From Haloferula sp. BvORR071 (lineage in GTDB: Bacteria; Verrucomicrobiota; Verrucomicrobiia; Verrucomicrobiales; Akkermansiaceae): a stretch of 64,000 nt of DNA. Positions within the stretch are counted from its first letter, which is position 1, and every line of letters starts with the position of its first letter. The position numbers and the translations under genes were made by a program. The DNA lies in contig NZ_BATP01000019.1 of NCBI RefSeq assembly GCF_000739615.1, positions 62,001 through 126,000 on the forward strand, in the 5' to 3' direction. Positions 1 through 64,000 of this stretch are shown piece after piece. The notes beneath the pieces were generated by a model. The model was not told the origin of the DNA and did no database searches. It saw only the letters and a list, made by a program, of their open reading frames with translations.

Positions 1-221
1 TCATGGCGCTTTACAGCGGATTCATTTTCCAAGGAGTCATCCAAGAGGAACCTCGCCGGGGTCGAGTTCTGCAAGACTGATGGCAGAGCAGCGGCCTTTC
101 AGCGAGCCTCACTTTCCGATCATTTCCCTGCGCAAGGATGCATTCACTGGACGCCATTCGATATACCAAATCCGGAATTTGGGGCTTGGAACTTCGGATG
201 GGGAGCTTCTGACTCCCGCGC

Positions 222-680
222 ATGGATAGCATCCTTGCCCGCATCGAGTCCCTCGGCCTTGCCCTCCCGGACGTCCCCGTGCCCGTCGCCGCCTACGTCA
301 ACTGCGTCCGCAGCGGCAACCTCCTCTTCCTCTCCGGCGGCCTGCCGATCGAGGGCGACAAGAAGGTCATCGGCCAGGTTCCCGGCGATGTCTCCATCGA
401 CGAAGCGAAGGAAGGCGCGCGCATGATCGTCCTCAACCGCCTCGCCGTGGTGAAGCAGGAGATCGGCTCGCTCGACAAGGTTACTCGCATCGTAGCCCTC
501 AACGGCTTCGTCAGCTCCGCCCCGGATTTCTACGGCCACCCGCAGGTCATCAATGGTGCCAGCGAACTTCTCATCGAGATCTTCGGCGACAAGGGCAAGC
601 ACTCCCGCACCGCCCTCGGTGCCGCCGCCCTGCCGCTCAATGTGGCGGTGGAGATCAATATGATCGTGGAAGTAGAGTAA
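222..680 (+). CDS. RidA/YjgF/YER057c/UK114-family protein
   Basis: The 152-residue product matches the longer RidA subfamily over its whole length: a beta-strand segment LFLSGGLPIEG near residue 44, a central GARMIVLNRLAVVKQEIGSL helix, and a C-terminal segment SRTALGAAALPLNVAVEINM. Family members deaminate reactive enamine/imine intermediates made by PLP enzymes, but this longer subgroup often departs from classic RidA, so the substrate is not assigned. It is cytosolic, with no signal peptide. The gene stands alone upstream of an ECF sigma/kinase pair. Confidence 0.88.
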   Translation: MDSILARIESLGLALPDVPVPVAAYVNCVRSGNLLFLSGGLPIEGDKKVIGQVPGDVSIDEAKEGARMIVLNRLAVVKQEIGSLDKVTRIVALNGFVSSAPDFYGHPQVINGASELLIEIFGDKGKHSRTALGAAALPLNVAVEINMIVEVE

Positions 681-855
681 CTTTGAAAGTTGCGCGGGGC
701 GCGTGGGGAGCAAAGAACGCACGCGGCCTGCTCCGGCGTGACCGCACCCCGCCCGCCTCGCAAAGTTGTGCCGCCCGCGAAAGCCGCCATGCACAACCTT
801 CCCCGGTCGATTCCTTGACAGCAAAGCGAAGCCCGCTACCGCTCATCCAAGGATC

Positions 856-1596
856 ATGCCGCTTTCTCCAGGAAATCCCCACTTCCCGACGACCCGCTGG
901 ACGGGCGTTCTGCGCGTACTTGGCTCGGAGGATACGGGCCGTCGGAAACAGGCGCTGGCTGATCTCTGCCGGGACTACTGGTATCCCCTCTATGCCTTCG
1001 CCCGCCGCCTGGGCCGCAGCCAGGAAGACGCCGAGGATCTGACTCAAGGCTTCTTCATCCACGCCCTGGAACGCGATGTCTTCAGCCTCGCCGACCGCAA
1101 TCTCGGCACCTTGCGCACCTTCCTGCTGAAGATCTTCCAGCGCTACATGAGCGACGTCCGCGATCGCGAGCGGGCACTCAAGCGCGGGGGCGGCCAGGAC
1201 CACCTCTCGCTCGATATCGAAGGTGGGGAAAATCTCTACGCGGCCGATCTCGCCACCAGCGAGAGCCCCGAACTCCTCTTCGACCGCACTTGGGCGCAGT
1301 CCTTGCTACGCGCCGCGCAGGCGGCCTTGGCTGCCAGCGAGCACCAAGCGGGGCGCGGGCCTCAGTTTGAGATTCTCCAATCTTTCCTGACTCCCGACTC
1401 CGTGGCGGAGCATGGATATGAGAGCGTTGCAAGCAGCTCGGGGATGACTCCCGAAGCAATTCGCCAGGCGGTGTCACGCCTTCGCAAGAAATTCCGTAAG
1501 TGTCTTCGCGAAGCCATTGCCGCCACTCTCCATGATCCCGACGAAGCCCGCATCGACGAAGAGCTTGCAGCCCTCCGCGTGGCCTTGGGCGGATAA
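856..1596 (+). CDS. ECF-type RNA polymerase sigma factor, kinase-linked
   Basis: The ATG at 856 is chosen over an upstream in-frame start at 766 because AAGGA precedes it at good spacing and similarity begins there (PLSPGNPHFPTTRWTGVL). The 246-residue protein shows region 2 as DYWYPLYAFARRLGRSQEDAEDLTQGFF and a region 4 helix-turn-helix near the C-terminus (EHGYESVASSSGMTPEAIRQ). This layout is typical of the ECF sigma factors that sit next to Ser/Thr kinases in Verrucomicrobiota and Planctomycetota. The kinase gene starts 12 bp downstream, so the two are probably co-transcribed and the kinase is the likely input to this sigma factor (inference). Confidence 0.88.
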   Translation: MPLSPGNPHFPTTRWTGVLRVLGSEDTGRRKQALADLCRDYWYPLYAFARRLGRSQEDAEDLTQGFFIHALERDVFSLADRNLGTLRTFLLKIFQRYMSDVRDRERALKRGGGQDHLSLDIEGGENLYAADLATSESPELLFDRTWAQSLLRAAQAALAASEHQAGRGPQFEILQSFLTPDSVAEHGYESVASSSGMTPEAIRQAVSRLRKKFRKCLREAIAATLHDPDEARIDEELAALRVALGG

Positions 1597-1608
1597 ACCG
1601 ATCACCCC

Positions 1609-4600
1609 ATGAATGAGGATCCCAGCAACCCGGCCGGACGGCAGCGCGGTACCTGGGAACGGGACCGTGCCCTGCTCGATCTTGGCTTCGGGGAGGACGA
1701 TGGCGCCGACGACATGCGGACCGGCGACAGCGGCCCGCTTGAGCAGGCCGGCGACGCGATCGGCCGCTACCGGCTGATCTCCCTGCTCGGCAGCGGCGGC
1801 TTCGGCAATGTCTGGCTGGCGGAGCAGACCGAGCCAATCCGTCGGCAGGTCGCCCTGAAGCTGATCAAGCCGGGTATGGACAGCCGCGAGATCATCGCCC
1901 GCTTCGAGGCGGAGCGGCAGACCCTGGCGCTGATGGATCACCCGAATATCGCGCGGGTCCTGGATGCCGGCACCAGCGCCACGGGCCGACCCTACTTCGT
2001 GCTGGAGTTGGTCGCGGGCAAGCCGATCACCACGCATTGCGATGCATTCCGGCTTGGGCTCCGTGAGCGCCTTGAACTCTTCATCGCAGTCTGCCACGCC
2101 GTCCAGCACGCGCACCAGAAGGCAATCCTGCACCGCGACTTGAAGCCTTCCAATATCCTCGTCGCGGAGGTGGACGGCAAGATGGTCCCGAAGGTGATCG
2201 ACTTCGGCATCGCCAAGGCCCTGGGGGTCTCGGATGAGGTGATCCAATCCAGCCTTCTGGCGACCAAGGCCGGAGTCGTGGTCGGCACACCGGACTACAT
2301 GAGCCCGGAGCAAGCTGGCAGCACGCCGGACGTGGATACGCGCAGCGATATCTACGCCCTCGGGGTGATCCTCTACGAATTACTCACCGGCAAGACGCCG
2401 CTGGCGTGGCGGAACCCGCGCCTCGCTTTTGATGAAGTCCTGCGCGAGATCCGCGAAGGCGAGCCCGCGAACCCGAGCCTCTGTGTCGCGAAGGACGCCA
2501 ACGATCATGCCGCCGCGAACCTCAGGGAGCAGCGCGGCAGCGAGACCACACGACTCATCCGTTCGCTGCGTGGCGATCTCGATCGAGTGACGATGAAGGC
2601 CTTGGAGAAGGATCGTCAGCGCCGCTACGACACCGCCAATGCGCTGGCGAACGACCTGCGTTCTTATCTTGATGGTGAAGCCGTCACCGCCGCGGCCCCG
2701 ACTTGGAGCTATCGCTTCGGCAAGTTTGCGCGCCGCAACAAAGCTGTCCTCATGACGGTGGGACTCGTGGCAGCCGCGTTGGTCACCGGCACCATCGTCA
2801 GCCTCTGGCAGGCGCACCGTGCCGACCTCAGCCTGGCCGCGGCCCAAAGCAGCAAGGCAGAAGCGGATGCCAATCGCCTCGAGGCAAATGCCAATCGTGA
2901 CAAGGCCAGACAGAATCTCGAGCAGGCGAAAAAGGCCTTCGACAAGTATGTCGGGACGGTCACGGACGAGCCCACGCTGAAAACGCCGGAGTTCTCCGGA
3001 CTAAGGTCCTATCTCTTGGAAGGCGCGATCAACTTCTACGAGAATCTAGATTCCGACGAAGGTGGCGATCTCCAGACGCGCATGGACTATGCGCGCAACT
3101 TGGGAAGACTCGGCACTCTCTATCATCAGACGGGAAATTTGCCCAAGGCTCTGGAGTCTCTCCGCAAGGCGGTGGCGATGGCCGAGGCCATCGAAGCCGA
3201 GTTCCCGAATGCCAGCTACGACCGCCGCGCATCGGCAATGCTGGCGAACAATCTGGCACTACCCTTGACCACCGCGGGCAATCTCACCGAGGCGCAAGCC
3301 ATGAGAAAGCTCGCGGTCCAACTACTGGAGAAGCACCTCTCGGAGCACCCGGGCGACCCCGGAGTGCGGCACGACTTCGCGCTGGTGCTCTCGAACTACG
3401 CTGTGGGCCTGGCGGGCAACGGTGAGATGGACGAAGCGGAGGCCACCTATGTGCGCTGCTTGGGAATCCAGTCCGCACTGGCTACCGAATCCACAGAGCC
3501 CCGCGAGATCCAGCAACTCGGTTATCTCCAGGGCATGGCCGCCGATCTCGCCTCGCGCCGCGGCAACCATGCCAAGGCCGACGCCATCTATCGCGAGGCA
3601 GTGGAGCTGTATGAGAGTCTGGCAAGCGCGACCCCGCCGAACCCGGGGGCCCGCGAGGCGGCGGCAAGCTTCTCGGTGAAGCGTGGTGATCGTCTCTGCC
3701 AGATCGGCAATCCTGCGGCAGCTGTGCCGGCCTTCGAGCATGCCGTCGAGATCTTCCGGGCTCTAGCCCGCGAACTCCCGAACCGTCCCGATCTCCGCCT
3801 CAATGCCGGAGATGCGAAGCTGAAAGCAGGAGACGCGCTGCGCGATGCGGGACGACTCGCGGAAGCACGGTCCGCCTATGAGGAGGCGCTGGCACTCCTG
3901 GAGCGGCTCGCCGCCGAGTTTCCCGACGTGCCGAAATGGCAACTATCGCCGGCTCCCGCGCTCGAAAAGCTCGCGGCGATGCGCACCGCGGCCAAGGAAT
4001 GGCCGGAGGCCCGCAGTCTTCTGAACAGAGCCATCGGCCTTCAGCGGGAAAAGTTCTCGCAGTCTCCCGGCACAGAGAAGCAGAAGCTCGCGGATCTCCT
4101 GAAGCAACTCACGGAAGCCCATCTCCAGCTTGGCGACTACGATGTGGCCCTCACCACTGCGGAAGGCTTCTCGAAGATGTTCCCGGACGATTGGGAGCCC
4201 TGGCACTGGGCGGCACTAGCAGGGAACCGCGGACTACAAATCATCAGCACTGCCGCGTTCCCGGATGAAGATTCGCGCAAGCTGACTGCGGATCTTTACG
4301 CGCAGAGGGTTGTCGCCCTGCTCCGGCAGGCGGTCTTGAATGGCTACGACGGAATCACCCGACTCCAGGCCACCCAGGATCTTACCTTGCTGGCCGGACA
4401 TGCCAGCTTCCAGGATCTGCTCAAGAATCCTCCCGCGCCTCTGGATGCAGAGGCACGCTTGAAGCGTGGCTTGGAACGTTCACCGCTGAAATTCGCGATC
4501 GACTACAAAGCCTCCGACCCCGGCAGGCGTCTCTGGGAAAGAACCGACCGCACCTGGACGGAGATACAACCCTCCGGAACCCGCAACCTCTATACCGTCT

Positions 4601-4764
4601 CCGCGGTCATCAAGGTGAATGGGATTGCTGGCTCTGAACTCTCCAGGCCCGACGGCAAGTTCACTCTCTTTGTACCACATCGCGATGAGCCCTCGACGCT
4701 TATGATGTTCAAGGCAAGCGGCGGCGCATGGGGCCGTTTTGCGGACATCAAGGACATCGAATAG
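1609..4764 (+). CDS. Ser/Thr protein kinase with transmembrane and TPR domains
   Basis: The 1051-residue product has a complete Hanks-type kinase domain: G-loop GSGGFGNVW at 61-69, VALK lysine near 84, HRDLKPSN at 165-172 and DFG at 188-190, followed by GTPDYMSPEQ. A single membrane segment (about 379-400) is followed by a short coiled stretch rich in A, K and N, then a long periplasmic or extracytoplasmic region of tetratricopeptide-like helices (about 480-870). A C-terminal beta-rich region has no assignment. All catalytic residues are present, so it should be active. It lies 12 bp after the ECF sigma gene and probably transduces an envelope signal to it by phosphorylation. Confidence 0.92.
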   Translation: MNEDPSNPAGRQRGTWERDRALLDLGFGEDDGADDMRTGDSGPLEQAGDAIGRYRLISLLGSGGFGNVWLAEQTEPIRRQVALKLIKPGMDSREIIARFEAERQTLALMDHPNIARVLDAGTSATGRPYFVLELVAGKPITTHCDAFRLGLRERLELFIAVCHAVQHAHQKAILHRDLKPSNILVAEVDGKMVPKVIDFGIAKALGVSDEVIQSSLLATKAGVVVGTPDYMSPEQAGSTPDVDTRSDIYALGVILYELLTGKTPLAWRNPRLAFDEVLREIREGEPANPSLCVAKDANDHAAANLREQRGSETTRLIRSLRGDLDRVTMKALEKDRQRRYDTANALANDLRSYLDGEAVTAAAPTWSYRFGKFARRNKAVLMTVGLVAAALVTGTIVSLWQAHRADLSLAAAQSSKAEADANRLEANANRDKARQNLEQAKKAFDKYVGTVTDEPTLKTPEFSGLRSYLLEGAINFYENLDSDEGGDLQTRMDYARNLGRLGTLYHQTGNLPKALESLRKAVAMAEAIEAEFPNASYDRRASAMLANNLALPLTTAGNLTEAQAMRKLAVQLLEKHLSEHPGDPGVRHDFALVLSNYAVGLAGNGEMDEAEATYVRCLGIQSALATESTEPREIQQLGYLQGMAADLASRRGNHAKADAIYREAVELYESLASATPPNPGAREAAASFSVKRGDRLCQIGNPAAAVPAFEHAVEIFRALARELPNRPDLRLNAGDAKLKAGDALRDAGRLAEARSAYEEALALLERLAAEFPDVPKWQLSPAPALEKLAAMRTAAKEWPEARSLLNRAIGLQREKFSQSPGTEKQKLADLLKQLTEAHLQLGDYDVALTTAEGFSKMFPDDWEPWHWAALAGNRGLQIISTAAFPDEDSRKLTADLYAQRVVALLRQAVLNGYDGITRLQATQDLTLLAGHASFQDLLKNPPAPLDAEARLKRGLERSPLKFAIDYKASDPGRRLWERTDRTWTEIQPSGTRNLYTVSAVIKVNGIAGSELSRPDGKFTLFVPHRDEPSTLMMFKASGGAWGRFADIKDIE

Positions 4765-4917
4765 GCGGCGTCCTCCGAGAGATTGAGGGATCGGCGCTTT
4801 CGCCTGTCACGCCCTACCCGGGTCTTCCCTAAGCCATCGGTGAAGCGCCGGATCCTGCACTTGCCCTCCTGGCAAACGGCAGACCGGCTCCAATCAATCC
4901 ATCAAAGGAAAACACCT

Positions 4918-5727
4918 ATGAATGCTAAAAACGGAATGTCCGGATCACCCACCGGCAAGATGAAGATCGTGATCATCGGCGGCAGCGGCCGTATCGGCTC
5001 CCGGCTTGCGAAGGTCCTCGGCGACAAGGGCCACGAAGTGATCGCCGCATCGCCATCCTCCGGCGTCAACACCGTCACTGGCGAAGGCGTCGCCGAGGCA
5101 CTCGTCGATGCCGATGTCGTGGTCGATGTGGCAAACTCGCCATCCTTCGAGGACGCCGCGGTTCTCGAGTTCTTCACCAAGAGCGGCAAGCATCTGATGC
5201 CCGCAGAGAAGACCGCCGGAGTGCGCCATCACATCGCACTCTCCGTGGTTGGCACGGACCGCATGCTCGCCAGCGGCTACTTCCGCGGCAAGATGGCCCA
5301 GGAAGAATTGATCGCGGCCTCCGAAGTCCCCTACACGATCGTCCGCGCCACCCAGTTCTTCGATTTCGCCGCTGCGATCTCCAAGACCGCGGCGCAGGGA
5401 AAAACCATCACCGTGCCGCCGGCTCTGATGCAGCCGATGTCTTCGGATGACGTGGCGTCCATGTTGGCCGATGTGGTTCACAGCGAACCCCACAACGGCA
5501 TGGTGGAGATCGCCGGGCCGGAGCCCATCCGTCAGGACGAGTTCGTCCGCGAGTATCTCGCCGCCAGCGGGGATGAAGTGACCGTCGTCGCCGATCCCAA
5601 GGCGATGTATTTCGGCAGCGCCGTGAACGACCGCAGCCTGATCCCCGGCGCGCATGCCCGCCATGGCAAGGTGCGCTACAAGGATTGGCTGAAGGAAACC
5701 GTGGCCATGGCCCACGCCGCCAAGTGA
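4918..5727 (+). CDS. NAD(P)-binding oxidoreductase, NmrA/atypical SDR-like
   Basis: An upstream start at 4783 is possible, but ATG 4918 follows AAAGGAAAACACCT and gives a natural N-terminus, with the Rossmann motif at residues 15-30 (MKIVIIGGSGRIGSRLAKVL). The rest matches NmrA-like/atypical short-chain dehydrogenases (DADVVVDVANSPSFEDAAVLEFF, then PYTIVRATQFFDF). There is no classical YxxxK catalytic pair in the expected place, so a redox-sensing or NADPH-binding role is as likely as catalysis. The next gene begins 28 bp downstream in the same direction. Confidence 0.85.
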   Translation: MNAKNGMSGSPTGKMKIVIIGGSGRIGSRLAKVLGDKGHEVIAASPSSGVNTVTGEGVAEALVDADVVVDVANSPSFEDAAVLEFFTKSGKHLMPAEKTAGVRHHIALSVVGTDRMLASGYFRGKMAQEELIAASEVPYTIVRATQFFDFAAAISKTAAQGKTITVPPALMQPMSSDDVASMLADVVHSEPHNGMVEIAGPEPIRQDEFVREYLAASGDEVTVVADPKAMYFGSAVNDRSLIPGAHARHGKVRYKDWLKETVAMAHAAK

Positions 5728-5755
5728 GCCCCCGAATCCAAGCAATCCTCCGCTC

Positions 5756-6202
5756 ATGAAAACGATCAACAGGACGGACTCGGTCCCTGCGGCACTCTGG
5801 ATCGTGGCTTCGCTCAATGCCGCGTTCCTCTTTGGGAACGGGCTAGCCATGCTGTTCACGCCATTCATGTGGTACAATGTGGTCCCGGGAGTCTCCCATA
5901 CCGGACCATTCAACCCGCACTTCGTCATGGATATCGGGCTGATCCAGATGTTCCTCGGCGCGATGCTGGGACTCGGTCTGGCTCGCCCGGCTGGCCGCTT
6001 CCTGCTCTGGGCAGCGGCGGCCACCTGGCTCAGTGCCCATGCACTGCTCCACTTCTGGGAAGTTGCGGCAGGCATCTGCCCGCCTTCCGCCCTGGCCCGC
6101 GACTTCGCAGCCGTGACCCTGCCGGCCTTGATCGGAATCACCCTGAGCTGGTGGTCGTGGCGGGCGGGCGACCGGCCCACCAATTCCATCCGCTACGCCT
6201 AG
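5756..6202 (+). CDS. small four-helix integral membrane protein
   Basis: The 148-residue protein has four clear hydrophobic segments (about 12-36, 57-77, 83-103, 116-136) and a short cytoplasmic tail. It was not matched to a named family. It follows the NAD(P)-binding protein by 28 bp and is probably co-expressed. Immediately downstream comes an array of palindromes instead of another gene. Confidence 0.72.
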   Translation: MKTINRTDSVPAALWIVASLNAAFLFGNGLAMLFTPFMWYNVVPGVSHTGPFNPHFVMDIGLIQMFLGAMLGLGLARPAGRFLLWAAAATWLSAHALLHFWEVAAGICPPSALARDFAAVTLPALIGITLSWWSWRAGDRPTNSIRYA

Positions 6203-6227
6203 CATCGCTTGTAGAGGAAGGCCTAGT

Positions 6228-6370
6228 CCTGAAGAACGGCAAAGCCGTTCCCTATTGAAGCCCAGGGTTGGTTCCGACGAGTCCTTCGCAGCTCGCAGAG
6301 CAAGGAAGGACAAGGGAGGAACCTACCCTGGGTACGCTAGCAGCCAGCATTCAACCTCAACGAGGTTGCC
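6228..6370. repeat. intergenic palindrome array (REP/BIME-like), copy A
   Basis: Three stem-loops follow each other. GAACGGC-aaa-GCCGTTC lies at 6234-6250. A long nested hairpin has outer arms 6261-6275 and 6318-6332 (14 of 15 pair) and an inner GTCCTTC/GAAGGAC stem at 6281-6287/6305-6311. CAACCTC-aac-GAGGTTG lies at 6352-6368. The same order of elements, including an AGCCCrGGGTTG core, recurs near 37.4 kb. It lies between convergent genes, so it may also act as a bidirectional terminator or mRNA 3' stabiliser. Confidence 0.6.
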
Positions 6371-6391
6371 GCGTCCCCCGGACTCCGCCGC

Positions 6392-9300
6392 TCACAAAGG
6401 CTCTGACATCACTCGCAGGTAAAGGCTCGGCTTCCCGTTCAACGCCGACGCCGGAAGACTCAGCGTCACCACTTCATACCCCGGGCTCGCGGGCAGTGGC
6501 GTGGCGGGCTCCTCCACTGGCACCACATCACTCCATGTGGTAAGATCCCCGCTGATTCGATAGCGAAACCGCAGCCCAGCACTCGCAGCATCGATCAAGC
6601 GCCGGTGTGCAAAGCGGAAAACCCCATCCTCCGGCACGCTCAACACCAGCGAAGTGACCGACACCAGATCGTCAGCCTTGGTCGGATCGCTACCGAAGGC
6701 CCACTCGCCGAAGTTATCCAGGCGGTCGCCATCCGGATTCGCACCCGGCGCGCCATCCGCTCCCTGCAAGCTCGCGGACAGGGCTCGCTCGACCGCCAGC
6801 GCATGCGAGACCGGCAGCTTGCGCACCGCGAAGTTGTCCACCTGCACGAACACGCTGGCGCGCGAACTCAGGGCAAGGTAATTCTGGTTCGCCTCATCCC
6901 AGGTGAAGGTGCGGGTCATCGCGGTGCTACCGCTGTTCAGATCCAGCCGAGTGCCATCGAACCAAGCCGAAACCGTCACGGTCGAGCCCGCCGCAAAGCT
7001 ATTGAAGGCAAACGATGCCGTCAGTGTTCCGCTGGTCTTGCTCACCGGCACGGTCGCCCGCAACACCCCATCGGTCCACAGCTTCACATTGCCATTCAGA
7101 TCCAGCTCCACGAAGGCATCCGCCACCCCGATGTTAGTGCCGTTGCCCCGGATCGAAGGCGGATTCGCCCCGCCGATGTCATTTCCCGCCGCCGCTTGCG
7201 CGGCATTGAGTCCCCCGCCGAAGCCCGCATAGCGGTTCGCTGTGTCCGTGGCAGCGCTATTCATGTGGAGCACCCGCATTGACACGCTGAAGCCGCCCGC
7301 ATCCAGAATGTCCTGGCCGATGAAATTGTGGTTCAGGCCGTTTTCGCTCATCCCCGTCCCGGTGGCCATTTGCAGGACATCGTCCAGCACTTGGATCGAG
7401 TCTGCCGTGCCACTGCCCTCCCAACCCTCGAACCAAGGGAGATTACCCCGGCTGCCGGACATACCACTGTTAGAAACATCGATATCCGTCGCATTCGGCC
7501 GGTTGAAGGTATCGACGAACAAATCGGCGGCGGTCGGCCCCGGCGTGAGGCTCACCGGTGTCTGCACGATCTGGCGCGAGGCCGGCAATCCTACGCGGGT
7601 GCTCCAGGCATTCCACTCATCCACCAGTTCGACCACCTTCGCTGGATTGGCCGCAGCGAGATCCGTGGTCTCGCCGGGATCCGCGTCCATGTCGTAGAGC
7701 AACTTCTGGCTGCTGGTGAACTCGTTGTCGAAGGCCGTGAAATTCTCAGTCACCAGCTTCCACCTGCCCTTGCGGACCATGCGATTCGACTCGTGTTCTA
7801 CATAGAGCGCGCGCTCCGGGATGCTCTGGCCATTGATCAGCGGCAGCACGCTCGTGCCTTCCATTGGTAGCACCTGATGACCGCTGAAGGTTGCGGGACG
7901 CGGCGCGCCGGTCGCATCGGCAATCGTCGCCACTACGTCGATCAAGTGTGTCGGGGTCTCCACCCAAGTATTACGCGCGGCGAAGCCCGCCGGCCAATGC
8001 ACAATGAATGGCGCACGGATGCCGCCCTCATGCGTGAAGTGCTTGAAGAGCTTCAGCGGGGTGTTGCTGACGTGGGCATTGCCACCGCCGTAGGTGATGC
8101 TGTCGCCTTGGCCCGGCTGCCCCATGTTGGTCAGCGCCGCCCCCGTCACCACGGTCCCATTGCCCAACACCCCGCCTTCATGGTTCCCACCGTTGTCGGA
8201 CATGAAGAAGATCAGGGTATTGTCGAGCTCGTTCAGCTCACGCAAGCGGCTCACGACCTTGCCCACATTCTGGTCGAGCTTGGTGATCATCGCCGCGAAA
8301 AGCGCCATACGCCGCGTCAAGTCGGCCTGGCGATCACTGGAAAGGCTGTTCCATGCCGGAACCTCGACGATTGGTTCACCGCCGTGCGGCCCCACCCCAC
8401 CGCGCCCCGGGAAAGGATAGCGGCTATCGATCACCCCATTTGCAAGCTGGCGGTTGTAGCGCTGCTGCCGCACCACATCCCAGCCCTGCGCATAGTTCAG
8501 CATGTAGGTGTCCGCCACGGCCGCCGGTGCCTGGATCGGGAAGTGCGGCGCACCGAAGGCCATGTACATCGCGAAGGGCTTGCCGTCGTTCCTGTCGTGG
8601 TTGTGATTGATATGGTCCACCGCGTAGTCGCCGATCGCATCCGTCTGATAGAAGGTCTGGCCATTGCCGGTGTAGTCGCGGAAGGCGATCTCGTTGTTCT
8701 CGGAAATCAGCGTGTAGAGGCTCTGGTTCCACTGATTCAGGCTGTGTGCCGTGCCATTGCCGAAGCGCCAGACGTGCTGGAAGCCGCGGTTCTCCGCGAG
8801 CCGGTTATTATTCCCCAGGTGCCACTTGCCCGCCATATAGGTGCGGTAGCCATCGGCCTTCAACATCTCGGCAAAGGTCATGTTGTTATCCGCGCGCAAA
8901 TCCGGCAGAGGCGCGGACGGATCCACCGCCGCCTGCTGCGGATAGAGCCCCGAAAGCAGAGAACAACGCGTCGGGCTGCAGCGCGCGGAATTGTAGAATT
9001 GCCGGAAGCGCACACCATTCGCGGCCAGTGCGTCGATATTCGGCGTGGAGATCTCGCTGCCGTAGCAACCGAGATCCCCCCAGCCCATGTCATCCGCCAG
9101 GATCACGATCAGGTTCGGCCGGTTCGGCACTGGGATCCGCTGCACCGTCGCAGTCGCCGTCGCGACCACCGTGGGCATGCTGTTAGAGAACTTGACCGTG
9201 AAGGTCGTGCTACCCAACGAACCATTAACCACGGCATTCACGCTGCCGCTACCCGCCCCGGCACTACCACTGGCCCCACCGTTCGGGAAGGACACCGCTT

Positions 9301-10255
9301 GGTCTGCAGTGATTTGATAAGTCGCTCCCGCAGGCAGATTCGTGCCACTCCAGTTCAGGGTCACCGGCAGCGCGGAATTGTCATGCGCCACGCTATCCGG
9401 CGTCACCTGCAGTGTCGCAGCCGGTGCGACATCGGGCATGCTGATGCGGAAGTTGTCGAAGGTCGTTGCGCCCGTGTCGCGCGAGTCCAGCCCGATGTAG
9501 TTCTCATTCGTGCCGCTCCAGGTGAAGCTGCCGGTGCCCTTGGAACTGCCATTGAAGAACACCTCATAGTTCACCGTGCTGCCCGCCGCGAAGCTGCTGA
9601 GCGTGAAGTCCACCTTGATCGTTCCGGTCTTCAACCCCAGCCCGGTCACGCCGTTCACCGTTCCGCTACGCGTGCCCCATACCAGCGAGTTGTTGCCACG
9701 CACCGCCACCCAGAAGTCGGCGACGCTCTGCGTCGGCACCGCATCCCCGATCGCCGTGCCAAAGGCCCCCGTCATCCGGCTGGTCCCGCCGAAGGCGTCG
9801 CGCGTCCCCGCGGCCTCCGCCTGCGACATCCCCACCGCAATCGCTCCGCCCTGCCCGTTGGTCGCCTGGCTATAGTCGGTGACATCCACCGCCACCGAGA
9901 AGCCGCCAGCCGAGAGGATCGAGGGATTCGTGAAGTTGTGATTCACGAAGAGATTCGCCGTGCCTGCCCCCACATCGTTCTGGAAGCGATTGGAGAGGAT
10001 CTGGCTGCCACCGCCATTGCCCGCATCGGCATCCTCCACGCCATAGGTTGGCGGCTTGCTGTTCGGATCGAGCCAGGGCTGAGTGTAAACCCCATCCACC
10101 GGCAAGGCCGAGCCGGTGTTGTCCGTGATGCCGGTCAGTCCGCCATCAATATTGCGGCTATTCGCCCGATCGAATGTGTCTTCAAACAATACCGCGGCCC
10201 GCGCATGCGCCGCGAACACGAGGGCCAGCAAGCCCGTCAAACGGAGAAAATTCAT
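6392..10255 (-). CDS. secreted multidomain sulfatase
   Basis: ATG 10255 is preferred over the first in-frame start (10312) because it begins a signal peptide (MNFLRLTGLLALVFAAHARA). The 1287-residue protein has an N-terminal LamG-like beta-sandwich (about 20-280), an Ig-like stretch, then a sulfatase domain from about residue 375 (NLIVILADDMGWGDLGCYGS) with the formylglycine signature C-S-P-T-R at Cys426. A second LamG-like domain and a C-terminal segment with GEWAFGSDPTKADD follow. Activity needs maturation by a formylglycine-generating enzyme, not seen here. It is the third gene of a sigma-FecR-sulfatase set and probably desulfates an extracellular polysaccharide. Confidence 0.93.
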   Translation of the reverse strand: MNFLRLTGLLALVFAAHARAAVLFEDTFDRANSRNIDGGLTGITDNTGSALPVDGVYTQPWLDPNSKPPTYGVEDADAGNGGGSQILSNRFQNDVGAGTANLFVNHNFTNPSILSAGGFSVAVDVTDYSQATNGQGGAIAVGMSQAEAAGTRDAFGGTSRMTGAFGTAIGDAVPTQSVADFWVAVRGNNSLVWGTRSGTVNGVTGLGLKTGTIKVDFTLSSFAAGSTVNYEVFFNGSSKGTGSFTWSGTNENYIGLDSRDTGATTFDNFRISMPDVAPAATLQVTPDSVAHDNSALPVTLNWSGTNLPAGATYQITADQAVSFPNGGASGSAGAGSGSVNAVVNGSLGSTTFTVKFSNSMPTVVATATATVQRIPVPNRPNLIVILADDMGWGDLGCYGSEISTPNIDALAANGVRFRQFYNSARCSPTRCSLLSGLYPQQAAVDPSAPLPDLRADNNMTFAEMLKADGYRTYMAGKWHLGNNNRLAENRGFQHVWRFGNGTAHSLNQWNQSLYTLISENNEIAFRDYTGNGQTFYQTDAIGDYAVDHINHNHDRNDGKPFAMYMAFGAPHFPIQAPAAVADTYMLNYAQGWDVVRQQRYNRQLANGVIDSRYPFPGRGGVGPHGGEPIVEVPAWNSLSSDRQADLTRRMALFAAMITKLDQNVGKVVSRLRELNELDNTLIFFMSDNGGNHEGGVLGNGTVVTGAALTNMGQPGQGDSITYGGGNAHVSNTPLKLFKHFTHEGGIRAPFIVHWPAGFAARNTWVETPTHLIDVVATIADATGAPRPATFSGHQVLPMEGTSVLPLINGQSIPERALYVEHESNRMVRKGRWKLVTENFTAFDNEFTSSQKLLYDMDADPGETTDLAAANPAKVVELVDEWNAWSTRVGLPASRQIVQTPVSLTPGPTAADLFVDTFNRPNATDIDVSNSGMSGSRGNLPWFEGWEGSGTADSIQVLDDVLQMATGTGMSENGLNHNFIGQDILDAGGFSVSMRVLHMNSAATDTANRYAGFGGGLNAAQAAAGNDIGGANPPSIRGNGTNIGVADAFVELDLNGNVKLWTDGVLRATVPVSKTSGTLTASFAFNSFAAGSTVTVSAWFDGTRLDLNSGSTAMTRTFTWDEANQNYLALSSRASVFVQVDNFAVRKLPVSHALAVERALSASLQGADGAPGANPDGDRLDNFGEWAFGSDPTKADDLVSVTSLVLSVPEDGVFRFAHRRLIDAASAGLRFRYRISGDLTTWSDVVPVEEPATPLPASPGYEVVTLSLPASALNGKPSLYLRVMSEPL

Positions 10256-10352
10256 GAGACCTGGGTTCCGGGGAAAGCAAGCAGTGGAAGCAAGCCCCGC
10301 GCTTCCGGACAAAAGGTGTCTTCAAACCCCCAAGTGTTCCCAATCTCCCGCC

Positions 10353-11759
10353 TCAATTGTCCTCCATGATCACCCGCACCTCGTCGGTCGAAGCCCCCGC
10401 AAAGAACACAATCTTCACCGTGCGACGGTCTTTGGAAAGCTGCACGTAGTCCGGAGGATTGCGCCCCTGATCCAGCTCAATCCCGCGGAAGCGCGAAGAC
10501 CACGACACCGTTGCGAAGAGTTCATCACTCTTCTCCAAGGTATCCCGCAGGCAACTGATCCCCACCACCGGGCTGTCGAAGGTCACCTCACCCTCGAAGG
10601 GCAGGAAATGATCCGGTGGCCAAGTCCCCTTTGGGTCAAAGCGCAGAATTACACTGCGCAAGCGCTTTTCGGGCACCGGCAGGATCGTCTCCGGCGTCCG
10701 GTCAAAAGTTCCCGGCAAGTCGCCTGGCCCGGTGACCTCCACCGCGATCGGGCGATTGAAGATCACGCCGCGCTTTTCAGGAATCACCAGCACATGGTCG
10801 TCGCTTTCCATCACTGCGACCTTCTCGGGCACATCCGGATCCGCGGGCACCACCGCCCCCTTGGTTGCAATAATTCCAGAAGCCAAGGCCCAAGTCTTCT
10901 TGAACTCCAGCGGCTCGAAGTCCACCGGCTTGAGCGCCTCCTCCTTCTTCGAGGAAGTCACCGCCTCGCCCTTCTCCAGAAGCAGCTTCTCGCTGCCTTT
11001 CTTGACCTCAACCGCGCCATCCAGCACCACGAACTCCGAGCGCCCGTCGGCAGTCGTAGAGACGCCGAAGGAAGTCCCCAAGTCCTTCAACGACGCGGAC
11101 GCCGTGCGCACCTGGAAACCATGCGCATCCTCAGGACACCAAGCATTCAGGCGGCCCGATTCGAGCACGATCTCCATCGCCGATACCACCTCGAAGGCCA
11201 CTGGCGCCTCCACTGCCACCACCGCGCCATTGGTGAACTCCAAGCGCATCAGGCCGCTCTTCTCCTCGATCCGGCTACCCTCGTGCACCGCCGTGCTACC
11301 CAAGGCCACGCCATCCTTGCCGAGCTTGGTCATGGTCGCCACCTGCACCCTGGCAACGCTACCGCTGCCAGTAGGCACCGGCGGCTTCAGCGCCATGGGC
11401 ACCGCCGCCAGCATCAGCACCGCGGCAATCGCCAGCGACTTCACTACCCGGCGCTTGATCACACGGCGCTTCACCTGGCCGACGAAGGCGAACTCGCCCT
11501 CGTTCGCCAGCTTTGCCACATGCGCCGCGGTCCGCTCCGCGAAATCAGTATCACACACCTCACAATGAGCCAGCGCCCGCGAGACGGCGAAGTGGTCCGC
11601 CACCATCCGCAGGAGATCCGGCCGCCCCTCCAACATCGAGTGCAGACGCTTGCGGCCCGCCTCATCCAGCGCACCCTCTTGCAGCAGTTCCAGCAGCTCG
11701 ATCAGTTCGTCGGGAAGGTCCATCAGCTTGTCTGGTAGGTCCTCGTCCATCCTCTTCAT
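10353..11759 (-). CDS. FecR-domain transmembrane regulator (anti-sigma-like)
   Basis: The start at 11759 (MKRMDEDLP) overlaps the stop of the upstream sigma gene in an ATGA arrangement, which decides against the longer reading frame. The 468-residue protein has a cytoplasmic N-terminal domain (about 1-95), one membrane segment (VKSLAIAAVLMLAAVPMAL, about 102-122), a FecR domain (about 140-270) and a C-terminal beta-rich domain. FecR proteins transmit a periplasmic signal to a partner ECF sigma factor, here almost certainly the translationally coupled one. Downstream lies the sulfatase gene, which fits regulation of glycan use. Confidence 0.88.
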   Translation of the reverse strand: MKRMDEDLPDKLMDLPDELIELLELLQEGALDEAGRKRLHSMLEGRPDLLRMVADHFAVSRALAHCEVCDTDFAERTAAHVAKLANEGEFAFVGQVKRRVIKRRVVKSLAIAAVLMLAAVPMALKPPVPTGSGSVARVQVATMTKLGKDGVALGSTAVHEGSRIEEKSGLMRLEFTNGAVVAVEAPVAFEVVSAMEIVLESGRLNAWCPEDAHGFQVRTASASLKDLGTSFGVSTTADGRSEFVVLDGAVEVKKGSEKLLLEKGEAVTSSKKEEALKPVDFEPLEFKKTWALASGIIATKGAVVPADPDVPEKVAVMESDDHVLVIPEKRGVIFNRPIAVEVTGPGDLPGTFDRTPETILPVPEKRLRSVILRFDPKGTWPPDHFLPFEGEVTFDSPVVGISCLRDTLEKSDELFATVSWSSRFRGIELDQGRNPPDYVQLSKDRRTVKIVFFAGASTDEVRVIMEDN

Positions 11760-12280
11760 GCTTCTTTTACCTTGGTCCTCAGGCAGCCCGCCAGTGCTTG
11801 GCGGGCATGGAATAACATTTTCCTCACCGCCGCCGGCTTCATCGCAAACTCCCGCCCGATCTCCTCGGACTTCCGGTCGTGGTAGTAGTGCTGCTCCACC
11901 ACCCCGCGCGCCCGCTCCGAGAGGACCTTCAGACATTCCCGCAGGGCCTCCCGGCGCGTGGAGAGATCACTGATCTCCCCCGCCTCCGGCCCGCCGGGCT
12001 CCGCATTCAGCAATAAAGTCGTCAGATTCTCGTCCAAGAGCCGCTGGCGGCGGTTTAGCTTCGCGGTCTCGTTCTGCACCAGATTGCGCGCAATCGTCCG
12101 CAGCCAAGCCCCGGGATTCTCCACCCGCCCGGCATCGCCCCACTTGCGGTAGGCCACCAGGAAGGTGTCCTGCGCCATGTCATCCACCCACGCCGGGCTT
12201 ACCCCCAGCCCTTGGATGAAATACCGCAGGCTGGCGTGATGCTCGGCAACAACGCTCGTGAATTCCTTGAGATCCGGCAT
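11756..12280 (-). CDS. ECF sigma factor (FecI-like), FecR partner
   Basis: The 174-residue protein has region 2 (AWVDDMAQDTFLVAYRKW, about 30-47) and region 4 (LSERARGVVEQHYYHDRKSEEIGREF followed by AVRKMLFHARQALAG). The stop overlaps the start of the FecR gene by ATGA, so the two are made in balance. This is the first gene of the sigma-FecR-sulfatase set and its promoter should lie in 12281-12461. Confidence 0.9.
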   Translation of the reverse strand: MPDLKEFTSVVAEHHASLRYFIQGLGVSPAWVDDMAQDTFLVAYRKWGDAGRVENPGAWLRTIARNLVQNETAKLNRRQRLLDENLTTLLLNAEPGGPEAGEISDLSTRREALRECLKVLSERARGVVEQHYYHDRKSEEIGREFAMKPAAVRKMLFHARQALAGCLRTKVKEA

Positions 12281-12461
12281 GGGATTTTTGAATCGGGGCG
12301 GGCCCTTTCAAAGCAGTGTCACGGACCCACTTGACGTTCCCCCCGATGACCGAAAAATCCCAAACAATCTCACCCCACACTTTCACGCCCCCCCAAAGGC
12401 GCCAGCCCCCAACTTCCCCTCGCTGACCAGGTTAAAAATTGGTGCTTAATAATCAGTAATT

Positions 12462-13142
12462 TCAGGGAGCCGCCGCCGGCCGCTTCGAGTCCTTGCAGGT
12501 CATGATCCGCGGCCGCCCCGACGGCGGATCCACATACGCAAACATCAAATACCGCCCGCCCGGCACGAAGCGCAGCATGCTCTCGCTGGCCGTCGCCCAG
12601 CTATTGTCCTTCTGCGGAAACTGGAACACCACCGGTGCCATGTTGAATTCGTCCCGCCCTTCCGGTCGCGCCATGCTGTGGGTCGTCCCCGGCTTGAGCA
12701 GGATCTTGCTCTGCCCGACCACGAAGCGAATCTCCTGCTGATGCAGGTTCGCCACGAAGGCCCCGCCATCCGGCAGGGTCTTGGCCGAATCCTCGACCAC
12801 CAGCACCCGCCACGGAATCTCCGCGCCCTTCTCCGCCGGCAGGAAGACCAGGATCGCGGCATTCATTCCCGCTGGCACCTTCGCCACCGCCGCGGGCTTC
12901 TTGTCCGCCTGCGAAAGGAAGCTCATCGCCTCGCCCTTCGCGAAGCAGGCCTTCTCCTCCGAAAGCGTCGCCACCGGCACCTCGCAGGCCAACTCCGCGC
13001 CATCCGCCGCCAGATTGACCAAGGCCGGCACCGCCGGATTGCCCTCCAGCGCGAGGAAGCGGCAGCTCACTTTGCGATCATTGCCACTGCCCGCGGCAAG
13101 ACACGTGATGGGAAACAGCAGCAGTAAAAAGAAAGCACGCAT
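12462..13142 (-). CDS. secreted protein of unknown function
   Basis: ATG 13142 is chosen because it starts a signal peptide (MRAFFLLLLFPITCLAAG). The remaining 226-residue chain has no membrane segment and resembles other small exported proteins near Verru_Chthon cassettes, but no family is recognised. It lies 112 bp downstream of the cassette-A-like gene on the same strand, so a shared transcript and role at the cell surface are plausible. Confidence 0.65.
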   Translation of the reverse strand: MRAFFLLLLFPITCLAAGSGNDRKVSCRFLALEGNPAVPALVNLAADGAELACEVPVATLSEEKACFAKGEAMSFLSQADKKPAAVAKVPAGMNAAILVFLPAEKGAEIPWRVLVVEDSAKTLPDGGAFVANLHQQEIRFVVGQSKILLKPGTTHSMARPEGRDEFNMAPVVFQFPQKDNSWATASESMLRFVPGGRYLMFAYVDPPSGRPRIMTCKDSKRPAAAP

Positions 13143-13253
13143 GGGTTTTGAAACTAGTCTTTGTCGGGACATGGCAGAAGCCACGGATGAACACTAATGG
13201 ACACGGATGGAAGACAGGAAGGTCCTCGGAACGGAATTCTTCATTCGTGGCTC

Positions 13254-16200
13254 CTAAACCTCCTTGGGATTGAGCCAACGGAAAGAAACAATCTGGAAAC
13301 GCCTGCCGAATTTCTTGTTCGCATCGGTCTGCAGCGCCGCCACCTGCGTCTCGACTGCCTCATGGCTATCGATCCATTCCGGAAAGCGCTGCACCACCGC
13401 CTCACAGGTCACCGCCGCCAGGACCTTGCCATTCGCATCCAGTGCCTCGCCGTAGCCGCGGATCGTAAAGGTATCCGAGCGCGGCGTGGCCGCATTCCCC
13501 AGCACGTTCAGCAGATCCGCCTGGCTGAGATAGCCCGGTGCCCCCTGATAGCTTGAGCCCACACCCGCAGCCGGATTCGCATACTTGTAGTCCACCACCT
13601 GGCCACTGCCGATCTCATACCCGGCATTGGCCGTCACCGCAGTGTCACGATTAAGGTCGCTATCATCGATCGCCTGCTGCAAGGCCCCACGTTGCGCCTT
13701 TTCATCGCTACCGACCTGGCGGTTTACAAATTCCGCCATCGACAGGAAAGGGCCCCGCAGGCGCACCTGCTCGACGATGTTCTTCGCCAGTTTCTCCAGC
13801 TGCTTGTCATCATACTCCCGCGGCCCGAGCCAATAGGCAGTCCCCGGTGCGGCACCGCCATCCACCGAGGGTGAATCCGGCAGCCGCAAGCGGCTGATCC
13901 GCGAGCTGCCATCCTTCACCGCGTTGAGATTGCCCAGCGCGGACGTATTGCCTGCGGGATTGATCAGGTTGCACAGCGCTTCCGGATCGTGCACGGAGGC
14001 CAGCATCGCCTTCCACGCCGGCACCGAGGTCGAATTGATGTTGAAGGCCCCCTGCATCATCTGCCAGGCGCTCGCCTTGGTATAGGCTTCCGGCGTTCCC
14101 AGCATGTCCGTGAAGGCGGACACCGGCCGCGCTCCCGCGGCATGATAGGCCAGCCTGGGATCGCCCAGGCCTTTGCCATTCGCAAGCTCCTCACCCAAGG
14201 CAAGCGCCGTCTTGCCACCGCCGAAGGGACCCGACTGTTCACCCAGACCGGAGAAGTAGAAGCGGTCATACAGCGCCAGGTTCAGCAGGAAGGAATGATC
14301 GAGATAATTGCCACCACTCCCACCTTGGACGATCCGGTCCGGTGCCAGCAGCGGATGTGCCCACGAGTTGCCGATCGGCTGCGCAAAACGCGGCAGGTAG
14401 CCCGACGAACCACCCGGGTTCCCGCCATTCAGGCTCGCCAGCGACTGCACCGGCCCCAGCGGAATGTCATACTGAACCCCGAACTTCGAGCCATAGAGAC
14501 TGGAGTGCCCGGTGATGAAATTCGAGCGGTCCTGCTGGTCGATCTGCAAGAGGTTTGATGTCCCCTGCCCCAGCTCCAGCATCTGCAAGTCCACCTCGTG
14601 CGAATGATTGGCGGCGTGCTCGGTCACGATCTTCTCCGCAGACGCCCCAATGTTCGCGTGTGCGAAGCACCATGGCTTGGTCGCCAGCCGGCCGTCCTTG
14701 GTGCTGGCGTCGCGCGCACCGGAGGTCACCTTCGCCTGCGCGCTCAGCAGGGCGAAGGGCTTGGCATTCACGATGTCTTTGATCTGCCGCGTCGAGTGAT
14801 CGAGCATGTCGACGCCCATGACCGCCCCGGTCTTCGGGAAGCGCAGGGTCTGGTTCTTGCCCAGGATGCTGTCCTGCAAGCCGGTCGGGCTCTCGTAATT
14901 CATCTCGATCGTGCTGATCGTGGTCACCGCGCTGGATGTACCGGTGCTCCCCGCCATGCGGATCACGAACTTGTTGCCGCTGCTGTTAGACTCGCTCAGC
15001 GGTGCGAACTGCACGTGGATTCTATCATCGCGCGCCAGCCCCAGACAGGACTCCCAGTGGCCGTTCTCCTTGTTGCCGTCGATCTTCTTCGCACCCGCCA
15101 GCCAGTCGCAGTCAAAACCGATGCCGTCACCGCGCCAGCCTGGGATCGCATCGATATTGCTGGTGATCCCGGTATCGACATAAATGTCCCAGAACTTCCG
15201 GTCCGCGAGATCCTGCGCATAGGTCCGGCTGGGATCGATGTACGGCGAGAACATCTTCACCTCGCCCGGCAGCATGCGGAAGGTCGTGGATCCCGGCTTG
15301 TTGTTGAGCTTCGTCTTCAGGTTCATCCCGAAAATCTTGCCCTTACCCTCGGTGTCGTTGTCTGCATACATCGTCTCCAGCGGCACCAGCCCGCTGCTCT
15401 GCGGCAGACCATTGCGGAAGATCTGCATCGCGAAAGGCACATGCACGAACTCGATCCGCAAATTCCGGAACTCCAGCGCCACATTGTATGGATTGTGCAG
15501 CGTCACCACCGGCGTGTAGAGCAGGTGCAAATCATACTTATACTTGGTGCCGCGGAAATGGCCGTCCTGCGGACCATGGAGATTTCCCGCGCTATCCGGC
15601 ACCACCGTCGCCACGTCGCCGGGCCCGAAGGCCGGATAGCTGTAGATATCCCGCGCCACCAAGCTGAACAGCATCTGCACCTTGGCGATCGTCGGCGTCA
15701 GCACCACTCCCGCCGGCGGCTTGCGGTTCATCACCAGGCTAGGCGGATTGCCCGTCGATGACTGCCAACCGGTCGGCGTGAAGGCCTTCAACAGCGGCAC
15801 CCCGGCGGTGTTGCTGATGCGGTCGCGATAGGCGCGGCCGAATTGATGCAGTGATTCCCAGCGCGGATCAGAGGGAGCCTCCGCCGTGCTCATGCCCAGG
15901 CAGGTATTGTAGACCCCCTTGCCCGCATACGCCGAAGGCAGGCTGCTCCCATTCGCCAGGAGCTGGAAGTCCTGCTTCAGACCACCGTGCGCCGTATCGG
16001 TGAAAAGCCCCTGCGACTGCGTGGTCACATCATGAAACAGCGGCTCCATCGCCGCCCGCACCCCCGGTGCCAGCTCATCGCCACCCACGCCGAAGGTCTG
16101 CCGCGTGATGCCCTTCCGCAGCGTCGCATACTGCGAAGACTCTGCCTCGAACATCTCGCGGCCCAAGCCATCCAGTCCCGCAATCATCTCGCTCGCCGGG

Positions 16201-16886
16201 CGCTCTCCTGCACCTAGCTGTTGCGTGCGGTCCGCCTGCGTCTCCGCCTTCTTGCGATGCGGCGTATCGATCCGCGCCTTCAGGCCCTCGTCCATCGCAG
16301 CCCATGCCAGATTCCCCTCGCGCTTGCCGACTGGCAGCCTGGCCACCAGCACCCGGCTCTCTTTCGGCGCGCTCTTGCCCAAGGTCCCCTCACCCCACAG
16401 CGTCACCGGCGCCTTCGGCTCCTTGCGCGCGAACTCCGTCTGCCGCGGCGCCGCAGCATCCGCATCGGACACCAACCAGGTCCGGAACTTCTTCGCCTTC
16501 TCCTGCTCCGAGTAGTCGCTGGCATTCGGCGGTGAAGTCGCCTTGATCTCCCACGAATTCCACACCCCCGTGAGCTGCGGACAGGCAATCTTCTCATCCA
16601 ATATCCCCGCCCGCGCCGTCACCCGCTGGTCCGGTCCCGCAGCCTTCTGCAGCTGCCCGATCGCCAGCATCAGCGACAGCCGCGCGTTCGCCCGCGCCTC
16701 CGCCATCGCCTGATCCCGCTCGCTACTACGCAAACTGATCGATGATAGCGATAGCAGCGCTATCGCCAGCAGGGTGATCAGCACCATCAGCGCCATCGAG
16801 ATCACCAGCGCAAAGCCACGGTTCTCTCGGAATTTCTTGGGGGTTTTCACTTGGGTTTTGAGAATCCTGACCCTCATAGCAGTCAT
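13254..16886 (-). CDS. Verru_Chthon cassette protein A-like, prepilin-type N-terminus
   Basis: This 1210-residue protein begins with a basic stretch and a type-IV-pilin/PilX-like hydrophobic helix (RGFALVISMALMVLITLL, about 23-50). It ends with FGRRFQIVSFRWL, as recalled for the TIGR02600 Verru_Chthon cassette A family. That family occurs in Verrucomicrobiota next to small prepilin-like B, C and D proteins, which are not visible here. Start options are ATG 16886 or ATG 16877; neither has a strong ribosome binding site. Function is unknown; a pseudopilus-linked export role is inferred from the helix. Confidence 0.8.
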   Translation of the reverse strand: MTAMRVRILKTQVKTPKKFRENRGFALVISMALMVLITLLAIALLSLSSISLRSSERDQAMAEARANARLSLMLAIGQLQKAAGPDQRVTARAGILDEKIACPQLTGVWNSWEIKATSPPNASDYSEQEKAKKFRTWLVSDADAAAPRQTEFARKEPKAPVTLWGEGTLGKSAPKESRVLVARLPVGKREGNLAWAAMDEGLKARIDTPHRKKAETQADRTQQLGAGERPASEMIAGLDGLGREMFEAESSQYATLRKGITRQTFGVGGDELAPGVRAAMEPLFHDVTTQSQGLFTDTAHGGLKQDFQLLANGSSLPSAYAGKGVYNTCLGMSTAEAPSDPRWESLHQFGRAYRDRISNTAGVPLLKAFTPTGWQSSTGNPPSLVMNRKPPAGVVLTPTIAKVQMLFSLVARDIYSYPAFGPGDVATVVPDSAGNLHGPQDGHFRGTKYKYDLHLLYTPVVTLHNPYNVALEFRNLRIEFVHVPFAMQIFRNGLPQSSGLVPLETMYADNDTEGKGKIFGMNLKTKLNNKPGSTTFRMLPGEVKMFSPYIDPSRTYAQDLADRKFWDIYVDTGITSNIDAIPGWRGDGIGFDCDWLAGAKKIDGNKENGHWESCLGLARDDRIHVQFAPLSESNSSGNKFVIRMAGSTGTSSAVTTISTIEMNYESPTGLQDSILGKNQTLRFPKTGAVMGVDMLDHSTRQIKDIVNAKPFALLSAQAKVTSGARDASTKDGRLATKPWCFAHANIGASAEKIVTEHAANHSHEVDLQMLELGQGTSNLLQIDQQDRSNFITGHSSLYGSKFGVQYDIPLGPVQSLASLNGGNPGGSSGYLPRFAQPIGNSWAHPLLAPDRIVQGGSGGNYLDHSFLLNLALYDRFYFSGLGEQSGPFGGGKTALALGEELANGKGLGDPRLAYHAAGARPVSAFTDMLGTPEAYTKASAWQMMQGAFNINSTSVPAWKAMLASVHDPEALCNLINPAGNTSALGNLNAVKDGSSRISRLRLPDSPSVDGGAAPGTAYWLGPREYDDKQLEKLAKNIVEQVRLRGPFLSMAEFVNRQVGSDEKAQRGALQQAIDDSDLNRDTAVTANAGYEIGSGQVVDYKYANPAAGVGSSYQGAPGYLSQADLLNVLGNAATPRSDTFTIRGYGEALDANGKVLAAVTCEAVVQRFPEWIDSHEAVETQVAALQTDANKKFGRRFQIVSFRWLNPKEV

Positions 16887-17345
16887 CGCATTGTAGATAC
16901 AGTGCGTTTTTGATGAAAAATTCCCGCCAACTTATCTGCACTTTTCCCCCAACCTCCTGGAATTCATTAACTTGACAGTAGGAAGCGCGGCTAAAAAGCC
17001 GCCGAACGGTCCCCGCCTGCCCGCCTCAACCGGCGCTTTCCATCGGCATTTCCTCTCCGTTTCCGCGTGTTCGGTCTATTCCGCGGTTAGGCTTCGGCTA
17101 TTCAAATCCGCGACCCAGCTTGCGCCATCCCCCCGCTTTTCCCGAAAACTTAACACTGAAACACAAGCTCCTACCTTCCCCCGGCTGGAGATCCGGAGAA
17201 TCAGGTGCCCGGAATCTTTGAGATGGGATGGGATGAGGTGAACCAACCCAAGCTCTTCAGCCTGGTACCCTATCCATCAAATCCATCCCCGTCCCTCTTC
17301 CTAGCCCTCAAACGATACTTTTACAGTAGAACGCTCAAAGGTGGA
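16887..17345. other. 459-bp intergenic region with no supported gene
   Basis: This gap separates the start of the Verru_Chthon A-like gene from the 3' end of the GH76 gene, both on the minus strand. It must hold the promoter of the former. Short open frames on both strands show no family resemblance. No strong hairpin or repeat was noticed. Confidence 0.5.
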
Positions 17346-18458
17346 TCACTGCGACCCCTCCTTCTTGACCGCCTCAGTCGGAGGAACCGCCTGTAGGATC
17401 ACGACCGCGCTACTACAGCCCCATGCATGCCTCACGCCCGGGGGCGTCGGCTTCGGCCAAGCGCACCAAGAGAGATTATCCTCCGCACGACGGGCTTGCC
17501 AAGCGGCCTCGGCATTCTTCTGCAACCATGGCTCGAAGGTCGCCTGCTGCTTGCGATCCTTCATGTAGCGGGCAATCCAACGGACCCCGATTCCATTGAA
17601 CCCACCACCGTCGCCACCTTCCCCGGAAGCCGGCAGGTAGCCATCCCTGCACATGTTGTTCATGGTGTAGGTAGCAGCAAGTTGCGCATCCTCATTGTAA
17701 CCGAGCAAGTTCGCCGCTCCGACAAAGGTCCCCTGGTTGTAGGTGAGCGCGAAAGCACCGATCTTCCCGCCAACATGAATGTTGTCGGAAACTTTCCCCG
17801 TCTTCGCGTCGAACAAGGTGGCGCGTTCCCACAAGAATAGCTCCTTTGCTTTGGCGGTGTAGGAGGCATCCTTTGTCGCCAGACCGAGCAGGAAGGCCGC
17901 GATCGCACCCGGACCGTTCACGCAGGCATTCTTCGACTTGTTGTCGGTCTTCCACCACAGGCCACCACCGAGGTCGGGAGAGATCGCCCTCTTGTAGCAA
18001 AGGTCGAAGTTCTTCTTCGCCACGGTGAGATATTCGGCGTTCTTCGTCACCAGGTTCGCCCTCGTGCAGGCAATGACCATCCACATGATGTCATCGTTGA
18101 AATCGTTGCGCTCCCAGGTTTCGCCATGCTTGGCGATGAAACCCCGGAACAACTCGTCGAACATCACGAGTTGCTTCTTATTCTGAGTCCGGGCGTAAAC
18201 ATCCAGCACCATCTCCAGCATCTCCGCCTGCATCCAGAAATCGGCCCTGCCGCCGTCACTCTTCTTGATGTGCCAGCCCTGCCCGTTCTCCAACTTGTAG
18301 AAGGCCTTGGTATGGGCGTCAAAGATAGCATCCGAATCCGCAGGGGTAAAGGCCTGCACCCGCCCGCCAGCCAATGCGAAGCAGGCCCCGGCGAACCAAA
18401 AGAAACGGATCTTGGACGTCGTGGCTGAGGTTTGGTTGGAGGTGGAAGCAAGCTTCAT
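17346..18458 (-). CDS. glycoside hydrolase family 76, alpha-1,6-mannanase-like
   Basis: The 370-residue protein has an N-terminal signal segment (FWFAGACFALAGGRVQA, about 20-36) and an alpha-helical barrel. The family's paired catalytic aspartates are seen as FNDDIMWM at D122-D123. Further GH76 features are GGLWWKTDNKSKNACVNGP and GGDGGGFNGIGVRWIARYM. GH76 enzymes cleave alpha-1,6-mannan backbones, so this suggests use of fungal or algal mannan. The length is normal for a single-domain member. A response regulator gene lies 66 bp upstream on the same strand. Confidence 0.88.
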   Translation of the reverse strand: MKLASTSNQTSATTSKIRFFWFAGACFALAGGRVQAFTPADSDAIFDAHTKAFYKLENGQGWHIKKSDGGRADFWMQAEMLEMVLDVYARTQNKKQLVMFDELFRGFIAKHGETWERNDFNDDIMWMVIACTRANLVTKNAEYLTVAKKNFDLCYKRAISPDLGGGLWWKTDNKSKNACVNGPGAIAAFLLGLATKDASYTAKAKELFLWERATLFDAKTGKVSDNIHVGGKIGAFALTYNQGTFVGAANLLGYNEDAQLAATYTMNNMCRDGYLPASGEGGDGGGFNGIGVRWIARYMKDRKQQATFEPWLQKNAEAAWQARRAEDNLSWCAWPKPTPPGVRHAWGCSSAVVILQAVPPTEAVKKEGSQ

Positions 18459-18524
18459 GATTCGGAAGTAAAATTGAGGATCCTTTACCCTGCGGCTACC
18501 GCAATCGGGAAGGCCTCCCTAATA

Positions 18525-19148
18525 CTAGCGCCCGCAGAATTTAATTGCAGCTTCCGTCCGGGAACGAACGTGAAGCTTCAAATAAATACGCTTCAGGTGA
18601 AAGCGAACAGTATCAGTTGATACGTCCAGGCGTGTAGCGATCTCCTTGTTACTGAGCCCGAAGGCCACCAATTCCAGCACATACTTCTCGCGAACCGTTA
18701 GAGTCTCCAACTCGCCGGAGAACGATGACTGGTTCCTGAAATACTGGAATACCTTGCGGGCGACCTCTCTGCTCAAAGGGGCTCCTCCCCTGCCCACCTC
18801 GCGGATCGCGGTCAGCAATTCCTCGGGAGCAGAGCGCTTCAGCAGGTAGCCGGAAGCCCCTGCCCGCAGTGCCGCGAAAATCTGATCCGGGTCCTCATCT
18901 GCCGTCACCATGATCACCAGGACATGAGGCATCAGCATCTTCAGCTCGGCGACACACTCGATCCCGGACTTGGCCGGAAGCTGGATGTCCATGAGAACCA
19001 CCGCGGGGGCACGGCGCGGCAAAACCTCCAGCGCGTCCTCCGCCGTTTGGCAGACCGCCACGCACTCAAATTCGCTCGAAAGCTCGATGATACTCCTGAG
19101 CACTTCACGTGTTGTCCTCCTACTTTCTACAATGGCAACCTTGATCAT
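18525..19148 (-). CDS. NarL/FixJ-type response regulator
   Basis: The 207-residue protein has a receiver domain (1-120) with phospho-acceptor D54 (VVLMDIQLP), T82 and K104, then a LuxR-type helix-turn-helix (TVREKYVLELVAFGLSNKEIA, about 150-200). The N-terminal acidic pocket is incomplete: the strand reads IVESRRTT, so E8 is followed by serine, where most receivers have a second acidic residue for Mg2+. No histidine kinase is adjacent. It sits between the GH76 gene and the beta-strand-repeat gene and may control one of them. Confidence 0.9.
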   Translation of the reverse strand: MIKVAIVESRRTTREVLRSIIELSSEFECVAVCQTAEDALEVLPRRAPAVVLMDIQLPAKSGIECVAELKMLMPHVLVIMVTADEDPDQIFAALRAGASGYLLKRSAPEELLTAIREVGRGGAPLSREVARKVFQYFRNQSSFSGELETLTVREKYVLELVAFGLSNKEIATRLDVSTDTVRFHLKRIYLKLHVRSRTEAAIKFCGR

Positions 19149-19292
19149 ATCCGAGTCTGTTCCTATGCCATTTCAGGCTGCATGCTCCGGATCCCTGAAG
19201 GGAAAGGGTGGCGGCCCGGAACCCGACCGGACCGCCACTTTGTTCCTGAATACCCACCCAGGAATCGGAGAAACTCTCCAAATTTCGCTAGC

Positions 19293-22200
19293 TCACTCGG
19301 CGATGACGCGAATGAACGCGCTCGCGTTGCCGGTCACCGATGCCGGAACGGTCACGGTGATCGTCTCGATCGGATCGCCGTTGTTGGAGACGGCCGCGGT
19401 CGGGGTGAATGGCGCCCAGCTTCCAAAGTTGGTGGTGAACTCGTAGCTGTAGCCAAGCCCCGTCAGCGACTGCTTGCGGCGGGTGTAAGTGAATTGGCCC
19501 GTGGCCTTGTTCAGCGGAGACGTGATCGGATTGACCGAGCTACCGCTGTTCGGGGTGAGGCCAAAGGCATACTCCTGCTGGTTCGTCAGGCCGTCGTGAT
19601 CGGGATCGCCAGTCGGTGAGGTGTCCGCTCCCGGAGCGAAGGTATAAGTAGCGATCCAAGTGCCGAAGTCCGAGCCACTGCCAACGACCAGCCTCAAGGT
19701 CTTGCCATCCGGCGAAATCTCCAAGGTTCCACCCGTGAAGCCGGTGCGATTCGGAAGACCGGTAATGGTTCCGGTGGTGGTGGTGACGAGGTTGTAGGTC
19801 CCTGGCGCGGGAACGACCGGCGCAGACAGATTCAGAACCGAGCCAGCGCCGTGGGTCAGAGAGCCGGTGATGGCCTGAAGAGCTTGGACATCCGGGGTGG
19901 CAGCGACCGCCAGCGAATGGATACCACCAGGGGAGATGGTGACATTTCCTGCAATGCTTCCAGTTCCCCCGAAGCTTGCCCCCGAGGCTACCGTCACCGC
20001 GCTGTTCGCCAGGCTACCATTGAGGACCAGTGTTCCCGCGTTGATCGTGGTGGTCCCGGTGAAGGTATTTGCGCCACCGAGCGTCCATGTGCCTCCATCC
20101 ACCTTTTCGAGGCTCAGCACTCCAGCGCCACCGAAGTTGTTGTTGATGACACCGCTCACACTGCCGCTACCGGCACCACCCAGGAAGAGTCGGCGGTTCG
20201 TGCCCGCATTGATGATGCCGATAGTTCCCGACAGATTCAGGCTGCTCCCGCTGTCCACCCGCACCAAGGTGCCACCGCCGCCACTGGTGAGGCTGAGAGT
20301 GCCGCTGAAGATATTGTCGCCGGAGATATTCCGGATCGCCCCCGGGGAGGCTGGATTCAGATCCACGACGTTGTTCGACGCGACTCCGTTCCCCTGCCCT
20401 GTGGTGATCAAGGGCTCCGCCACCGTAATTCCTCCTTGGAATTGAAGCGATCCGCCGGTGCCCACGCTCGTGGTGCCAGCCGGTGTTCCCAAGGCAGTGT
20501 TGTTCGCAATGACCAACGCGCCCCCCGAGACAGTGGTGACATCGGTGTAGGTATTGGCACCGGTCAGAACTTGGGTGCCAGCCCCGCTCTTGAGAAATCC
20601 CAAACCCGCCGTTCCACCGTTCGCCAGGATACCGTCGAAGCTAAAGCTGCCTGTCGCAGGATTGGAATAAAGCCAGCGCGACCCAGCAGCTCCATTGGTA
20701 ATGGTACCCGTTCCGATGACTCCAGCCGCGGTGAAATCTCCGGAGTCCGCCGCGGCGATTCCGGTGCGGTTGATTTGAAGCTCACCCGCGGCGACGTTCA
20801 GCACCCCGCCGATCGTACTGCTGGCAGTGTTGTTGCCACTGCTCGCAACTTCGAGTTTGCCCGGGCCTTGCTTGATCAAGCCAAAGCCGGGCGTCAGGAG
20901 TTCCCCAATGGCCAGCGTGCCAGTGCTAACCGTGACGGTCCTGCTCGTGCCTTCACCACCCGCAGTGGTGGTGCCTCGCCCCAGATCGAGATTGTTGGTG
21001 CCCGTGAAGAGAATATCGGTATTCCAAAGCTGCGGGATGTTGTTGCTCATCACCACTGCACCGCCGCTGGTGTTGTCGAGCACACCGCCGTTGATCGTCA
21101 GGAGACCGGTTCCCAGCGCCGAGGCACTGTTAACGTTGAGCGTCCCGGCGTTCAGAGTGGTGCCTCCGGAGTAGGTATTGGCGGTCGCCAGGTTCAGCGC
21201 TCCCGCACCGTCCTTGGTCAGCGGGGCGGCACCACTGATCGAGCCGCTGCCCGTGAAGGTGTAGGGGGTGCTGGTATTGTTGACCGTCATCCACACCGGA
21301 CTCAGGACACCGCTGAGAGTCACTGTGCTCGCTGCGGAACGCTCACCGAAGGTCACGCTGTCACCGTCGAAGTAGCTCGGAGCACCACTCCATCCACCGG
21401 CACCGATTGCCCAAGTGCCATCGGTCGAATTCCAGGTCAAGTCACTGACCGTCACCGTGCCGACGACTTGGGAATTGGCCGGGTCGTTTTGCGGAGTAAT
21501 CCGGTAGTTTGAACTCAGATTATTCAAGGACTGCACTCCCCCGGCCCCATATTTGAAGAGGACCGTCTGCTGCCCGGAATTGGGGATGCCACGGAAGATG
21601 AGCTTTGTAGCACCTGCGAAAGTGACTCCTTTGGCTTGGAACGGAGGATCCACGGTTTCTGCCGAAAAGATCGACCCTGCGTTCATCGTCAGGGTGCCGG
21701 TCGTCGACCCCATGCCGGTGATGATCGCCCCGCTGCTGACGGTGATGTCCGAAGTCAGCGAGCCTTTCAGGTCGAGCGTTCCGGCATTCACATTGGTGGC
21801 ACCGGTGTAGGTATTCACCGCGAAGAGAGTGGTCGTGCCGGCACCCGCCTGGGTGAAGGATCCGCTGCCGGTGATGGGCAAATCGCTGAAGTCGGTGCCC
21901 TGAGCCACTGCGTCACTGCGGCTGATGGTCAGGTTCGCATTGTTGATGATGGCGCTGGCCACCGCGAGCTTCCCCGTGGTCCCGCCATTGCCGAGTTGCA
22001 GCACGCCACCGCTGATGGTCATTCCGCCCGTGAAGTTGTTCAAGGAACTGGCAAGGACGACCGAGCCGGCTCCCGTCTTGGTGATGGCATTGGTATTGGC
22101 TGTCAGTGCATTTGTGGTTCCGTTCTGCGTGATGGTACCGCTCGCAATCGGCGCGCTAATCAGTGCATTCCCTGCGACGTTAAAGTTACCGGAAGCGCCC

Positions 22201-22679
22201 AGAACCAAATTGATAGTGTTGGGGACTATCCCATCGGCCTTGAACCCGGAAATGGCGAGGTTTGCGCCCGGTGCCACGTAGAGCAGGTCCTCCGCGGTGC
22301 CGGATACCGTATTGCCTCCGGTGAGCGTGATAGGGGCCGCGGTGCCTTGGTTGCCGTTGAAAATAGTGATCGGCGTCGCGCTGCTAAGATCGTTGATCGA
22401 GCCGGTGGTGATTGCTGTCCCTACGCCGAATCTACCCGCCACGAAGTTATTCGCGTAAGCGCCTGCTGCAGTGAAGGCGATATCGCGGGTCGCGGCAGGC
22501 ACCAGGTTCTCGTCGTAGGTCGTCGCCACCTGCAGGCCGGCGTCCAGAGCCAAGCCGCTCTTCACATTCAGGGAAGTATTGGCGTGCAATCCGGAGGAGC
22601 TGGCGAAGGAAACGATCACTACGACGGCGGGGGATAGCGGCGACAGACGAAGGAAGGGGTTGTTTCTACGGGCTTTCAT
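19293..22679 (-). CDS. large beta-strand-repeat surface protein (PATR-type), no barrel
   Basis: ATG 22679 is chosen because it opens a signal peptide (MKARRNNPFLRLSPLSPAVVVIVSFASSSG). Most of the 1128 residues are autotransporter-associated beta-strand repeats of the TIGR02601 kind, e.g. NTYSGGTTLNAGTLNVNSAS and NTFTGTTTINAGTLVLNGS. There is no C-terminal beta-barrel. Instead it ends with a Ca-binding-like DPDHDGLTNQQEYAFGLTP segment and a short beta domain seen in other verrucomicrobial exported proteins. It is probably surface-exposed or secreted; how it is anchored is not clear. Confidence 0.87.
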   Translation of the reverse strand: MKARRNNPFLRLSPLSPAVVVIVSFASSSGLHANTSLNVKSGLALDAGLQVATTYDENLVPAATRDIAFTAAGAYANNFVAGRFGVGTAITTGSINDLSSATPITIFNGNQGTAAPITLTGGNTVSGTAEDLLYVAPGANLAISGFKADGIVPNTINLVLGASGNFNVAGNALISAPIASGTITQNGTTNALTANTNAITKTGAGSVVLASSLNNFTGGMTISGGVLQLGNGGTTGKLAVASAIINNANLTISRSDAVAQGTDFSDLPITGSGSFTQAGAGTTTLFAVNTYTGATNVNAGTLDLKGSLTSDITVSSGAIITGMGSTTGTLTMNAGSIFSAETVDPPFQAKGVTFAGATKLIFRGIPNSGQQTVLFKYGAGGVQSLNNLSSNYRITPQNDPANSQVVGTVTVSDLTWNSTDGTWAIGAGGWSGAPSYFDGDSVTFGERSAASTVTLSGVLSPVWMTVNNTSTPYTFTGSGSISGAAPLTKDGAGALNLATANTYSGGTTLNAGTLNVNSASALGTGLLTINGGVLDNTSGGAVVMSNNIPQLWNTDILFTGTNNLDLGRGTTTAGGEGTSRTVTVSTGTLAIGELLTPGFGLIKQGPGKLEVASSGNNTASSTIGGVLNVAAGELQINRTGIAAADSGDFTAAGVIGTGTITNGAAGSRWLYSNPATGSFSFDGILANGGTAGLGFLKSGAGTQVLTGANTYTDVTTVSGGALVIANNTALGTPAGTTSVGTGGSLQFQGGITVAEPLITTGQGNGVASNNVVDLNPASPGAIRNISGDNIFSGTLSLTSGGGGTLVRVDSGSSLNLSGTIGIINAGTNRRLFLGGAGSGSVSGVINNNFGGAGVLSLEKVDGGTWTLGGANTFTGTTTINAGTLVLNGSLANSAVTVASGASFGGTGSIAGNVTISPGGIHSLAVAATPDVQALQAITGSLTHGAGSVLNLSAPVVPAPGTYNLVTTTTGTITGLPNRTGFTGGTLEISPDGKTLRLVVGSGSDFGTWIATYTFAPGADTSPTGDPDHDGLTNQQEYAFGLTPNSGSSVNPITSPLNKATGQFTYTRRKQSLTGLGYSYEFTTNFGSWAPFTPTAAVSNNGDPIETITVTVPASVTGNASAFIRVIAE

Positions 22680-22747
22680 AGTTGTCTCTTGGGTTATTGC
22701 TGGGTCAGAGCAGCGGAAGGCCATGGTAGAGGGCCGTGGGAGAGCTG

Positions 22748-22786
22748 CTGTCAGACAACTTCCCGCTTGAGTGGGAATTCTGACAG
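22748..22786. promoter_or_regulatory. inverted repeat in a divergent promoter region
   Basis: The 180-bp gap between the divergent beta-strand-repeat gene (minus) and the ECF sigma gene (plus) holds a nested dyad: CTGTCAGA at 22748-22755 pairs with TCTGACAG at 22779-22786, enclosing TTCCC/GGGAA. A T-rich stretch follows at about 22799-22822. It could be an operator for either gene or a leader hairpin of the plus-strand transcript. Confidence 0.5.
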
Positions 22787-22859
22787 GGGGCCGCGTTTAT
22801 TTTTCCCGGCGCTCTTTTTTTTGTCAGGATCGGCCGCAACGACTGAACAAGGGGTGAAT

Positions 22860-23426
22860 ATGGGCGAAGCCTTTGATCTCGAAAAACACCTCGATGCCAT
22901 CCTCGGCGGGCAGTCCGATGCCTTCTTGGGCATCGTCCGCGAGTATGGCCCGTCGCTGCGCACGTTTCTCGGCACACAGCTCTTCCAGATGAATGATCTC
23001 GATGACCTCGCGCAGGAGGTCTTTATCGTCGCCTACGAGCGGCTTCCTACCTTTACCCGCAGCGAGAATTTCGGGGCCTGGCTACGGGGCATCGCCCGCA
23101 ACAAACTCCGGCATCACTACGAGCGTACCGCGCGGCGCGCCGGAGCCTTGGAACTTTTCCAGCGGGACGCGGTCAGTCTCCTCGATGCCGATCTGGACGC
23201 TGCGGCAGATCTGACACAGGAGGTGCACCTCGAAGCGCTGCTAGGTTGCATCGGCAAATTGCCGGAACGCATGCGCCGGGTGGTGCGCGGCTGGCTGGAC
23301 CAGGAGAAAGCGCTTGCCTTGGCCCGGGAGATGGCCCTTTCCGTGTCTAACATTTACCAGATCCAGCATCGGGCATCAGCACTGCTGCGGGACTGTATTG
23401 AAAAGAGGTTGTCCCATGGATCCTGA
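22860..23426 (+). CDS. ECF sigma factor, FecR/LamG module
   Basis: ATG 22860 gives a natural ECF start (MGEAFDLEKHLDAILGGQSDAFLGIV). The 188-residue protein has region 2 (MNDLDDLAQEVFIVAYERL, then NFGAWLRGIARNKLRHHYERT) and a region 4 ending in MALSVSNIYQIQHRASALLRDC. Its stop overlaps the start of the FecR gene by 11 bp, so the two are translationally linked. Members of this type in Verrucomicrobiota are often annotated as Rhodopirellula/Verrucomicrobium-type ECF factors. Confidence 0.88.
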   Translation: MGEAFDLEKHLDAILGGQSDAFLGIVREYGPSLRTFLGTQLFQMNDLDDLAQEVFIVAYERLPTFTRSENFGAWLRGIARNKLRHHYERTARRAGALELFQRDAVSLLDADLDAAADLTQEVHLEALLGCIGKLPERMRRVVRGWLDQEKALALAREMALSVSNIYQIQHRASALLRDCIEKRLSHGS

Positions 23427-25098
23427 TCTCCTCGATGCCGTGACTGCCTGGCAGGGTGGCGAATTGCCGCCCGGGCGTGGCGATGCCCTGCTTGCGAGGC
23501 TGGAGCAAGACGCGGAGTTTCGCGCCGCCTTCTCCCAGGAAATCTGGATGCTCTCCCTGATGCGCGTCGCCCAAGCTCCGGAGCCGCGCTGGCTGGAGTT
23601 GTGCGAGAAGCTGGGCATCAGCCACGAGTCTGCGCCGGACTCGCAACGGACGCTGGAGAACAGCGTAATGACCGCAGTCAGCAAGCAGCCTTTCCGGCTG
23701 GTGCAGAGCTGGTGGCGGCTCGCTGCCTTCGGAGCTGCCTCGGTCGCGGCGGTGCTCTGTTTCATGCTCCTCCGCAAGAATCCAGCCGGATCCAATCCGG
23801 AGCCTCCCCCGCTCGCGCAGGTGCTTCTAGTCGATGCTCCGCAGTGGACCTCAGCGCGCCAGCTTCAGCCGGGCGACCTATTGAAGAAAGAGCGCGTGCA
23901 ACTGCAATCCGGCCGCGCCACACTGCTGCTCAATAAAGGCGTGCTGCTCACGATCGAGGGACCGGCTGATCTCGAGCTTATTGAGTTCAACCAAGTGGTC
24001 GTCCATCGCGGCAAGATCCGCACCAGTGTGCCGATGGGTGCAGAGGGCTTTTGCGTCGAAACCCCGCGCGGCACGGCCACCGATCTGGGGACGGAGATGG
24101 GTGTGAGCGTGGCTGACGACGGTTCCACGCAAGTTGGCGTCTTCAAAGGCTCGGTGCTCGCGGCCCTGAAGCAACCGGAGCAGGACGGCGTCCGCACCCA
24201 GGTTTTGAAGCCCAGTGAAGCGGTACGCATGCTGCCAAGCACTGGGGAATTCCGGCCCTCTGGCATGACTGACTTTCCCGCGGCTCCCGAGATCCCCTTG
24301 CCGCCGCTGCCTCTCACGGACGATTACTCCAAAGCCATCCTCGCCGCCCAACCGCGCCACTATTGGCGCCTGAATCGCAGCAGCCCCGAAGGACTGGTCC
24401 CGAATGAAATCACCGGCGGCATGGCGCTGCAATCAATGGGCCCTCTCCCACTGCGGCCCGATGAACGCGGCCACATCAGCGCGAGACTCGGCTACGAGGG
24501 CGGACCAAGCGGTTTCATGGCGGAACAGCCGTGGACCATGAAGCGCTCTGGCTCGGCAGTCGAAATGTGGTTCGCCACCACCGACTGCGGACACGCCACC
24601 TTGGCCTCGCTCGCGCCAGATGCCGGGAGCTCGCGGCAATTCAGCCTGCTGGAATTTGCCACACAGTATCCGGACTTCGTGGTTCCCGCGGGCCGCCAGG
24701 AAATGAGTTCGCTATCCTCCCCGGCTGGCTCGCTGGCTCCGGGCCGCATGCGCTACCTCATGCGCGCGAAGGCCACGAGCACCGAGGGAGTAAATCTGAT
24801 CTCGCATCCCGGCACCCTGCCCTTTGTCTGGCACCATGTGGTCGCCCAGCGGCAAGAGCGTGAGATGGCCCTCTATGTTGATGGCGTGCGCCTCGCCTCT
24901 GGCGTTTGCGATGAAGTGGCTCCCGAGAGCACCGTCGCCCTGCTCTTCGGCTACTCCGTGGGCTACACGACCACCGAAGCGGAATCGAAGCCGTGGCGAC
25001 AGCTTCACGGCCGCCTCGCGGAGATCGCGGTCTACGATCGCATGCTCACGCCGGAAGAAATCCGGCAGCATGCCACGCTCGGCGGCAAGAAGCCGTAA
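23416..25098 (+). CDS. FecR-domain transmembrane protein with C-terminal LamG domain
   Basis: The start at 23416 (MDPDLLDAVTAW) overlaps the sigma gene's 3' end. The 560-residue product has a short cytoplasmic part, a membrane segment at about 99-120 (WWRLAAFGAASVAAVLCFMLL), a FecR domain (about 130-275, with GFCVETPRGTATDLGTEMGV) and a concanavalin/LamG-like domain (about 340-560, with PFVWHHVVAQRQEREMALYVDG). The LamG domain suggests direct carbohydrate sensing. The neighbouring minus-strand operon encodes glycosidases, which is a reasonable but unproven target. Confidence 0.88.
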   Translation: MDPDLLDAVTAWQGGELPPGRGDALLARLEQDAEFRAAFSQEIWMLSLMRVAQAPEPRWLELCEKLGISHESAPDSQRTLENSVMTAVSKQPFRLVQSWWRLAAFGAASVAAVLCFMLLRKNPAGSNPEPPPLAQVLLVDAPQWTSARQLQPGDLLKKERVQLQSGRATLLLNKGVLLTIEGPADLELIEFNQVVVHRGKIRTSVPMGAEGFCVETPRGTATDLGTEMGVSVADDGSTQVGVFKGSVLAALKQPEQDGVRTQVLKPSEAVRMLPSTGEFRPSGMTDFPAAPEIPLPPLPLTDDYSKAILAAQPRHYWRLNRSSPEGLVPNEITGGMALQSMGPLPLRPDERGHISARLGYEGGPSGFMAEQPWTMKRSGSAVEMWFATTDCGHATLASLAPDAGSSRQFSLLEFATQYPDFVVPAGRQEMSSLSSPAGSLAPGRMRYLMRAKATSTEGVNLISHPGTLPFVWHHVVAQRQEREMALYVDGVRLASGVCDEVAPESTVALLFGYSVGYTTTEAESKPWRQLHGRLAEIAVYDRMLTPEEIRQHATLGGKKP

Positions 25099-25153
25099 GC
25101 CAACCACGACATCAATCCGACACGCGGCGGATGTGACGAGATTCCGCGGCCGA

Positions 25154-26656
25154 TCACTTGGCGTCCAAAATCGAAATCACCATGCCCGGATCCGATTTGT
25201 CGCCGTGATCCGCCTTTTCCAAGCCGATGCGATCAATCAGCTTCCCCGGCAGGGTGATGGTATTGTCCTTGATCACGACCTGAGCAGTGATGTCCTTCGC
25301 CTGATGGTCTAGGATGTCCTGGGCCAAGACCTTGCGGCCCTTCATCGGGGTGTCGAAGCTCAGGGTCAAAGTTTGATAGTGACCGAAGATCCCGATAGGG
25401 TCCGTCAATTTGCCGGCTTCCAGAGTGATATCGGCCAAGGGCGTCCCATATTTCCGATCCGTGGGACTCGCGCAAATGGTCCGCCCGAGAGTGGCAACGG
25501 TGAGCACGCCATTGGGATGGCGGGAGGCGATGACAAACGGTGCTTCACCGGACTCCACCTTCACGGTTGGAAGCGGCAAGCCACCGCGGGTGATCCGCGC
25601 AGGAGCGGAATTTCTGGACCATTTGCCAGGCGTCTTGGTCGACCAGCCTTCCCGCTCCTGGAAGCACCAGCTATCGTTTAGCTTCACGTCGTCAATGTTA
25701 GCCTGCCCATCCACCCTGAAAGGCGGCGCAACACGATGCCACAGCACCGCCCGCTCAACTTCATTCACACATCGCTTCAAATCGCGTGCGACCGGAGGGA
25801 AGGCATAGTCCTGCTGGCCATCGGGTAGATTGCCAACAAAGGGGTGCCGCATGATCCCGATGGCACAGCCCAAGGCGGCACCGATCACGGGCTCGTCCTC
25901 ACAGTTGATCAAGCCTTTGGCACCCGGCTCTGCGACCTGCTTGATCCCATCGCAGACCCTGGACAAGGTCACCGGGATCGAGGTGATCGCCTCAATATCG
26001 TAAGTCCGGAATACATCGGAAAATGGAACACAGCTCCAGATCATGGCCTGCTCCACGTAAATATTGGGAGCATACTGGTGCCCCCACTCCGTGAGCTGTC
26101 GCCGCCATTTTTCACTCTTGGAGTTACTGCCCCAATCCACCTTCAAGTAACCCCATCCGGCCGCCTCCATCCACTTCAAGCGCTCCGCATAGAAGTCGTG
26201 GTCGCTCATGTCCTGGTAGGCCTTCGCCTTGTTGGCGGCAATCCAGCCGCCAACCGCGCGCCACCCCTTGGCCTGAACTGCGGCATTCAGTTTCCTGAAC
26301 TTCTCCTGCTCGGTTCCGGACGAGGCATAAGTCGGGAACCTTGCCGGATTCAAGAGATCCGCGCCGTAGTCGTAGTTCTTGAAATCCACGTCCCACGAAT
26401 CGTCCATGACGAAGTAGAGATCGCTGCGGATCCGGGGATAAAAGCCCGTCCAGTTCTGATACTTGCCGGAGCCGAACATGTTCTCCTCGGTCATCGCATC
26501 CCGGAGTTTTTTCGGGGCATAGCTCAAGACGTAACCTTGGACGTTCCAAGTGCAGAAGTAATCCGGCGCAGTTCCGGGGGCGGTGGGAATCAGATTCTCA
26601 GCCCTCAGTTCAAGCGTGAGAATTCCTCCAAAAGCGACCAAGGACGTAACGAACAA
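25154..26656 (-). CDS. secreted glycoside hydrolase, clan-D (alpha-galactosidase)-like
   Basis: The 500-residue product starts at a TTG with AGGAAGAG just upstream; no ATG yields the signal-like N-terminus (FVTSLVAFGGILTLELRAEN). Motifs resemble GH27/GH36 enzymes: FVMDDSWDVDF (about 82-92) and a WGYLKVDWGS strand carrying a candidate nucleophile. A later EDEPVIG may include the acid/base, and a beta-sandwich C-terminus follows. Substrate specificity cannot be told. The first 52 bp overlap the end of the GH9 gene, consistent with coupled translation in a four-gene operon. Confidence 0.7.
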   Translation of the reverse strand: MFVTSLVAFGGILTLELRAENLIPTAPGTAPDYFCTWNVQGYVLSYAPKKLRDAMTEENMFGSGKYQNWTGFYPRIRSDLYFVMDDSWDVDFKNYDYGADLLNPARFPTYASSGTEQEKFRKLNAAVQAKGWRAVGGWIAANKAKAYQDMSDHDFYAERLKWMEAAGWGYLKVDWGSNSKSEKWRRQLTEWGHQYAPNIYVEQAMIWSCVPFSDVFRTYDIEAITSIPVTLSRVCDGIKQVAEPGAKGLINCEDEPVIGAALGCAIGIMRHPFVGNLPDGQQDYAFPPVARDLKRCVNEVERAVLWHRVAPPFRVDGQANIDDVKLNDSWCFQEREGWSTKTPGKWSRNSAPARITRGGLPLPTVKVESGEAPFVIASRHPNGVLTVATLGRTICASPTDRKYGTPLADITLEAGKLTDPIGIFGHYQTLTLSFDTPMKGRKVLAQDILDHQAKDITAQVVIKDNTITLPGKLIDRIGLEKADHGDKSDPGMVISILDAK

Positions 26657-29364
26657 ACAGCTCTTCCTGGCTTTCCCGATAAGATCGATGCATCGCTGTA
26701 GGAGCCCACGACTTCCCGGCGCAGCTCCGGATTCCCATCCACGGAGATCACGGCGACATAGGGCCGGTTCACGTCAGGCACCTTCAGCTCGAATTGGAGC
26801 TTCCCCTCCCCGCTCGCGGAAAGGTCGACCTGCTTCCGGGTGAACTCCGACCTCGCATTAAAGGTCCTCAGCTCGATCTCGTGCTTGCCGCTTCCCCGGA
26901 TGCTTAGATCGAGATTCACTACGCCCTGAGCGGATTGAGTGGCTTTCACCTGCATGTCCAGATCCTTGCCAGACTCCTGGGGAATTGGAGACGCATAGAC
27001 GGACACAGCGCCCAAAAAGCGGCTCACCGGCTCCATCCACATTTCCTTGAAGGTGGCGCTCACGGTGGCCGGCCAATACGGCTGATCGCCCGACCTGCAA
27101 TCCATGCCCACCGGCAAGGAACCCACGATGTCCTTCAGGCAATAGGCAAACTGAGGGGCAAAATCATACCCCTCGCCATACATCAGGCTTTGGCCGAAGG
27201 GATTGGCACCAAGCACCCACTCCAGTTGCTTCCCCACTAGCTTCATGCCTTCCGCATCATTCCTCAGCCGGGCAGCCTCCGCCAGCGCCCAGGTGCTGGA
27301 CAGTTGGATATTCGTATTCCCATGGAACAAGGAATCGGTCCAAATCGGGAAGGTCCGCAGCACGTGGTCATCGTTCAAGCGTGTCCCCTCATTGAATTGC
27401 TGGAGACTGGTGGCGCCGTGTTTTTTATCCTTGTCGGCAAGGACCTCCGCCCTGTTCCAGACTGAGTTGGGCAGCAGCTGGTAGGGTGCGGCAATCTGGC
27501 TCCCCCGCTTCATGAAGAACTCGCTATACAAGACGGCGGAGCTATACCACGCCATCCATTTCTCATGCTGCGGCAGCTCCTTGCAAAGCATGGCCAGCGC
27601 GATCATCGGGGCTTCATCGAAGGCGGTGTGCTTGTTGTGGATCACCCTCCGCCGCTCCGTATCCTGATAGAAGTAACCCGTGATTGGAATACCCTCCACG
27701 AAGCTCTGCTCCTGACACCGCAGCAAGAGATCGCCGAGAACCACCGCTTGCTTCCGATACTTCTCCTCCCCGCTCATCCTTGCCATCAGCAAGGAAGAGC
27801 TGACGCCCCATGCTGCCTCCTCGATCGAAGCCTGATCCCAAGTGCCGCGTGATGCCACCGCTGCCTGCCAATCGTCAATCGCCGCGGCACGTGCCTGAGC
27901 AGCGAGTTCAGGATCCGCCCCCTCCAATAACATGGCCGCCTTGCTCTCCACGGCGGCGGCCAGGAAGTTCTCCCATGCTACATTCTGGGCAGGAACGACC
28001 ACATCATCAACCGTGCCAATCTCATTGTCGGTGAACATCCGCATCCGGCACCAATGAATGTGGTAGCCGTCACCAAACCGGGTCTTCAGAAGATACTTCA
28101 AACCCCACGCGACCTCCGAAAGCATCCGCGCCCTAACAGCCGAGGCCCCCTTGTTCTGCTGCATAGCCTCCAGGTTGCACAACATGGCGTAGATCGCCAT
28201 CGAGCTCCGCCAGATCCCTTGCGAAAGATCCCCGGCATCGTGCCAGCCGCCGTTGATCACCTTCTTCTCATCGCCGCGGAATCCCTGCCAGTCCTTGTGG
28301 CATTCCTTGTGGATGCCCGGCACCTCGTAGCCGCAGCGCTCGCAGTAGTAGAAGTTCACCGCCTTGAAAACCGGTTGCAACCAGATGTTCCCATGGATCG
28401 GAAATGGATCCGATACCAGCGGACCGCAACGGATCCGATAGACACCCTCCGTGTGGAAGCCCGAGAAGTCGACCTGGTGAAACACGCCGTTCTTGTTTTC
28501 CAAAATCCCGACATCGCCTGCCAAGACCACCCTGCCCGCTTGATCCACCAATTCGAAGCGCTCACCACCACCGCCGCCAACCATCGCGATCTTCGGATCT
28601 TCGGGACGGTAGCCGGCATGACTGAAAGCGAATTTCCCCGCTGAGACCGCCCACCCTTCGTAGGCATCCGCCGGCACCCGCTGGAGCTCTAGCCGGTCAA
28701 TGTCATAGGTCACGATCGGATCTTCGCCGGGATTGTTGCCGGTGAGTTCGCGGGTCAGGCTGAACATGGTCACCTTGTCCCGCTGCAGATGGGGCATCTC
28801 AAAGAGCACGTGGTTCCACATGCCCGGCTTGAGGTCGTTGGAGTAGTGGCTCCGCGCCGAACTCAAGGCACCACCATCGCCGCCCTCATTCTTGATCTCC
28901 AGGTTGAGGTTGTGGCGCGGCATCGATGTCGGATGCACGTAGACCCAGTAGGAGATCCGGTTATATGCCGACCAATCTTGGGGCTTGTCGAAACGCAGTT
29001 GCACCGACGAAGCGCCAGCCTGCCCTGAAATGGAGAAGGTCTGGGATCCCCATTCACTCTTGTTCCCAGGCAACGCCAGATACGCCGCATCGCGCACCGA
29101 AGTGCTGAACCGAAGCGACTGTTTCCCATCCCGCGCCCGATCCTCCGTGTAACCCATCTCACCGATGCCGTTGACCTTCCAGCCACCCGCCCCTTCCATG
29201 TCGTCGATCACCCGGGATTCAAGCACCGGCTTCTTCTCCCATCTCGCCATCAGGGAGTTCTCTTCCGCAGCCTCCAACGGATAGCTGCCATATTCCCCCG
29301 GATCCGCCTGTGCATGGGAGAGGGACCCCGAAACCAAGAGGCAAAACAGAATGAAATTTCTCAC
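26605..29364 (-). CDS. glycoside hydrolase family 9 (endoglucanase-like), with Ig-like domain
   Basis: The start is a GTG at 29364, four bases after the previous stop, leading into a signal peptide (MRNFILFCLLVSGSLSHAQA). The 919-residue protein has a carbohydrate-binding-like region (about 45-225), the CelD-type Ig-like N-terminal domain (GKFAFSHAGYRPEDPKIAMV), and the GH9 (alpha/alpha)6 barrel. That barrel carries GGWHDAGDLSQG at about 371 and GANPFGQSLMYGEG later. The family's C-terminal catalytic Glu segment appears diverged as FKEMWMEPVSRFLGA. Expected activity is on beta-1,4-glucan or a related glycan outside the cytoplasm. Confidence 0.85.
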   Translation of the reverse strand: MRNFILFCLLVSGSLSHAQADPGEYGSYPLEAAEENSLMARWEKKPVLESRVIDDMEGAGGWKVNGIGEMGYTEDRARDGKQSLRFSTSVRDAAYLALPGNKSEWGSQTFSISGQAGASSVQLRFDKPQDWSAYNRISYWVYVHPTSMPRHNLNLEIKNEGGDGGALSSARSHYSNDLKPGMWNHVLFEMPHLQRDKVTMFSLTRELTGNNPGEDPIVTYDIDRLELQRVPADAYEGWAVSAGKFAFSHAGYRPEDPKIAMVGGGGGERFELVDQAGRVVLAGDVGILENKNGVFHQVDFSGFHTEGVYRIRCGPLVSDPFPIHGNIWLQPVFKAVNFYYCERCGYEVPGIHKECHKDWQGFRGDEKKVINGGWHDAGDLSQGIWRSSMAIYAMLCNLEAMQQNKGASAVRARMLSEVAWGLKYLLKTRFGDGYHIHWCRMRMFTDNEIGTVDDVVVPAQNVAWENFLAAAVESKAAMLLEGADPELAAQARAAAIDDWQAAVASRGTWDQASIEEAAWGVSSSLLMARMSGEEKYRKQAVVLGDLLLRCQEQSFVEGIPITGYFYQDTERRRVIHNKHTAFDEAPMIALAMLCKELPQHEKWMAWYSSAVLYSEFFMKRGSQIAAPYQLLPNSVWNRAEVLADKDKKHGATSLQQFNEGTRLNDDHVLRTFPIWTDSLFHGNTNIQLSSTWALAEAARLRNDAEGMKLVGKQLEWVLGANPFGQSLMYGEGYDFAPQFAYCLKDIVGSLPVGMDCRSGDQPYWPATVSATFKEMWMEPVSRFLGAVSVYASPIPQESGKDLDMQVKATQSAQGVVNLDLSIRGSGKHEIELRTFNARSEFTRKQVDLSASGEGKLQFELKVPDVNRPYVAVISVDGNPELRREVVGSYSDASILSGKPGRAVCSLRPWSLLEEFSRLN

Positions 29365-29368
29365 GCGC

Positions 29369-30448
29369 TCAGTGCTCGGATTCGCCCGGAATCTCAGGAA
29401 TGCCGGGATCGTCTAGAATCTGCACGGCGGTGGCATCGCCGAGGGTCTTCCAATCCTGCAACACCCAGACGACCTTCTTGTCCGGAGTCACCTCGATGAG
29501 CTGCGGACCTTCACCAGCTTTGCCGCGCGAGGTGAAAATCGTATTCCCGTTCGCAAGGCGGGTGCAGCTCTGCGGCGCGGAAGTAAACTGGTATTCAGCC
29601 GGAAGATCCGTGAGGCAGTTGAACTCCCAGATCGTTTCACCCTTGGCATTGACCTCGCGGGTGAGACTGTCCTTTTCGTTCGTGATCAGGGTATTTCCAT
29701 TCTTCAGCCGGATCGCTGCCCACGGCTTCGCGATCTCATACCTCCATACCTCCTTGAAGTCCTTGTCGTACTCCACCACCCGGTCGAGCCCGAGAAAGGA
29801 AAGCAGGTAGGTCCCTTGGGCGGTCACGCGGGCCCGCCGGAACTGCCCGTGAATCCCACGAGCCTCTTCGTAAGGAAGCTCGTGATCCACCTCCGTAGCA
29901 CCGGTCTTGATGTTGATGACCTTCAACCGCGGCGGCAGCCCGTTCTCAACGAACATGACCTTGTCCAATCCGATCGGCTGACAGGCGTGGATCTCCGTGT
30001 GCTTAGAGTCCTTCGAAGTATTGCAGTCATAGCGCCACAGCACCTTCTTGTCCGGAGTGATCAGCGCCACATACTCCATCCGGGAGAATAGGATGTTGCC
30101 GTTGGACAGCATCCACACGTCGTCGAATTCAGGGCGCGGTCCGGTGGCGTAGGTCCAGACCACCTTGCCATCCTTCACGAGGAACATCTTGTTGTAGTTC
30201 TCCCCGACATACAGCATCGGGTGGCGCGCCAGCCCCTCGCCGGGAAGCCCGGCACGTACCAAGCCATTCTCTCCCCTGTCAGGAACCGCGATCTCGCTCG
30301 GGGCGAATGCAGGCACCTCCGGCGCAGTGAAAAGATGGAGGACATCCATGCACGGCGTTGCCGCCAGGCTCTTGGAAATGCCACCCAAGGCAGCTACCAA
30401 GCCGATGGTTGAAAGCATTGTCCGCAAGTGAAGAGCTTTACTGATCAT
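29369..30448 (-). CDS. secreted beta-propeller protein (PQQ-like / arylsulfotransferase-like)
   Basis: ATG 30448 begins a signal peptide (MISKALHLRTMLSTIGLVAALGG). The 359-residue chain is made of repeated propeller blades of the form GKVVWTYATG...NGNILFSR, KEVWRYEIAKPW...NGNTLITN and KKVVWVLQDW, as in PQQ-like and ASST-family propellers. The arylsulfotransferase catalytic histidine cannot be placed, so it may be a binding scaffold. It is the second gene of the PEP-CTERM/GH9 operon with only 4 bp to the next gene. Confidence 0.78.
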   Translation of the reverse strand: MISKALHLRTMLSTIGLVAALGGISKSLAATPCMDVLHLFTAPEVPAFAPSEIAVPDRGENGLVRAGLPGEGLARHPMLYVGENYNKMFLVKDGKVVWTYATGPRPEFDDVWMLSNGNILFSRMEYVALITPDKKVLWRYDCNTSKDSKHTEIHACQPIGLDKVMFVENGLPPRLKVINIKTGATEVDHELPYEEARGIHGQFRRARVTAQGTYLLSFLGLDRVVEYDKDFKEVWRYEIAKPWAAIRLKNGNTLITNEKDSLTREVNAKGETIWEFNCLTDLPAEYQFTSAPQSCTRLANGNTIFTSRGKAGEGPQLIEVTPDKKVVWVLQDWKTLGDATAVQILDDPGIPEIPGESEH

Positions 30449-30489
30449 GGTTCCCGTGGTTTTTGTTAGACAGAATCGGAGTAATGCCC

Positions 30490-31383
30490 TCAAGCCACCC
30501 GGCGCCGGCGGATCAAGAGAAACGAACTCAGGCCTCCCAGCAGCAAGGCGCTTGGCTCAGGGACGACAGTGAGGGTGCCATTGCCAGTGAACTGCGAGCC
30601 GACAACGCCGGGCAGGGCGTTGAGCTCCGCCACGGTATATTGGTGGGGAGCCAAGATGGTCGCACCGAATTGGAAGGAATTCACGGTGATCGCCTGATCG
30701 AGATTGAGCACATCCAGAGTGCCTGCGGTGCCCATCACGATCGAGGCGAGGAGAGTGTAGTTCTGGTCAAAATCCAGTGTCACAACCCCGGGCGCAGCAC
30801 CACCGCCGCCAATCTGCAAAGTGCCCGTAAACCCCGAGAGATCGCCGCCGAAGCGGATCGTTGGGGTGCCGTCGGAAGAGCGCAGGAAGAACGTGCCACT
30901 ACCCGTTAGCGCGGAGTTGATGGTCAAAGTGTTCGTCCCACCCAAGCCCACAATCCCGGTGGTGATGGTCGACAAATTACCGGTCAAGGCACTGGAGAAA
31001 ACCGAACGCACCGTCCCGCCGTTGACGATGATGTTCCCGGAGGAAGTCGTGCCGTTTCCTCTCAACAGCAATTCCGTGCTCGAAACAATGGTCAGGGAAT
31101 TCCCTCCGAACGGAGTGGTGGCCGTATTCCGGACCCGCGAGGTGACGGTAGAGCCCAGGCCGGTGGCAGTGGCCGCAAATGCACCGGTGGCGGCCGCATT
31201 GGTGACATAGTCGTTGGTCCCGATCGGTGCGGTTCCTCCCCAGGCCGCGGTGGCATTCCAATTGTCGCCAGTACTATTCTGGGAGTTTGTTTGCAGAATC
31301 GTTGCGGCCTGGTTGGGGACGAGGCTGATCAAAATAAAACCTGCAAGTGGCAGGAGGGAAGACAGGAGGGCTTTGCGTCTCAT
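30490..31383 (-). CDS. PEP-CTERM-sorted beta-strand-repeat protein
   Basis: ATG 31383 is chosen for its signal peptide (MRRKALLSSLLPLAGFILISLV). The 297-residue protein is mostly Ser/Thr/Gly-rich beta-strand repeat. It ends with VPEPSALLLGGLSSFLLIRRRR: a PEP motif, hydrophobic helix and basic tail, the signal recognised by exosortase. It is the first gene of the operon with a 41-bp gap to the beta-propeller gene, so it is likely a surface or matrix component working with the glycan-active enzymes. Confidence 0.87.
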   Translation of the reverse strand: MRRKALLSSLLPLAGFILISLVPNQAATILQTNSQNSTGDNWNATAAWGGTAPIGTNDYVTNAAATGAFAATATGLGSTVTSRVRNTATTPFGGNSLTIVSSTELLLRGNGTTSSGNIIVNGGTVRSVFSSALTGNLSTITTGIVGLGGTNTLTINSALTGSGTFFLRSSDGTPTIRFGGDLSGFTGTLQIGGGGAAPGVVTLDFDQNYTLLASIVMGTAGTLDVLNLDQAITVNSFQFGATILAPHQYTVAELNALPGVVGSQFTGNGTLTVVPEPSALLLGGLSSFLLIRRRRVA

Positions 31384-31578
31384 GAACAAAGGGCTTTGAA
31401 TCCTATGGGCAAAAGCCTTCACCCACATTCATGCCCTATTCATCCGCGGTGGCAGATCCTGACAAAAAAGTTCACTGAAAGGGACCGAATGACAGATTGG
31501 GTGACTATCCAAGGGGTAGTATCCAAAGCGGCCGAAAGTATGATTTCATTGCCTTCGTTAAGAGGAACCTGACTCCTG

Positions 31579-33768
31579 ATGCCGAAGAAGTTCCCAGAGG
31601 TAAAATTGACGAGGTCCCACGCGAGACCAGGCCGCACGGCCTTGGCAGTGGCCAGCGCGGTCGCGATCGCGGCTTGGCCTCACGCCGTCATCTCCAAGGA
31701 ACCCATGTGGTCGCTGGTGCCGGTAGGCCATCCGGCTGTCCCGGAAGGTGATGCCGACGTAGCCAATCCGATCGATCGCTTTCTCGAAGTCGAGCGTGCC
31801 GCCAAGGGCCTCAAGGCGGTCGCTCCCGCGGATAAGCTCACCCTGCTGCGCCGCGTCCATCTGGATCTGACCGGGCTGCCGCCATCGCCTGCGGATCAGG
31901 AGGCTTTCCTCGCGGACACTTCCCCGGATGCCTACCAACGGGTGGTGGACCGGCTTTTGGCCAGCGACCAGCACGGGGTGCGGTACGCGCGACACTGGCT
32001 GGATGTCCTGCGCTATGCGGATAGCGACGAGAAGCTGGGGCCGGGGTCCGGCATCTACCTGTGGCGGGACTGGGTCATCAACGCGCTCCGCGACGATCTC
32101 CCCTACGATCAGTTCGTGCAGCTTCAATTGACGGGACGCCGCGTCAGCGAAAGGACCCAGATGTCCGACACAGGCTTCCGCTCGCGCAAGGAACCGCGGC
32201 CGGGCGATATCTTCGCGTTGGGATTCCTGGCGCGGGGTGCCGGTGGAGATCCTCAGGACCTCGCGATCAATGCGGTGGATACGGTCTCAACTGCCTTCCT
32301 GGGGCTGACCGTCGGTTGCGCGAAGTGCCACGATCACAAGTTCGATCCCGTCTCGCAGGTCGATTACTATTCGATGAAGGCCTTGTTTGATCCGCTGGTG
32401 GTCAAGAAGGTGAACCTCGCTAGTGCGCAGGATCTGGTTGCTGCCGGAAAGGCGATGGCGGAGACGCAGAAGAAGCGCGCCCCATTCGAGAAGGAACTCG
32501 CCGCTTTCCTGGATCCCTACAAAACAAAACTCCGCGAGGAACGGATCCAGATGCTCCCGCCCGAAGTGCAGGCGGTCATCCGGAAGTCAGAGAAAGAGCG
32601 GACCGTGCAGGAGCAAAAGATCGCCGATGACTACTTCCCGATCCTGCGCATCGACAATGACAAGATCGAAGCGGCGATGACTGCCGAAGTGATCGGCGCC
32701 TATCGCGATTTGAAGAAGCGGGTTGAGGAGGCAGGGCGGGGTAGCAGCACTCCGGAGCTTGCAGCTTTCAACACGGTGGATGTGGACCGTAGCCGCGAGC
32801 AGTTGAAAAGCTACGTCCTCACTAGCGGCGATCCGACCCGGCCCGAACTTCAGAATGAGGTCAAGCCGGGCTGGCCATTCGCGGGCAGTGAATATGACTT
32901 TCGCGATGGCCGGATCGAGGCATTCGCGGATTGGCTGACGGATCCCTCCAACCCGTTCTTCGCCCGCGTGGCGGTCAACCGCCTCTGGCAATGGCATTTC
33001 GGCTTGGGGCTGCAGAGGACTCCGAGCGACTTCGGTTTGCAATCCGAGGGGCCTTCGCATCCCGCATTGTTAGATTGGCTCGCTTCGGAATTCGTGAGGC
33101 AGGGCTACAGCATGAAGCAGATGAACCGGCTGATGGTGACCTCCCAGGCCTATCGGATGAGTTCGGAAGTGCCGCCGGAATCCATGGCGAGCCAGCACAT
33201 CGATCCGGATGATACCTGGCTCTGGCACTTCAGGCTGCAGCGTCTGGAAGCAGAGCCGATCTGGGATTCCATCCACGCGGCGGCAGGCAGCCTTGATCTG
33301 CAAGTCGGTGGCCGCTCCTTCGACCCGGGCGCTGGCGCACAGGGACGCCGCGGCGGCGACGATACCGCCAAAGCAGGTGCTTCCACCAAACGGCGTGCCG
33401 CCTACATGATCCGCGGCTATTCGCCGAGCCGCGACGTGACGCCCGCTTTCCTCCAGTCCTTCGATGTGGACGACGGTCGCGTCCCCTGCCCGGTCCGAAC
33501 CCAGACGGTCACCGCGCCGCAATCGCTCTTCCTCATGAACAGCCCGGAGATTGAAGCCGCGACCACGGAGCTTGCCGAGCGCTTGAAGAGCGAGTCTGGC
33601 GGCGATATGAATCAGGCAATCGATCTGGCTTACCGCTTGACCATTGCCCGGCCTCCGAGCCCCGCGGAAAGCGCTCGCGCCGCCGCCTACCTGGAGAACA
33701 ACCCCGAGCGCCTCAAGCAGCTCTCCTGGCTCATCTTCAACCTCGATGAGTTCACCTATGTCCGGTAA
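31579..33768 (+). CDS. DUF1549/DUF1553-domain protein with one CXXCH motif
   Basis: The 729-residue product carries DUF1549 (about 60-260, LLRRVHLDLTGLPPSPADQEAFL) and DUF1553 (about 430-700, WLTDPSNPFFARVAVNRLWQWHFG). C247-A-K-C250-H251 within VGCAKCHDHKFDP is the usual single haem-like motif of DUF1549. The N-terminal cytochrome c (PSCyt1) domain found in many relatives is absent; instead there is a signal-like segment near residues 18-38. Its gene ends 11 bp inside the DUF1501 gene. These pairs are abundant in Planctomycetota and Verrucomicrobiota; function is unproven. Confidence 0.9.
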   Translation: MPKKFPEVKLTRSHARPGRTALAVASAVAIAAWPHAVISKEPMWSLVPVGHPAVPEGDADVANPIDRFLEVERAAKGLKAVAPADKLTLLRRVHLDLTGLPPSPADQEAFLADTSPDAYQRVVDRLLASDQHGVRYARHWLDVLRYADSDEKLGPGSGIYLWRDWVINALRDDLPYDQFVQLQLTGRRVSERTQMSDTGFRSRKEPRPGDIFALGFLARGAGGDPQDLAINAVDTVSTAFLGLTVGCAKCHDHKFDPVSQVDYYSMKALFDPLVVKKVNLASAQDLVAAGKAMAETQKKRAPFEKELAAFLDPYKTKLREERIQMLPPEVQAVIRKSEKERTVQEQKIADDYFPILRIDNDKIEAAMTAEVIGAYRDLKKRVEEAGRGSSTPELAAFNTVDVDRSREQLKSYVLTSGDPTRPELQNEVKPGWPFAGSEYDFRDGRIEAFADWLTDPSNPFFARVAVNRLWQWHFGLGLQRTPSDFGLQSEGPSHPALLDWLASEFVRQGYSMKQMNRLMVTSQAYRMSSEVPPESMASQHIDPDDTWLWHFRLQRLEAEPIWDSIHAAAGSLDLQVGGRSFDPGAGAQGRRGGDDTAKAGASTKRRAAYMIRGYSPSRDVTPAFLQSFDVDDGRVPCPVRTQTVTAPQSLFLMNSPEIEAATTELAERLKSESGGDMNQAIDLAYRLTIARPPSPAESARAAAYLENNPERLKQLSWLIFNLDEFTYVR

Positions 33769-35152
33769 TTCAGAACTCTTCCCCTGCGGCCGCATTTCGC
33801 GCCGGAACTTCCTCTTCCAGGCGGGAGGCGGCTTTCTCGGCACCGCACTGGGAGGACTGTGGGCACAGGAGGGCGAAATCAAGGACGCCATTCTGGGCCC
33901 TCATTTTGAGCCGAAGGCAAAGTCAGTCATCTTCCTGTTCATGTGCGGGGGTGTCAGCCACATCGATACCTTTGACCCCAAAGGCAATGATCATGCCGGC
34001 AAGCTCATCGATGCCGTCGGCTTCGGCGACAACCAGGCCTCCATGAGGCGGCCCGTCATCCCATGCCTGCGGAGCTTCACCCGTTATGGCAAGTCCGGCA
34101 TCCCGGTTTCCGATTGGTTTCCGCACGTCGGCGGGGTCATCGATGACATCGCGGTCGTGCGTTCGATGTGGTGCCACGAGAGCAACCACTTCCCCGCGGT
34201 GATCGAAACCTGCACCGGCCACCGTGGTCGCGCCTTCGATCACCCCACCTTTGGCAGTTGGATTTCCTACGCCCTGGGCTCCGTGAACCGGAACCTACCG
34301 ACCTTCGTCAATATCGGCCGTCCGTCTTCACCAGTCCAGCTGACCGGCGGCTACCTCGGCGCATCGGTCGCGGCGACGCCCTTCCAAGCCGGTGAGATCC
34401 CGATCCCGAACCTGCATCCGCCCAAGGGCAGCTCCAGTGCCGAACGCGAACGGCAGGCACAGGTGCTCCATGAGATGAACCAGGAATTCCGCCAACGCTA
34501 TGCGGTCAATTCTGACATCCAGGCCCGCGCCAAGGCTTACAAACTCGCCGCCAGCATGCAGCTGTCCGCCCCGGAGGCCGTGGATTTTTCGCGCGAGCCC
34601 GACCACGTCAAAGAGCTGTATGGCATCGATCGGCCGGAGACCGCCGAATTCGGCAAACAGCTTTTGCTAGCCCGCCGCCTTGCGGAGCGCGGTGTCCGTT
34701 TCATCCAGATTTGCAACTCCGGTGGTGGCAATGGCGGTTGGGATGCCCACGGCGACATGAAGACCCACGAGCCGCTCTGCCGGGCCACGGACAAGCCGAT
34801 CGCCGGCCTCATCCGCGACCTCAAACTGCGTGGCATGCTCGATGAAACGATGGTCGTCTGGACCAGCGAATTCGGCCGCACGCCTTGGTCGCAGAACACC
34901 ACGGGCCGTGATCACAACCCGAAAGGCTACAGTTGCTGGCTCGCCGGTGGAGGGATCAAGGGCGGCATCGTCCACGGCGCAACCGACGAGGTTGGCTACA
35001 AGGCCGTGGAAAGCCCCCACTATTACAGCGACCTTCACGCCACCATTCTCCGGCAGCTCGGCATCGATCATACCAAGATGGAAATCCCTTCCCTCGGAAC
35101 CGTCTCGCGTCTGGTCGAAAACGGCGGACCGATCAAGGAGATCATCAGCTAG
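33758..35152 (+). CDS. DUF1501-domain protein, Tat-exported
   Basis: ATG 33758 overlaps the stop of the preceding gene (TAA at 33766-33768) and gives a twin-arginine leader (SRRNFLFQAGGGFLGTALGG; R15-R16). The 464-residue protein belongs to DUF1501, whose fold is related to alkaline phosphatases/sulfatases; characteristic segments include MCGGVSHIDTFDPKG and GRDHNPKGYSCWLAGGGIKGG. It nearly always pairs with DUF1553 proteins. Export in folded state suggests a bound cofactor or metal. Confidence 0.92.
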   Translation: MSGNSELFPCGRISRRNFLFQAGGGFLGTALGGLWAQEGEIKDAILGPHFEPKAKSVIFLFMCGGVSHIDTFDPKGNDHAGKLIDAVGFGDNQASMRRPVIPCLRSFTRYGKSGIPVSDWFPHVGGVIDDIAVVRSMWCHESNHFPAVIETCTGHRGRAFDHPTFGSWISYALGSVNRNLPTFVNIGRPSSPVQLTGGYLGASVAATPFQAGEIPIPNLHPPKGSSSAERERQAQVLHEMNQEFRQRYAVNSDIQARAKAYKLAASMQLSAPEAVDFSREPDHVKELYGIDRPETAEFGKQLLLARRLAERGVRFIQICNSGGGNGGWDAHGDMKTHEPLCRATDKPIAGLIRDLKLRGMLDETMVVWTSEFGRTPWSQNTTGRDHNPKGYSCWLAGGGIKGGIVHGATDEVGYKAVESPHYYSDLHATILRQLGIDHTKMEIPSLGTVSRLVENGGPIKEIIS

Positions 35153-35342
35153 CCTCCGGGCACCCCATGAAGCGCCTACCCAAGCTGGTCCCGTAGCGCC
35201 ATCGGAATGTCCTTGGGCGTGGACGGGATTGATCAGGACGAACCATGCCGGGGTTCCGAACTCTGGTCGGAAATCGAGATAAAGCCGCACCGCCGCTTTG
35301 TCCTGTTAGACACCCTCCTATTACTCGAAGAGGGAGTGAAAG

Positions 35343-35415
35343 TGGCTCGGGACGGAATCGAACCGCCGACACGCGGATTTTCAATCCGCTGCTCTACCGA
35401 CTGAGCTACCGAGCC
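35343..35415 (-). tRNA. tRNA-Phe (GAA)
   Basis: The minus strand folds into a full cloverleaf: acceptor stem GGCTCGG/CCGAGCC, D-arm GCTC/GAGC, anticodon stem GCGGA/TCCGC around loop TTGAAAA, T-arm GGCGG-TTCGATT-CCGTC, discriminator A. The anticodon is GAA. CCA is not encoded. No integrase or direct-repeat fragment lies beside it. Confidence 0.97.
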
Positions 35416-36055
35416 TTTGACTTTTTGGGTCCCGCCGAAGCGGGGCGGGATTTAGGCGGGGGGTCCGGGTTTTGACAACCGAAAAGTGAACCGATTTTGC
35501 CAACAATCCGGGAATCCCCTTCCTGCCCCTCGAAGCAGCCCAAAAAGCCACCTGTCCCACCCCCTCGGGCCGAAACGAAATGGAGCGCCGCGGGGCCACC
35601 GCGGCGCTCCTTGTTGGCGTGTCACTCCCTCAGTCGAACTCCACCAAACACCTAGTAAATTTCCTGATAAAACCAAACTGCACCGCCGGATGCATTCCCC
35701 TTCCCGGATCGCCTGCGGCTTGCAGGGACCGCAGGCACGCCGGGCTTGGGCTCATCGGCAAGGACACTTCAACCCCACCGCATGAAGCAATGATCGCGGA
35801 ATGATGAAAACAATGTGAATTGAATCAATATCTCCGTCACATCTCCCCACCGGGCATCTCCGGAAAACTCCGCCATTTGAGCGTCTCGGCGCTCCCTCCC
35901 ACCATTCGTCGGATTCGCCGGATTCGTGGCGCCTCCCACCTGCCTTTCCTGAACACTAACAAACTCTACCTTCCATCTCGGCCCCCATACTCGCCATCTG
36001 TGGTTCAATCTTCTCCCCACACTTCATTCGGCATTCGGGAACGCGGCATCTGCCT
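35416..36055. other. 640-bp intergenic region without a supported gene
   Basis: The stretch must carry the tRNA-Phe promoter. On the minus strand TTGTCA and a weak TAAATC about 18 bp apart lie roughly 40 bp before the tRNA. It also has a perfect 12-bp stem (see separate entry). No open frame shows family resemblance. Confidence 0.45.
35582..35610. terminator. perfect 12-bp GC stem-loop
   Basis: GGAGCGCCGCGG at 35582-35593 pairs completely with 35599-35610 around a 5-nt loop. There is no T-run long enough to call a canonical intrinsic terminator; TTGTTGG follows on the plus strand. It may be a terminator-like or repeat hairpin. Confidence 0.4.
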
Positions 36056-36469
36056 TCAAATATAAAACATTGGCGCCTCCGACTTGTCCGCGAGCTGCTG
36101 CAAGTTCACCCGCTCCAGGTGCGCCTTCAGCTCTAGGGCGACTTTTTCCCACGCCGCCCGCACCGAAATCCCGCTGTCGCCCTCCGTCCGGGTCGAAAAT
36201 GACAGAAGGGTCGGCTCCACCGCCTCCACGATCTCCCGCAGGTTGATACTGTCCGGCTTGCGCGCCAGTAGGTACCCGCCGCTTTTCCCGCGCCGGCTTT
36301 CCACCAGTCCCGCGCGGCGTAAATCATTGAGAATCTGGACTAAGAAGTTCGCGGACACGGCTTCACGTTGCGCGAGCTCGTCGAGCCGTGTAATCGTTCG
36401 CCCGTCGAACCGCTTCGCCAATTGGGCCATCGCCCGGCAAGCGTAGTCGAGCTTTTGGGAAATTCGCAT
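36056..36469 (-). CDS. Rrf2-family transcriptional regulator without Fe-S cysteines
   Basis: The 137-residue protein has the canonical Rrf2 start MRISQKLDYACRAMAQLA and winged helix-turn-helix (LDELAQREAVSANFLVQILNDL, then GLVESRRGKSGGYLLAR). The three cysteines that bind the cluster in IscR/NsrR are missing; the only cysteine is C11. It thus resembles CymR-type regulators of cysteine metabolism. That fits its divergent neighbour cysE, with which it shares start-codon bases (CATG at 36467-36470). Each promoter must then lie in the other's coding region. Confidence 0.9.
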   Translation of the reverse strand: MRISQKLDYACRAMAQLAKRFDGRTITRLDELAQREAVSANFLVQILNDLRRAGLVESRRGKSGGYLLARKPDSINLREIVEAVEPTLLSFSTRTEGDSGISVRAAWEKVALELKAHLERVNLQQLADKSEAPMFYI

Positions 36470-37358
36470 GGAGGCAAACCAGCATAGCGTCGAGGTCGGA
36501 GGAAGCGCGAAGAAAGTCCGCCTCTGTCAGTCGACCGCCAATGACTCCGCCGGAGTCTGGCGTTGGATCGTCGATGAGGCCCACGCCGTGGCCAAACGGG
36601 AGCCCGGATTGCGGCCTCTTCTGGAGGACGTCGTCCTACGCCAGCCTTGCCTGGGAGCCTCTCTGGCCGTGCGTCTGGCGCGCAAATTGGCCCGCGAGGA
36701 CATGACCCGCGAGGAGCTCGCCCCCCTGCTGGCGGGCATTTTGCGCGGTGACGAGCATCTGGTCGCTTCCGCCGCCCGCGACCTGCGCGCCATCGTTGAG
36801 CGCGACCCGGCCTGCGACTCGCCACTCCATCCCCTGCTCTTCTTCAAGGGCTTCATGGCGATCTCCACCTACCGCGTGTCCCACCATCTCTGGACCCACG
36901 GGCGGCAGGAGCTTGCCCTCTACTTCCAGAGCCTCGCCAGCGAGGTCTTCGCCGTGGACATCCACCCCGCCGCCCGCATCGGCTGCGGCATCCTCCTCGA
37001 CCACGCCACCAGCTTCGTCGTCGGCGAAACCGCGATCATCGAGGACAACGTCTCGATCCTCCACGAGGTCACCCTCGGCGGCACTGGCAAGGAAACCGGC
37101 GACCGCCACCCGATCGTGCGCTCCGGCGTGCTGTTAGGCGCGGGTGCCAAGATCCTCGGCCGCGTCGAAATCGGTGAAGGCGCCAAGGTCGGCGCCGGCA
37201 GCGTCGTCCTCACCGACGTCCGCCCGCACACCACCGTCGCCGGCGTCCCCGCCGTCATCGTCGGCGTCAGCCGCGAAGACGCCCCCGCCCTCGAAATGGA
37301 CCAGCGCCTCGGCTGCCGCGGCCATGCCGAGGAGGCCGTGCTGCACTACAGCATCTAG
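36468..37358 (+). CDS. cysE: serine O-acetyltransferase
   Basis: The 296-residue enzyme shows the CysE N-terminal helical domain (DSAGVWRWIVDEAHAVAKREPGLRPLL) and the left-handed hexapeptide-repeat C-terminal domain with GGTGKETGDRHPIV and LLGAGAKILGRVEIGEGAKVGAGS. It acetylates serine to O-acetylserine for cysteine synthesis. No other start is available before the conserved domain, so ATG 36468 is kept although it overlaps the rrf2 start. The first 30 residues are an unusual extension. A CymR-like regulator opposite suggests feedback from sulfur status (inference). Confidence 0.92.
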   Translation: MEANQHSVEVGGSAKKVRLCQSTANDSAGVWRWIVDEAHAVAKREPGLRPLLEDVVLRQPCLGASLAVRLARKLAREDMTREELAPLLAGILRGDEHLVASAARDLRAIVERDPACDSPLHPLLFFKGFMAISTYRVSHHLWTHGRQELALYFQSLASEVFAVDIHPAARIGCGILLDHATSFVVGETAIIEDNVSILHEVTLGGTGKETGDRHPIVRSGVLLGAGAKILGRVEIGEGAKVGAGSVVLTDVRPHTTVAGVPAVIVGVSREDAPALEMDQRLGCRGHAEEAVLHYSI

Positions 37359-37520
37359 CAGGAGCGAAGCTCCCCTTCTCTGTCCCAACGGGACATCGGA
37401 ACAAAGCCCGGGGTTGCCGACACAGGAGGCCACCTAGGTTTCCCGAGGAGAATCACCAACGCCATCGGCGTTGCGGAAGCGGGCGTGTCGCAGCAGGAGA
37501 ATCAGCTCCTCCATCGGAAC
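37359..37520. repeat. intergenic palindrome array (REP/BIME-like), copy B
   Basis: Short stems follow the cysE stop: GGAGC-gaa-GCTCC, GTCCC-aac-GGGAC and, near 37457, CAACGCC-atc-GGCGTTG, with an AGCCCGGGGTTG core between them. Order and core match copy A near 6.2-6.4 kb, indicating a dispersed repeat family instead of independent terminators. Confidence 0.6.
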
Positions 37521-37536
37521 TTCCCGGCCAATACTA

Positions 37537-37588
37537 AACCAAATGGTTTGACATTTTCCACCGCGCGGAAAAGCTAAACCAAATGGTT
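37537..37588 (+). promoter_or_regulatory. two ArsR-type operators around the arsR-like promoter
   Basis: CTAAACCAAATGGTT occurs twice 40 bp apart, with dyad cores at 37537-37548 and 37577-37588 (AACCA-aa-TGGTT). TTGACA at 37548-37553 begins at the last base of the first core and could be a -35 element. The second core overlaps the start codon at 37583. This is a natural autorepression layout for the downstream ArsR-family regulator. Confidence 0.7.
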
Positions 37589-37975
37589 AAAGAACGAGAC
37601 CGCGCACCCACCTTGGACAAGGTCTTCCACGCGCTGGCCCATCCGGCGCGGCGCGAGATGCTGCGCCACCTGGCCGGCGGTGAGCGCAACCTCAGCGAGC
37701 TGGCCAAGCCACTGCGCATGTCCTTCCCCGCCGCCTCCAAGCACGTGCGCGTGCTGGAGCGCGCCAAGGTGGTGCGCCGCCGCGTGGTCGGCCGCGAGCA
37801 TCTCTGCCGCATCGAGGGCAAGCCGCTGGAGAAAGCCAGCGGCTGGCTCGAAGGCTACCGCCAATTCTGGGAGGAGAGCTTCGAGAAGCTCGACTCCCTG
37901 CTGGCCGAGATGAAGACGGCCGCCGAACCATCACCCGAGAAAAAGCCGAACCCAAAATCGAAACGCCAAGCCTAA
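37583..37975 (+). CDS. ArsR-family winged-helix regulator
   Basis: The 130-residue protein matches the ArsR subgroup paired with AHSA1 proteins: LDKVFHALAHPARREMLRHLAGGERNLSELA (helix-turn-helix entry), then MSFPAASKHVRVLERAKVVRRRVVGREH. No metal-binding ELCVCDL motif is present, so it is unlikely to be an arsenic sensor. The C-terminus is Lys/Pro-rich. It is 11 bp upstream of the AHSA1-type gene and probably represses its own operon through the two operators upstream. Confidence 0.9.
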   Translation: MVKERDRAPTLDKVFHALAHPARREMLRHLAGGERNLSELAKPLRMSFPAASKHVRVLERAKVVRRRVVGREHLCRIEGKPLEKASGWLEGYRQFWEESFEKLDSLLAEMKTAAEPSPEKKPNPKSKRQA

Positions 37976-37986
37976 CAACAACCGCC

Positions 37987-38472
37987 ATGAACATGAAAAA
38001 CACCGGAACCCTCAAGGTCGAAACCGCCGGCGACTGCGACGTCGTCATGACCCGCGTCTTCGATGCCCCGCGCGAGCTGGTCTACGACGCCTTCTCCAAG
38101 CCAGAGCTCCTCAAGCGCTGGTTCGGCCCGCACGGCTGGCACTTGGAAACCTGCGAAGTCGATCACCGCGTCGGCGGCGGCTTCCGCTTCATCCTCGTTG
38201 GCCCGGAAGGCCACCGCATGGGCATGCGCGGCACCTACGTCGAACTCGCCCCTCCCGAGCGCTCAGTCCACCGCGAATCCTTCGATGACTACCCCGGTGA
38301 GTCCACCGTCTCCGCGGTCTTCACGGAAGTGGACGGCAAGACCACATTGGTAGCCACGGTCACCTACCCCTCCCGCGAGGTCCGGGACATTGTCATCGCC
38401 TCCGGCATGGAGCACGGAGCCGCCGAGAGCTACGACAAGCTCGCCGAGATCCTGGCCGGCTCCCCCGCCTGA
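37987..38472 (+). CDS. SRPBCC / AHSA1-like domain protein
   Basis: The 161-residue protein has the START-like fold signature of the AHSA1 family: VVMTRVFDAPRELVYDAFSKPELLKRWFGP near the N-terminus, GGGFRFIL in the middle, and a C-terminal helix (GAAESYDKLAEILA). Family members bind hydrophobic ligands or, in eukaryotes, activate Hsp90; bacterial roles are mostly undefined. It is co-transcribed with the ArsR-type regulator and followed by an intrinsic terminator. Confidence 0.9.
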   Translation: MNMKNTGTLKVETAGDCDVVMTRVFDAPRELVYDAFSKPELLKRWFGPHGWHLETCEVDHRVGGGFRFILVGPEGHRMGMRGTYVELAPPERSVHRESFDDYPGESTVSAVFTEVDGKTTLVATVTYPSREVRDIVIASGMEHGAAESYDKLAEILAGSPA

Positions 38473-38506
38473 GCGGGCGGGAGAGGGACACGATCCCGCA
38501 TTTTTC

Positions 38507-38548
38507 AAGCTCCGGCCCCGCAATCCCCGGGATCGGAGCTTCTTTTTT
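38507..38548 (+). terminator. intrinsic terminator of the arsR-AHSA1 operon
   Basis: AAGCTCCG at 38507-38514 pairs with CGGAGCTT at 38534-38541 and is followed by CTTTTTT, 34 bp after the AHSA1 stop codon. Confidence 0.8.
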
Positions 38549-38636
38549 CACAAATTGGCCGATTTTCGCCCCTCTGGCTGCCAATTTTCAATAAGTTAAC
38601 CTCGCCAAAAGATCGTCTGCATGGTACCTGATAGTC

Positions 38637-39659
38637 ATGACGCGTTTACGAAACGCCACCAGCGCCGTGGTCCTGCTTGCCGGGATCCTCGGCATGGCCT
38701 CCTGTGACAAGGCGAAGCTGGCGGTGGATGCTGCCCGCGAGAAATTCCGTGGTGCCACCGATTCGGGTGCCCCCGTGGCCCCCGGCGGGAACGTCACTCC
38801 GACTCTCGCGTCGCAGGTAGACAATGCAGCGGAAGGCGTGCGTTTCCGCCGCGACCTGCCCTTCCCCTCCCAAGTCAACGCACGGGTGACCAGCCGCAGT
38901 GTCTTCGAAAATGTCCGCCGGACCATGACCTCCGCCTTGGGATCTGAGTCGGTCGCAGCCTCGCCGAAGGTTGAAGTCGTGGTCCTGCTCGAGCGCCGCG
39001 CCCAGAAGGTAAGCTACGCCATCGAGCGCTCCGGAGAGTTCGTCGACGATCAAGAGGGCAAGAGCACCAAAGCGAAGGACGATACCAGCGCGAGCGCAGC
39101 CGACGGCGCCATGCCCAAGATCAATTTCGAACTCGGCCCGCACGGCTGGCGGGTGCCACCACGCAGCGGCCCGCCAGAGTTCCAGACCATGATGCACGAG
39201 AAGGCTCTGCTCCCGGTGCTGGAGACCTCGCTCTCCCAGAACGGCTTGGCCGCGCGCAAGCAGTGGTTCTCCGCATCCCGGCGCTGGGCCGCGGGCGATC
39301 GTCTGGTCTTGGAGGGCGATTCCTTGGAAATGCTTTTCGCGCCCCACAGCACCGGCAAGGTGACTCTGGTCTATGAGGTCAGCGAACCGATCGATGGCCA
39401 CCCCTGCGGACGCTTTTCGCTGTCCGGTGACTTGCAGACCAAGGACGAAGTCTCGCTCAGCGGCGAAGTCTCCGACCGCAAGCTGACGATCAAATCCGGC
39501 AAGGTCTGGTGCTCGCTCCTCCACCCGCTGGTCCTGCGCGAGGAGTTCGACACAGTGGTTACCGCGATCGAAGGCTCAAAGGGCGGCGTGAAGAGCCGCG
39601 TCCAAGGAGCGGTGAAAACCGTGACCACCAACGACTGGAAACCGATCACAGAGAGCTGA
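38637..39659 (+). CDS. lipoprotein of unknown function
   Basis: The 340-residue product starts with a lipoprotein signal: hydrophobic core VVLLAGILGMAS then C23 followed by Asp (CDK). The mature chain is a single soluble region of mixed helix and strand with no recognised domain. The Asp at +2 would signal inner-membrane retention under the E. coli Lol rule, which may not hold here. No partner gene is adjacent. Confidence 0.72.
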   Translation: MTRLRNATSAVVLLAGILGMASCDKAKLAVDAAREKFRGATDSGAPVAPGGNVTPTLASQVDNAAEGVRFRRDLPFPSQVNARVTSRSVFENVRRTMTSALGSESVAASPKVEVVVLLERRAQKVSYAIERSGEFVDDQEGKSTKAKDDTSASAADGAMPKINFELGPHGWRVPPRSGPPEFQTMMHEKALLPVLETSLSQNGLAARKQWFSASRRWAAGDRLVLEGDSLEMLFAPHSTGKVTLVYEVSEPIDGHPCGRFSLSGDLQTKDEVSLSGEVSDRKLTIKSGKVWCSLLHPLVLREEFDTVVTAIEGSKGGVKSRVQGAVKTVTTNDWKPITES

Positions 39660-39690
39660 GGCACAACGCCTCAAAAAACTACTCGTCCTA

Positions 39691-39754
39691 ACACCTTGGG
39701 AGCCTTTGAAAGTTTCCCAAGGTGTCCCGTCATCTGAGGGAGGGACGGGACACC
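39691..39754 (+). promoter_or_regulatory. mutually exclusive hairpins after the lipoprotein gene
   Basis: ACACCTTGGGA (39691-39701) pairs perfectly with 39715-39725. The overlapping segment GGTGTCCCGTC (39721-39731) pairs perfectly with GACGGGACACC (39744-39754). Both stems are 11 bp and share GGTGT, so only one can form. There is no T-run and no gene directly after, so terminator-like or repeat hairpins are as likely as an attenuator. Confidence 0.5.
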
Positions 39755-39903
39755 CTGGGTGGGAGGGGAGGAGCTCGTGAGCCCTGATGTTCAGGAACTC
39801 GCGTCGTTTTAGAACAGAGAGGCGTGCATTTGACCAGCATAGAATTCAGCCGAGTGAAAAATTCTTCACCGGGGCTACGGAATTATGCGGAGTCAGTCTC
39901 TTT

Positions 39904-39961
39904 CCCGGGCCAAAAAGGCCCGGCACGGCCCCCGAAAGGGCCCGGACAACGGGTCTTTTTT
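39904..39961 (+). terminator. terminator-like hairpins with T6 tract
   Basis: CCGGGCC-aaaaa-GGCCCGG (39905-39923) is followed by GCCCG-gacaa-CGGGT and TCTTTTTT ending at 39961. The cluster lies between convergent genes and could end plus-strand transcription. Confidence 0.55.
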
Positions 39962-39975
39962 CCCCGAGCGGGCTA

Positions 39976-40350
39976 TCAGACCACCGCCACCCGCTCAATC
40001 TCGCCGGCATAGCGGTCCAGCGGCGCGGTGTGACGGGGGATCATATTGAAGACCAGGAAGACCACTCGCTTGTCCCCGCAACGGAGCAAGCCGATCTCCA
40101 CGCTGGTCTTGGTGAGTTCTGCGCAAAGCTGGCCGAAGCGGTGGAAGATCTCGTCCACCTCCCCTTCCGGCACGCCGCAGACGCTGCCATCCTTGCGCAC
40201 GCCGAGCAGCAGCAGCCCTCCATTCGACCAGTGCAGGGCAGGCAAAGCCTTCGCCACCTGCAGGGCCTTCGGAGTGGCTTCCTCAAAGACCACCGACTTC
40301 TCGTAAGCCCCGATCAGGGCTGCCAAGGTGGTACTGTCGTGGACAGTCAT
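39976..40350 (-). CDS. small AlbA_2/Schlafen-like domain protein
   Basis: ATG 40350 (MTVHDSTTLAALIGAYEKS) is preferred over a start 44 codons upstream whose translation is Pro/Arg-rich and unconserved. The 124-residue protein contains the glycine-rich strand-turn NGGLLLLGVRKDGSVCGVPEGEVDEI typical of AlbA_2 (Schlafen AAA_4) domains. It lacks the long C-terminal part of full-size members, so it is a single-domain version. Role unknown; possibly nucleotide or RNA related. Confidence 0.68.
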   Translation of the reverse strand: MTVHDSTTLAALIGAYEKSVVFEEATPKALQVAKALPALHWSNGGLLLLGVRKDGSVCGVPEGEVDEIFHRFGQLCAELTKTSVEIGLLRCGDKRVVFLVFNMIPRHTAPLDRYAGEIERVAVV

Positions 40351-40584
40351 GGCGATCCCGAAGCTAGCACGGGAAGCGGGCCGGGGGCAATGCCGGAACG
40401 GGGAAAGATCCGGCGGATCAGGACGGTCCGGTCGCCATGCCTTGGAACTACGGCGGACGCCGTAGTTCCCGCAGCGCTTCACCGGAACTTCATCTTCACG
40501 ATAACTTCACAGTCCCTAACCCGCCGCCCCATTGACTCGCGCGCCGCAGGCTGACTACAACTCCAGCCAGCCACGGAGCAAATC

Positions 40585-43425
40585 ATGTCCCCCCGCTTCC
40601 TCGTCCTCCTTGCCGCGATCTTGCCCGTCGCCTTTTCCTCCGCTCTCGCCCAAACCATCCCTCCGCCCTTTGTCCTGATCGCCCGCGGCGCTACTGCCGA
40701 TCACAGCGCCGCGATCGGCAACGATGGCACGCTCTGGACCTGGGGCTCGGATGGCACCGGCACGACCCACTACAGCCCTTTCCAGATCGGGACGGACACC
40801 CATTGGCAGAGGGTGGCAGTCGGGGGTGACCATACGCTCGCGGTTAGAAGCGATGGGACTCTCTGGGCTTGGGGCAGCAACTACTACGGTCAGATTGGGG
40901 ATGGCGGCGATACCGGCTTGAGCAGCCGCAGCAGCCCGGTCCAGATCGGCAGCGGTAGCACATGGCAAGCGGTCGCCGCCGGCAAATCGCACAGCATCGC
41001 GATCAAAAGCGACGGCAGCCTGTGGGCTTGGGGGTATAACTTTTATGGGCAGCTCGGGGTGGGTAGCCAGACCCAGGCCAACACTCCAGTCCCCGTCGGC
41101 ACGGATCATGACTGGGTGGCAATCGCCGCAGGCGATTCCCACACCCTGGCCCTGAAGTCCGATGGCAGCGCCTGGGCTTGGGGACGCAATGAAGACTACC
41201 AGGTCGGTGACGACAGCAGCGCAAATCGCTGGAGCCCGGTCAAAGTCTGGGGGAGTGCCACGAACTGGACCTCGATCGCTGCAGGTGGGTACCACAGCGC
41301 CGGCATCCGGAGCGATGGCAGTCTCTGGACCTGGGGACGCAACGATAAAGGCCAGCTTGGCGGCGGGACCACTAACAGCCCCGTTCCGAGGCACATCGGC
41401 AGCGATACCGATTGGCTCACGGTCGCCGCCGGGGGAGATCACTGTGTGGCACTGAAGACCGGCGGCAGTCTCTGGGCTTGGGGCTCCAATGCTTACGGGC
41501 AATTGGGAGATGGAACTTATATCACCCGCGGCAGTCCCGTGGCCATCGGCACTGCCACGAACTGGCAAGCGATTGCCGCGGGCACAGCGCACAGCCACGG
41601 CATGCGCAGCGATGGCTCGCTCTGGTCCTGGGGCTACAACTTCTCCGGTCAGCTCGCGGCCGGCAGCCAGCCGGTCTCGCTGGATGCCGAGTTGGGCCAT
41701 CAGACCGTGATCGCCGCGGCGGCCGGCTTTACCCACTCGCTTGCCGTGAAAAGTGACGGAACCCTGTGGACCTGGGGCTCCAATAGCGATGGGCAGCTCG
41801 GCGATGGGACTCTGACCAACCGCAGCAGCGCGGTGCAAGTGGGCAGCTCGAGCGATTGGGTTTCCGTCACGGCCAGCTCCAACCGCAGCCTGGCCCTGAA
41901 GAGCAACGGCACTCTCTGGGCCTGGGGCGACAATTCGAACCGCGCACTGGGCGATGGGAACCAGACCGACCGCATAAGCCCGGTGCAGATCGGCAGCGCG
42001 ACTACTTGGCGGGCCATCGCCGCCGGCCCCACGCATAGCGTCGCGTTGCGGAGCGATGGCACGCTCTGGGTGTGGGGGAACAATGTCCACGGCCAGCTTG
42101 GCGACGGCACGCAGACCACTCGCCCGAGCCCGATCCAACTCAGCGGCAACAACTGGACCGCGGTTGCCGCGGGACAGTGGCACACGCTGGCGCTGAAGAG
42201 CGATGGCACGCTGTGGGCCTGGGGGCTCAACGATTCCGGTCAGCTCGGCGATGGCACGGGCTTCACCACGATGCGGCAGCTCAGCCCGGTGCAGGTCGGC
42301 ACGGCCACGGACTGGAGTGCGATCGGAGCGGGCGATCTCCACAGCATCGCCCTGAAGACTAACGGCACCCTGTGGACCTGGGGACACAATGGTGCCGGCC
42401 AACTCGGCACGACGGGCGCCGCGTACCGCTACAGCCCCTTCCAAGTCGGTAGCGCCAGCAATTGGCAGTCGATCGCCGCGGGCTTGAGCCACTGCGTGGC
42501 GCTCAAGCGCGATGGGACCCTGTGGGGCTGGGGCAGCGACCTCCATGGCCAGCTCACCTTGAACAATCGCAACTACTTCAATCTCCCCCAGCAGCTCAGC
42601 AGCGCCCCCGGCTGGACCCTGGTCCCGGGCGGAACCGGCTGGACGCATACGCTGGCGCTGCGCGGCGGCCGCCTCTGGGGCTTCGGCTCGAATGCCAGCG
42701 GCCAGCTCCCCGGTGGCGACATGGGCCGCGCGGTGCCACGCCGCAGCATGCCCGCGCGTGGCGCGCAATCGGTGAGCCTTCCGGGCCCCAGCGCCGCGAT
42801 CGGTGTGCCAGTCACACTTGCGGCCACGGCCAGCAGTGGCCTGCCGGTGAGCTATTCGCTAAACGGTCCGGCCACGCTGAATGGCAATACGCTCACGCGT
42901 GCCGGTGCCGGCGAGATCCGGCTCGATGCCTGGCAGAGCGGCAACGACAGCGACTGGCTGCCATCCGCGATCGCGACGGTGGTAGATGATCCCCCGCTCA
43001 CTCCGCTCCAGCAGTGGAAGCTCAGCGAAATCGGCGATGCGAATGCCGCCGACGGGGACGACGCCGATGGCGACGGCTTGGTGAACTTGGCGGAGTATGG
43101 CTTGGTGCTGCCACCGGCGAGTCCCTCGGTGGCACCTGCGGTCACCCGTGCCGGCTATGCGGATGGCGAGCGCTTGAGGATTTTTGTGCAGCGTGATCCG
43201 GCGCGGAATGATGTGACGATCGATGTGCTGGGGGCGGATGGTCCCGAGGGGCCATGGACGAGCTTGGCGACGAGTGCACAGGGGGCGCCTTTCAGTGGGC
43301 CGGGTTACGTGACCGGGGATGACGCCGGGCCGGGGGTGAAGACAGTGGAGGTAAGGGATACGGTGAGGGTGAGCGAGGCGAGACGGAGGTTTATGCGGGT
43401 GGTGGTAGTGCGGGCGGGGTTGTGA
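40585..43425 (+). CDS. secreted RCC1-repeat protein
   Basis: The 946-residue protein begins with a signal peptide ([23 protein letters not shown]). It then has about thirteen RCC1-type blades of roughly 50 residues, each with a version of [26 protein letters not shown] (about 30-720), enough for two seven-bladed propellers. A short Ig-like domain and a Ca-binding-like segment ([23 protein letters not shown]) precede the C-terminus. Bacterial RCC1 proteins have diverse, mostly unknown binding roles. Confidence 0.88.
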
Positions 43426-43470
43426 GGTAGGGAGGAACGCGCGATGAACCAGCGCCGCACCCGGGATGGA

Positions 43471-43496
43471 GCGGGCTTTCCGCCCTTGTTTTTTTT
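43471..43496 (+). terminator. probable terminator of the RCC1-repeat gene
   Basis: A short stem GGGC-tttcc-GCCC (43473-43485) is followed by TTGTTTTTTTT. It lies 45 bp after the stop. Confidence 0.55.
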
Positions 43497-43507
43497 GCCG
43501 GCCGGTT

Positions 43508-43597
43508 CCCAGGCCTCGCGGCCTGGGCTGATATGGAGCGGGCCTTTGGCCCTCGCGGACGGGCCCTCGCGGACGGGCCCTCACGGACGGGCCCTTG
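43508..43597. repeat. hairpin and 14-bp tandem repeats
   Basis: CCCAGGCC-tcgc-GGCCTGGG (43508-43527) is followed by three tandem copies of GGGCCCTCGCGGAC with one base change in the third (about 43547-43588) and a degenerate fourth. There is no spacer diversity, so this is not a CRISPR array. Confidence 0.65.
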
Positions 43598-43625
43598 GCC
43601 CTGGCCGTTCCCGGATTCTGGCCGT

Positions 43626-44546
43626 TCACGGAAACAGCTTCCGCCCCAGCTTCGCCACCGCGGCGGCCACGCCTAACACCTCCTTGGATTCCTCATCACT
43701 GCGGCAGTAGACGGCGACGGTGAAGGCTTCGGGAAGAAGGAACTCGAAGGTGCGGACGTGGACGAGACCATCGGCTTCGGGGCCGAGGCGGGGCATGACG
43801 TTACCGGGGCCGAGCATGACGCCAAGGCCAGCGCGGCAGGCGGCGGCGGCTTCGTCTTCGGTGGGAAAGGCAATCGAGTTGGCCGGCTGCATGCCATAGG
43901 CTTCATCACACCAGCGCAGGAGGAAGGAACTAAAGCCGGTGACGACACTGCGGTCCGGGACCAGCACGGTGGTGCGCAAGACTTCCGGGAAGCTGAAGTG
44001 CTCGGGGTCGAAGGGATAGAAGTCCGGATTCCAAGCGACGGTGATGCCACGCTCGCGGCGGATGACCGCTTCTTGCAGACTCGGGGAAAGTCCGGCGCGG
44101 AGGAAGCGCCCGGCGACAACGACATCCACGCGGGTGGACTCCAGAGACTCGCGCCAGGTGCCGTTGGCATCGCAGCAGCGGATGACCGGCCCGACGGGAG
44201 GCTCTGTTAGAAGGGAATTGCGCAAAACACGGCCGAAGTACGAGGCATCTAGTGCCACCAGCACCTGCTTGTCCATGCGCCGGTCGAGGCGGCGCATGCC
44301 ATCGATGAAGTCGAGATAGGCGTCGCTGACCTCGGTGCCCAATTCGAGGAAGGCGACGCCGGCAGGAGTGAGCTTGGCCCCGGTGGGCGAGCGCTCGAAG
44401 AGAATCAGGCCAACCGCCGACTCCAGCTTGGAGATCGTGAGACTCACTGAGGGCTGGGTCATGCCCCAGCGCTTGCCGGTGGCGGTGAAGCTCCCGGTCT
44501 CCGCGAGGTGACGGAAGACAAGCAGGCTATTGAGGTCGATGTCCAT
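43626..44546 (-). CDS. LysR-type transcriptional regulator (second of tandem pair)
   Basis: ATG 44546 (MDIDLNSLLVFRHLAETGSF) is the usual LysR start; ATG 44558 is also in frame. The 306-residue protein has the N-terminal winged helix (KRWGMTQPSVSLTISKLESAVGLILFER) and a type-2 periplasmic-binding-like effector domain. The upstream LysR-like gene overlaps its start, so both are made from one transcript. No divergent enzyme gene shows the regulon. Confidence 0.9.
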   Translation of the reverse strand: MDIDLNSLLVFRHLAETGSFTATGKRWGMTQPSVSLTISKLESAVGLILFERSPTGAKLTPAGVAFLELGTEVSDAYLDFIDGMRRLDRRMDKQVLVALDASYFGRVLRNSLLTEPPVGPVIRCCDANGTWRESLESTRVDVVVAGRFLRAGLSPSLQEAVIRRERGITVAWNPDFYPFDPEHFSFPEVLRTTVLVPDRSVVTGFSSFLLRWCDEAYGMQPANSIAFPTEDEAAAACRAGLGVMLGPGNVMPRLGPEADGLVHVRTFEFLLPEAFTVAVYCRSDEESKEVLGVAAAVAKLGRKLFP

Positions 44547-45489
44547 GGCCGTTGCCATTGCCGTTTGCCGCCGTCATCAGACGCGGCTTGAGTTCGGCGT
44601 AAGGGTGATTGCGCCGCAGGCAAGCGGTCAGGCGGTAGGCGGGCCAGACGCCAGGGTCGCGGCCACGCATGCCGACCGTGGTCTCCGGCAGGAAGACACA
44701 GGTGCCGGAGGGCAGGCTCGCGGGGTCGGCCGCGTAGGCAGCGGCTTCCGACTCAGGGAGCACCGCGCCACCCTTCGCACCGGCTTGGCGGAAGGCTTCC
44801 AGAAGAACGGTCGCCGTCTCCGGCTCTCCGGCGGCGGCGATCCACCAATCGTTGCCAGCAAGGTCTGCCGGTATCGTGGGCAGATGCAGAGCCGGGTGAT
44901 GGAGAATGGTCCATGGCACCGGACCGAGGTCCACCGCTTCCAGGCGGTCGGCGGCACCTAGACCGATGCCAAAGTAGACGTCGCACTCGGCATTGAGCAG
45001 AGCGGTGCGGAAGCGCTTCACTTCAATCCGCACGAAGCAGGAGCGGAAGAGATCGGTGAGCTGGAGCGTGGACAGGAAATCGGTGAAGAGGCCGACGCGG
45101 AAGAACTCACCGGCCGCGGCGAAACGCAGGATGCGACCGGCCTGGTGCAGGCCGCGCACGCCGTCGTCGAGCTTGCGCAGCGCGCGAGAGAGCGGCCCGA
45201 TCTGGGCAAGCAGGCCGGCGGCGAAGGCGGTTGGCACCAGGTTACGGTCGGGGCCTTCTTCGAAGAGCGGGCGGCCGACGGCTTGTCCGAATTCGTCGCA
45301 GACGCGCTTGATGTTGGCTCGGGTGCTGTGGAGTTCCAGCGCGGCATTCGCATAGGAGCGCTCGCGGCAGATCACGCTGAAGACTTCCAACTGGCGGAAG
45401 GTGAGGTCCGGCAGAGATTCCACTCCCGGCACGGGAGTAGCGGTGGCTTCCACATTCTTCGGTTTGGCCTTCTGGTCCGGCGAACTCAT
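44527..45489 (-). CDS. divergent LysR-type regulator (first of tandem pair)
   Basis: The 320-residue protein has a LysR-like helix-turn-helix after a 28-residue extension (LTFRQLEVFSVICRERSYANAALELHSTRANIKRVCDEFG) and a divergent effector domain. The recognition helix reads STRANIKRVCDEF in place of the usual QPAVSxxIxxLE, so DNA-binding specificity is unusual. It ends in an Asn/Gly/His-rich tail whose codons overlap the start of the next LysR gene. Confidence 0.78.
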   Translation of the reverse strand: MSSPDQKAKPKNVEATATPVPGVESLPDLTFRQLEVFSVICRERSYANAALELHSTRANIKRVCDEFGQAVGRPLFEEGPDRNLVPTAFAAGLLAQIGPLSRALRKLDDGVRGLHQAGRILRFAAAGEFFRVGLFTDFLSTLQLTDLFRSCFVRIEVKRFRTALLNAECDVYFGIGLGAADRLEAVDLGPVPWTILHHPALHLPTIPADLAGNDWWIAAAGEPETATVLLEAFRQAGAKGGAVLPESEAAAYAADPASLPSGTCVFLPETTVGMRGRDPGVWPAYRLTACLRRNHPYAELKPRLMTAANGNGNGHGHRPQ

Positions 45490-45867
45490 TCAGGGGAGGG
45501 CTGATCGCCAGCAAAGCAGGCCGGGGACCCCGGACAAAGGGATTTGTGCTGCCGCCTGCGTCACCCCGCCGGTCTAGCAGATTGCAAAATGCCGTGTCCC
45601 CTCCCCTGCTATGCTTTCAACCACGAATGAAGAGGAATTGGACCGAGCAGTGGATGGGATGGATGGAGTTTGGTTTTAACCGCGAAAAACGCGAAAGGCC
45701 GCGAAATTTGAACAGCCGAAGAAGCTACCACGGAATACACGTTCCCCGGCGGAGCATCTGAGAAATCCGAAAAAACCCAAAATGGCCCGAAAAGGCCCGA
45801 AAATGAGGGGGTTCCGGAGTTGAGGGCCGAAAACCATTTCTGGTAAAAATGGCCCGGGAAAAGGCGG

Positions 45868-45892
45868 TTTCCGCAAGGATCTGGTAAAAATG
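45868..45892 (+). repeat. left copy of 25-bp inverted terminal repeat
   Basis: Perfect reverse complement of 61172-61196; core CCGCAAGGATCTGGTAAA. Continued similarity inward (CCC then T-rich) and an extra CTGGTAAA outside at 45840-45847 suggest a compound end. Confidence 0.85.
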
Positions 45893-45935
45893 GCCCATTT
45901 CCCGCGGGCCGCCAGGGAATCGCCCGGAAACGGCG

Positions 45936-45952
45936 TTGCACTGGGTCTGCAA
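45936..45952. promoter_or_regulatory. TTGCA-N7-TGCAA dyad, left end
   Basis: Perfect inverted repeat with 7-nt spacer, 44 bp inside the left terminal repeat. Perfect copies recur at 53701-53717 and 61105-61121. Confidence 0.6.
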
Positions 45953-46275
45953 AGCGGATTACCGGCTTCGTCTGGCCGAGTCAATCCAACGGATCTGACA
46001 TGAGGCGTGCCAGGAAGACCAGTTGCATCGGTCGCCAAAAGTGTAGGTTGGGAGGGCACAGGCACCCCGCACGGGGGCTATCCTGGTCAAGATCTGGATT
46101 AGTGATCTGGGGTGGCGTGACGTGCCGTTCTGCGAAATCCGCGGAATGGAGGTTTCGCCCGATGCCTTCCCGTCCCGCGAGGTGCCGGGCTCACGATTGG
46201 CACGGCAGCTTTGAGCGCGGAAAGAGGGCGGAAACGGCGTTGCGGGACCTTGCAAGAGCTGGCTTCCCGCCCTTC

Positions 46276-46572
46276 TCAATGGCCGGATGGGCTATTGCGT
46301 TGCTTCAAGGTGATCACGCTTTGCCAGGAGATCCGCCACGGCGAATTGCCCCGTTTGCTGGGAAGCTTGTAGGCCTTCAGGCCTTCCGGCTCTCCGAGTT
46401 CGCAGAGCATCCGGACGGTATCCTTGCCGAGGCGCAAATAGGCGGCGGCCTCGGTGACTTTTACATCGTGATCATCGACCACACAGCGGGGCTTGAGGAC
46501 AATGGAACCGTCCGGAGCGGTGCTCTGGTCCACGGCCATGGATACTACAGTTGACTTGGCTGGCTTAGTCAT
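46276..46572 (-). CDS. excisionase-like helix-turn-helix protein
   Basis: ATG 46572 (MTKPAKSTVVSMAVDQS) is chosen since upstream translation is unconserved. The 98-residue protein has a MerR/Xis-type winged helix in its C-terminal half (VKVTEAAAYLRLGKDTVRMLCELGE, then YKLPSKRGNSPWRISWQSV). Such small proteins often direct excision or early gene control in mobile elements. It is the outermost gene at the left end, where a recombination directionality factor would fit. Confidence 0.68.
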   Translation of the reverse strand: MTKPAKSTVVSMAVDQSTAPDGSIVLKPRCVVDDHDVKVTEAAAYLRLGKDTVRMLCELGEPEGLKAYKLPSKRGNSPWRISWQSVITLKQRNSPSGH

Positions 46573-46652
46573 CAAAGCCAGACTATCACGGGGTCTCGGC
46601 GTTTCCGGAAACTGGACTGGACGCATGTTCGCGGTAGGTGCAAAATCCCGCC

Positions 46653-46844
46653 ATGTCAGAGAATGCAGGCCCCCCAACTCCGGAAAGCTCCGCCCCGATG
46701 CCGATGCCGTCCACACCGCGGCCTGTGCTCGTGCCTGAAGGTTTCGTGATGAGCTGCAATTCCGCGGGCGATGCTACGCCCCCACTTGTTTCGCTCAACG
46801 CCAGCTTGCCCACGAGCACAGAACCGCGAGGCAAGCAGGAATAA
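46653..46844 (+). CDS. possible small Pro/Ser-rich protein
   Basis: A 63-codon frame from ATG 46653 (MSENAGPPTPESSAPMPMPS) fills the gap between two minus-strand genes and overlaps the end of the membrane-protein gene. It has low complexity and no recognised family; it could be fortuitous. Confidence 0.22.
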   Translation: MSENAGPPTPESSAPMPMPSTPRPVLVPEGFVMSCNSAGDATPPLVSLNASLPTSTEPRGKQE

Positions 46845-47322
46845 TCGGCGATAGGATGGCCCATCTCACGAAGGAGCCTAGAGCCTTCATGTCATCGCCC
46901 AACAAGGTCCGGTTAAAGTCGAGCGCCCGTTGCACTCTCCGGGCATGTCCAAGCATTATATCCGCTACGTTTTGCTGGATAAAATCCTTGTGGAGCCAGT
47001 GTTGGGGTTCCTCGCCTGGGCAGGCGTAATTCTTGGGTAGCCAAGTGGCTTTAGCTAGCCGAGCCGCAAGGATCAGTAGCACGGCGGCTTGGACGATGCA
47101 GAAGCATCGTGCCGGTAACGGCCAATCGCTATAATGCTGGAGGGCAAGGTTGCTGAAGAATGCCACCAATGCCCCAGCCAAGCCCAAGGCCTGCCATGCC
47201 CGCGACCGGATTTTCTCACGATCAGCGATGACGGTGGCAAGTGCCGTCTCGAATAGCGGCGAGAGATAGTCCATCGCCTCTTTCGGGGCTTCGCCTTCCA
47301 GCAGGTGGGGATCTTCGTTCAT
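46795..47322 (-). CDS. membrane protein of unknown function
   Basis: ATG 47322 (MNEDPHLLEGEAPKEAMDYL) is 11 bp after the HNH gene's stop. The 175-residue protein has three hydrophobic segments (about 44-63, 70-88 and 153-171) and a cytoplasmic loop rich in charged residues. No family is recognised. Operon position with HNH nuclease hints at a role in the element's host interaction. Confidence 0.6.
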   Translation of the reverse strand: MNEDPHLLEGEAPKEAMDYLSPLFETALATVIADREKIRSRAWQALGLAGALVAFFSNLALQHYSDWPLPARCFCIVQAAVLLILAARLAKATWLPKNYACPGEEPQHWLHKDFIQQNVADIMLGHARRVQRALDFNRTLLGDDMKALGSFVRWAILSPIIPACLAVLCSWASWR

Positions 47323-47333
47323 GCGATCATTGT

Positions 47334-47834
47334 CTAGCGGCCGTAGTAGTCGGAGCGGCCATCGTCTGCCATCTCCTTTCGCTCCAGCCAATCGTCAAAC
47401 TGCCGGTCCATGCGCTCAGGGTCGGAGAGCCAGTGTCGTTCCCAGTCCCCCCCATAGATCTTGGTGAAATAAGTATCTCTGGCTGCTTCAATCCGGGCAT
47501 TTTCGCCCCGCTCTTCACGTCGATTGGCAACGCTGCGCTCCCTCTCCTTGTCGGCCTCGCCATGGCAGCGACCGAAGCAGAGCGCTTGCAGATCGGTGAG
47601 CAGCTCATCGCCGAACCGGTCATAGGTGAGATGGTGGATCTCCAGTCGCTTTGGTTTCTCCCGGCAGCGCTCGCAGAGGCCGCCACAGCGCTGGATGACT
47701 TGAAGCCGCAAAGCCTTCCACTCCTTTGAACGGATGTACTGCTGATAGCGCTTCTTGAATTCCGGCGTCCCGTAGATCCGGCTCCTCCGTTCCCTTTCCC
47801 TATCCTCCGCAAACAACGATTGTTGCTCCTCCAC
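47334..47834 (-). CDS. HNH endonuclease
   Basis: The 166-residue protein has a complete HNH/treble-clef core: C54-x2-C57, catalytic H67-H68 in LEIHHLTYDRFGDE, then C86-x3-C90-H91 in ALCFGRCHGEAD. HNH proteins of this size near phage structural genes may assist packaging or nick DNA, but no terminase is seen here. It lies upstream of a small membrane protein on the same strand. Confidence 0.88.
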   Translation of the reverse strand: MEEQQSLFAEDRERERRSRIYGTPEFKKRYQQYIRSKEWKALRLQVIQRCGGLCERCREKPKRLEIHHLTYDRFGDELLTDLQALCFGRCHGEADKERERSVANRREERGENARIEAARDTYFTKIYGGDWERHWLSDPERMDRQFDDWLERKEMADDGRSDYYGR

Positions 47835-47912
47835 AACGCGACCGTAACAAACTATCCCCGCACGTCGATTCCAGAGTGTCGGGTGGACTGGCGGCCGGAT
47901 GATTTTGAGGGG

Positions 47913-48551
47913 CTAGGTGTGGGAAGAGTCGCATTTTGTATCGACGATCTCCAAGAGGCGTCTGCCCAGAATGGTGAGTTCCATCCATCCCCACTTGTCT
48001 TGCGAAGCTAGGCCCGTAACCACCAGAATATGGTTCCGCAAACTGCCGTTGGGATTGCGATCCCCTAAGAGGAAATTGAACTGAGCTGGGGCTGAATCGT
48101 GGTTTTCGCCACGCCGCAAAACCATCGTCATTAGATATTCTGCGGTGCTGATTTCCCTGAGCTTCTCCACTTCGAACTTGGTCAAACGGGAGAGGGCTCG
48201 AACGAGTTCGGGATGGATACCTCCCTCGGTTAGCTCCTCGGCGAGAATGGCCGCCCACATCTCCCGGATTTCCTCATCTCGCTGTCTACCGCACTCATCC
48301 AAAGCGGGGATGACAACCGATGGATCAAACGAGCCCTGGAGGGCTTTGCCACTCGCTAGAAGCCGCTCCTGTGTTCGGCGCAAGGTGTCCGCACAGAGCA
48401 CCTTTTCCAGCTCGACCTTGCTAGTGAACTTCTCGGAGATGACCCGGCCTAGGCCCGATGTCGTGGAGGTAAGCGGAGCCAAAAAGTCCTTAACGATATC
48501 GGAGGCATTTTGTGCCAGGGTGATCCACGCTTCCTTGGGTATGTCGGTCAT
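47913..48551 (-). CDS. Abi-alpha / DUF4393-like protein
   Basis: The 212-residue protein resembles the DUF4393/Abi_alpha family: an N-terminal helical part (AQNASDIVKDFLAPLTSTTSGLGRVIS) and a characteristic DEEIREMWAAILAEEL then GIHPELVRALSRLTKFEVEKLREI. Family members are linked with abortive phage infection by annotation; the mechanism is unknown. ATG 48551 is used; the frame stays open upstream to 48698, so a longer N-terminus is possible. Confidence 0.68.
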   Translation of the reverse strand: MTDIPKEAWITLAQNASDIVKDFLAPLTSTTSGLGRVISEKFTSKVELEKVLCADTLRRTQERLLASGKALQGSFDPSVVIPALDECGRQRDEEIREMWAAILAEELTEGGIHPELVRALSRLTKFEVEKLREISTAEYLMTMVLRRGENHDSAPAQFNFLLGDRNPNGSLRNHILVVTGLASQDKWGWMELTILGRRLLEIVDTKCDSSHT

Positions 48552-48748
48552 GCTCACGACTGAGGCCACTGCCGCTGCCCCCACGGCGGCGCTTCCCGGA
48601 TCGAATGGCGGATTCACGTGCGGTATGCTAGAAGCGATTGCGACGCGTTCAATTACGATCTGGCCCACGAAATGTAAGATCCGGGGCGCTTGCTTCACAT
48701 GTTCGCCTTTCCCCTTGACTGGCGGCAGTCCCCGGATGGGATCGTTGC

Positions 48749-49243
48749 ATGATCGCTGAGATATCCGCCCTTCTGTCCGGCACCCGCGCGCTCTCCGATA
48801 TTGTGAAGGGACTGAAGAGTGCTGGAGACCAAGCTATGGTCCAGGATGTGGTGATCAACCTGCAAGAGGTTATCCTGGGACTTCAAGCAAAGGCCATTGA
48901 TGCAAATCTGAAGTTCGAGGAGCTGGAAGCAGCGCGGAAGTTGCTTCAACAGGACCTGGATACATTCAAGCAGTGGGACGCGATTGCAGCGGACTATGAG
49001 GCGACCGAGGTTCGAGACGGACTTGTCGTCTATCAGCCTAAGCAAGGATCCGGCCGCCCATCCGTGCCAGCCTGCCCGCATTGTTTCGGGGAACGCAGGC
49101 TTTCCTTGCTCCAACGCGAGGGCCAAACGAGCAAGATCGGCTGCCATGGCTGCAAGTTCGAATGCTATCCAAAGCCTCCGAGCGGAGCCAAGCGGGTACG
49201 CGTGAACCGAGGATCAAGTTGGGATAGGGGCTTGCTCGGATAG
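48749..49243 (+). CDS. coiled-coil plus zinc-ribbon accessory protein
   Basis: The 164-residue protein has an N-terminal coiled coil (about 1-75, ALSDIVKGLKSAGDQAMVQDVVINLQEVI region) and a C-terminal zinc ribbon of two Cys pairs (CPHC...CHGC at about 109-134). The same layout occurs in uncharacterised proteins scattered through prophages and defence islands. It is the only plus-strand gene in this part of the island, so it is likely a separately acquired cargo gene. Confidence 0.72.
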   Translation: MIAEISALLSGTRALSDIVKGLKSAGDQAMVQDVVINLQEVILGLQAKAIDANLKFEELEAARKLLQQDLDTFKQWDAIAADYEATEVRDGLVVYQPKQGSGRPSVPACPHCFGERRLSLLQREGQTSKIGCHGCKFECYPKPPSGAKRVRVNRGSSWDRGLLG

Positions 49244-49273
49244 CGTGATACAGGACGGCGATGCCCTCTCAGA

Positions 49274-49855
49274 TCATGAACTCAGGGACTTAACGGCGCG
49301 CTGCATGCCTCTCTTGAGGGCGAGAAGGAAAGCCACCCTGGTGGGTTCGGATTCAAGGTGCGTGCCGAGTGGACGGCGTGCTGGCACTTTCATTCGACGG
49401 TTGTGAGCGCGAATCTCGACAATCTTCAGCGGCTTGGCTGCTTCCTTCGCGGCGGCCTGGGCTGACTTCCTGAGGCGGCCTCTCGGCTTCTTCTCCTTCC
49501 GTTGGTGGGCTTTCACGCCGATTGATCCATTGAAGCCGAACTCGTGCGCGGCGAAGTAAACCACATTGCTGCCAAAGCTCACGGTAATCTCGCCCGTGCG
49601 AAGGTTCACTTGCGGCTTGGTGCAGCGGATCGACTGGCTCAGGCGGCCGCTTTTCACGCCAAGCCTGTTCTCCGAAACGGGGAAAGGGCCCTTCCCCCGG
49701 AAGCGCTGCTTGACGGCGGCCGACGCGGCCAAAAGCGAGGCCAAGCCAATCTCATACATGAGCGCTTCGAAAGCCTCAGAGGGTAGCGTTTGGAATTTGG
49801 CCACGAGCTTCTCGATCCGCTCGGCTTCCTTGCTGGTCTGTACTTCAATTTTCAT
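49274..49855 (-). CDS. HK97-gp10-like / virion morphogenesis minor tail protein
   Basis: The 193-residue protein has features of gp10/gpG-like tail-completion proteins: an N-terminal helix region (KLVAKFQTLPSEAFEALMYEIG), then a strand-rich segment with GRLSQSIRC and VVYFAAHEFGFNGSIGVKAHQR. The insert rich in Lys/Arg near 120-145 is common in the family. It is the last gene of the tail cluster, after the tape measure. Confidence 0.7.
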   Translation of the reverse strand: MKIEVQTSKEAERIEKLVAKFQTLPSEAFEALMYEIGLASLLAASAAVKQRFRGKGPFPVSENRLGVKSGRLSQSIRCTKPQVNLRTGEITVSFGSNVVYFAAHEFGFNGSIGVKAHQRKEKKPRGRLRKSAQAAAKEAAKPLKIVEIRAHNRRMKVPARRPLGTHLESEPTRVAFLLALKRGMQRAVKSLSS

Positions 49856-49885
49856 GGGTCAGTTGTCTTGCTGGAGGCTGGCGGG

Positions 49886-51457
49886 CTATTGACGGTTTAG
49901 CAGGCCGTCCACCTTCGCCTTCATCTCGCGCTGCTTGGCATCCATCCCCTCCATTGCCTTGATGAGCTGCATCACGACATCGGTATTGCCTGCCATGGTC
50001 TTGTTGACCGAAGGCAGCAGCGTCTTGAGGGCCTCGCTGTTTTTCTTGGCTTCCTCTGCGGTGATCACTCCATCGGCGGCGCTCTGGCGGATCGTCTCCG
50101 CGGCTGCGGCCTGCTGAGGAGTGGAGATCTCGAACATGCCAAGAGCACCGTTCAGCTTGCCTGACAGGTTGCGGTTCTCCGTGACTGCCTGATCAAACTC
50201 CGAGCTGGTAAGCTTGGATTCCATCTCTGCATTGATGGCCTTCACTTCGGACTTCTGGACTTCGCGGGCCTGATCAATGGCGGTGCCAGTGGTGGCCATC
50301 TCCTCCGTGATCCGATTCATTTCGGCAGGCACCGCTTTTAGCATGGCGTCCATTTCCGCCGCTTTGTCCAAGGTCTCTTTCAGCTTCAATTCCACCCCGG
50401 AGGTGTCCTTGCCCCGCCGCTCCCGGGAGGCTATCTCCTTCTGAAGATCGCTGGCTTGCTGATCCAAACCCGGCCGCGCCTTCTCCATGTCGGCCGCGTC
50501 TTGCTTCACGCGGGCCATCTCTTCACGGAGCGACTCGTATTTGTCGATTTGCTCTTGGACTTTCGCATTTGCATGGTCGGTGGCCTCCTCCGCTTCGCGG
50601 GCGATCTTCTTCCGCTCCAATGCCGCCATCTGTGCGGAGACATCGGCACCGGTGGTGGCGGCGAGGTAGCGCAGAGCTGCTGCTGCGGCGTCGTCCTGGC
50701 TTTGGGCCTCGCTGCGGTTCGCATCTGCGACTTGAGTGGCAACGGCAAGCCAGTTGAGCTGGGCTTGGGCCAGATTGTTTACAACCTGGGTGGCATGCCT
50801 CACTGACTCGGCATAGGCCTCCGTGGATTCATGCGCTTTCAGGTTTATCAGATCCTCAAGCGCTTCTTTCATCTCCTTGGCCTTCTCCTTGGCCTCGTCC
50901 GTCTCCTTTTTCATGGAGATCAGGTTGTAGACCATGAAGCCGATGGAGATGGCCGCGCCGGCCGCCGCTCCCTTCGCCCCGAAGCCGCTGAGGAGCTGCG
51001 GCAATTGCTGGCCAAGCGCGGTGCTCAGCTTCACGCCTGAGCCGAGCTGAACGGCGATGTCCTGGAGCTGATAGGAAAGGTTCTGTCCGGCACCTTTCGC
51101 CGCGTTCATGCCCCCTGCCGCTGCCATGTTCGCAGCATTGAACCGCTTTTGCATCGGCTCCGTTAGAGCCAGTTCCTCACGGATCTGCCGGACAGTCTGC
51201 TTCGCCTTGGCCTGCTGCACGTCCAGATCCGCTTGGCTCCGCACCGCCGCCTTGGTGGTGTTGGTGTTTTTGGCCAGCGCCGCGTCCAGGTCATACTGTG
51301 CGATCACATTGGCCCGGGTCTTCTCCGCGGTGGACAGGGAGTTGAGCCGATCCGTCTCGCTGCGGATGTCCCGCATGGCCTTGACGGTCTCAGCGGCTCC
51401 GGTGCCCTCTGATCTCGTTTTGAAGGTCAGCTCGTATGTGAGTTTATCGTCCGCCAT
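49886..51457 (-). CDS. phage tail tape-measure-like protein
   Basis: The 523-residue protein has the tape-measure signature (NLSYQLQDIAVQLGSGVKLSTALGQQLPQLLSGFGAKG, about 145-180), a hydrophobic helix right after it, and long alpha-helical coiled stretches over residues 190-420. It is short for a tape measure, predicting a short tail. Its start overlaps the stop of the upstream 96-residue gene as TAATG. Confidence 0.78.
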   Translation of the reverse strand: MADDKLTYELTFKTRSEGTGAAETVKAMRDIRSETDRLNSLSTAEKTRANVIAQYDLDAALAKNTNTTKAAVRSQADLDVQQAKAKQTVRQIREELALTEPMQKRFNAANMAAAGGMNAAKGAGQNLSYQLQDIAVQLGSGVKLSTALGQQLPQLLSGFGAKGAAAGAAISIGFMVYNLISMKKETDEAKEKAKEMKEALEDLINLKAHESTEAYAESVRHATQVVNNLAQAQLNWLAVATQVADANRSEAQSQDDAAAAALRYLAATTGADVSAQMAALERKKIAREAEEATDHANAKVQEQIDKYESLREEMARVKQDAADMEKARPGLDQQASDLQKEIASRERRGKDTSGVELKLKETLDKAAEMDAMLKAVPAEMNRITEEMATTGTAIDQAREVQKSEVKAINAEMESKLTSSEFDQAVTENRNLSGKLNGALGMFEISTPQQAAAAETIRQSAADGVITAEEAKKNSEALKTLLPSVNKTMAGNTDVVMQLIKAMEGMDAKQREMKAKVDGLLNRQ

Positions 51458-51747
51458 TAGTTTCGGGAGCTGTGCTGGCGCTGGTGTTCCGCCAAGCGGG
51501 TTTGGAGATCTTCGAGTTGAGCGATGGCATTTGCGCGGAGGTCCACGATATGGGCTGCCAGAGCTTCCATCGTGTTGATGTGCTCTTGCCCGCTGGAAAC
51601 GGCTCGCCGCAGGTTGGCGAGCTTGTCACCCAGCTCCGACATGCTCTTGTCGGCATTCGCGATGGCAGCTCGGGTTGTGGCGATAGCGGCGGCGATGCGC
51701 TCGCCGTCCGTGGGGCCGCTTCGATCTGGTGGGAATTGATAATTCAT
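51457..51747 (-). CDS. small coiled-coil tail-cluster protein
   Basis: The 96-residue protein is mostly helical with heptad character (ERIAAAIATTRAAIANADKSM, then ALAAHIVDLRANAIAQLEDL). It directly precedes the tape-measure gene and overlaps it by one base (TAATG), where tail-assembly chaperones normally sit. No frameshift signal was noticed. Confidence 0.6.
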   Translation of the reverse strand: MNYQFPPDRSGPTDGERIAAAIATTRAAIANADKSMSELGDKLANLRRAVSSGQEHINTMEALAAHIVDLRANAIAQLEDLQTRLAEHQRQHSSRN

Positions 51748-51790
51748 GAGGTGATTCTAGAAGTGCCGCGGTAAAGGCCGCGTCCGTGGG

Positions 51791-53551
51791 TTACGGTGTG
51801 TAGGTGATGTTGGTCTGGGCTGGTTGGCGGAACCTCTGCGCGAGACTGCGGGTGTCGAAGCGCGACGGCGGCCCCAACTCGATGCTGAGTTCCTTGCTCC
51901 TGAAGTCGTAGCTGACCGCCTTGGGAAGCGCCCCCATCGTCGCCAACGCAGCGCGCGCGCCGCTCAAGTTGAACTTGCAGTTCAGCATCTGCGCACCGTT
52001 GCAGAGTTCCTTTCCCTTTCGCGTCAGGGTGCCCCGGCATGGTGTCCAGGACTGCATCGACCGCAGGGCCTTCGCCATGTTCGCAGGCGGTGTCAGATAT
52101 TCGAATTCCGGTGGCTTGTAGAAGCTCGTCAGTGCGGCATAGGCGGTCGTGGTTACCACGGCTTCGATCTCGAAATCCAACGCCCACAACTGGTTTTGAT
52201 GCCGGATGTAGAAGCTCGGCTGCGGGAACGTCGTGATGCTCATCCAATACGGCGGCGGATCTCCGCTCCGCGTCATGGATTGCTTCAGCGACCAGGGGAA
52301 GGCGTTCGCCCATGCTGGCGGCGGCGCGGAGTCGATGTTATCGCTGACACCATAGGGACTCTTGGCTGAGGTCTGCGCGGCCAACACGTAGATCCGGCCG
52401 CTGAGCTTCACCCGCTGCATGCCGGGCAAGGAAAGCCAGTCTGGCGCATCCGGAGTGATCACCAGATTCTTGCCTATACGGCTGACAGCAGCGCCTGTGG
52501 CCGCGTCCACCATGGTGAGCGCTGGCATCGTGAGGGAGAAACTACTTCCCACGCTGGAAGGATTCTTGTTGTCGTCGAAATCCAAGGTCTCGCCATTGGC
52601 CAAGGTCACATCCGTCCCTCCCGGCTTCCCGGCGAATCCGGCGCGGCTCGTGACCACCTCCGGCAGCATGGAGAGTATCGTCGGCCGGAGCGTGCCAATC
52701 GTGACGTTGGCATTCACTGTCTGCACGTCGAAGCTATCCAAGTCATCCTTTGGCACGAAGGTATCGCGCTCCGGTCCACTGATCGCGATGACCTGCACCT
52801 TGCCCGGAGCCGCCACGCCATCCGCCTGCACCTGGGGAGTTGGCAGACCTGTCCCGCTGCGCGTGTAGTAGGTCAGTTCCACCCGGCTTGCCACCAGTTC
52901 CCCCATTGCCGACACCTAGTAAGGCTCGACCAATTGGTTCAATCCATAGGTCACCGGCACCGCATCCGCCCGGCGGGTCACATTGAAGGCAGGCAAGCCA
53001 TTCCCGCTGTAATCCCACCAGCCCACCGCATCCGGAACCAGCTTCAGCAGCTCCGCCAGGATGTCTGCGAAGCTTGCCTCGCTATAATTCTGCTTCGGCA
53101 CCGTCAGAGTGTCGGCAATCGTGCCAATCCGCATCGGCACGCCCTTTGCAATCGCCCTCGTGAGGAGCTGCGTAATGCTGGCCTTCACCGTCTGCTGCGG
53201 GAACTCCATCGTCGGCTTGTCGATACCGGCGGCGCTTTGTGTTAGCTGCGTTCTCCGCAGCCACCACCATGGCCCGAGCACCGTCACGCGAGTGCCTCGC
53301 AAAAGATCCTTCGGATCGCTCACGTGGCCGTGGAAGATCCGCACGCCATCGTGATACAGGGAGACCGCCTGCTCAAAGTCGGGAAGGATGGTCATGCTTC
53401 CCGCAAGGTCCTGCGTGCGCGCCGTCCAGGTCAGTGAATCATCGGCCATCGCCTCAAAGCGCAAGCTCAGGTCCCGGATTTTCAGGAGCGCGGGTGTCCG
53501 CTCGGCGGCATCCAGGGCTCTGCCTGCCTGCCCTATCAATTTCAGTGCCAT
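51791..53551 (-). pseudogene. baseplate-hub-like ORF split by an in-frame TAG codon
   Basis: The first part (52916-53551, 211 codons from ATG 53551) reads like a hub/late-control-D protein (ALLKIRDLSLRFEAMADDSLTWTA; YHDGVRIFHGHVSDPKDLL). It stops at TAG 52918-52916. The same frame continues without a gap to 51791 for about 375 codons (ELVASRVELTYYTRSGTG), as the natural continuation of that protein type. The second half could be translated separately from GTG 52915 or ATG 52906. Either the gene is broken by a point mutation, two polypeptides reassemble, or the amber codon is read through. Confidence 0.72.
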
Positions 53552-53630
53552 TGCTGTTGTGGTGTCGGGGTTCGAAGGGTGGAGATTGACGGCGCTACGA
53601 ATGCCCTCGCGGGGCGATGAGGTGTTAGGA

Positions 53631-54104
53631 TCATGCGTCGATTCCGTGGGGTTGAGCCGTTCCGGCCTGCATGTGGGGGGCTCGATCACCGCCGCACCCG
53701 TTGCAAAGCCGTTGCAACGCGCCGTCAGCGCGTCCCCCGCGCCCGGACGGGACAGAGTGCCGGAAAAGGGGTGCCTGCGCTTCTGCGGGCTCCTGACGCG
53801 TTTCGACGATGGCGAAGATCATGGCCCGCTTGCCCTGGTATTGTTCAGGCAAGGCATCGGCCTTGATCAGGCCGCGGAGGATCTTGGCCAGGGCGAGGCG
53901 CTGAACGTATTGAATGACCCCTTCCGAAACGCCGCAGTATTCGGCGATCAGGGAGAGGCTGACTTGTCCAGGCGGCGGTGCGTCGCCGGTGAGCTGGTCA
54001 TGCGCGAGGGCCAAGAGGCCCGCTTGGATCTTGAGGGCGGTGAGTTCGTTTAGCATGGCTGGAACTTCCTCAGCATCGCATGCCCCCTCGGCGGTTTTCA
54101 TCAT
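53631..54104 (-). CDS. small helix-turn-helix protein, paralogue 1
   Basis: The start at 54104 overlaps the upstream gene's stop (ATGATGA); ATG 54056 is an alternative. Of 157 residues, the segment PPPGQVSLSLIAEYCGVSEG and its continuation to about residue 95 align with the 89-residue protein at 56314 (shared PG-VSL, AL-K--RGL, LP). This looks like a sigma-region-4/HTH-type DNA-binding fold. The C-terminal 35 residues are low complexity and overlap a TTGCA dyad. It may control the tail genes downstream. Confidence 0.6.
   Translation of the reverse strand: MMKTAEGACDAEEVPAMLNELTALKIQAGLLALAHDQLTGDAPPPGQVSLSLIAEYCGVSEGVIQYVQRLALAKILRGLIKADALPEQYQGKRAMIFAIVETRQEPAEAQAPLFRHSVPSGRGGRADGALQRLCNGCGGDRAPHMQAGTAQPHGIDA
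53701..53717. promoter_or_regulatory. TTGCA-N7-TGCAA dyad, internal copy
   Basis: Perfect dyad with the same spacing as those near the island ends, 150 bp before the start of the tail-hub-like gene. It could be an operator of the tail operon. Confidence 0.5.
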
Positions 54105-54349
54105 TGCCCAAGGGTGCCGTTCCAGTCGCCGGTGGCGTGATAGGCCGGAGTGAAAGGGCCGGTGGCGTGGGTGATGTCCTGGTCATCGTAGGGAACGAAT
54201 GCCAGGACGCGGGATCTCCGGCGCTCGCGGCGGGCCATGGTGCGCTTGGCCTTCTTGCCAATGCCTGGGCGGCCTAGGTAAACGTAGAGATGCCGCCGGG
54301 GACCAATCCAGTCCTGTTCAAGCGGGGTGACTGCGGGGAAGTGAGCCAT
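54101..54349 (-). CDS. small basic protein of unknown function
   Basis: An 82-residue frame from ATG 54349 (GTG 54364 is also possible) has a central Arg/Lys-rich block (GKKAKRTMARRERRRSRVLAF) and an aromatic C-terminus. It ends in ATGA overlap with the HTH gene, which argues for real translation. No family is recognised. Confidence 0.5.
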   Translation of the reverse strand: MAHFPAVTPLEQDWIGPRRHLYVYLGRPGIGKKAKRTMARRERRRSRVLAFVPYDDQDITHATGPFTPAYHATGDWNGTLGQ

Positions 54350-54459
54350 TCCCCATGATGGCACGGGGACTCGGAGGGATTCGGCGGCCTCCTAGTCGCC
54401 GCCGGAAGGCCGGAAAGAACACACGATTTGTTCTTTAATTGCCGCTCCTGGTCGCCGCC

Positions 54460-54786
54460 TCAGCGCTTCTTGGCCAACTCTGCCAGCTTGCGGCGGAGGT
54501 CTGCTAGGTCCTGCTCGGCGGCTTTAGCGCGTTGCTCCATCTCCCCAAGCCGCTTCATCAAAGCGGCTTCTGATCCACCCTCGGGCTGTCGGCCGGTCAG
54601 CAGCCACTCCATGCTGACTCCGGCGGTGGTGGCCAAGCTCAAGAGCTGTTCGCTCTTCGGCATCTGAGTTCCTGCGAGCCACTTGCTGATTAGTGAAGTC
54701 CCTACCCCCGCCTTCTCAGCGAAGCGCGACTGGTTCATTCCAGTGCGTTCGATCGCTGAATTCAGGCGGCTGGTAAAATCCTCCAT
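54460..54786 (-). CDS. phage-type repressor, HTH_XRE, without protease domain
   Basis: The 108-residue protein starts at ATG 54786 (MEDFTSRLNSAIERTGMNQSRFAEKAG) with an XRE helix-turn-helix (about 16-50, GVGTSLISKWLAGTQMPKSEQLL). The C-terminal part is a Glu/Ala/Lys coiled coil in place of the LexA-like S24 peptidase, so induction by RecA-driven self-cleavage is not expected. It is divergent from a Cro-like gene, with a 26-bp palindrome between them. Confidence 0.88.
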   Translation of the reverse strand: MEDFTSRLNSAIERTGMNQSRFAEKAGVGTSLISKWLAGTQMPKSEQLLSLATTAGVSMEWLLTGRQPEGGSEAALMKRLGEMEQRAKAAEQDLADLRRKLAELAKKR

Positions 54787-54835
54787 TTGGGAAATGCATT
54801 TCTTGCCATCCCAAATGGAACATGTTCCATTTGGG
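54783..54835. promoter_or_regulatory. repressor/Cro operator region with 26-bp palindrome
   Basis: Positions 54810-54835 form a perfect 26-bp palindrome (half-site CCCAAATGGAACA). A third copy of the CCATTTGGG arm lies at 54783-54791, overlapping the repressor start codon, in inverted orientation to 54810-54818. Three half-sites of this kind suit cooperative repressor/Cro binding. Confidence 0.85.
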
Positions 54836-54892
54836 CGATGTTCGCGGGCACACTTGCCAAACGAACGCGTGAGAAACCTAACCAAATTGACC

Positions 54893-55132
54893 ATGCCATT
54901 TACACCAAAAAAACCGCGGGTCTCCCGCGCCATCGCCGCCGCCCGGAGGCATTTCTTTGCCCAAGGGTGGTCCTACCGCTCCGCCGCCCCGCTGCTGGGC
55001 GTGGGCTATCAGCACGTTTCTGAGGTCCTCAACGGACGGCGGGAGAGCAAGCGGCTGCTGGCCGCGATCTTGGCCCTGCCTGCCCGCGAAAAGGGAGAAA
55101 CCGTGGAAACCCCAGCCGCCAAGAAGCCATGA
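54893..55132 (+). CDS. Cro-like small helix-turn-helix protein
   Basis: ATG 54893 (MPFTPKKPRVSRAIAAARR) gives a 79-residue protein with a single HTH (GWSYRSAAPLLGVGYQHVSEVLNGRRESKRLL). It is divergent from the repressor gene and first in the rightward set, where Cro/Ner proteins occur. The longer upstream frame runs antisense to the repressor and is rejected. Its stop overlaps the next start (ATGA at 55129). Confidence 0.75.
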   Translation: MPFTPKKPRVSRAIAAARRHFFAQGWSYRSAAPLLGVGYQHVSEVLNGRRESKRLLAAILALPAREKGETVETPAAKKP

Positions 55133-55392
55133 GAAATCGAGCCATGCTTACTCCACTGCCGACGCCGACTCCAGTCGATCTGGAGACGGAGCTTGAACAA
55201 GCCATAGCGCAATCGGTCGGGCTGCTGGCCCTGCTGACAGATCGCGCGACCACGGACACCAGCAGCGGCCCGGCCAAGACGCCGTTTTCCGAGACGGAAG
55301 TATTCGGAATCGAGCTGCTGAAGGATGCGACCGCAGAGCGGTTGCAAGAGGTCTTCAAGTCCGTGCGGCCACGGCTGGCCACTCAACTGTAA
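55129..55392 (+). CDS. small early-region protein of unknown function
   Basis: The 87-residue frame starts at ATG 55129, overlapping the Cro-like gene stop; ATG 55144 is also possible. It is acidic and helical (VDLETELEQAIAQSVGLLALL) with no recognised family. Position in a compact early operon supports coding. Confidence 0.55.
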   Translation: MRNRAMLTPLPTPTPVDLETELEQAIAQSVGLLALLTDRATTDTSSGPAKTPFSETEVFGIELLKDATAERLQEVFKSVRPRLATQL

Positions 55393-55411
55393 ATCCCCAA
55401 CCCAACTATCC

Positions 55412-56083
55412 ATGAAAAGGAATTCTTGGATTCAATTGACGATCGGCTCCGATCTCTTCCAAGCATGCGAAGAGGTGGCGGAGGGTCTGAAGATGACCCC
55501 CGCAGCACTGATCCAGCAAGCATGCAGGATCGGGCTGAAGGTCCGCAAGCACCAGCGGGAGGCAGAGCGGCTAGACGAGAGCGTGCCACTCCACTGGCGG
55601 CAGATCCTGCTCAATGAGGCGGGCGAAGCCTTCCTGATCCGGCGGGTCTACGCGCGCACGGTATGGGCGCAGAAGTGGGACGTGAACGACGGCCCGGCCC
55701 AGCGCTTCACCTTCACCCATGCGGAGGCGAAGGCCATGCGGCGAGTCGCTCCGGTGACGCGCATGTATCACGGCGAGATCGTGGTATGGGGCGACAAGGC
55801 GGGGCGGGTGAGCGCTCTGCCGCACTCCACCGCGAGCGCCCAGGTGATCGGCCTGACAGGCGACTGGTGGGAAGACGGTGAGGTCTACGAGGAATGCTTC
55901 CCCTTCACGGTGGAGGATTGCTGGTGCCGCTGCATCCGCCTGCCGCTGCCTGCGGAGCGCGCGGCTTTCGAACGCGCCGAGATGGTTCAAGAGGGGGAGC
56001 GATTTCCCAGCTTGGAAGAGCGGCAGAAGGTGCAGAAAGGCCCGGGAATCCGGAAAATGAACAGCGCCCCGGCTTTCTGCTAA
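55412..56083 (+). CDS. early-region protein of unknown function
   Basis: The 223-residue protein (ATG 55412, MKRNSWIQLTIGSDLFQACEEVAEG) has an N-terminal part like a ribbon-helix-helix domain (KMTPAALIQQACRIGLKVRKHQREAERL) and a beta-rich remainder with several tryptophans (VVWGDKAGRVSALPHSTASAQ; GDWWEDGEVYEECFPF). It was not matched to a family. The next gene starts 230 bp later after a repeat-bearing gap. Confidence 0.6.
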   Translation: MKRNSWIQLTIGSDLFQACEEVAEGLKMTPAALIQQACRIGLKVRKHQREAERLDESVPLHWRQILLNEAGEAFLIRRVYARTVWAQKWDVNDGPAQRFTFTHAEAKAMRRVAPVTRMYHGEIVVWGDKAGRVSALPHSTASAQVIGLTGDWWEDGEVYEECFPFTVEDCWCRCIRLPLPAERAAFERAEMVQEGERFPSLEERQKVQKGPGIRKMNSAPAFC

Positions 56084-56276
56084 GGTTGACCTTATGCCGT
56101 CCCGGAATGCTCACCAATCCACAGCGCGCACCGCGAAAACCCCGCTACGGCTGCAAAATGAACAGCGCCGAGTGCGCGTGGTAGGATGGGAAATATGCCG
56201 CTCCTGAATGCCAACAGATCCTGACCAAGGCCGCCGATGCACCGCACCTGCTATGCTGAAACAAAGCCGTCCCGGA
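56053..56276. repeat. direct repeats in the early-region gap
   Basis: AAAATGAACAGCGCC occurs at 56055-56069 and again near 56156-56170, each followed by an ATGCCG-containing segment and a GAATGC motif. GCCGTCCCGGAA occurs at 56098 and 56265. AAGGT-tg-ACCTT forms a small dyad near 56083. The gap between two early genes may hold a second promoter or a replication-control region. Confidence 0.45.
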
Positions 56277-56313
56277 AGGTCTTGAACGACTAAGGATCCG
56301 AATTTGCCCCGCC

Positions 56314-56583
56314 ATGATCACCGATCTCACCGCCGCCAAGCTGGATGCCGCCCTGCTACAACTGGAGCTGGAGCAGCGGTGCGGGGAGGGACCACAGCCG
56401 GGCGAGGTGAGCTTGGCCGAATTGGCGCGCCGCGCCGAGATCGGAGAGGCCACCGTCCACGAGGTATTCAATACCGCCCTGTCCAAGGTTGCGCGCGGTC
56501 TGCGCGAGAGAGGCCTGCCCCCGAGGCTGGCCCGCGTGCTGGTCGAACTGATCGACGATCCGCAGCAGCCTGAACTTTTCTAA
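56314..56583 (+). CDS. small helix-turn-helix protein, paralogue 2
   Basis: The 89-residue protein carries the same fold as the protein at 53631-54104: PQPGEVSLAELARRAEIGEA then ALSKVARGLRERGLPPRLARVL. Two homologous regulators, one per arm of the island, suggest control of early and late modules. Similarity to sigma-70 region 4 is only suggestive. Confidence 0.65.
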   Translation: MITDLTAAKLDAALLQLELEQRCGEGPQPGEVSLAELARRAEIGEATVHEVFNTALSKVARGLRERGLPPRLARVLVELIDDPQQPELF

Positions 56584-56600
56584 CAGAAGCATCCATCATT

Positions 56601-57428
56601 ATGCCGCGACCAAAGAAGACCGCCCTGAAAGCAGGAGAGCCGTTCCTGGAACTCACAGGGGAATCCAAGCCTCCGGACTGGAGCCGTGCGCGTGAGCTGA
56701 GGGAGGGGATCAAGCATGCTCTCCGCGTGGCTATCGGGGCCCAAGTCATGCTAGGGCATGAGCTGCTCACCTTGAAGCTGGAGCTTGGGTTTCTCGGCTC
56801 GGGTCGCAGGCCCCAGCATCAGCTTGACGAGAACACCCGGCGCGCCCACGGCAAGACATGGGAGCAATGGTGCGATGCGGAGCTTGGGATCTCCGACATG
56901 ACCGCCAACAACATGATCAAGTGCTATGAAGCCGCCAAGCTGCGGCTGAAGAAGCAGGGCGGCCAAAAGGCGATGCTGGCACTGATGGACATGAAGCCTG
57001 CGGGTATGACCGAAGCGCAGCGCGAGAAGCTGGCCAAGATGGTTGACCGGCTGGTGGAAGGGGAGACCCAAGCGCAGCTTCTCTATGAACTGAAGCTGGC
57101 GAAAGCACAGCACAAGATAGCGGGCGGGGATACGTCCGCGCACCGGAAGGACAATTCCAAGCTCACCGGCGAGCAAATGGCGTTAAATTTATTCGGCGTC
57201 TTGGATGGCCTGACCTACGACTTTACCAAGCGCGCTGCCAGCTTCCGCACTGACCAGACTTACCAGATCTCGCTCCATTGCCTTCCCCTCCACGGCTCAG
57301 ATCCGACACAGACCGGCCTTCTCGAAATGCGCGACCGGCTTCGCGAGCTGATCACAGGCGAGCCTGCTGCGATGCTCAAGGATGTGGAGAGGGTGATTGC
57401 AAAGCGATTTCCGGAATACCGCGACTGA
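56601..57428 (+). CDS. DUF3102-like phage protein (one domain copy)
   Basis: The 275-residue protein has one copy of a roughly 70-residue motif at 45-120: GHELLTLKLELGFLGSGRR then GKTWEQWCDAELGISDMTAN and NMIKCYEAAKLRL. This resembles DUF3102-type proteins (E--K--LGHGEWG-WL---G-S-RTA-N). The C-terminal half is unassigned. The protein at 57972 has two copies of the same motif. Role unknown, possibly replication or transposition. Confidence 0.62.
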   Translation: MPRPKKTALKAGEPFLELTGESKPPDWSRARELREGIKHALRVAIGAQVMLGHELLTLKLELGFLGSGRRPQHQLDENTRRAHGKTWEQWCDAELGISDMTANNMIKCYEAAKLRLKKQGGQKAMLALMDMKPAGMTEAQREKLAKMVDRLVEGETQAQLLYELKLAKAQHKIAGGDTSAHRKDNSKLTGEQMALNLFGVLDGLTYDFTKRAASFRTDQTYQISLHCLPLHGSDPTQTGLLEMRDRLRELITGEPAAMLKDVERVIAKRFPEYRD

Positions 57429-57432
57429 ACCC

Positions 57433-57975
57433 ATGAGCGAGGACCCAGCCCTATTGAAGTCAATCGACAATCCGGAGGCCTTCGCCGAGCTGTCTAGCAA
57501 GGTGCGCTTTTCAGTGCTGTTGCGCCTTTCCTTCATTCTCGAAATCGAAGGCGCTGGCAAAGGGAAGAAGGGCGCGACGGTCGCGAAAGCCGCCAAAGCC
57601 ATGCACACCTCCGGGAGCGCCGTGAACCGGTATCTTGCCCGCTATCGGGCGACTGGGTGGCGAGGTCTGATCGACGGTCGCAAGCGTGAGGACAGCGGCT
57701 TGCCACCGGCCTTCCGGCGGCATGTTGAATCGGTCTTCTTAGCCGATCACTCCACGAAGCCGGCCAGCCTCCATAAGGCGCTGTGTAAGCGCTGGCAGAA
57801 GTGGCGGGAGACCGGTGCCAAGAAGTGGCGGATTCCCGGCTACGACGTTCCCCCAAGCGATGGCGGCAGCGGGCACCCAAAGGGCTGGAGTGTAGACAAT
57901 CTCGCGAGGCTAATGCCGACGTTGGTCGAGCTTCGCAGGCTTAAAGAGAAAACAGCTAAGGAGCAGACTTTATGA
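57433..57975 (+). CDS. Mu-transposase N-terminal-like HTH protein, no catalytic domain
   Basis: The 180-residue protein (ATG 57433, just after the preceding stop) has a homeodomain-like HTH (KAAKAMHTSGSAVNRYLARYRATGWRGLIDGR), a helical linker (HVESVFLADHSTKPASLHKAL) and GHPKGWSVDNLARLMPT. These correspond to the DNA-binding N-terminal part of MuA-like transposases. The DDE integrase domain that should follow is missing; the next gene is unrelated. Either a truncated transposase or a free-standing end-binding protein. Confidence 0.55.
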   Translation: MSEDPALLKSIDNPEAFAELSSKVRFSVLLRLSFILEIEGAGKGKKGATVAKAAKAMHTSGSAVNRYLARYRATGWRGLIDGRKREDSGLPPAFRRHVESVFLADHSTKPASLHKALCKRWQKWRETGAKKWRIPGYDVPPSDGGSGHPKGWSVDNLARLMPTLVELRRLKEKTAKEQTL

Positions 57976-58970
57976 GCAGTTTCCTTGAAGGGATAGGCCT
58001 GGACCGCCGGGCGGCTATCCGCCCGATGTTGGCAGAGACCATTCTGCTAGGCTCTGAGCTTAGCAGAGTGAAGGCAGAATTGGGCTTTGTCGGGAAGGGT
58101 TCTTGGCAGCGGCGCGGCGGCGCTCAGACTCGGCGATTTCCTGACACGTCAGCACGGACGTGGGGCGAGTGGTGCCGTGCCAAGATTGGGATCTGCGATG
58201 ACTCCGGTAATCGATGCATCAAGGCCTTTGAGTCGTCCAAGGCCCGGCTTGCCGCTGATCGTCGCGCCAGCCAGTTGCTGAAGCTGCGGCCATCGGAAAT
58301 GGATAACGCTTCGCGCTCGGAACTGCTGGCGATACTTGGCAGCAAGCTGGAAGGCGTCACCCTGCGAGCGCTACTTGCTGGAGATGCCCGCAAGTCCTCG
58401 GGAGCGATCAAGCCCAAGGCTGCGGCGAAGCCTCGCGCGAAGGTGCAGCAGCCAGCAGACCGGCTCGGGGCCATACGCTCTTTGTTCAAGCAAGCCCTGC
58501 GGCCAGATCTGCCAGAGAGGATCCTTTGCGGTGCGGAGCTTGGCCATGCTAAGAGGGAGCTTGGCCATGCAGGCAGCGGGCGGAGGCTCGCCGCCAGTGA
58601 GCGGGCGGGCACTTGGGGGCAATGGTGCCGGACGGTGCTCGGGATCTCGGAAGACACGGCTGACAATCTCATTGCCTGCCACGAGGCCTGCAAAGCCCGT
58701 CTGGCGGATGATGGCGAAGCAATCGCGCTGCTGAGCGTGCGTCCTTCCGAAGCCACAGAAGAGGGCAGAGGGCGCTTGCTGGAGATCCTGCGGGACAAGC
58801 TCTCCGGAGTAAGCCAAGCAAGGCTCTTGAACGGCGTGCGGGGCAAGGGGCGCGAGACGGAGCGTCAGGTAGAAGGTTCAGGTGATAGCGCCGCCGCTTT
58901 CCAGCGTGCGGAGAGGGAGATTGGCCGGGTGCTTTCCGATCTGCGCAGCGAGCTGGGAGCTGCGGACTAG
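57972..58970 (+). CDS. DUF3102-like phage protein with two domain copies
   Basis: The 332-residue protein starts 4 bp inside the previous gene's end (ATGA). It holds two tandem motif copies: GSELSRVKAELGFVGKG...TWGEWCRAKIGICDDSGN (about 27-100) and GAELGHAKRELGHAGSG...TWGQWCRTVLGISEDTAD (about 187-245). They are joined by a Lys/Ala-rich linker. The second copy is closest to DUF3102. It shares the motif with the protein at 56601. Confidence 0.62.
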   Translation: MSSFLEGIGLDRRAAIRPMLAETILLGSELSRVKAELGFVGKGSWQRRGGAQTRRFPDTSARTWGEWCRAKIGICDDSGNRCIKAFESSKARLAADRRASQLLKLRPSEMDNASRSELLAILGSKLEGVTLRALLAGDARKSSGAIKPKAAAKPRAKVQQPADRLGAIRSLFKQALRPDLPERILCGAELGHAKRELGHAGSGRRLAASERAGTWGQWCRTVLGISEDTADNLIACHEACKARLADDGEAIALLSVRPSEATEEGRGRLLEILRDKLSGVSQARLLNGVRGKGRETERQVEGSGDSAAAFQRAEREIGRVLSDLRSELGAAD

Positions 58971-59022
58971 CACGCGCTTTCCCATCGACCGCTTCCCGCA
59001 GTCCTGCTAGAAGGCACGCGCC

Positions 59023-59274
59023 ATGAAAGATACCCGCGCGCTTCCCCGCGATGCCGCTCCCGCCAAGGGAGATGACGAGCCGATCATTGTCCTCGTGCTG
59101 TTTGTTCTCGCTGGCCTCAGCGTGGTAGGCGGCGTGGTGCAAGGGCTGCAAGCGGCAGGCGCGCAGGGCATGTTCATCGGGTTGGCAGCGGGCGCGCTTT
59201 CCGGAAGCGGCGCGTGGGCCTTCGCGGTCCTTCTGCGGACGCTGCACCGGATTGAGAGGAACACCCGGCGATGA
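59023..59274 (+). CDS. small two-helix membrane protein (holin-like)
   Basis: The 83-residue protein has two membrane segments (about 20-41 and 49-71), a charged N-terminus and a basic C-terminus (LHRIERNTRR), as in many small holins. No lysin is nearby. Its stop overlaps the next start (ATGA at 59271). Confidence 0.55.
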   Translation: MKDTRALPRDAAPAKGDDEPIIVLVLFVLAGLSVVGGVVQGLQAAGAQGMFIGLAAGALSGSGAWAFAVLLRTLHRIERNTRR

Positions 59275-59510
59275 CCGAGCCAGCCACGGGAGCCCCTGCC
59301 TTCGTCCCCACCGCGCCGGGTTGGTATTGGTGGAGACAGGACCCTCTTGATGAATGGCGCGCTCTCCAGGTGATCTTCGATTATACCAAGCCGGACTCTG
59401 GGGCTCTCTTCGTGGCGAAAGCGGATGAGACCATCTATCAGTGCAGCGATGATCCGGAGTTTCCCTGGTATGGGGAATGGTGGGCGGAGGCGATCCAGGC
59501 ACCCTCTTGA
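59271..59510 (+). CDS. small Trp-rich phage protein
   Basis: The 79-residue protein starts with an overlap on the previous gene and contains PGWYWWRQDPLDEWRALQV, resembling small phage proteins with a GWYWWR segment. Function unknown. The CBASS pair begins 30 bp downstream. Confidence 0.6.
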   Translation: MTEPATGAPAFVPTAPGWYWWRQDPLDEWRALQVIFDYTKPDSGALFVAKADETIYQCSDDPEFPWYGEWWAEAIQAPS

Positions 59511-59540
59511 CGAGCGGGGGAGTCTACCTAGGATTGCAGC

Positions 59541-60416
59541 ATGCCCGACTGGGAAAACACGTTCAGCACTTGGACCAAGCGCGCCAGCGACACCGAAGAG
59601 GAGCAGTGCGTGAATGCCGAGACTGCCATCCGCAAAGCAATCAAAGCTTCCTCTGAGTTAACGAATCTTGACATCTCGGTCTTCGCGCAGGGCTCGTGGG
59701 CGGCGAACACCAATGTCCGGCGGGATAGCGACGTTGACGTCTGCATCTGTTTTGAAGAGACGGTGGGCCTCGGCCTGCCCCCAGGGAGGACCATGGAGGA
59801 ATATGGCTACCGTGGCGCTGCGCCCATAAGCTCACGCGAATTCCGTGCGAGGGTTGGGCGCGCTCTGGTTTCCTACTTTGGGCAAGACGACGTCACGCCC
59901 GGCTCCAAAGCATACACCATTCGGGACAATACCTACCGCGTCCATGCCGACGCGGTGCCAACCATCCTCTACCGGAATTACAACTTTTCACCCACCATTG
60001 AGGGGGTTGCCCTCGACCCCGATGGCGGGAAGCGGATCGTCAACTATCCGAAGCAGGCTCTTGCCAACGGAATCGCGAAAAACAACGCGACGAACCGCTA
60101 CTATAAGCGTGCAGTGAGGATCATGAAGAGGACGCGCAACTATCTCCGCGAGCGGGGCGACGAATCGGTAAAGTTCGCGCCCTCCTTCCAAATCGAGAGT
60201 CTCGTCTACAACGTAGACAATTCGGTTTTCATGCTGCCGTCGTGGACTGAGACGATCCGCCAATTGATCATCGCCGCCCATTCCATCGCGGTCGGCCCGT
60301 CATCCCCTGTCGAAGTGAACCATATCAAGCCGCTGTTTGGAGACCACAGCCAATGGACACGAGAGCATGCGCAGGCATTCCTTGTGGCAGCTTGGAATAA
60401 ACTCGGTTTTGCATGA
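59541..60416 (+). CDS. CBASS CD-NTase (cGAS/DncV-like nucleotidyltransferase)
   Basis: The 291-residue protein has the nucleotidyltransferase core: G51-S52 in FAQGSWAANTNVRRDSDVDVCI with metal-binding D64 and D66, and a third acid D137 in RVHADAVPT. All catalytic residues are present. The rest is helical and fits the CD-NTase C-terminal lobe (NRYYKRAVRIMKRTRNYLRERG). On phage infection these enzymes make cyclic oligonucleotides that switch on a partner effector. AGGA precedes the start. The next gene overlaps by ATGA and encodes the effector. Clade and product are not assigned. Confidence 0.88.
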   Translation: MPDWENTFSTWTKRASDTEEEQCVNAETAIRKAIKASSELTNLDISVFAQGSWAANTNVRRDSDVDVCICFEETVGLGLPPGRTMEEYGYRGAAPISSREFRARVGRALVSYFGQDDVTPGSKAYTIRDNTYRVHADAVPTILYRNYNFSPTIEGVALDPDGGKRIVNYPKQALANGIAKNNATNRYYKRAVRIMKRTRNYLRERGDESVKFAPSFQIESLVYNVDNSVFMLPSWTETIRQLIIAAHSIAVGPSSPVEVNHIKPLFGDHSQWTREHAQAFLVAAWNKLGFA

Positions 60417-61075
60417 ACAGCCTGAACCATCGCGGAGCAATCTCGTTTGCCTTGGGCATCTTCATCGGGCTTGCCTTTCTCTTCGAGGCCTTGGGGCTTT
60501 CGAACGTGAATGGAGCCGGATCGCTGCTTGCCCTCTTCTCCAAGGCGGTCTCGGTTGAGCTGCTGCTCTGGATCGCCTTCTACAAGTGGATTTGGAAGTG
60601 GCCCCTGTGGCGGGGCTGCCTAGTGACGGTGCCGGTCATCCACGGCACTTGGCGTGGGAATCTCTACTCAAACTGGGTCAATCCGGAAACCGGCCAGCGG
60701 CCGGATGCCATCCCCACGCAGCTTTCCATTTACCAGACTCTCCTGACGGTGAGCTGCACGCAGCGCACCGGGGAAAGCATCAGCACGAGCTTCGCCGAAG
60801 AGGTTCGGGTTGATCCGAAGGACCCTTCATTGATCGAGCTGTATTACTGCTACCGGAACGTCCCAGACGAACGGGTAAGAGAGCGGAGCAACGTCCACGA
60901 GGGTGCCTGCATGCTACGCTTCAGCCAATCCACCGGGAAGAAGCTGGAAGGCAGCTATTGGACTAACCGGCGGCCGATCCCGACCACTGGCGACATCCGG
61001 CTTGAGTTTTCCGACGCGAAGCCTCTTGATGCGCTGCACCCCGAAATGCCTAGCCACCCCGGCCCAGGCGCGTAG
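60413..61075 (+). CDS. Cap15-like CBASS effector (2TM plus beta-barrel)
   Basis: The 220-residue protein has two N-terminal membrane helices (about 9-29 and 44-61) followed by a beta-rich domain opening with PVIHGTWRGNLYSNW, the start typical of Cap15/S-2TM-beta effectors. Cap15 proteins bind a cyclic nucleotide through the barrel and disrupt the inner membrane, killing the infected cell. Start ATGA overlap with the CD-NTase stop indicates coupled synthesis. No Cap2/Cap3 or HORMA/TRIP13 genes are present, so this is a minimal type I CBASS. Confidence 0.82.
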   Translation: MNSLNHRGAISFALGIFIGLAFLFEALGLSNVNGAGSLLALFSKAVSVELLLWIAFYKWIWKWPLWRGCLVTVPVIHGTWRGNLYSNWVNPETGQRPDAIPTQLSIYQTLLTVSCTQRTGESISTSFAEEVRVDPKDPSLIELYYCYRNVPDERVRERSNVHEGACMLRFSQSTGKKLEGSYWTNRRPIPTTGDIRLEFSDAKPLDALHPEMPSHPGPGA

Positions 61076-61104
61076 GGAGCGACTGTGGGACCTGCTGCGA
61101 TGCC

Positions 61105-61154
61105 TTGCAGCGGTCTTGCAAGGGTCTAAAAGCGCCGATGCAGCCCCGTTGCAC
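61105..61154. promoter_or_regulatory. TTGCA-N7-TGCAA dyads, right end
   Basis: Perfect dyad at 61105-61121 and a partial one (ATGCA-N7-TGCAC) at 61138-61154, 51 and 18 bp inside the right terminal repeat, mirroring the left end. Confidence 0.55.
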
Positions 61155-61171
61155 GGCTGAGGGAAAAGGGT

Positions 61172-61196
61172 CATTTTTACCAGATCCTTGCGGAAA
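61172..61196 (-). repeat. right copy of 25-bp inverted terminal repeat
   Basis: Exact reverse complement of 45868-45892. A further TTTACCAG (inverted CTGGTAAA) abuts it at 61197-61204, matching the extra unit at the left end. Confidence 0.85.
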
Positions 61197-61261
61197 TTTA
61201 CCAGATCGTCTGCGGCTTTACGTACACGGAAGTGGGCCGGGATATCGTGAGGGGATTGGCT

Positions 61262-62542
61262 TCAGGGTTTGCGGCTGCTGACCGTGCCGGCGAAGACCGG
61301 GATCGCGATCTTAAGGAGGAGGGTGTAGACCATGAGCCCGCCAGCCCAGATGCCGGCGGTGATCTTCCACTCGGTGGCGCTGGGCAGGTACTCGACCCAC
61401 TCGTGGAGCGTCGAAGGGATGAAGCCGGGGATGATCAGGCCCATGCCCTTCTCGATCCAGATGGCGATGAAGGCGAGGACGCAGGCGATATCGAGAGTCC
61501 AGAGGTGTTCGTGGATGCGCGGCCGGAGCAAGAGCACGGCGGCGATGATCATGAAGACGGCGGAGGTCCAGATCCATGGCATCAGCGCGTGGTGACCGTG
61601 ATGCCCGAAGTAGAGGTACTTGGCCGAGACGCCATGCGCGCCGCCGGTGTAGAAGGAAGTGAAGATCTCTGACACCAGCATGAGCAGATTGATCAGGATC
61701 GTGATGCGCATGATGCCGGCGAGCGTGCGGATCGAGCCCTCGCCGATCTTGGTCTTGGTCTTCGTGATGCGGCGGATGATTTGCAGGACGACGATGATGA
61801 AGGCGGGGCCGGCGACGAAGGCGGAGGTGAGGAAACGCGGAGCAAGCAACGCAGTATTCCAGAAGGGACGACCGCCGAGCCCGGAGTAAAGGAAGGCGGT
61901 GACCGTGTGGATCGAGATCGCCCAAGCGATGCTGAGGAAGACGAAGGGAATGTACCATTTGCGGTCGGGAGCCTCACCGAGGAAGCGCTTGTAGAGGAGG
62001 TAACCGCAGATGTGCAGGTTCAGCAGCAGGTAGCCATTGAGCACGATGACATCCCAAGTGAGCATCGAGACCGGCCAGTGGAACTTCCCGACGAAGGGCA
62101 TGATGTGCCAGAAGCGGTCCGGCCGGCCGAGGTCCACGACCACGAAGAGCAGGCACATTACGATCGAGGCGATGGCCAGCAGCTCGCCGATGATGACCGT
62201 GTCGTGCATGTCCCGGTCATGATAGATGTAGGCCGGGATCACCATCATCACCCCGCCGGCGGCGAGACCCACGATGAAGGTGAAGTTCGCGATGTAGAGA
62301 CCCCAGGAAACATGGTCGGTCATGGCGGTCACCGCCATGCCGTCGCGCACCTGCACCGCCCAGGCGTGGGTGCCGACCAAGGCGATGCAGGTCAACACGA
62401 TCATCCACAGGTAGAAAATCCAGCTGCCCTCCGTGGCGAGCCGGAAGGCCAGCCGGAGAAACTTCATGTAGCTGGTAGCGTGGAAGCGCGCATCGTGCGG
62501 CTCCGGCTCCGCCGGGTTGGCCGTGGTGTCGTTCACGTTCAT
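61262..62542 (-). CDS. NrfD/PsrC-type quinone-reactive membrane subunit
   Basis: The 426-residue protein has about nine or ten membrane helices and NrfD-family hallmarks (SWGLYIANFTFIVGLAAGGVMMVIPAYIYH; DLGRPDRFWHIMPF). It follows the ferredoxin gene by 7 bp. Family members exchange electrons between membrane quinol and the FeS/haem partners on the periplasmic side. Standalone FeS and haem subunits here resemble Dsr/Hmc/Nrf-type complexes, more than a fused alternative complex III. Confidence 0.92.
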   Translation of the reverse strand: MNVNDTTANPAEPEPHDARFHATSYMKFLRLAFRLATEGSWIFYLWMIVLTCIALVGTHAWAVQVRDGMAVTAMTDHVSWGLYIANFTFIVGLAAGGVMMVIPAYIYHDRDMHDTVIIGELLAIASIVMCLLFVVVDLGRPDRFWHIMPFVGKFHWPVSMLTWDVIVLNGYLLLNLHICGYLLYKRFLGEAPDRKWYIPFVFLSIAWAISIHTVTAFLYSGLGGRPFWNTALLAPRFLTSAFVAGPAFIIVVLQIIRRITKTKTKIGEGSIRTLAGIMRITILINLLMLVSEIFTSFYTGGAHGVSAKYLYFGHHGHHALMPWIWTSAVFMIIAAVLLLRPRIHEHLWTLDIACVLAFIAIWIEKGMGLIIPGFIPSTLHEWVEYLPSATEWKITAGIWAGGLMVYTLLLKIAIPVFAGTVSSRKP

Positions 62543-62549
62543 GGGCGGT

Positions 62550-63512
62550 TCACTCGTCGAAGAAATAGAAGAAACTCGGCTTGGTCCCCAGCTCCTCCTT
62601 GAGGACGAACACCCGCTTGTTCTCGATCACCTTGCGGATCTCGGAATCCGGGTCGAGCAGGTTGCCGAAGACGCGGGCACCAGTCGGACAGGCCTCGAGG
62701 CAGGCAGGCATGCGGCCCTCGCGGGTACGGTGCAGGCAGAAGGTGCACTTCTCCATCACTCCCTGTGGACGGATTCGGTTGCTGAGGTAGGACTGCTTGG
62801 GATTGATCTCCTCCTTCGGGATCACTGGCTTGGTCCAGTTGAAGCGGCGCGCGTGATAGGGGCAGGCGGCCTCGCAATAGCGGCAGCCGATGCACCAGTT
62901 GTAGTCGACGACCACGATGCCGTCCGCTTCCTTCCAGGTCGCTTCCACCGGGCAGACATCCACACAGGGAGGATTATCGCACTGCTGGCACTGCACCGGC
63001 ATGTAGAACTTGTCCGGATGCGGCACGGGATGGTCGTAGTGGACGTTGCCTTTCTCCATGTCCATCGAGCCCTTGGTCATCTCCAGCACGCGGATGTAGG
63101 AGTTGCTGGTGGCGCGGTCGTGATTATTCTCGTGATGGCAGGCCTCCGCACAGCGGCGGCAGCCGATGCAGATGCTGAGATTGAGCGCGTAGCCGAATTT
63201 CACGCCGGCCTGCGGGCGGTGGTCGGAGATGGTGACGTCCGCGCCGTACTGTTGCTTTGCCTCGCGTTCGAGACGACGGAAGACCACCTCGAGATCGACC
63301 TTGGTCAACTCGCGGTAGTGCTTTTGCAGGAACTCATCGACCGAGGTGGCCTCACGCGTCCAGTGGGCCAGCGGCGAGAGGGCCTTGGCGAAGGCCGCAG
63401 CACCGAGGGTGATGCCCGCGCCCTTGATCAGGTTGCGGCGCGAGAAGAGCTTGTCGTCTCCCCCGCCCTTGCAGCCGCAGCCGGATCCACATTCTCCTGA
63501 TGGTTCACTCAT
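62550..63512 (-). CDS. Tat-exported four-cluster 4Fe-4S ferredoxin subunit
   Basis: ATG 63512 lies 4 bp after the cytochrome gene's stop; a longer start at 63557 is less likely. The 320-residue protein has a Cys-rich N-terminus (CGSGCGC), a twin-arginine signal (SRRNLIKGAGITLGAAAFAKA) and four cluster motifs: CIGCRRCAEAC, CQQCDNPPCVDVC, CIGCRYCEAAC and CTFC...CLEAC. It is of the DsrO/NrfC type, the electron wire between the haem subunit and the NrfD subunit. Confidence 0.92.
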   Translation of the reverse strand: MSEPSGECGSGCGCKGGGDDKLFSRRNLIKGAGITLGAAAFAKALSPLAHWTREATSVDEFLQKHYRELTKVDLEVVFRRLEREAKQQYGADVTISDHRPQAGVKFGYALNLSICIGCRRCAEACHHENNHDRATSNSYIRVLEMTKGSMDMEKGNVHYDHPVPHPDKFYMPVQCQQCDNPPCVDVCPVEATWKEADGIVVVDYNWCIGCRYCEAACPYHARRFNWTKPVIPKEEINPKQSYLSNRIRPQGVMEKCTFCLHRTREGRMPACLEACPTGARVFGNLLDPDSEIRKVIENKRVFVLKEELGTKPSFFYFFDE

Positions 63513-63516
63513 GGCT

Positions 63517-64000
63517 TCATGGATGGTTTTCGCCGTGAGGCGTGATGGTTTCGCCACGCACCATCTTCGGCGGGAAGACGGGCATTACCTCCGGGTAGGC
63601 AGGATGATGGGGATCGTGGCAATCCGTGCAGGTGTTGCGGGTGCGTCCGCCGCGGGTGAGGTCCCAGTGACCCTGCATGCCGCCGTGGCTGCCATTCTGA
63701 TAGTCGCGGAACTGGGGCCCATGGCACTGTGCGCAGAGCATCAGGGTCTGGGAAAATTCGAGCGGTCGGCCGTCTGCCTGCTTCAGGGTATCGTAGTCAG
63801 TCGCATTGTGGCAGCTCAGGCAGCTCTGGTTGCCATGCGCGAAATGGAGACCCTGGTGGAAATCCTTGAGCGTGGTGCCACTACGAGTCTCGTAGTTCGG
63901 CTGGCGGGTATCATGGCAGGTCGCGCAGGCGATCGTCACCGGCTGGCCCTGGCTATCCACCTCCCCGGTGGCCACCCGCGGGATCCCGGCCGGGGTGCGA
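63517..64000 (-). CDS. multihaem cytochrome c (5' end cut by window edge)
   Basis: The visible C-terminal 161 codons carry four CXXCH haem sites (CATCH, CLSCH, CAQCH, CTDCH). The frame is open to the window edge, so the true start and probably more haem sites lie outside; an internal GTG at 63975 is not the start. It begins the respiratory operon with ferredoxin and NrfD genes and should be periplasmic. Confidence 0.85.
   Translation of the reverse strand, partial: RTPAGIPRVATGEVDSQGQPVTIACATCHDTRQPNYETRSGTTLKDFHQGLHFAHGNQSCLSCHNATDYDTLKQADGRPLEFSQTLMLCAQCHGPQFRDYQNGSHGGMQGHWDLTRGGRTRNTCTDCHDPHHPAYPEVMPVFPPKMVRGETITPHGENHP

Follow-up and report, generated by a model that had tools for sequence, protein, structure and literature searches.

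Near the right-hand side of the window (the whole 64,000-nt stretch of Haloferula sp. BvORR071 DNA analysed here) lie two genes on the plus strand. The first (59541–60416, 291 aa) encodes CdnE, an E-clade CD-NTase (cyclic dinucleotide synthase), and the second (60413–61075, 220 aa) encodes Cap15, a protein with two transmembrane helices and a cyclic-dinucleotide-binding barrel. Both ORFs fall exactly at these positions, and the ATGA coupling of cyclase and effector described in an earlier note on this DNA is confirmed at 60413–60416. No ubiquitin-like or HORMA/TRIP13 ancillary family was found among the neighbouring ORFs, and the gene downstream of Cap15 (61262–62542), named from its sequence, is an NrfD-like flank gene. 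The pair is a two-gene type I CdnE-Cap15 CBASS of an ordinary, known kind.

The cyclase matched the PADLOC model PDLC00801 (Cyclase) at 1.9e-102; from Pfam only NTP_transf_2 and SMODS were hit, both below cutoff, as were the NCBIfam cyclase models. Its closest sequences in the PDB were LpCdnE (5.3e-59), EfCdnE (3.3e-53) and ClCdnE (1.8e-50), with further matches to the Elizabethkingia (1.3e-38) and Rhodothermus (1.2e-25) CdnE enzymes. The predicted structure (pLDDT 87) has the cyclase fold, with a TM-score of 0.95 to LpCdnE. All residues of the nucleotidyltransferase signature recognised at the outset (GS, D-x-D and a third Asp) are present as G51-S52, D64-x-D66 and D137, and the three catalytic Asp are conserved in all 20 aligned sequences, which were chosen (query included) out of 120 listed and 342 found. 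One homologous cyclase, P0020, carries the name Verrucomicrobia.

According to the accessible part of PMC10442399, acceptor choice in CdnE enzymes is set by lid 1, where Asn selects U, and donor pyrimidine choice by a C-terminal (R/Q)xW motif; with the R or W of this motif changed to Ala, EfCdnE accepts purines and makes cUA or cUG. Pairwise alignments assign Asn168, Ala173 and S270-Q-W272 of the window CdnE to lids 1, 2 and 3, and Glu258, the partner of the lid-3 Arg in ClCdnE, is retained. The lid 1 Asn of cyclic di-pyrimidine CdnEs occurs in 20 of 20 rows of the alignment (N168 in the window cyclase). Their (R/Q)xW at lid 3 is replaced by SxW in the window cyclase; across the alignment this lid reads (S/C)xW in seven of the 20 sequences (P0001, P0009–P0013 and P0015) and QxW in 13, and lid 2 is Ala in seven. 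Because (S/C)xW occupies lid 3 in its branch, the window enzyme is no textbook cUU synthase, and since SxW stands where cUU synthases have (R/Q)xW, a purine in the product is possible. On these residues we would lean slightly towards a U-purine dinucleotide. The set Asn/Ala/SxW makes for a sharp product prediction, by which both the lid-3 rule as published and the choice of ligand by Cap15 could be tested.

The effector was matched by the PADLOC 2TM effector model at 1.7e-66 and by Pfam PF18153 (Cap15_CD_rec) at 9.7e-18. Two N-terminal helices precede a barrel that opens with GTWRGNL (residues 78–84), and the structural model (pLDDT 75, with the helical transmembrane part at low confidence) contains these helices and eight strands. 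A fold search matched the barrel to Cap15 7n34 with a TM-score of 0.82 (on target); a search of the PDB by sequence gave one meaningless match (E 0.93). The first reading of the pair, as a CBASS with a Cap15-like 2TM/beta-barrel effector, is backed by profile, sequence and fold.

The operon lies within an element of 15,482 bp (45741–61222). On the minus strand this encodes an excisionase-like HTH protein (46276–46716; 47% to a prophage gene of G085, a genome of the same genus; HTH_17 at 5.5e-4, below cutoff), an Abi_alpha-domain protein (47913–48698; PF14337 at 1.7e-9, above cutoff; PADLOC PDC-S47 at 2e-7), a tail completion (HK97-gp10-like) protein (49274–49855; phrog_26 at 3e-6; 43% to G085), a tape-measure-like protein (49886–51457; phrog_1538 at 4e-5; N-terminal 74 aa matching G085), a minor tail gene recognised by comparison with G085 (51791–53689) and split by an in-frame TAG at 52916–52918, and a CI-type repressor-like protein (54460–54933; Phage_CI_repr 2.2e-8, HTH_19 1.8e-9, PHROGs repressor 4.7e-17). 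On the plus strand, six early ORFs (56314–59510, gaps of at most 52 bp) run into the CBASS, and 57397–57975 (+) encodes a 192-aa N-terminal DNA-binding part of a Mu-like transposase (HTH_29 1.2e-7). Some duplication is apparent here: 57972–58970 has two stretches like a G085 protein also matched by 56601–57428, and 53631–54104 and 56314–56583 both match one G085 protein. The Abi_alpha-domain gene, which lies towards the end away from the CBASS, is possibly a second defence gene. The G+C content is 60.5% for the element, 58.6% for the CBASS, and 65.7 and 62.4% for the flanks. Left of the element, a 946-aa ORF (40585–43425, +) with many repeats of about 150 nt and WxWG-type motifs looks RCC1-like by eye, and three copies of a 14-nt-spaced repeat stand at 43548–43595.

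PHROGs scans of 20 island ORFs found no head gene apart from a terminase-small-subunit family match on an HNH gene (47334–47834), which at 4.1e-6 was weaker than that gene's HNH matches, and the portal, head, protease and terminase frames of the full G085 prophage had no match in the island. The description of tail genes without head genes holds as far as these scans and this comparison reach: of the head and tail genes needed for a particle, the former gave no match beyond chance-level or HNH-driven ones, and among the latter the minor tail gene is broken.

Contig C118 of G085 contains an apparently complete Mu-like prophage. The PHROGs scan (eight ORFs) recognised portal (4.8e-60), major head (1.2e-34), terminase large subunit (5.9e-32 to 9.3e-31), tail completion (1.1e-7) and endolysin (3.1e-28) genes and a MuB-like DNA transposition protein (phrog_296, 3.1e-39). 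Its 726-aa transposase matches the transposase family phrog_310 weakly and in its N-terminal part only (4.5e-7), with no integrase core found by Pfam, and the 192-aa window ORF aligns to its residues 12–182. Neither the remainder of this protein nor the AAA/TniB (MuB-like) ATPase that follows it left any trace in the island, so that of the full transposase and MuB-like ATPase of a Mu-like phage the window has an N-terminal part only. Seven of the 45 predicted ORFs of the G085 prophage have island homologues (minor tail, tape measure N-terminus, gp10-like, excisionase-like, two early proteins and transposase N-terminus), and a six-frame repeat with 268 G085 segments returned the same regions, no head gene and one weak match (1.8e-4) on the end region itself. 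A second genome, G133, carries two closely related Mu-like prophages in one chromosome (L105, L034, L035; L036, L037, L106), 95% identical to each other over 9 kb.

Common to the window element and these three prophages are a homologous L-type end, early genes, the transposase N-terminus and tail genes; the element differs in its size (15.5 kb against 34–37 kb) and in having no head genes, no MuB-like ATPase and no more than the N-terminal part of the transposase. Compared with G085 and G133, its interior also lies inverted between the ends: next to the L-type end stand the CBASS and early genes, a place that the tail genes take in those prophages. The island tail genes stand in reverse order relative to G085, which simple deletion does not explain. 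Recombination between two 36-nt repeats (see below) could have inverted the interior and would still leave the reversed tail-gene order unexplained.

Comparing the two G133 prophages with each other gave their termini (34,297 and 34,360 bp), flanked in one case by an exact 5-bp duplication (TGGGG) and in the other by a 4/5 match (CGGCG/CGGCT). Phage Mu, in whose transposition MuA and MuB have their roles, generates 5-bp target duplications. The L ends of G133A, G133B and G085 align with the right end of the window element (reverse strand) without gaps over 54 columns, 22 of them invariant, in a common pattern of a GTAA terminus followed by two TGGTAAA/TTAGAAA-type sites at 21-nt spacing. This L-type end of the element (61161–61222, minus strand), with two TGGTAAA sites 21 nt apart, agrees with the G085 L end at 37 of 50 positions and with the G133 L ends at 26 and 27 of 50, each reached in 0 of 500 shuffles; in a gapped local test the G085 and G133B L ends gave 0 of 1000 shuffles and the G133A L end was weak (76 of 1000). 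The left end is R-type (45741–45903, plus strand, with inner TGGTAAA-type sites at 45839–45855 and 45868–45903). It is similar to the R ends of both G133 prophages (local score 38, 0 of 1000 shuffles) but not to that of G085, whose score in this DNA test was reached by 93 of 1000 shuffles. By sequence comparison, then, the ends of the element are homologous to transposition ends of Mu-like phages and carry repeated sites of the binding type.

Directly outside both homology-placed termini stands TACAC (45736–45740 and 61223–61227), the probable target-site duplication. This placement was made after looking, and a 5-mer common to two random places (4×4 offsets) turned up in 2.0% of trials, a figure that rises with several candidate sites. 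An alternative flanking match, CACGGAA, lies at 45729/61225, and around the G085 prophage no 5-bp duplication was found at the same spacing. The earlier note had placed the CBASS inside a right terminal repeat. A repeat does exist, 36 nt at 94% between 45868–45903 and 61161–61196, but it is inverted and represents an inner site; it was dropped as the termini once comparison with G133 and G085 had shifted the ends outwards, to about 45741 and 61222. Two other kinds of boundary were rejected: the 20 repeat families listed (of 31) include no long direct repeat on the two sides of the island, and the sole tRNA of the window (tRNA-Phe, 35342–35415), considered as an attachment site, lies some 10 kb away. 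No empty insertion site was found in the genus; left-flank homology (G080, G087, G083) stops inside a LysR-type gene, and right-flank homology lies in other genomes (G088, G096, G095). An end model (R1), built from four ends with that of the window element among them and run on 254 family genomes, returned these four training ends, one end in G106 (6.8e-7) beside tail homologues, one in G120 (3.4e-8) and two marginal matches (0.008 and 0.009). The G120 end is a solitary L-type end (L125, G120:C4:162357-162408), with no prophage homologue around it and no R-end partner found.

We consider it very likely that a two-gene type I CBASS sits here as cargo at one end of a defective Mu-like transposable prophage. 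The L- and R-type ends, which are of transposon type, and the 5-bp flanking repeat suggest that the unit came in by transposition, and the CBASS would, though not certainly, have been aboard at that insertion. Lacking head genes, a MuB-like ATPase and all but the N-terminal part of the transposase, and with one tail gene broken, the element should neither move nor make particles alone, and a helper would be needed; the carrier is a shortened Mu-like prophage that is now probably immobile. Of the proposal that the defence cargo moves with the element, a past transposition is supported, if not proven, by the ends and the 5-bp repeat, and present movement of the element unaided is not expected with these genes missing. 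Now that both of its transposition ends and a likely target duplication have been located, co-mobility can be put to the test.

The Cap15 stop codon lies 147 nt inside the right terminus, so the CBASS is indeed the last operon of the phage-like element. It closes a run of eight co-directional genes (56314–61075, gaps of at most 52 bp), with 30 bp before CdnE, and a promoter scan of the region before CdnE found one sigma-70-like site (59507–59534) against 1.4 expected. The CBASS may share a transcript with the early genes, which could place it under the CI-like repressor.

A credible, if rather doubtful, alternative is that the CBASS entered on its own at the margin of a prophage in decay, whose genes would today play no part in spreading or controlling it. 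Decay is visible in the disrupted minor tail gene and in the transposase fragment. The transposase N-terminus is present in 20 of 260 family genomes (own genome included); the 19 others have 21 matches, 19 in frames of 534–977 aa and two in frames of 281 and 236 aa, and as a stand-alone fragment it was found in the window copy only (one of 229 candidates from a protein database, in a word-based search of limited sensitivity). Cap15 of the window type occurs in six of 254 family genomes (own included) and in none of 17 other genomes of the genus; among genome contigs it was found at three loci, none near the window's genome. In G233, G247 and G117 it stands beside CdnE among restriction and other defence genes (names read from ORF starts), and these stretches hold no Mu-like gene homologue, which again favours separate acquisition. 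G186 gave a weak Cap15 match with no CdnE in the stretch compared, and G120 a Cap15 match with an internal TAG. Such an origin fits poorly, however, with the place of the CBASS, just inside the L-type end and directly after a co-directional early gene, and with the early ORFs, which are open and tightly overlapping.

That the element is a helper-dependent mini-Mu, mobilised in trans by related phages while its transposase fragment binds the ends and regulates or hinders their transposition, seems to us unlikely. Both ends are retained, the repressor-like gene and the end-binding domain are open and translationally coupled, and the genus includes a genome (G085) whose related full prophage has a similar L end. 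Yet the element is single-copy in its genome, the stand-alone fragment was not found in any second genome, and no helper transposase was found in the assembly (96% complete), where a search with the full G085 transposase recovered only the window fragment. Besides the fragment, phrog_310 gave one weak match in this genome (2.8e-6, a 292-aa frame on contig C63), which that search did not recover. More improbable still is the extended form of this idea, a mini-Mu defence element that keeps its ends, repressor and end-binding transposase part, hinders the transposition of related incoming phages, uses a mixed U-purine signal to kill infected cells through its CBASS, and is spread by the transposase of those phages.

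Returning to the CBASS as cargo of a shortened prophage, the activity, product and trigger that we infer for it would be as follows. On infection, CdnE would produce a cyclic dinucleotide whose U comes from the acceptor site; this would bind the Cap15 barrel, on which Cap15 would oligomerise and disrupt the inner membrane, the cell dying ahead of phage spread. The Cap15 mechanism is taken from the accessible parts of PMC10442399 and PMC12657230. Inhibitory signalling of the Panoptes type, in which the nucleotide restrains a 2TM barrel effector and its loss kills the cell, is highly improbable: Panoptes effectors have the Cap15 architecture too (PMC12657230, accessible part), but the Panoptes synthase is a mini-Cas10 (mCpol) and that of the window an E-clade CD-NTase, and Cap15 beside such CdnEs is reported as ligand-activated in the accessible part of PMC10442399.

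Neither CdnE nor Cap15 matched any of 50,697 phage records, and CdnE relatives were present in 51 of 72,556 plasmid records, all below 60% identity. Among viral contigs, the minor tail query had one match (L030), the transposase fragment had word matches in 10 stretches of which none encodes a relative, and the pattern TCTGGTAAAAATGNCCC occurred once in each of 14 stretches, about chance by a rough estimate. Two IMG/VR viral contigs do carry CdnE-Cap15, and the presence of this pair on phage-like DNA is therefore not new: in L083 (8974–10462) it sits between ORFs reading as terminase and portal, and in L082 it adjoins an ORF reading as a serine recombinase. Their CdnE is 37–41% identical to that of the window and, unlike the window element, they have no Mu-like homologues in the stretches compared. 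In the part of the literature covered on CBASS with Mu-like or transposable phages or satellites, no title concerned a CBASS-carrying Mu-like element.

Set beside known systems, the window pair has in common with the LpCdnE, ClCdnE and EfCdnE operons (type I CBASS, from the accessible part of PMC10442399) the two-gene CdnE-Cap15 layout, the folds and the lid 1 Asn; it differs in having S-Q-W and not (R/Q)xW at lid 3, in the Ala of lid 2 and in sitting in a Mu-like prophage derivative. We regard it as one more defence system on phage-derived DNA, the CBASS being ordinary and its carrier mildly unusual. P2-like phages and P4-like satellites have defence hotspots, as stated in the accessible part of PMC9122126, and like the window element they bear defence genes as cargo on phage-derived DNA; they belong to another phage group, whereas the carrier described here is a crippled transposable phage.
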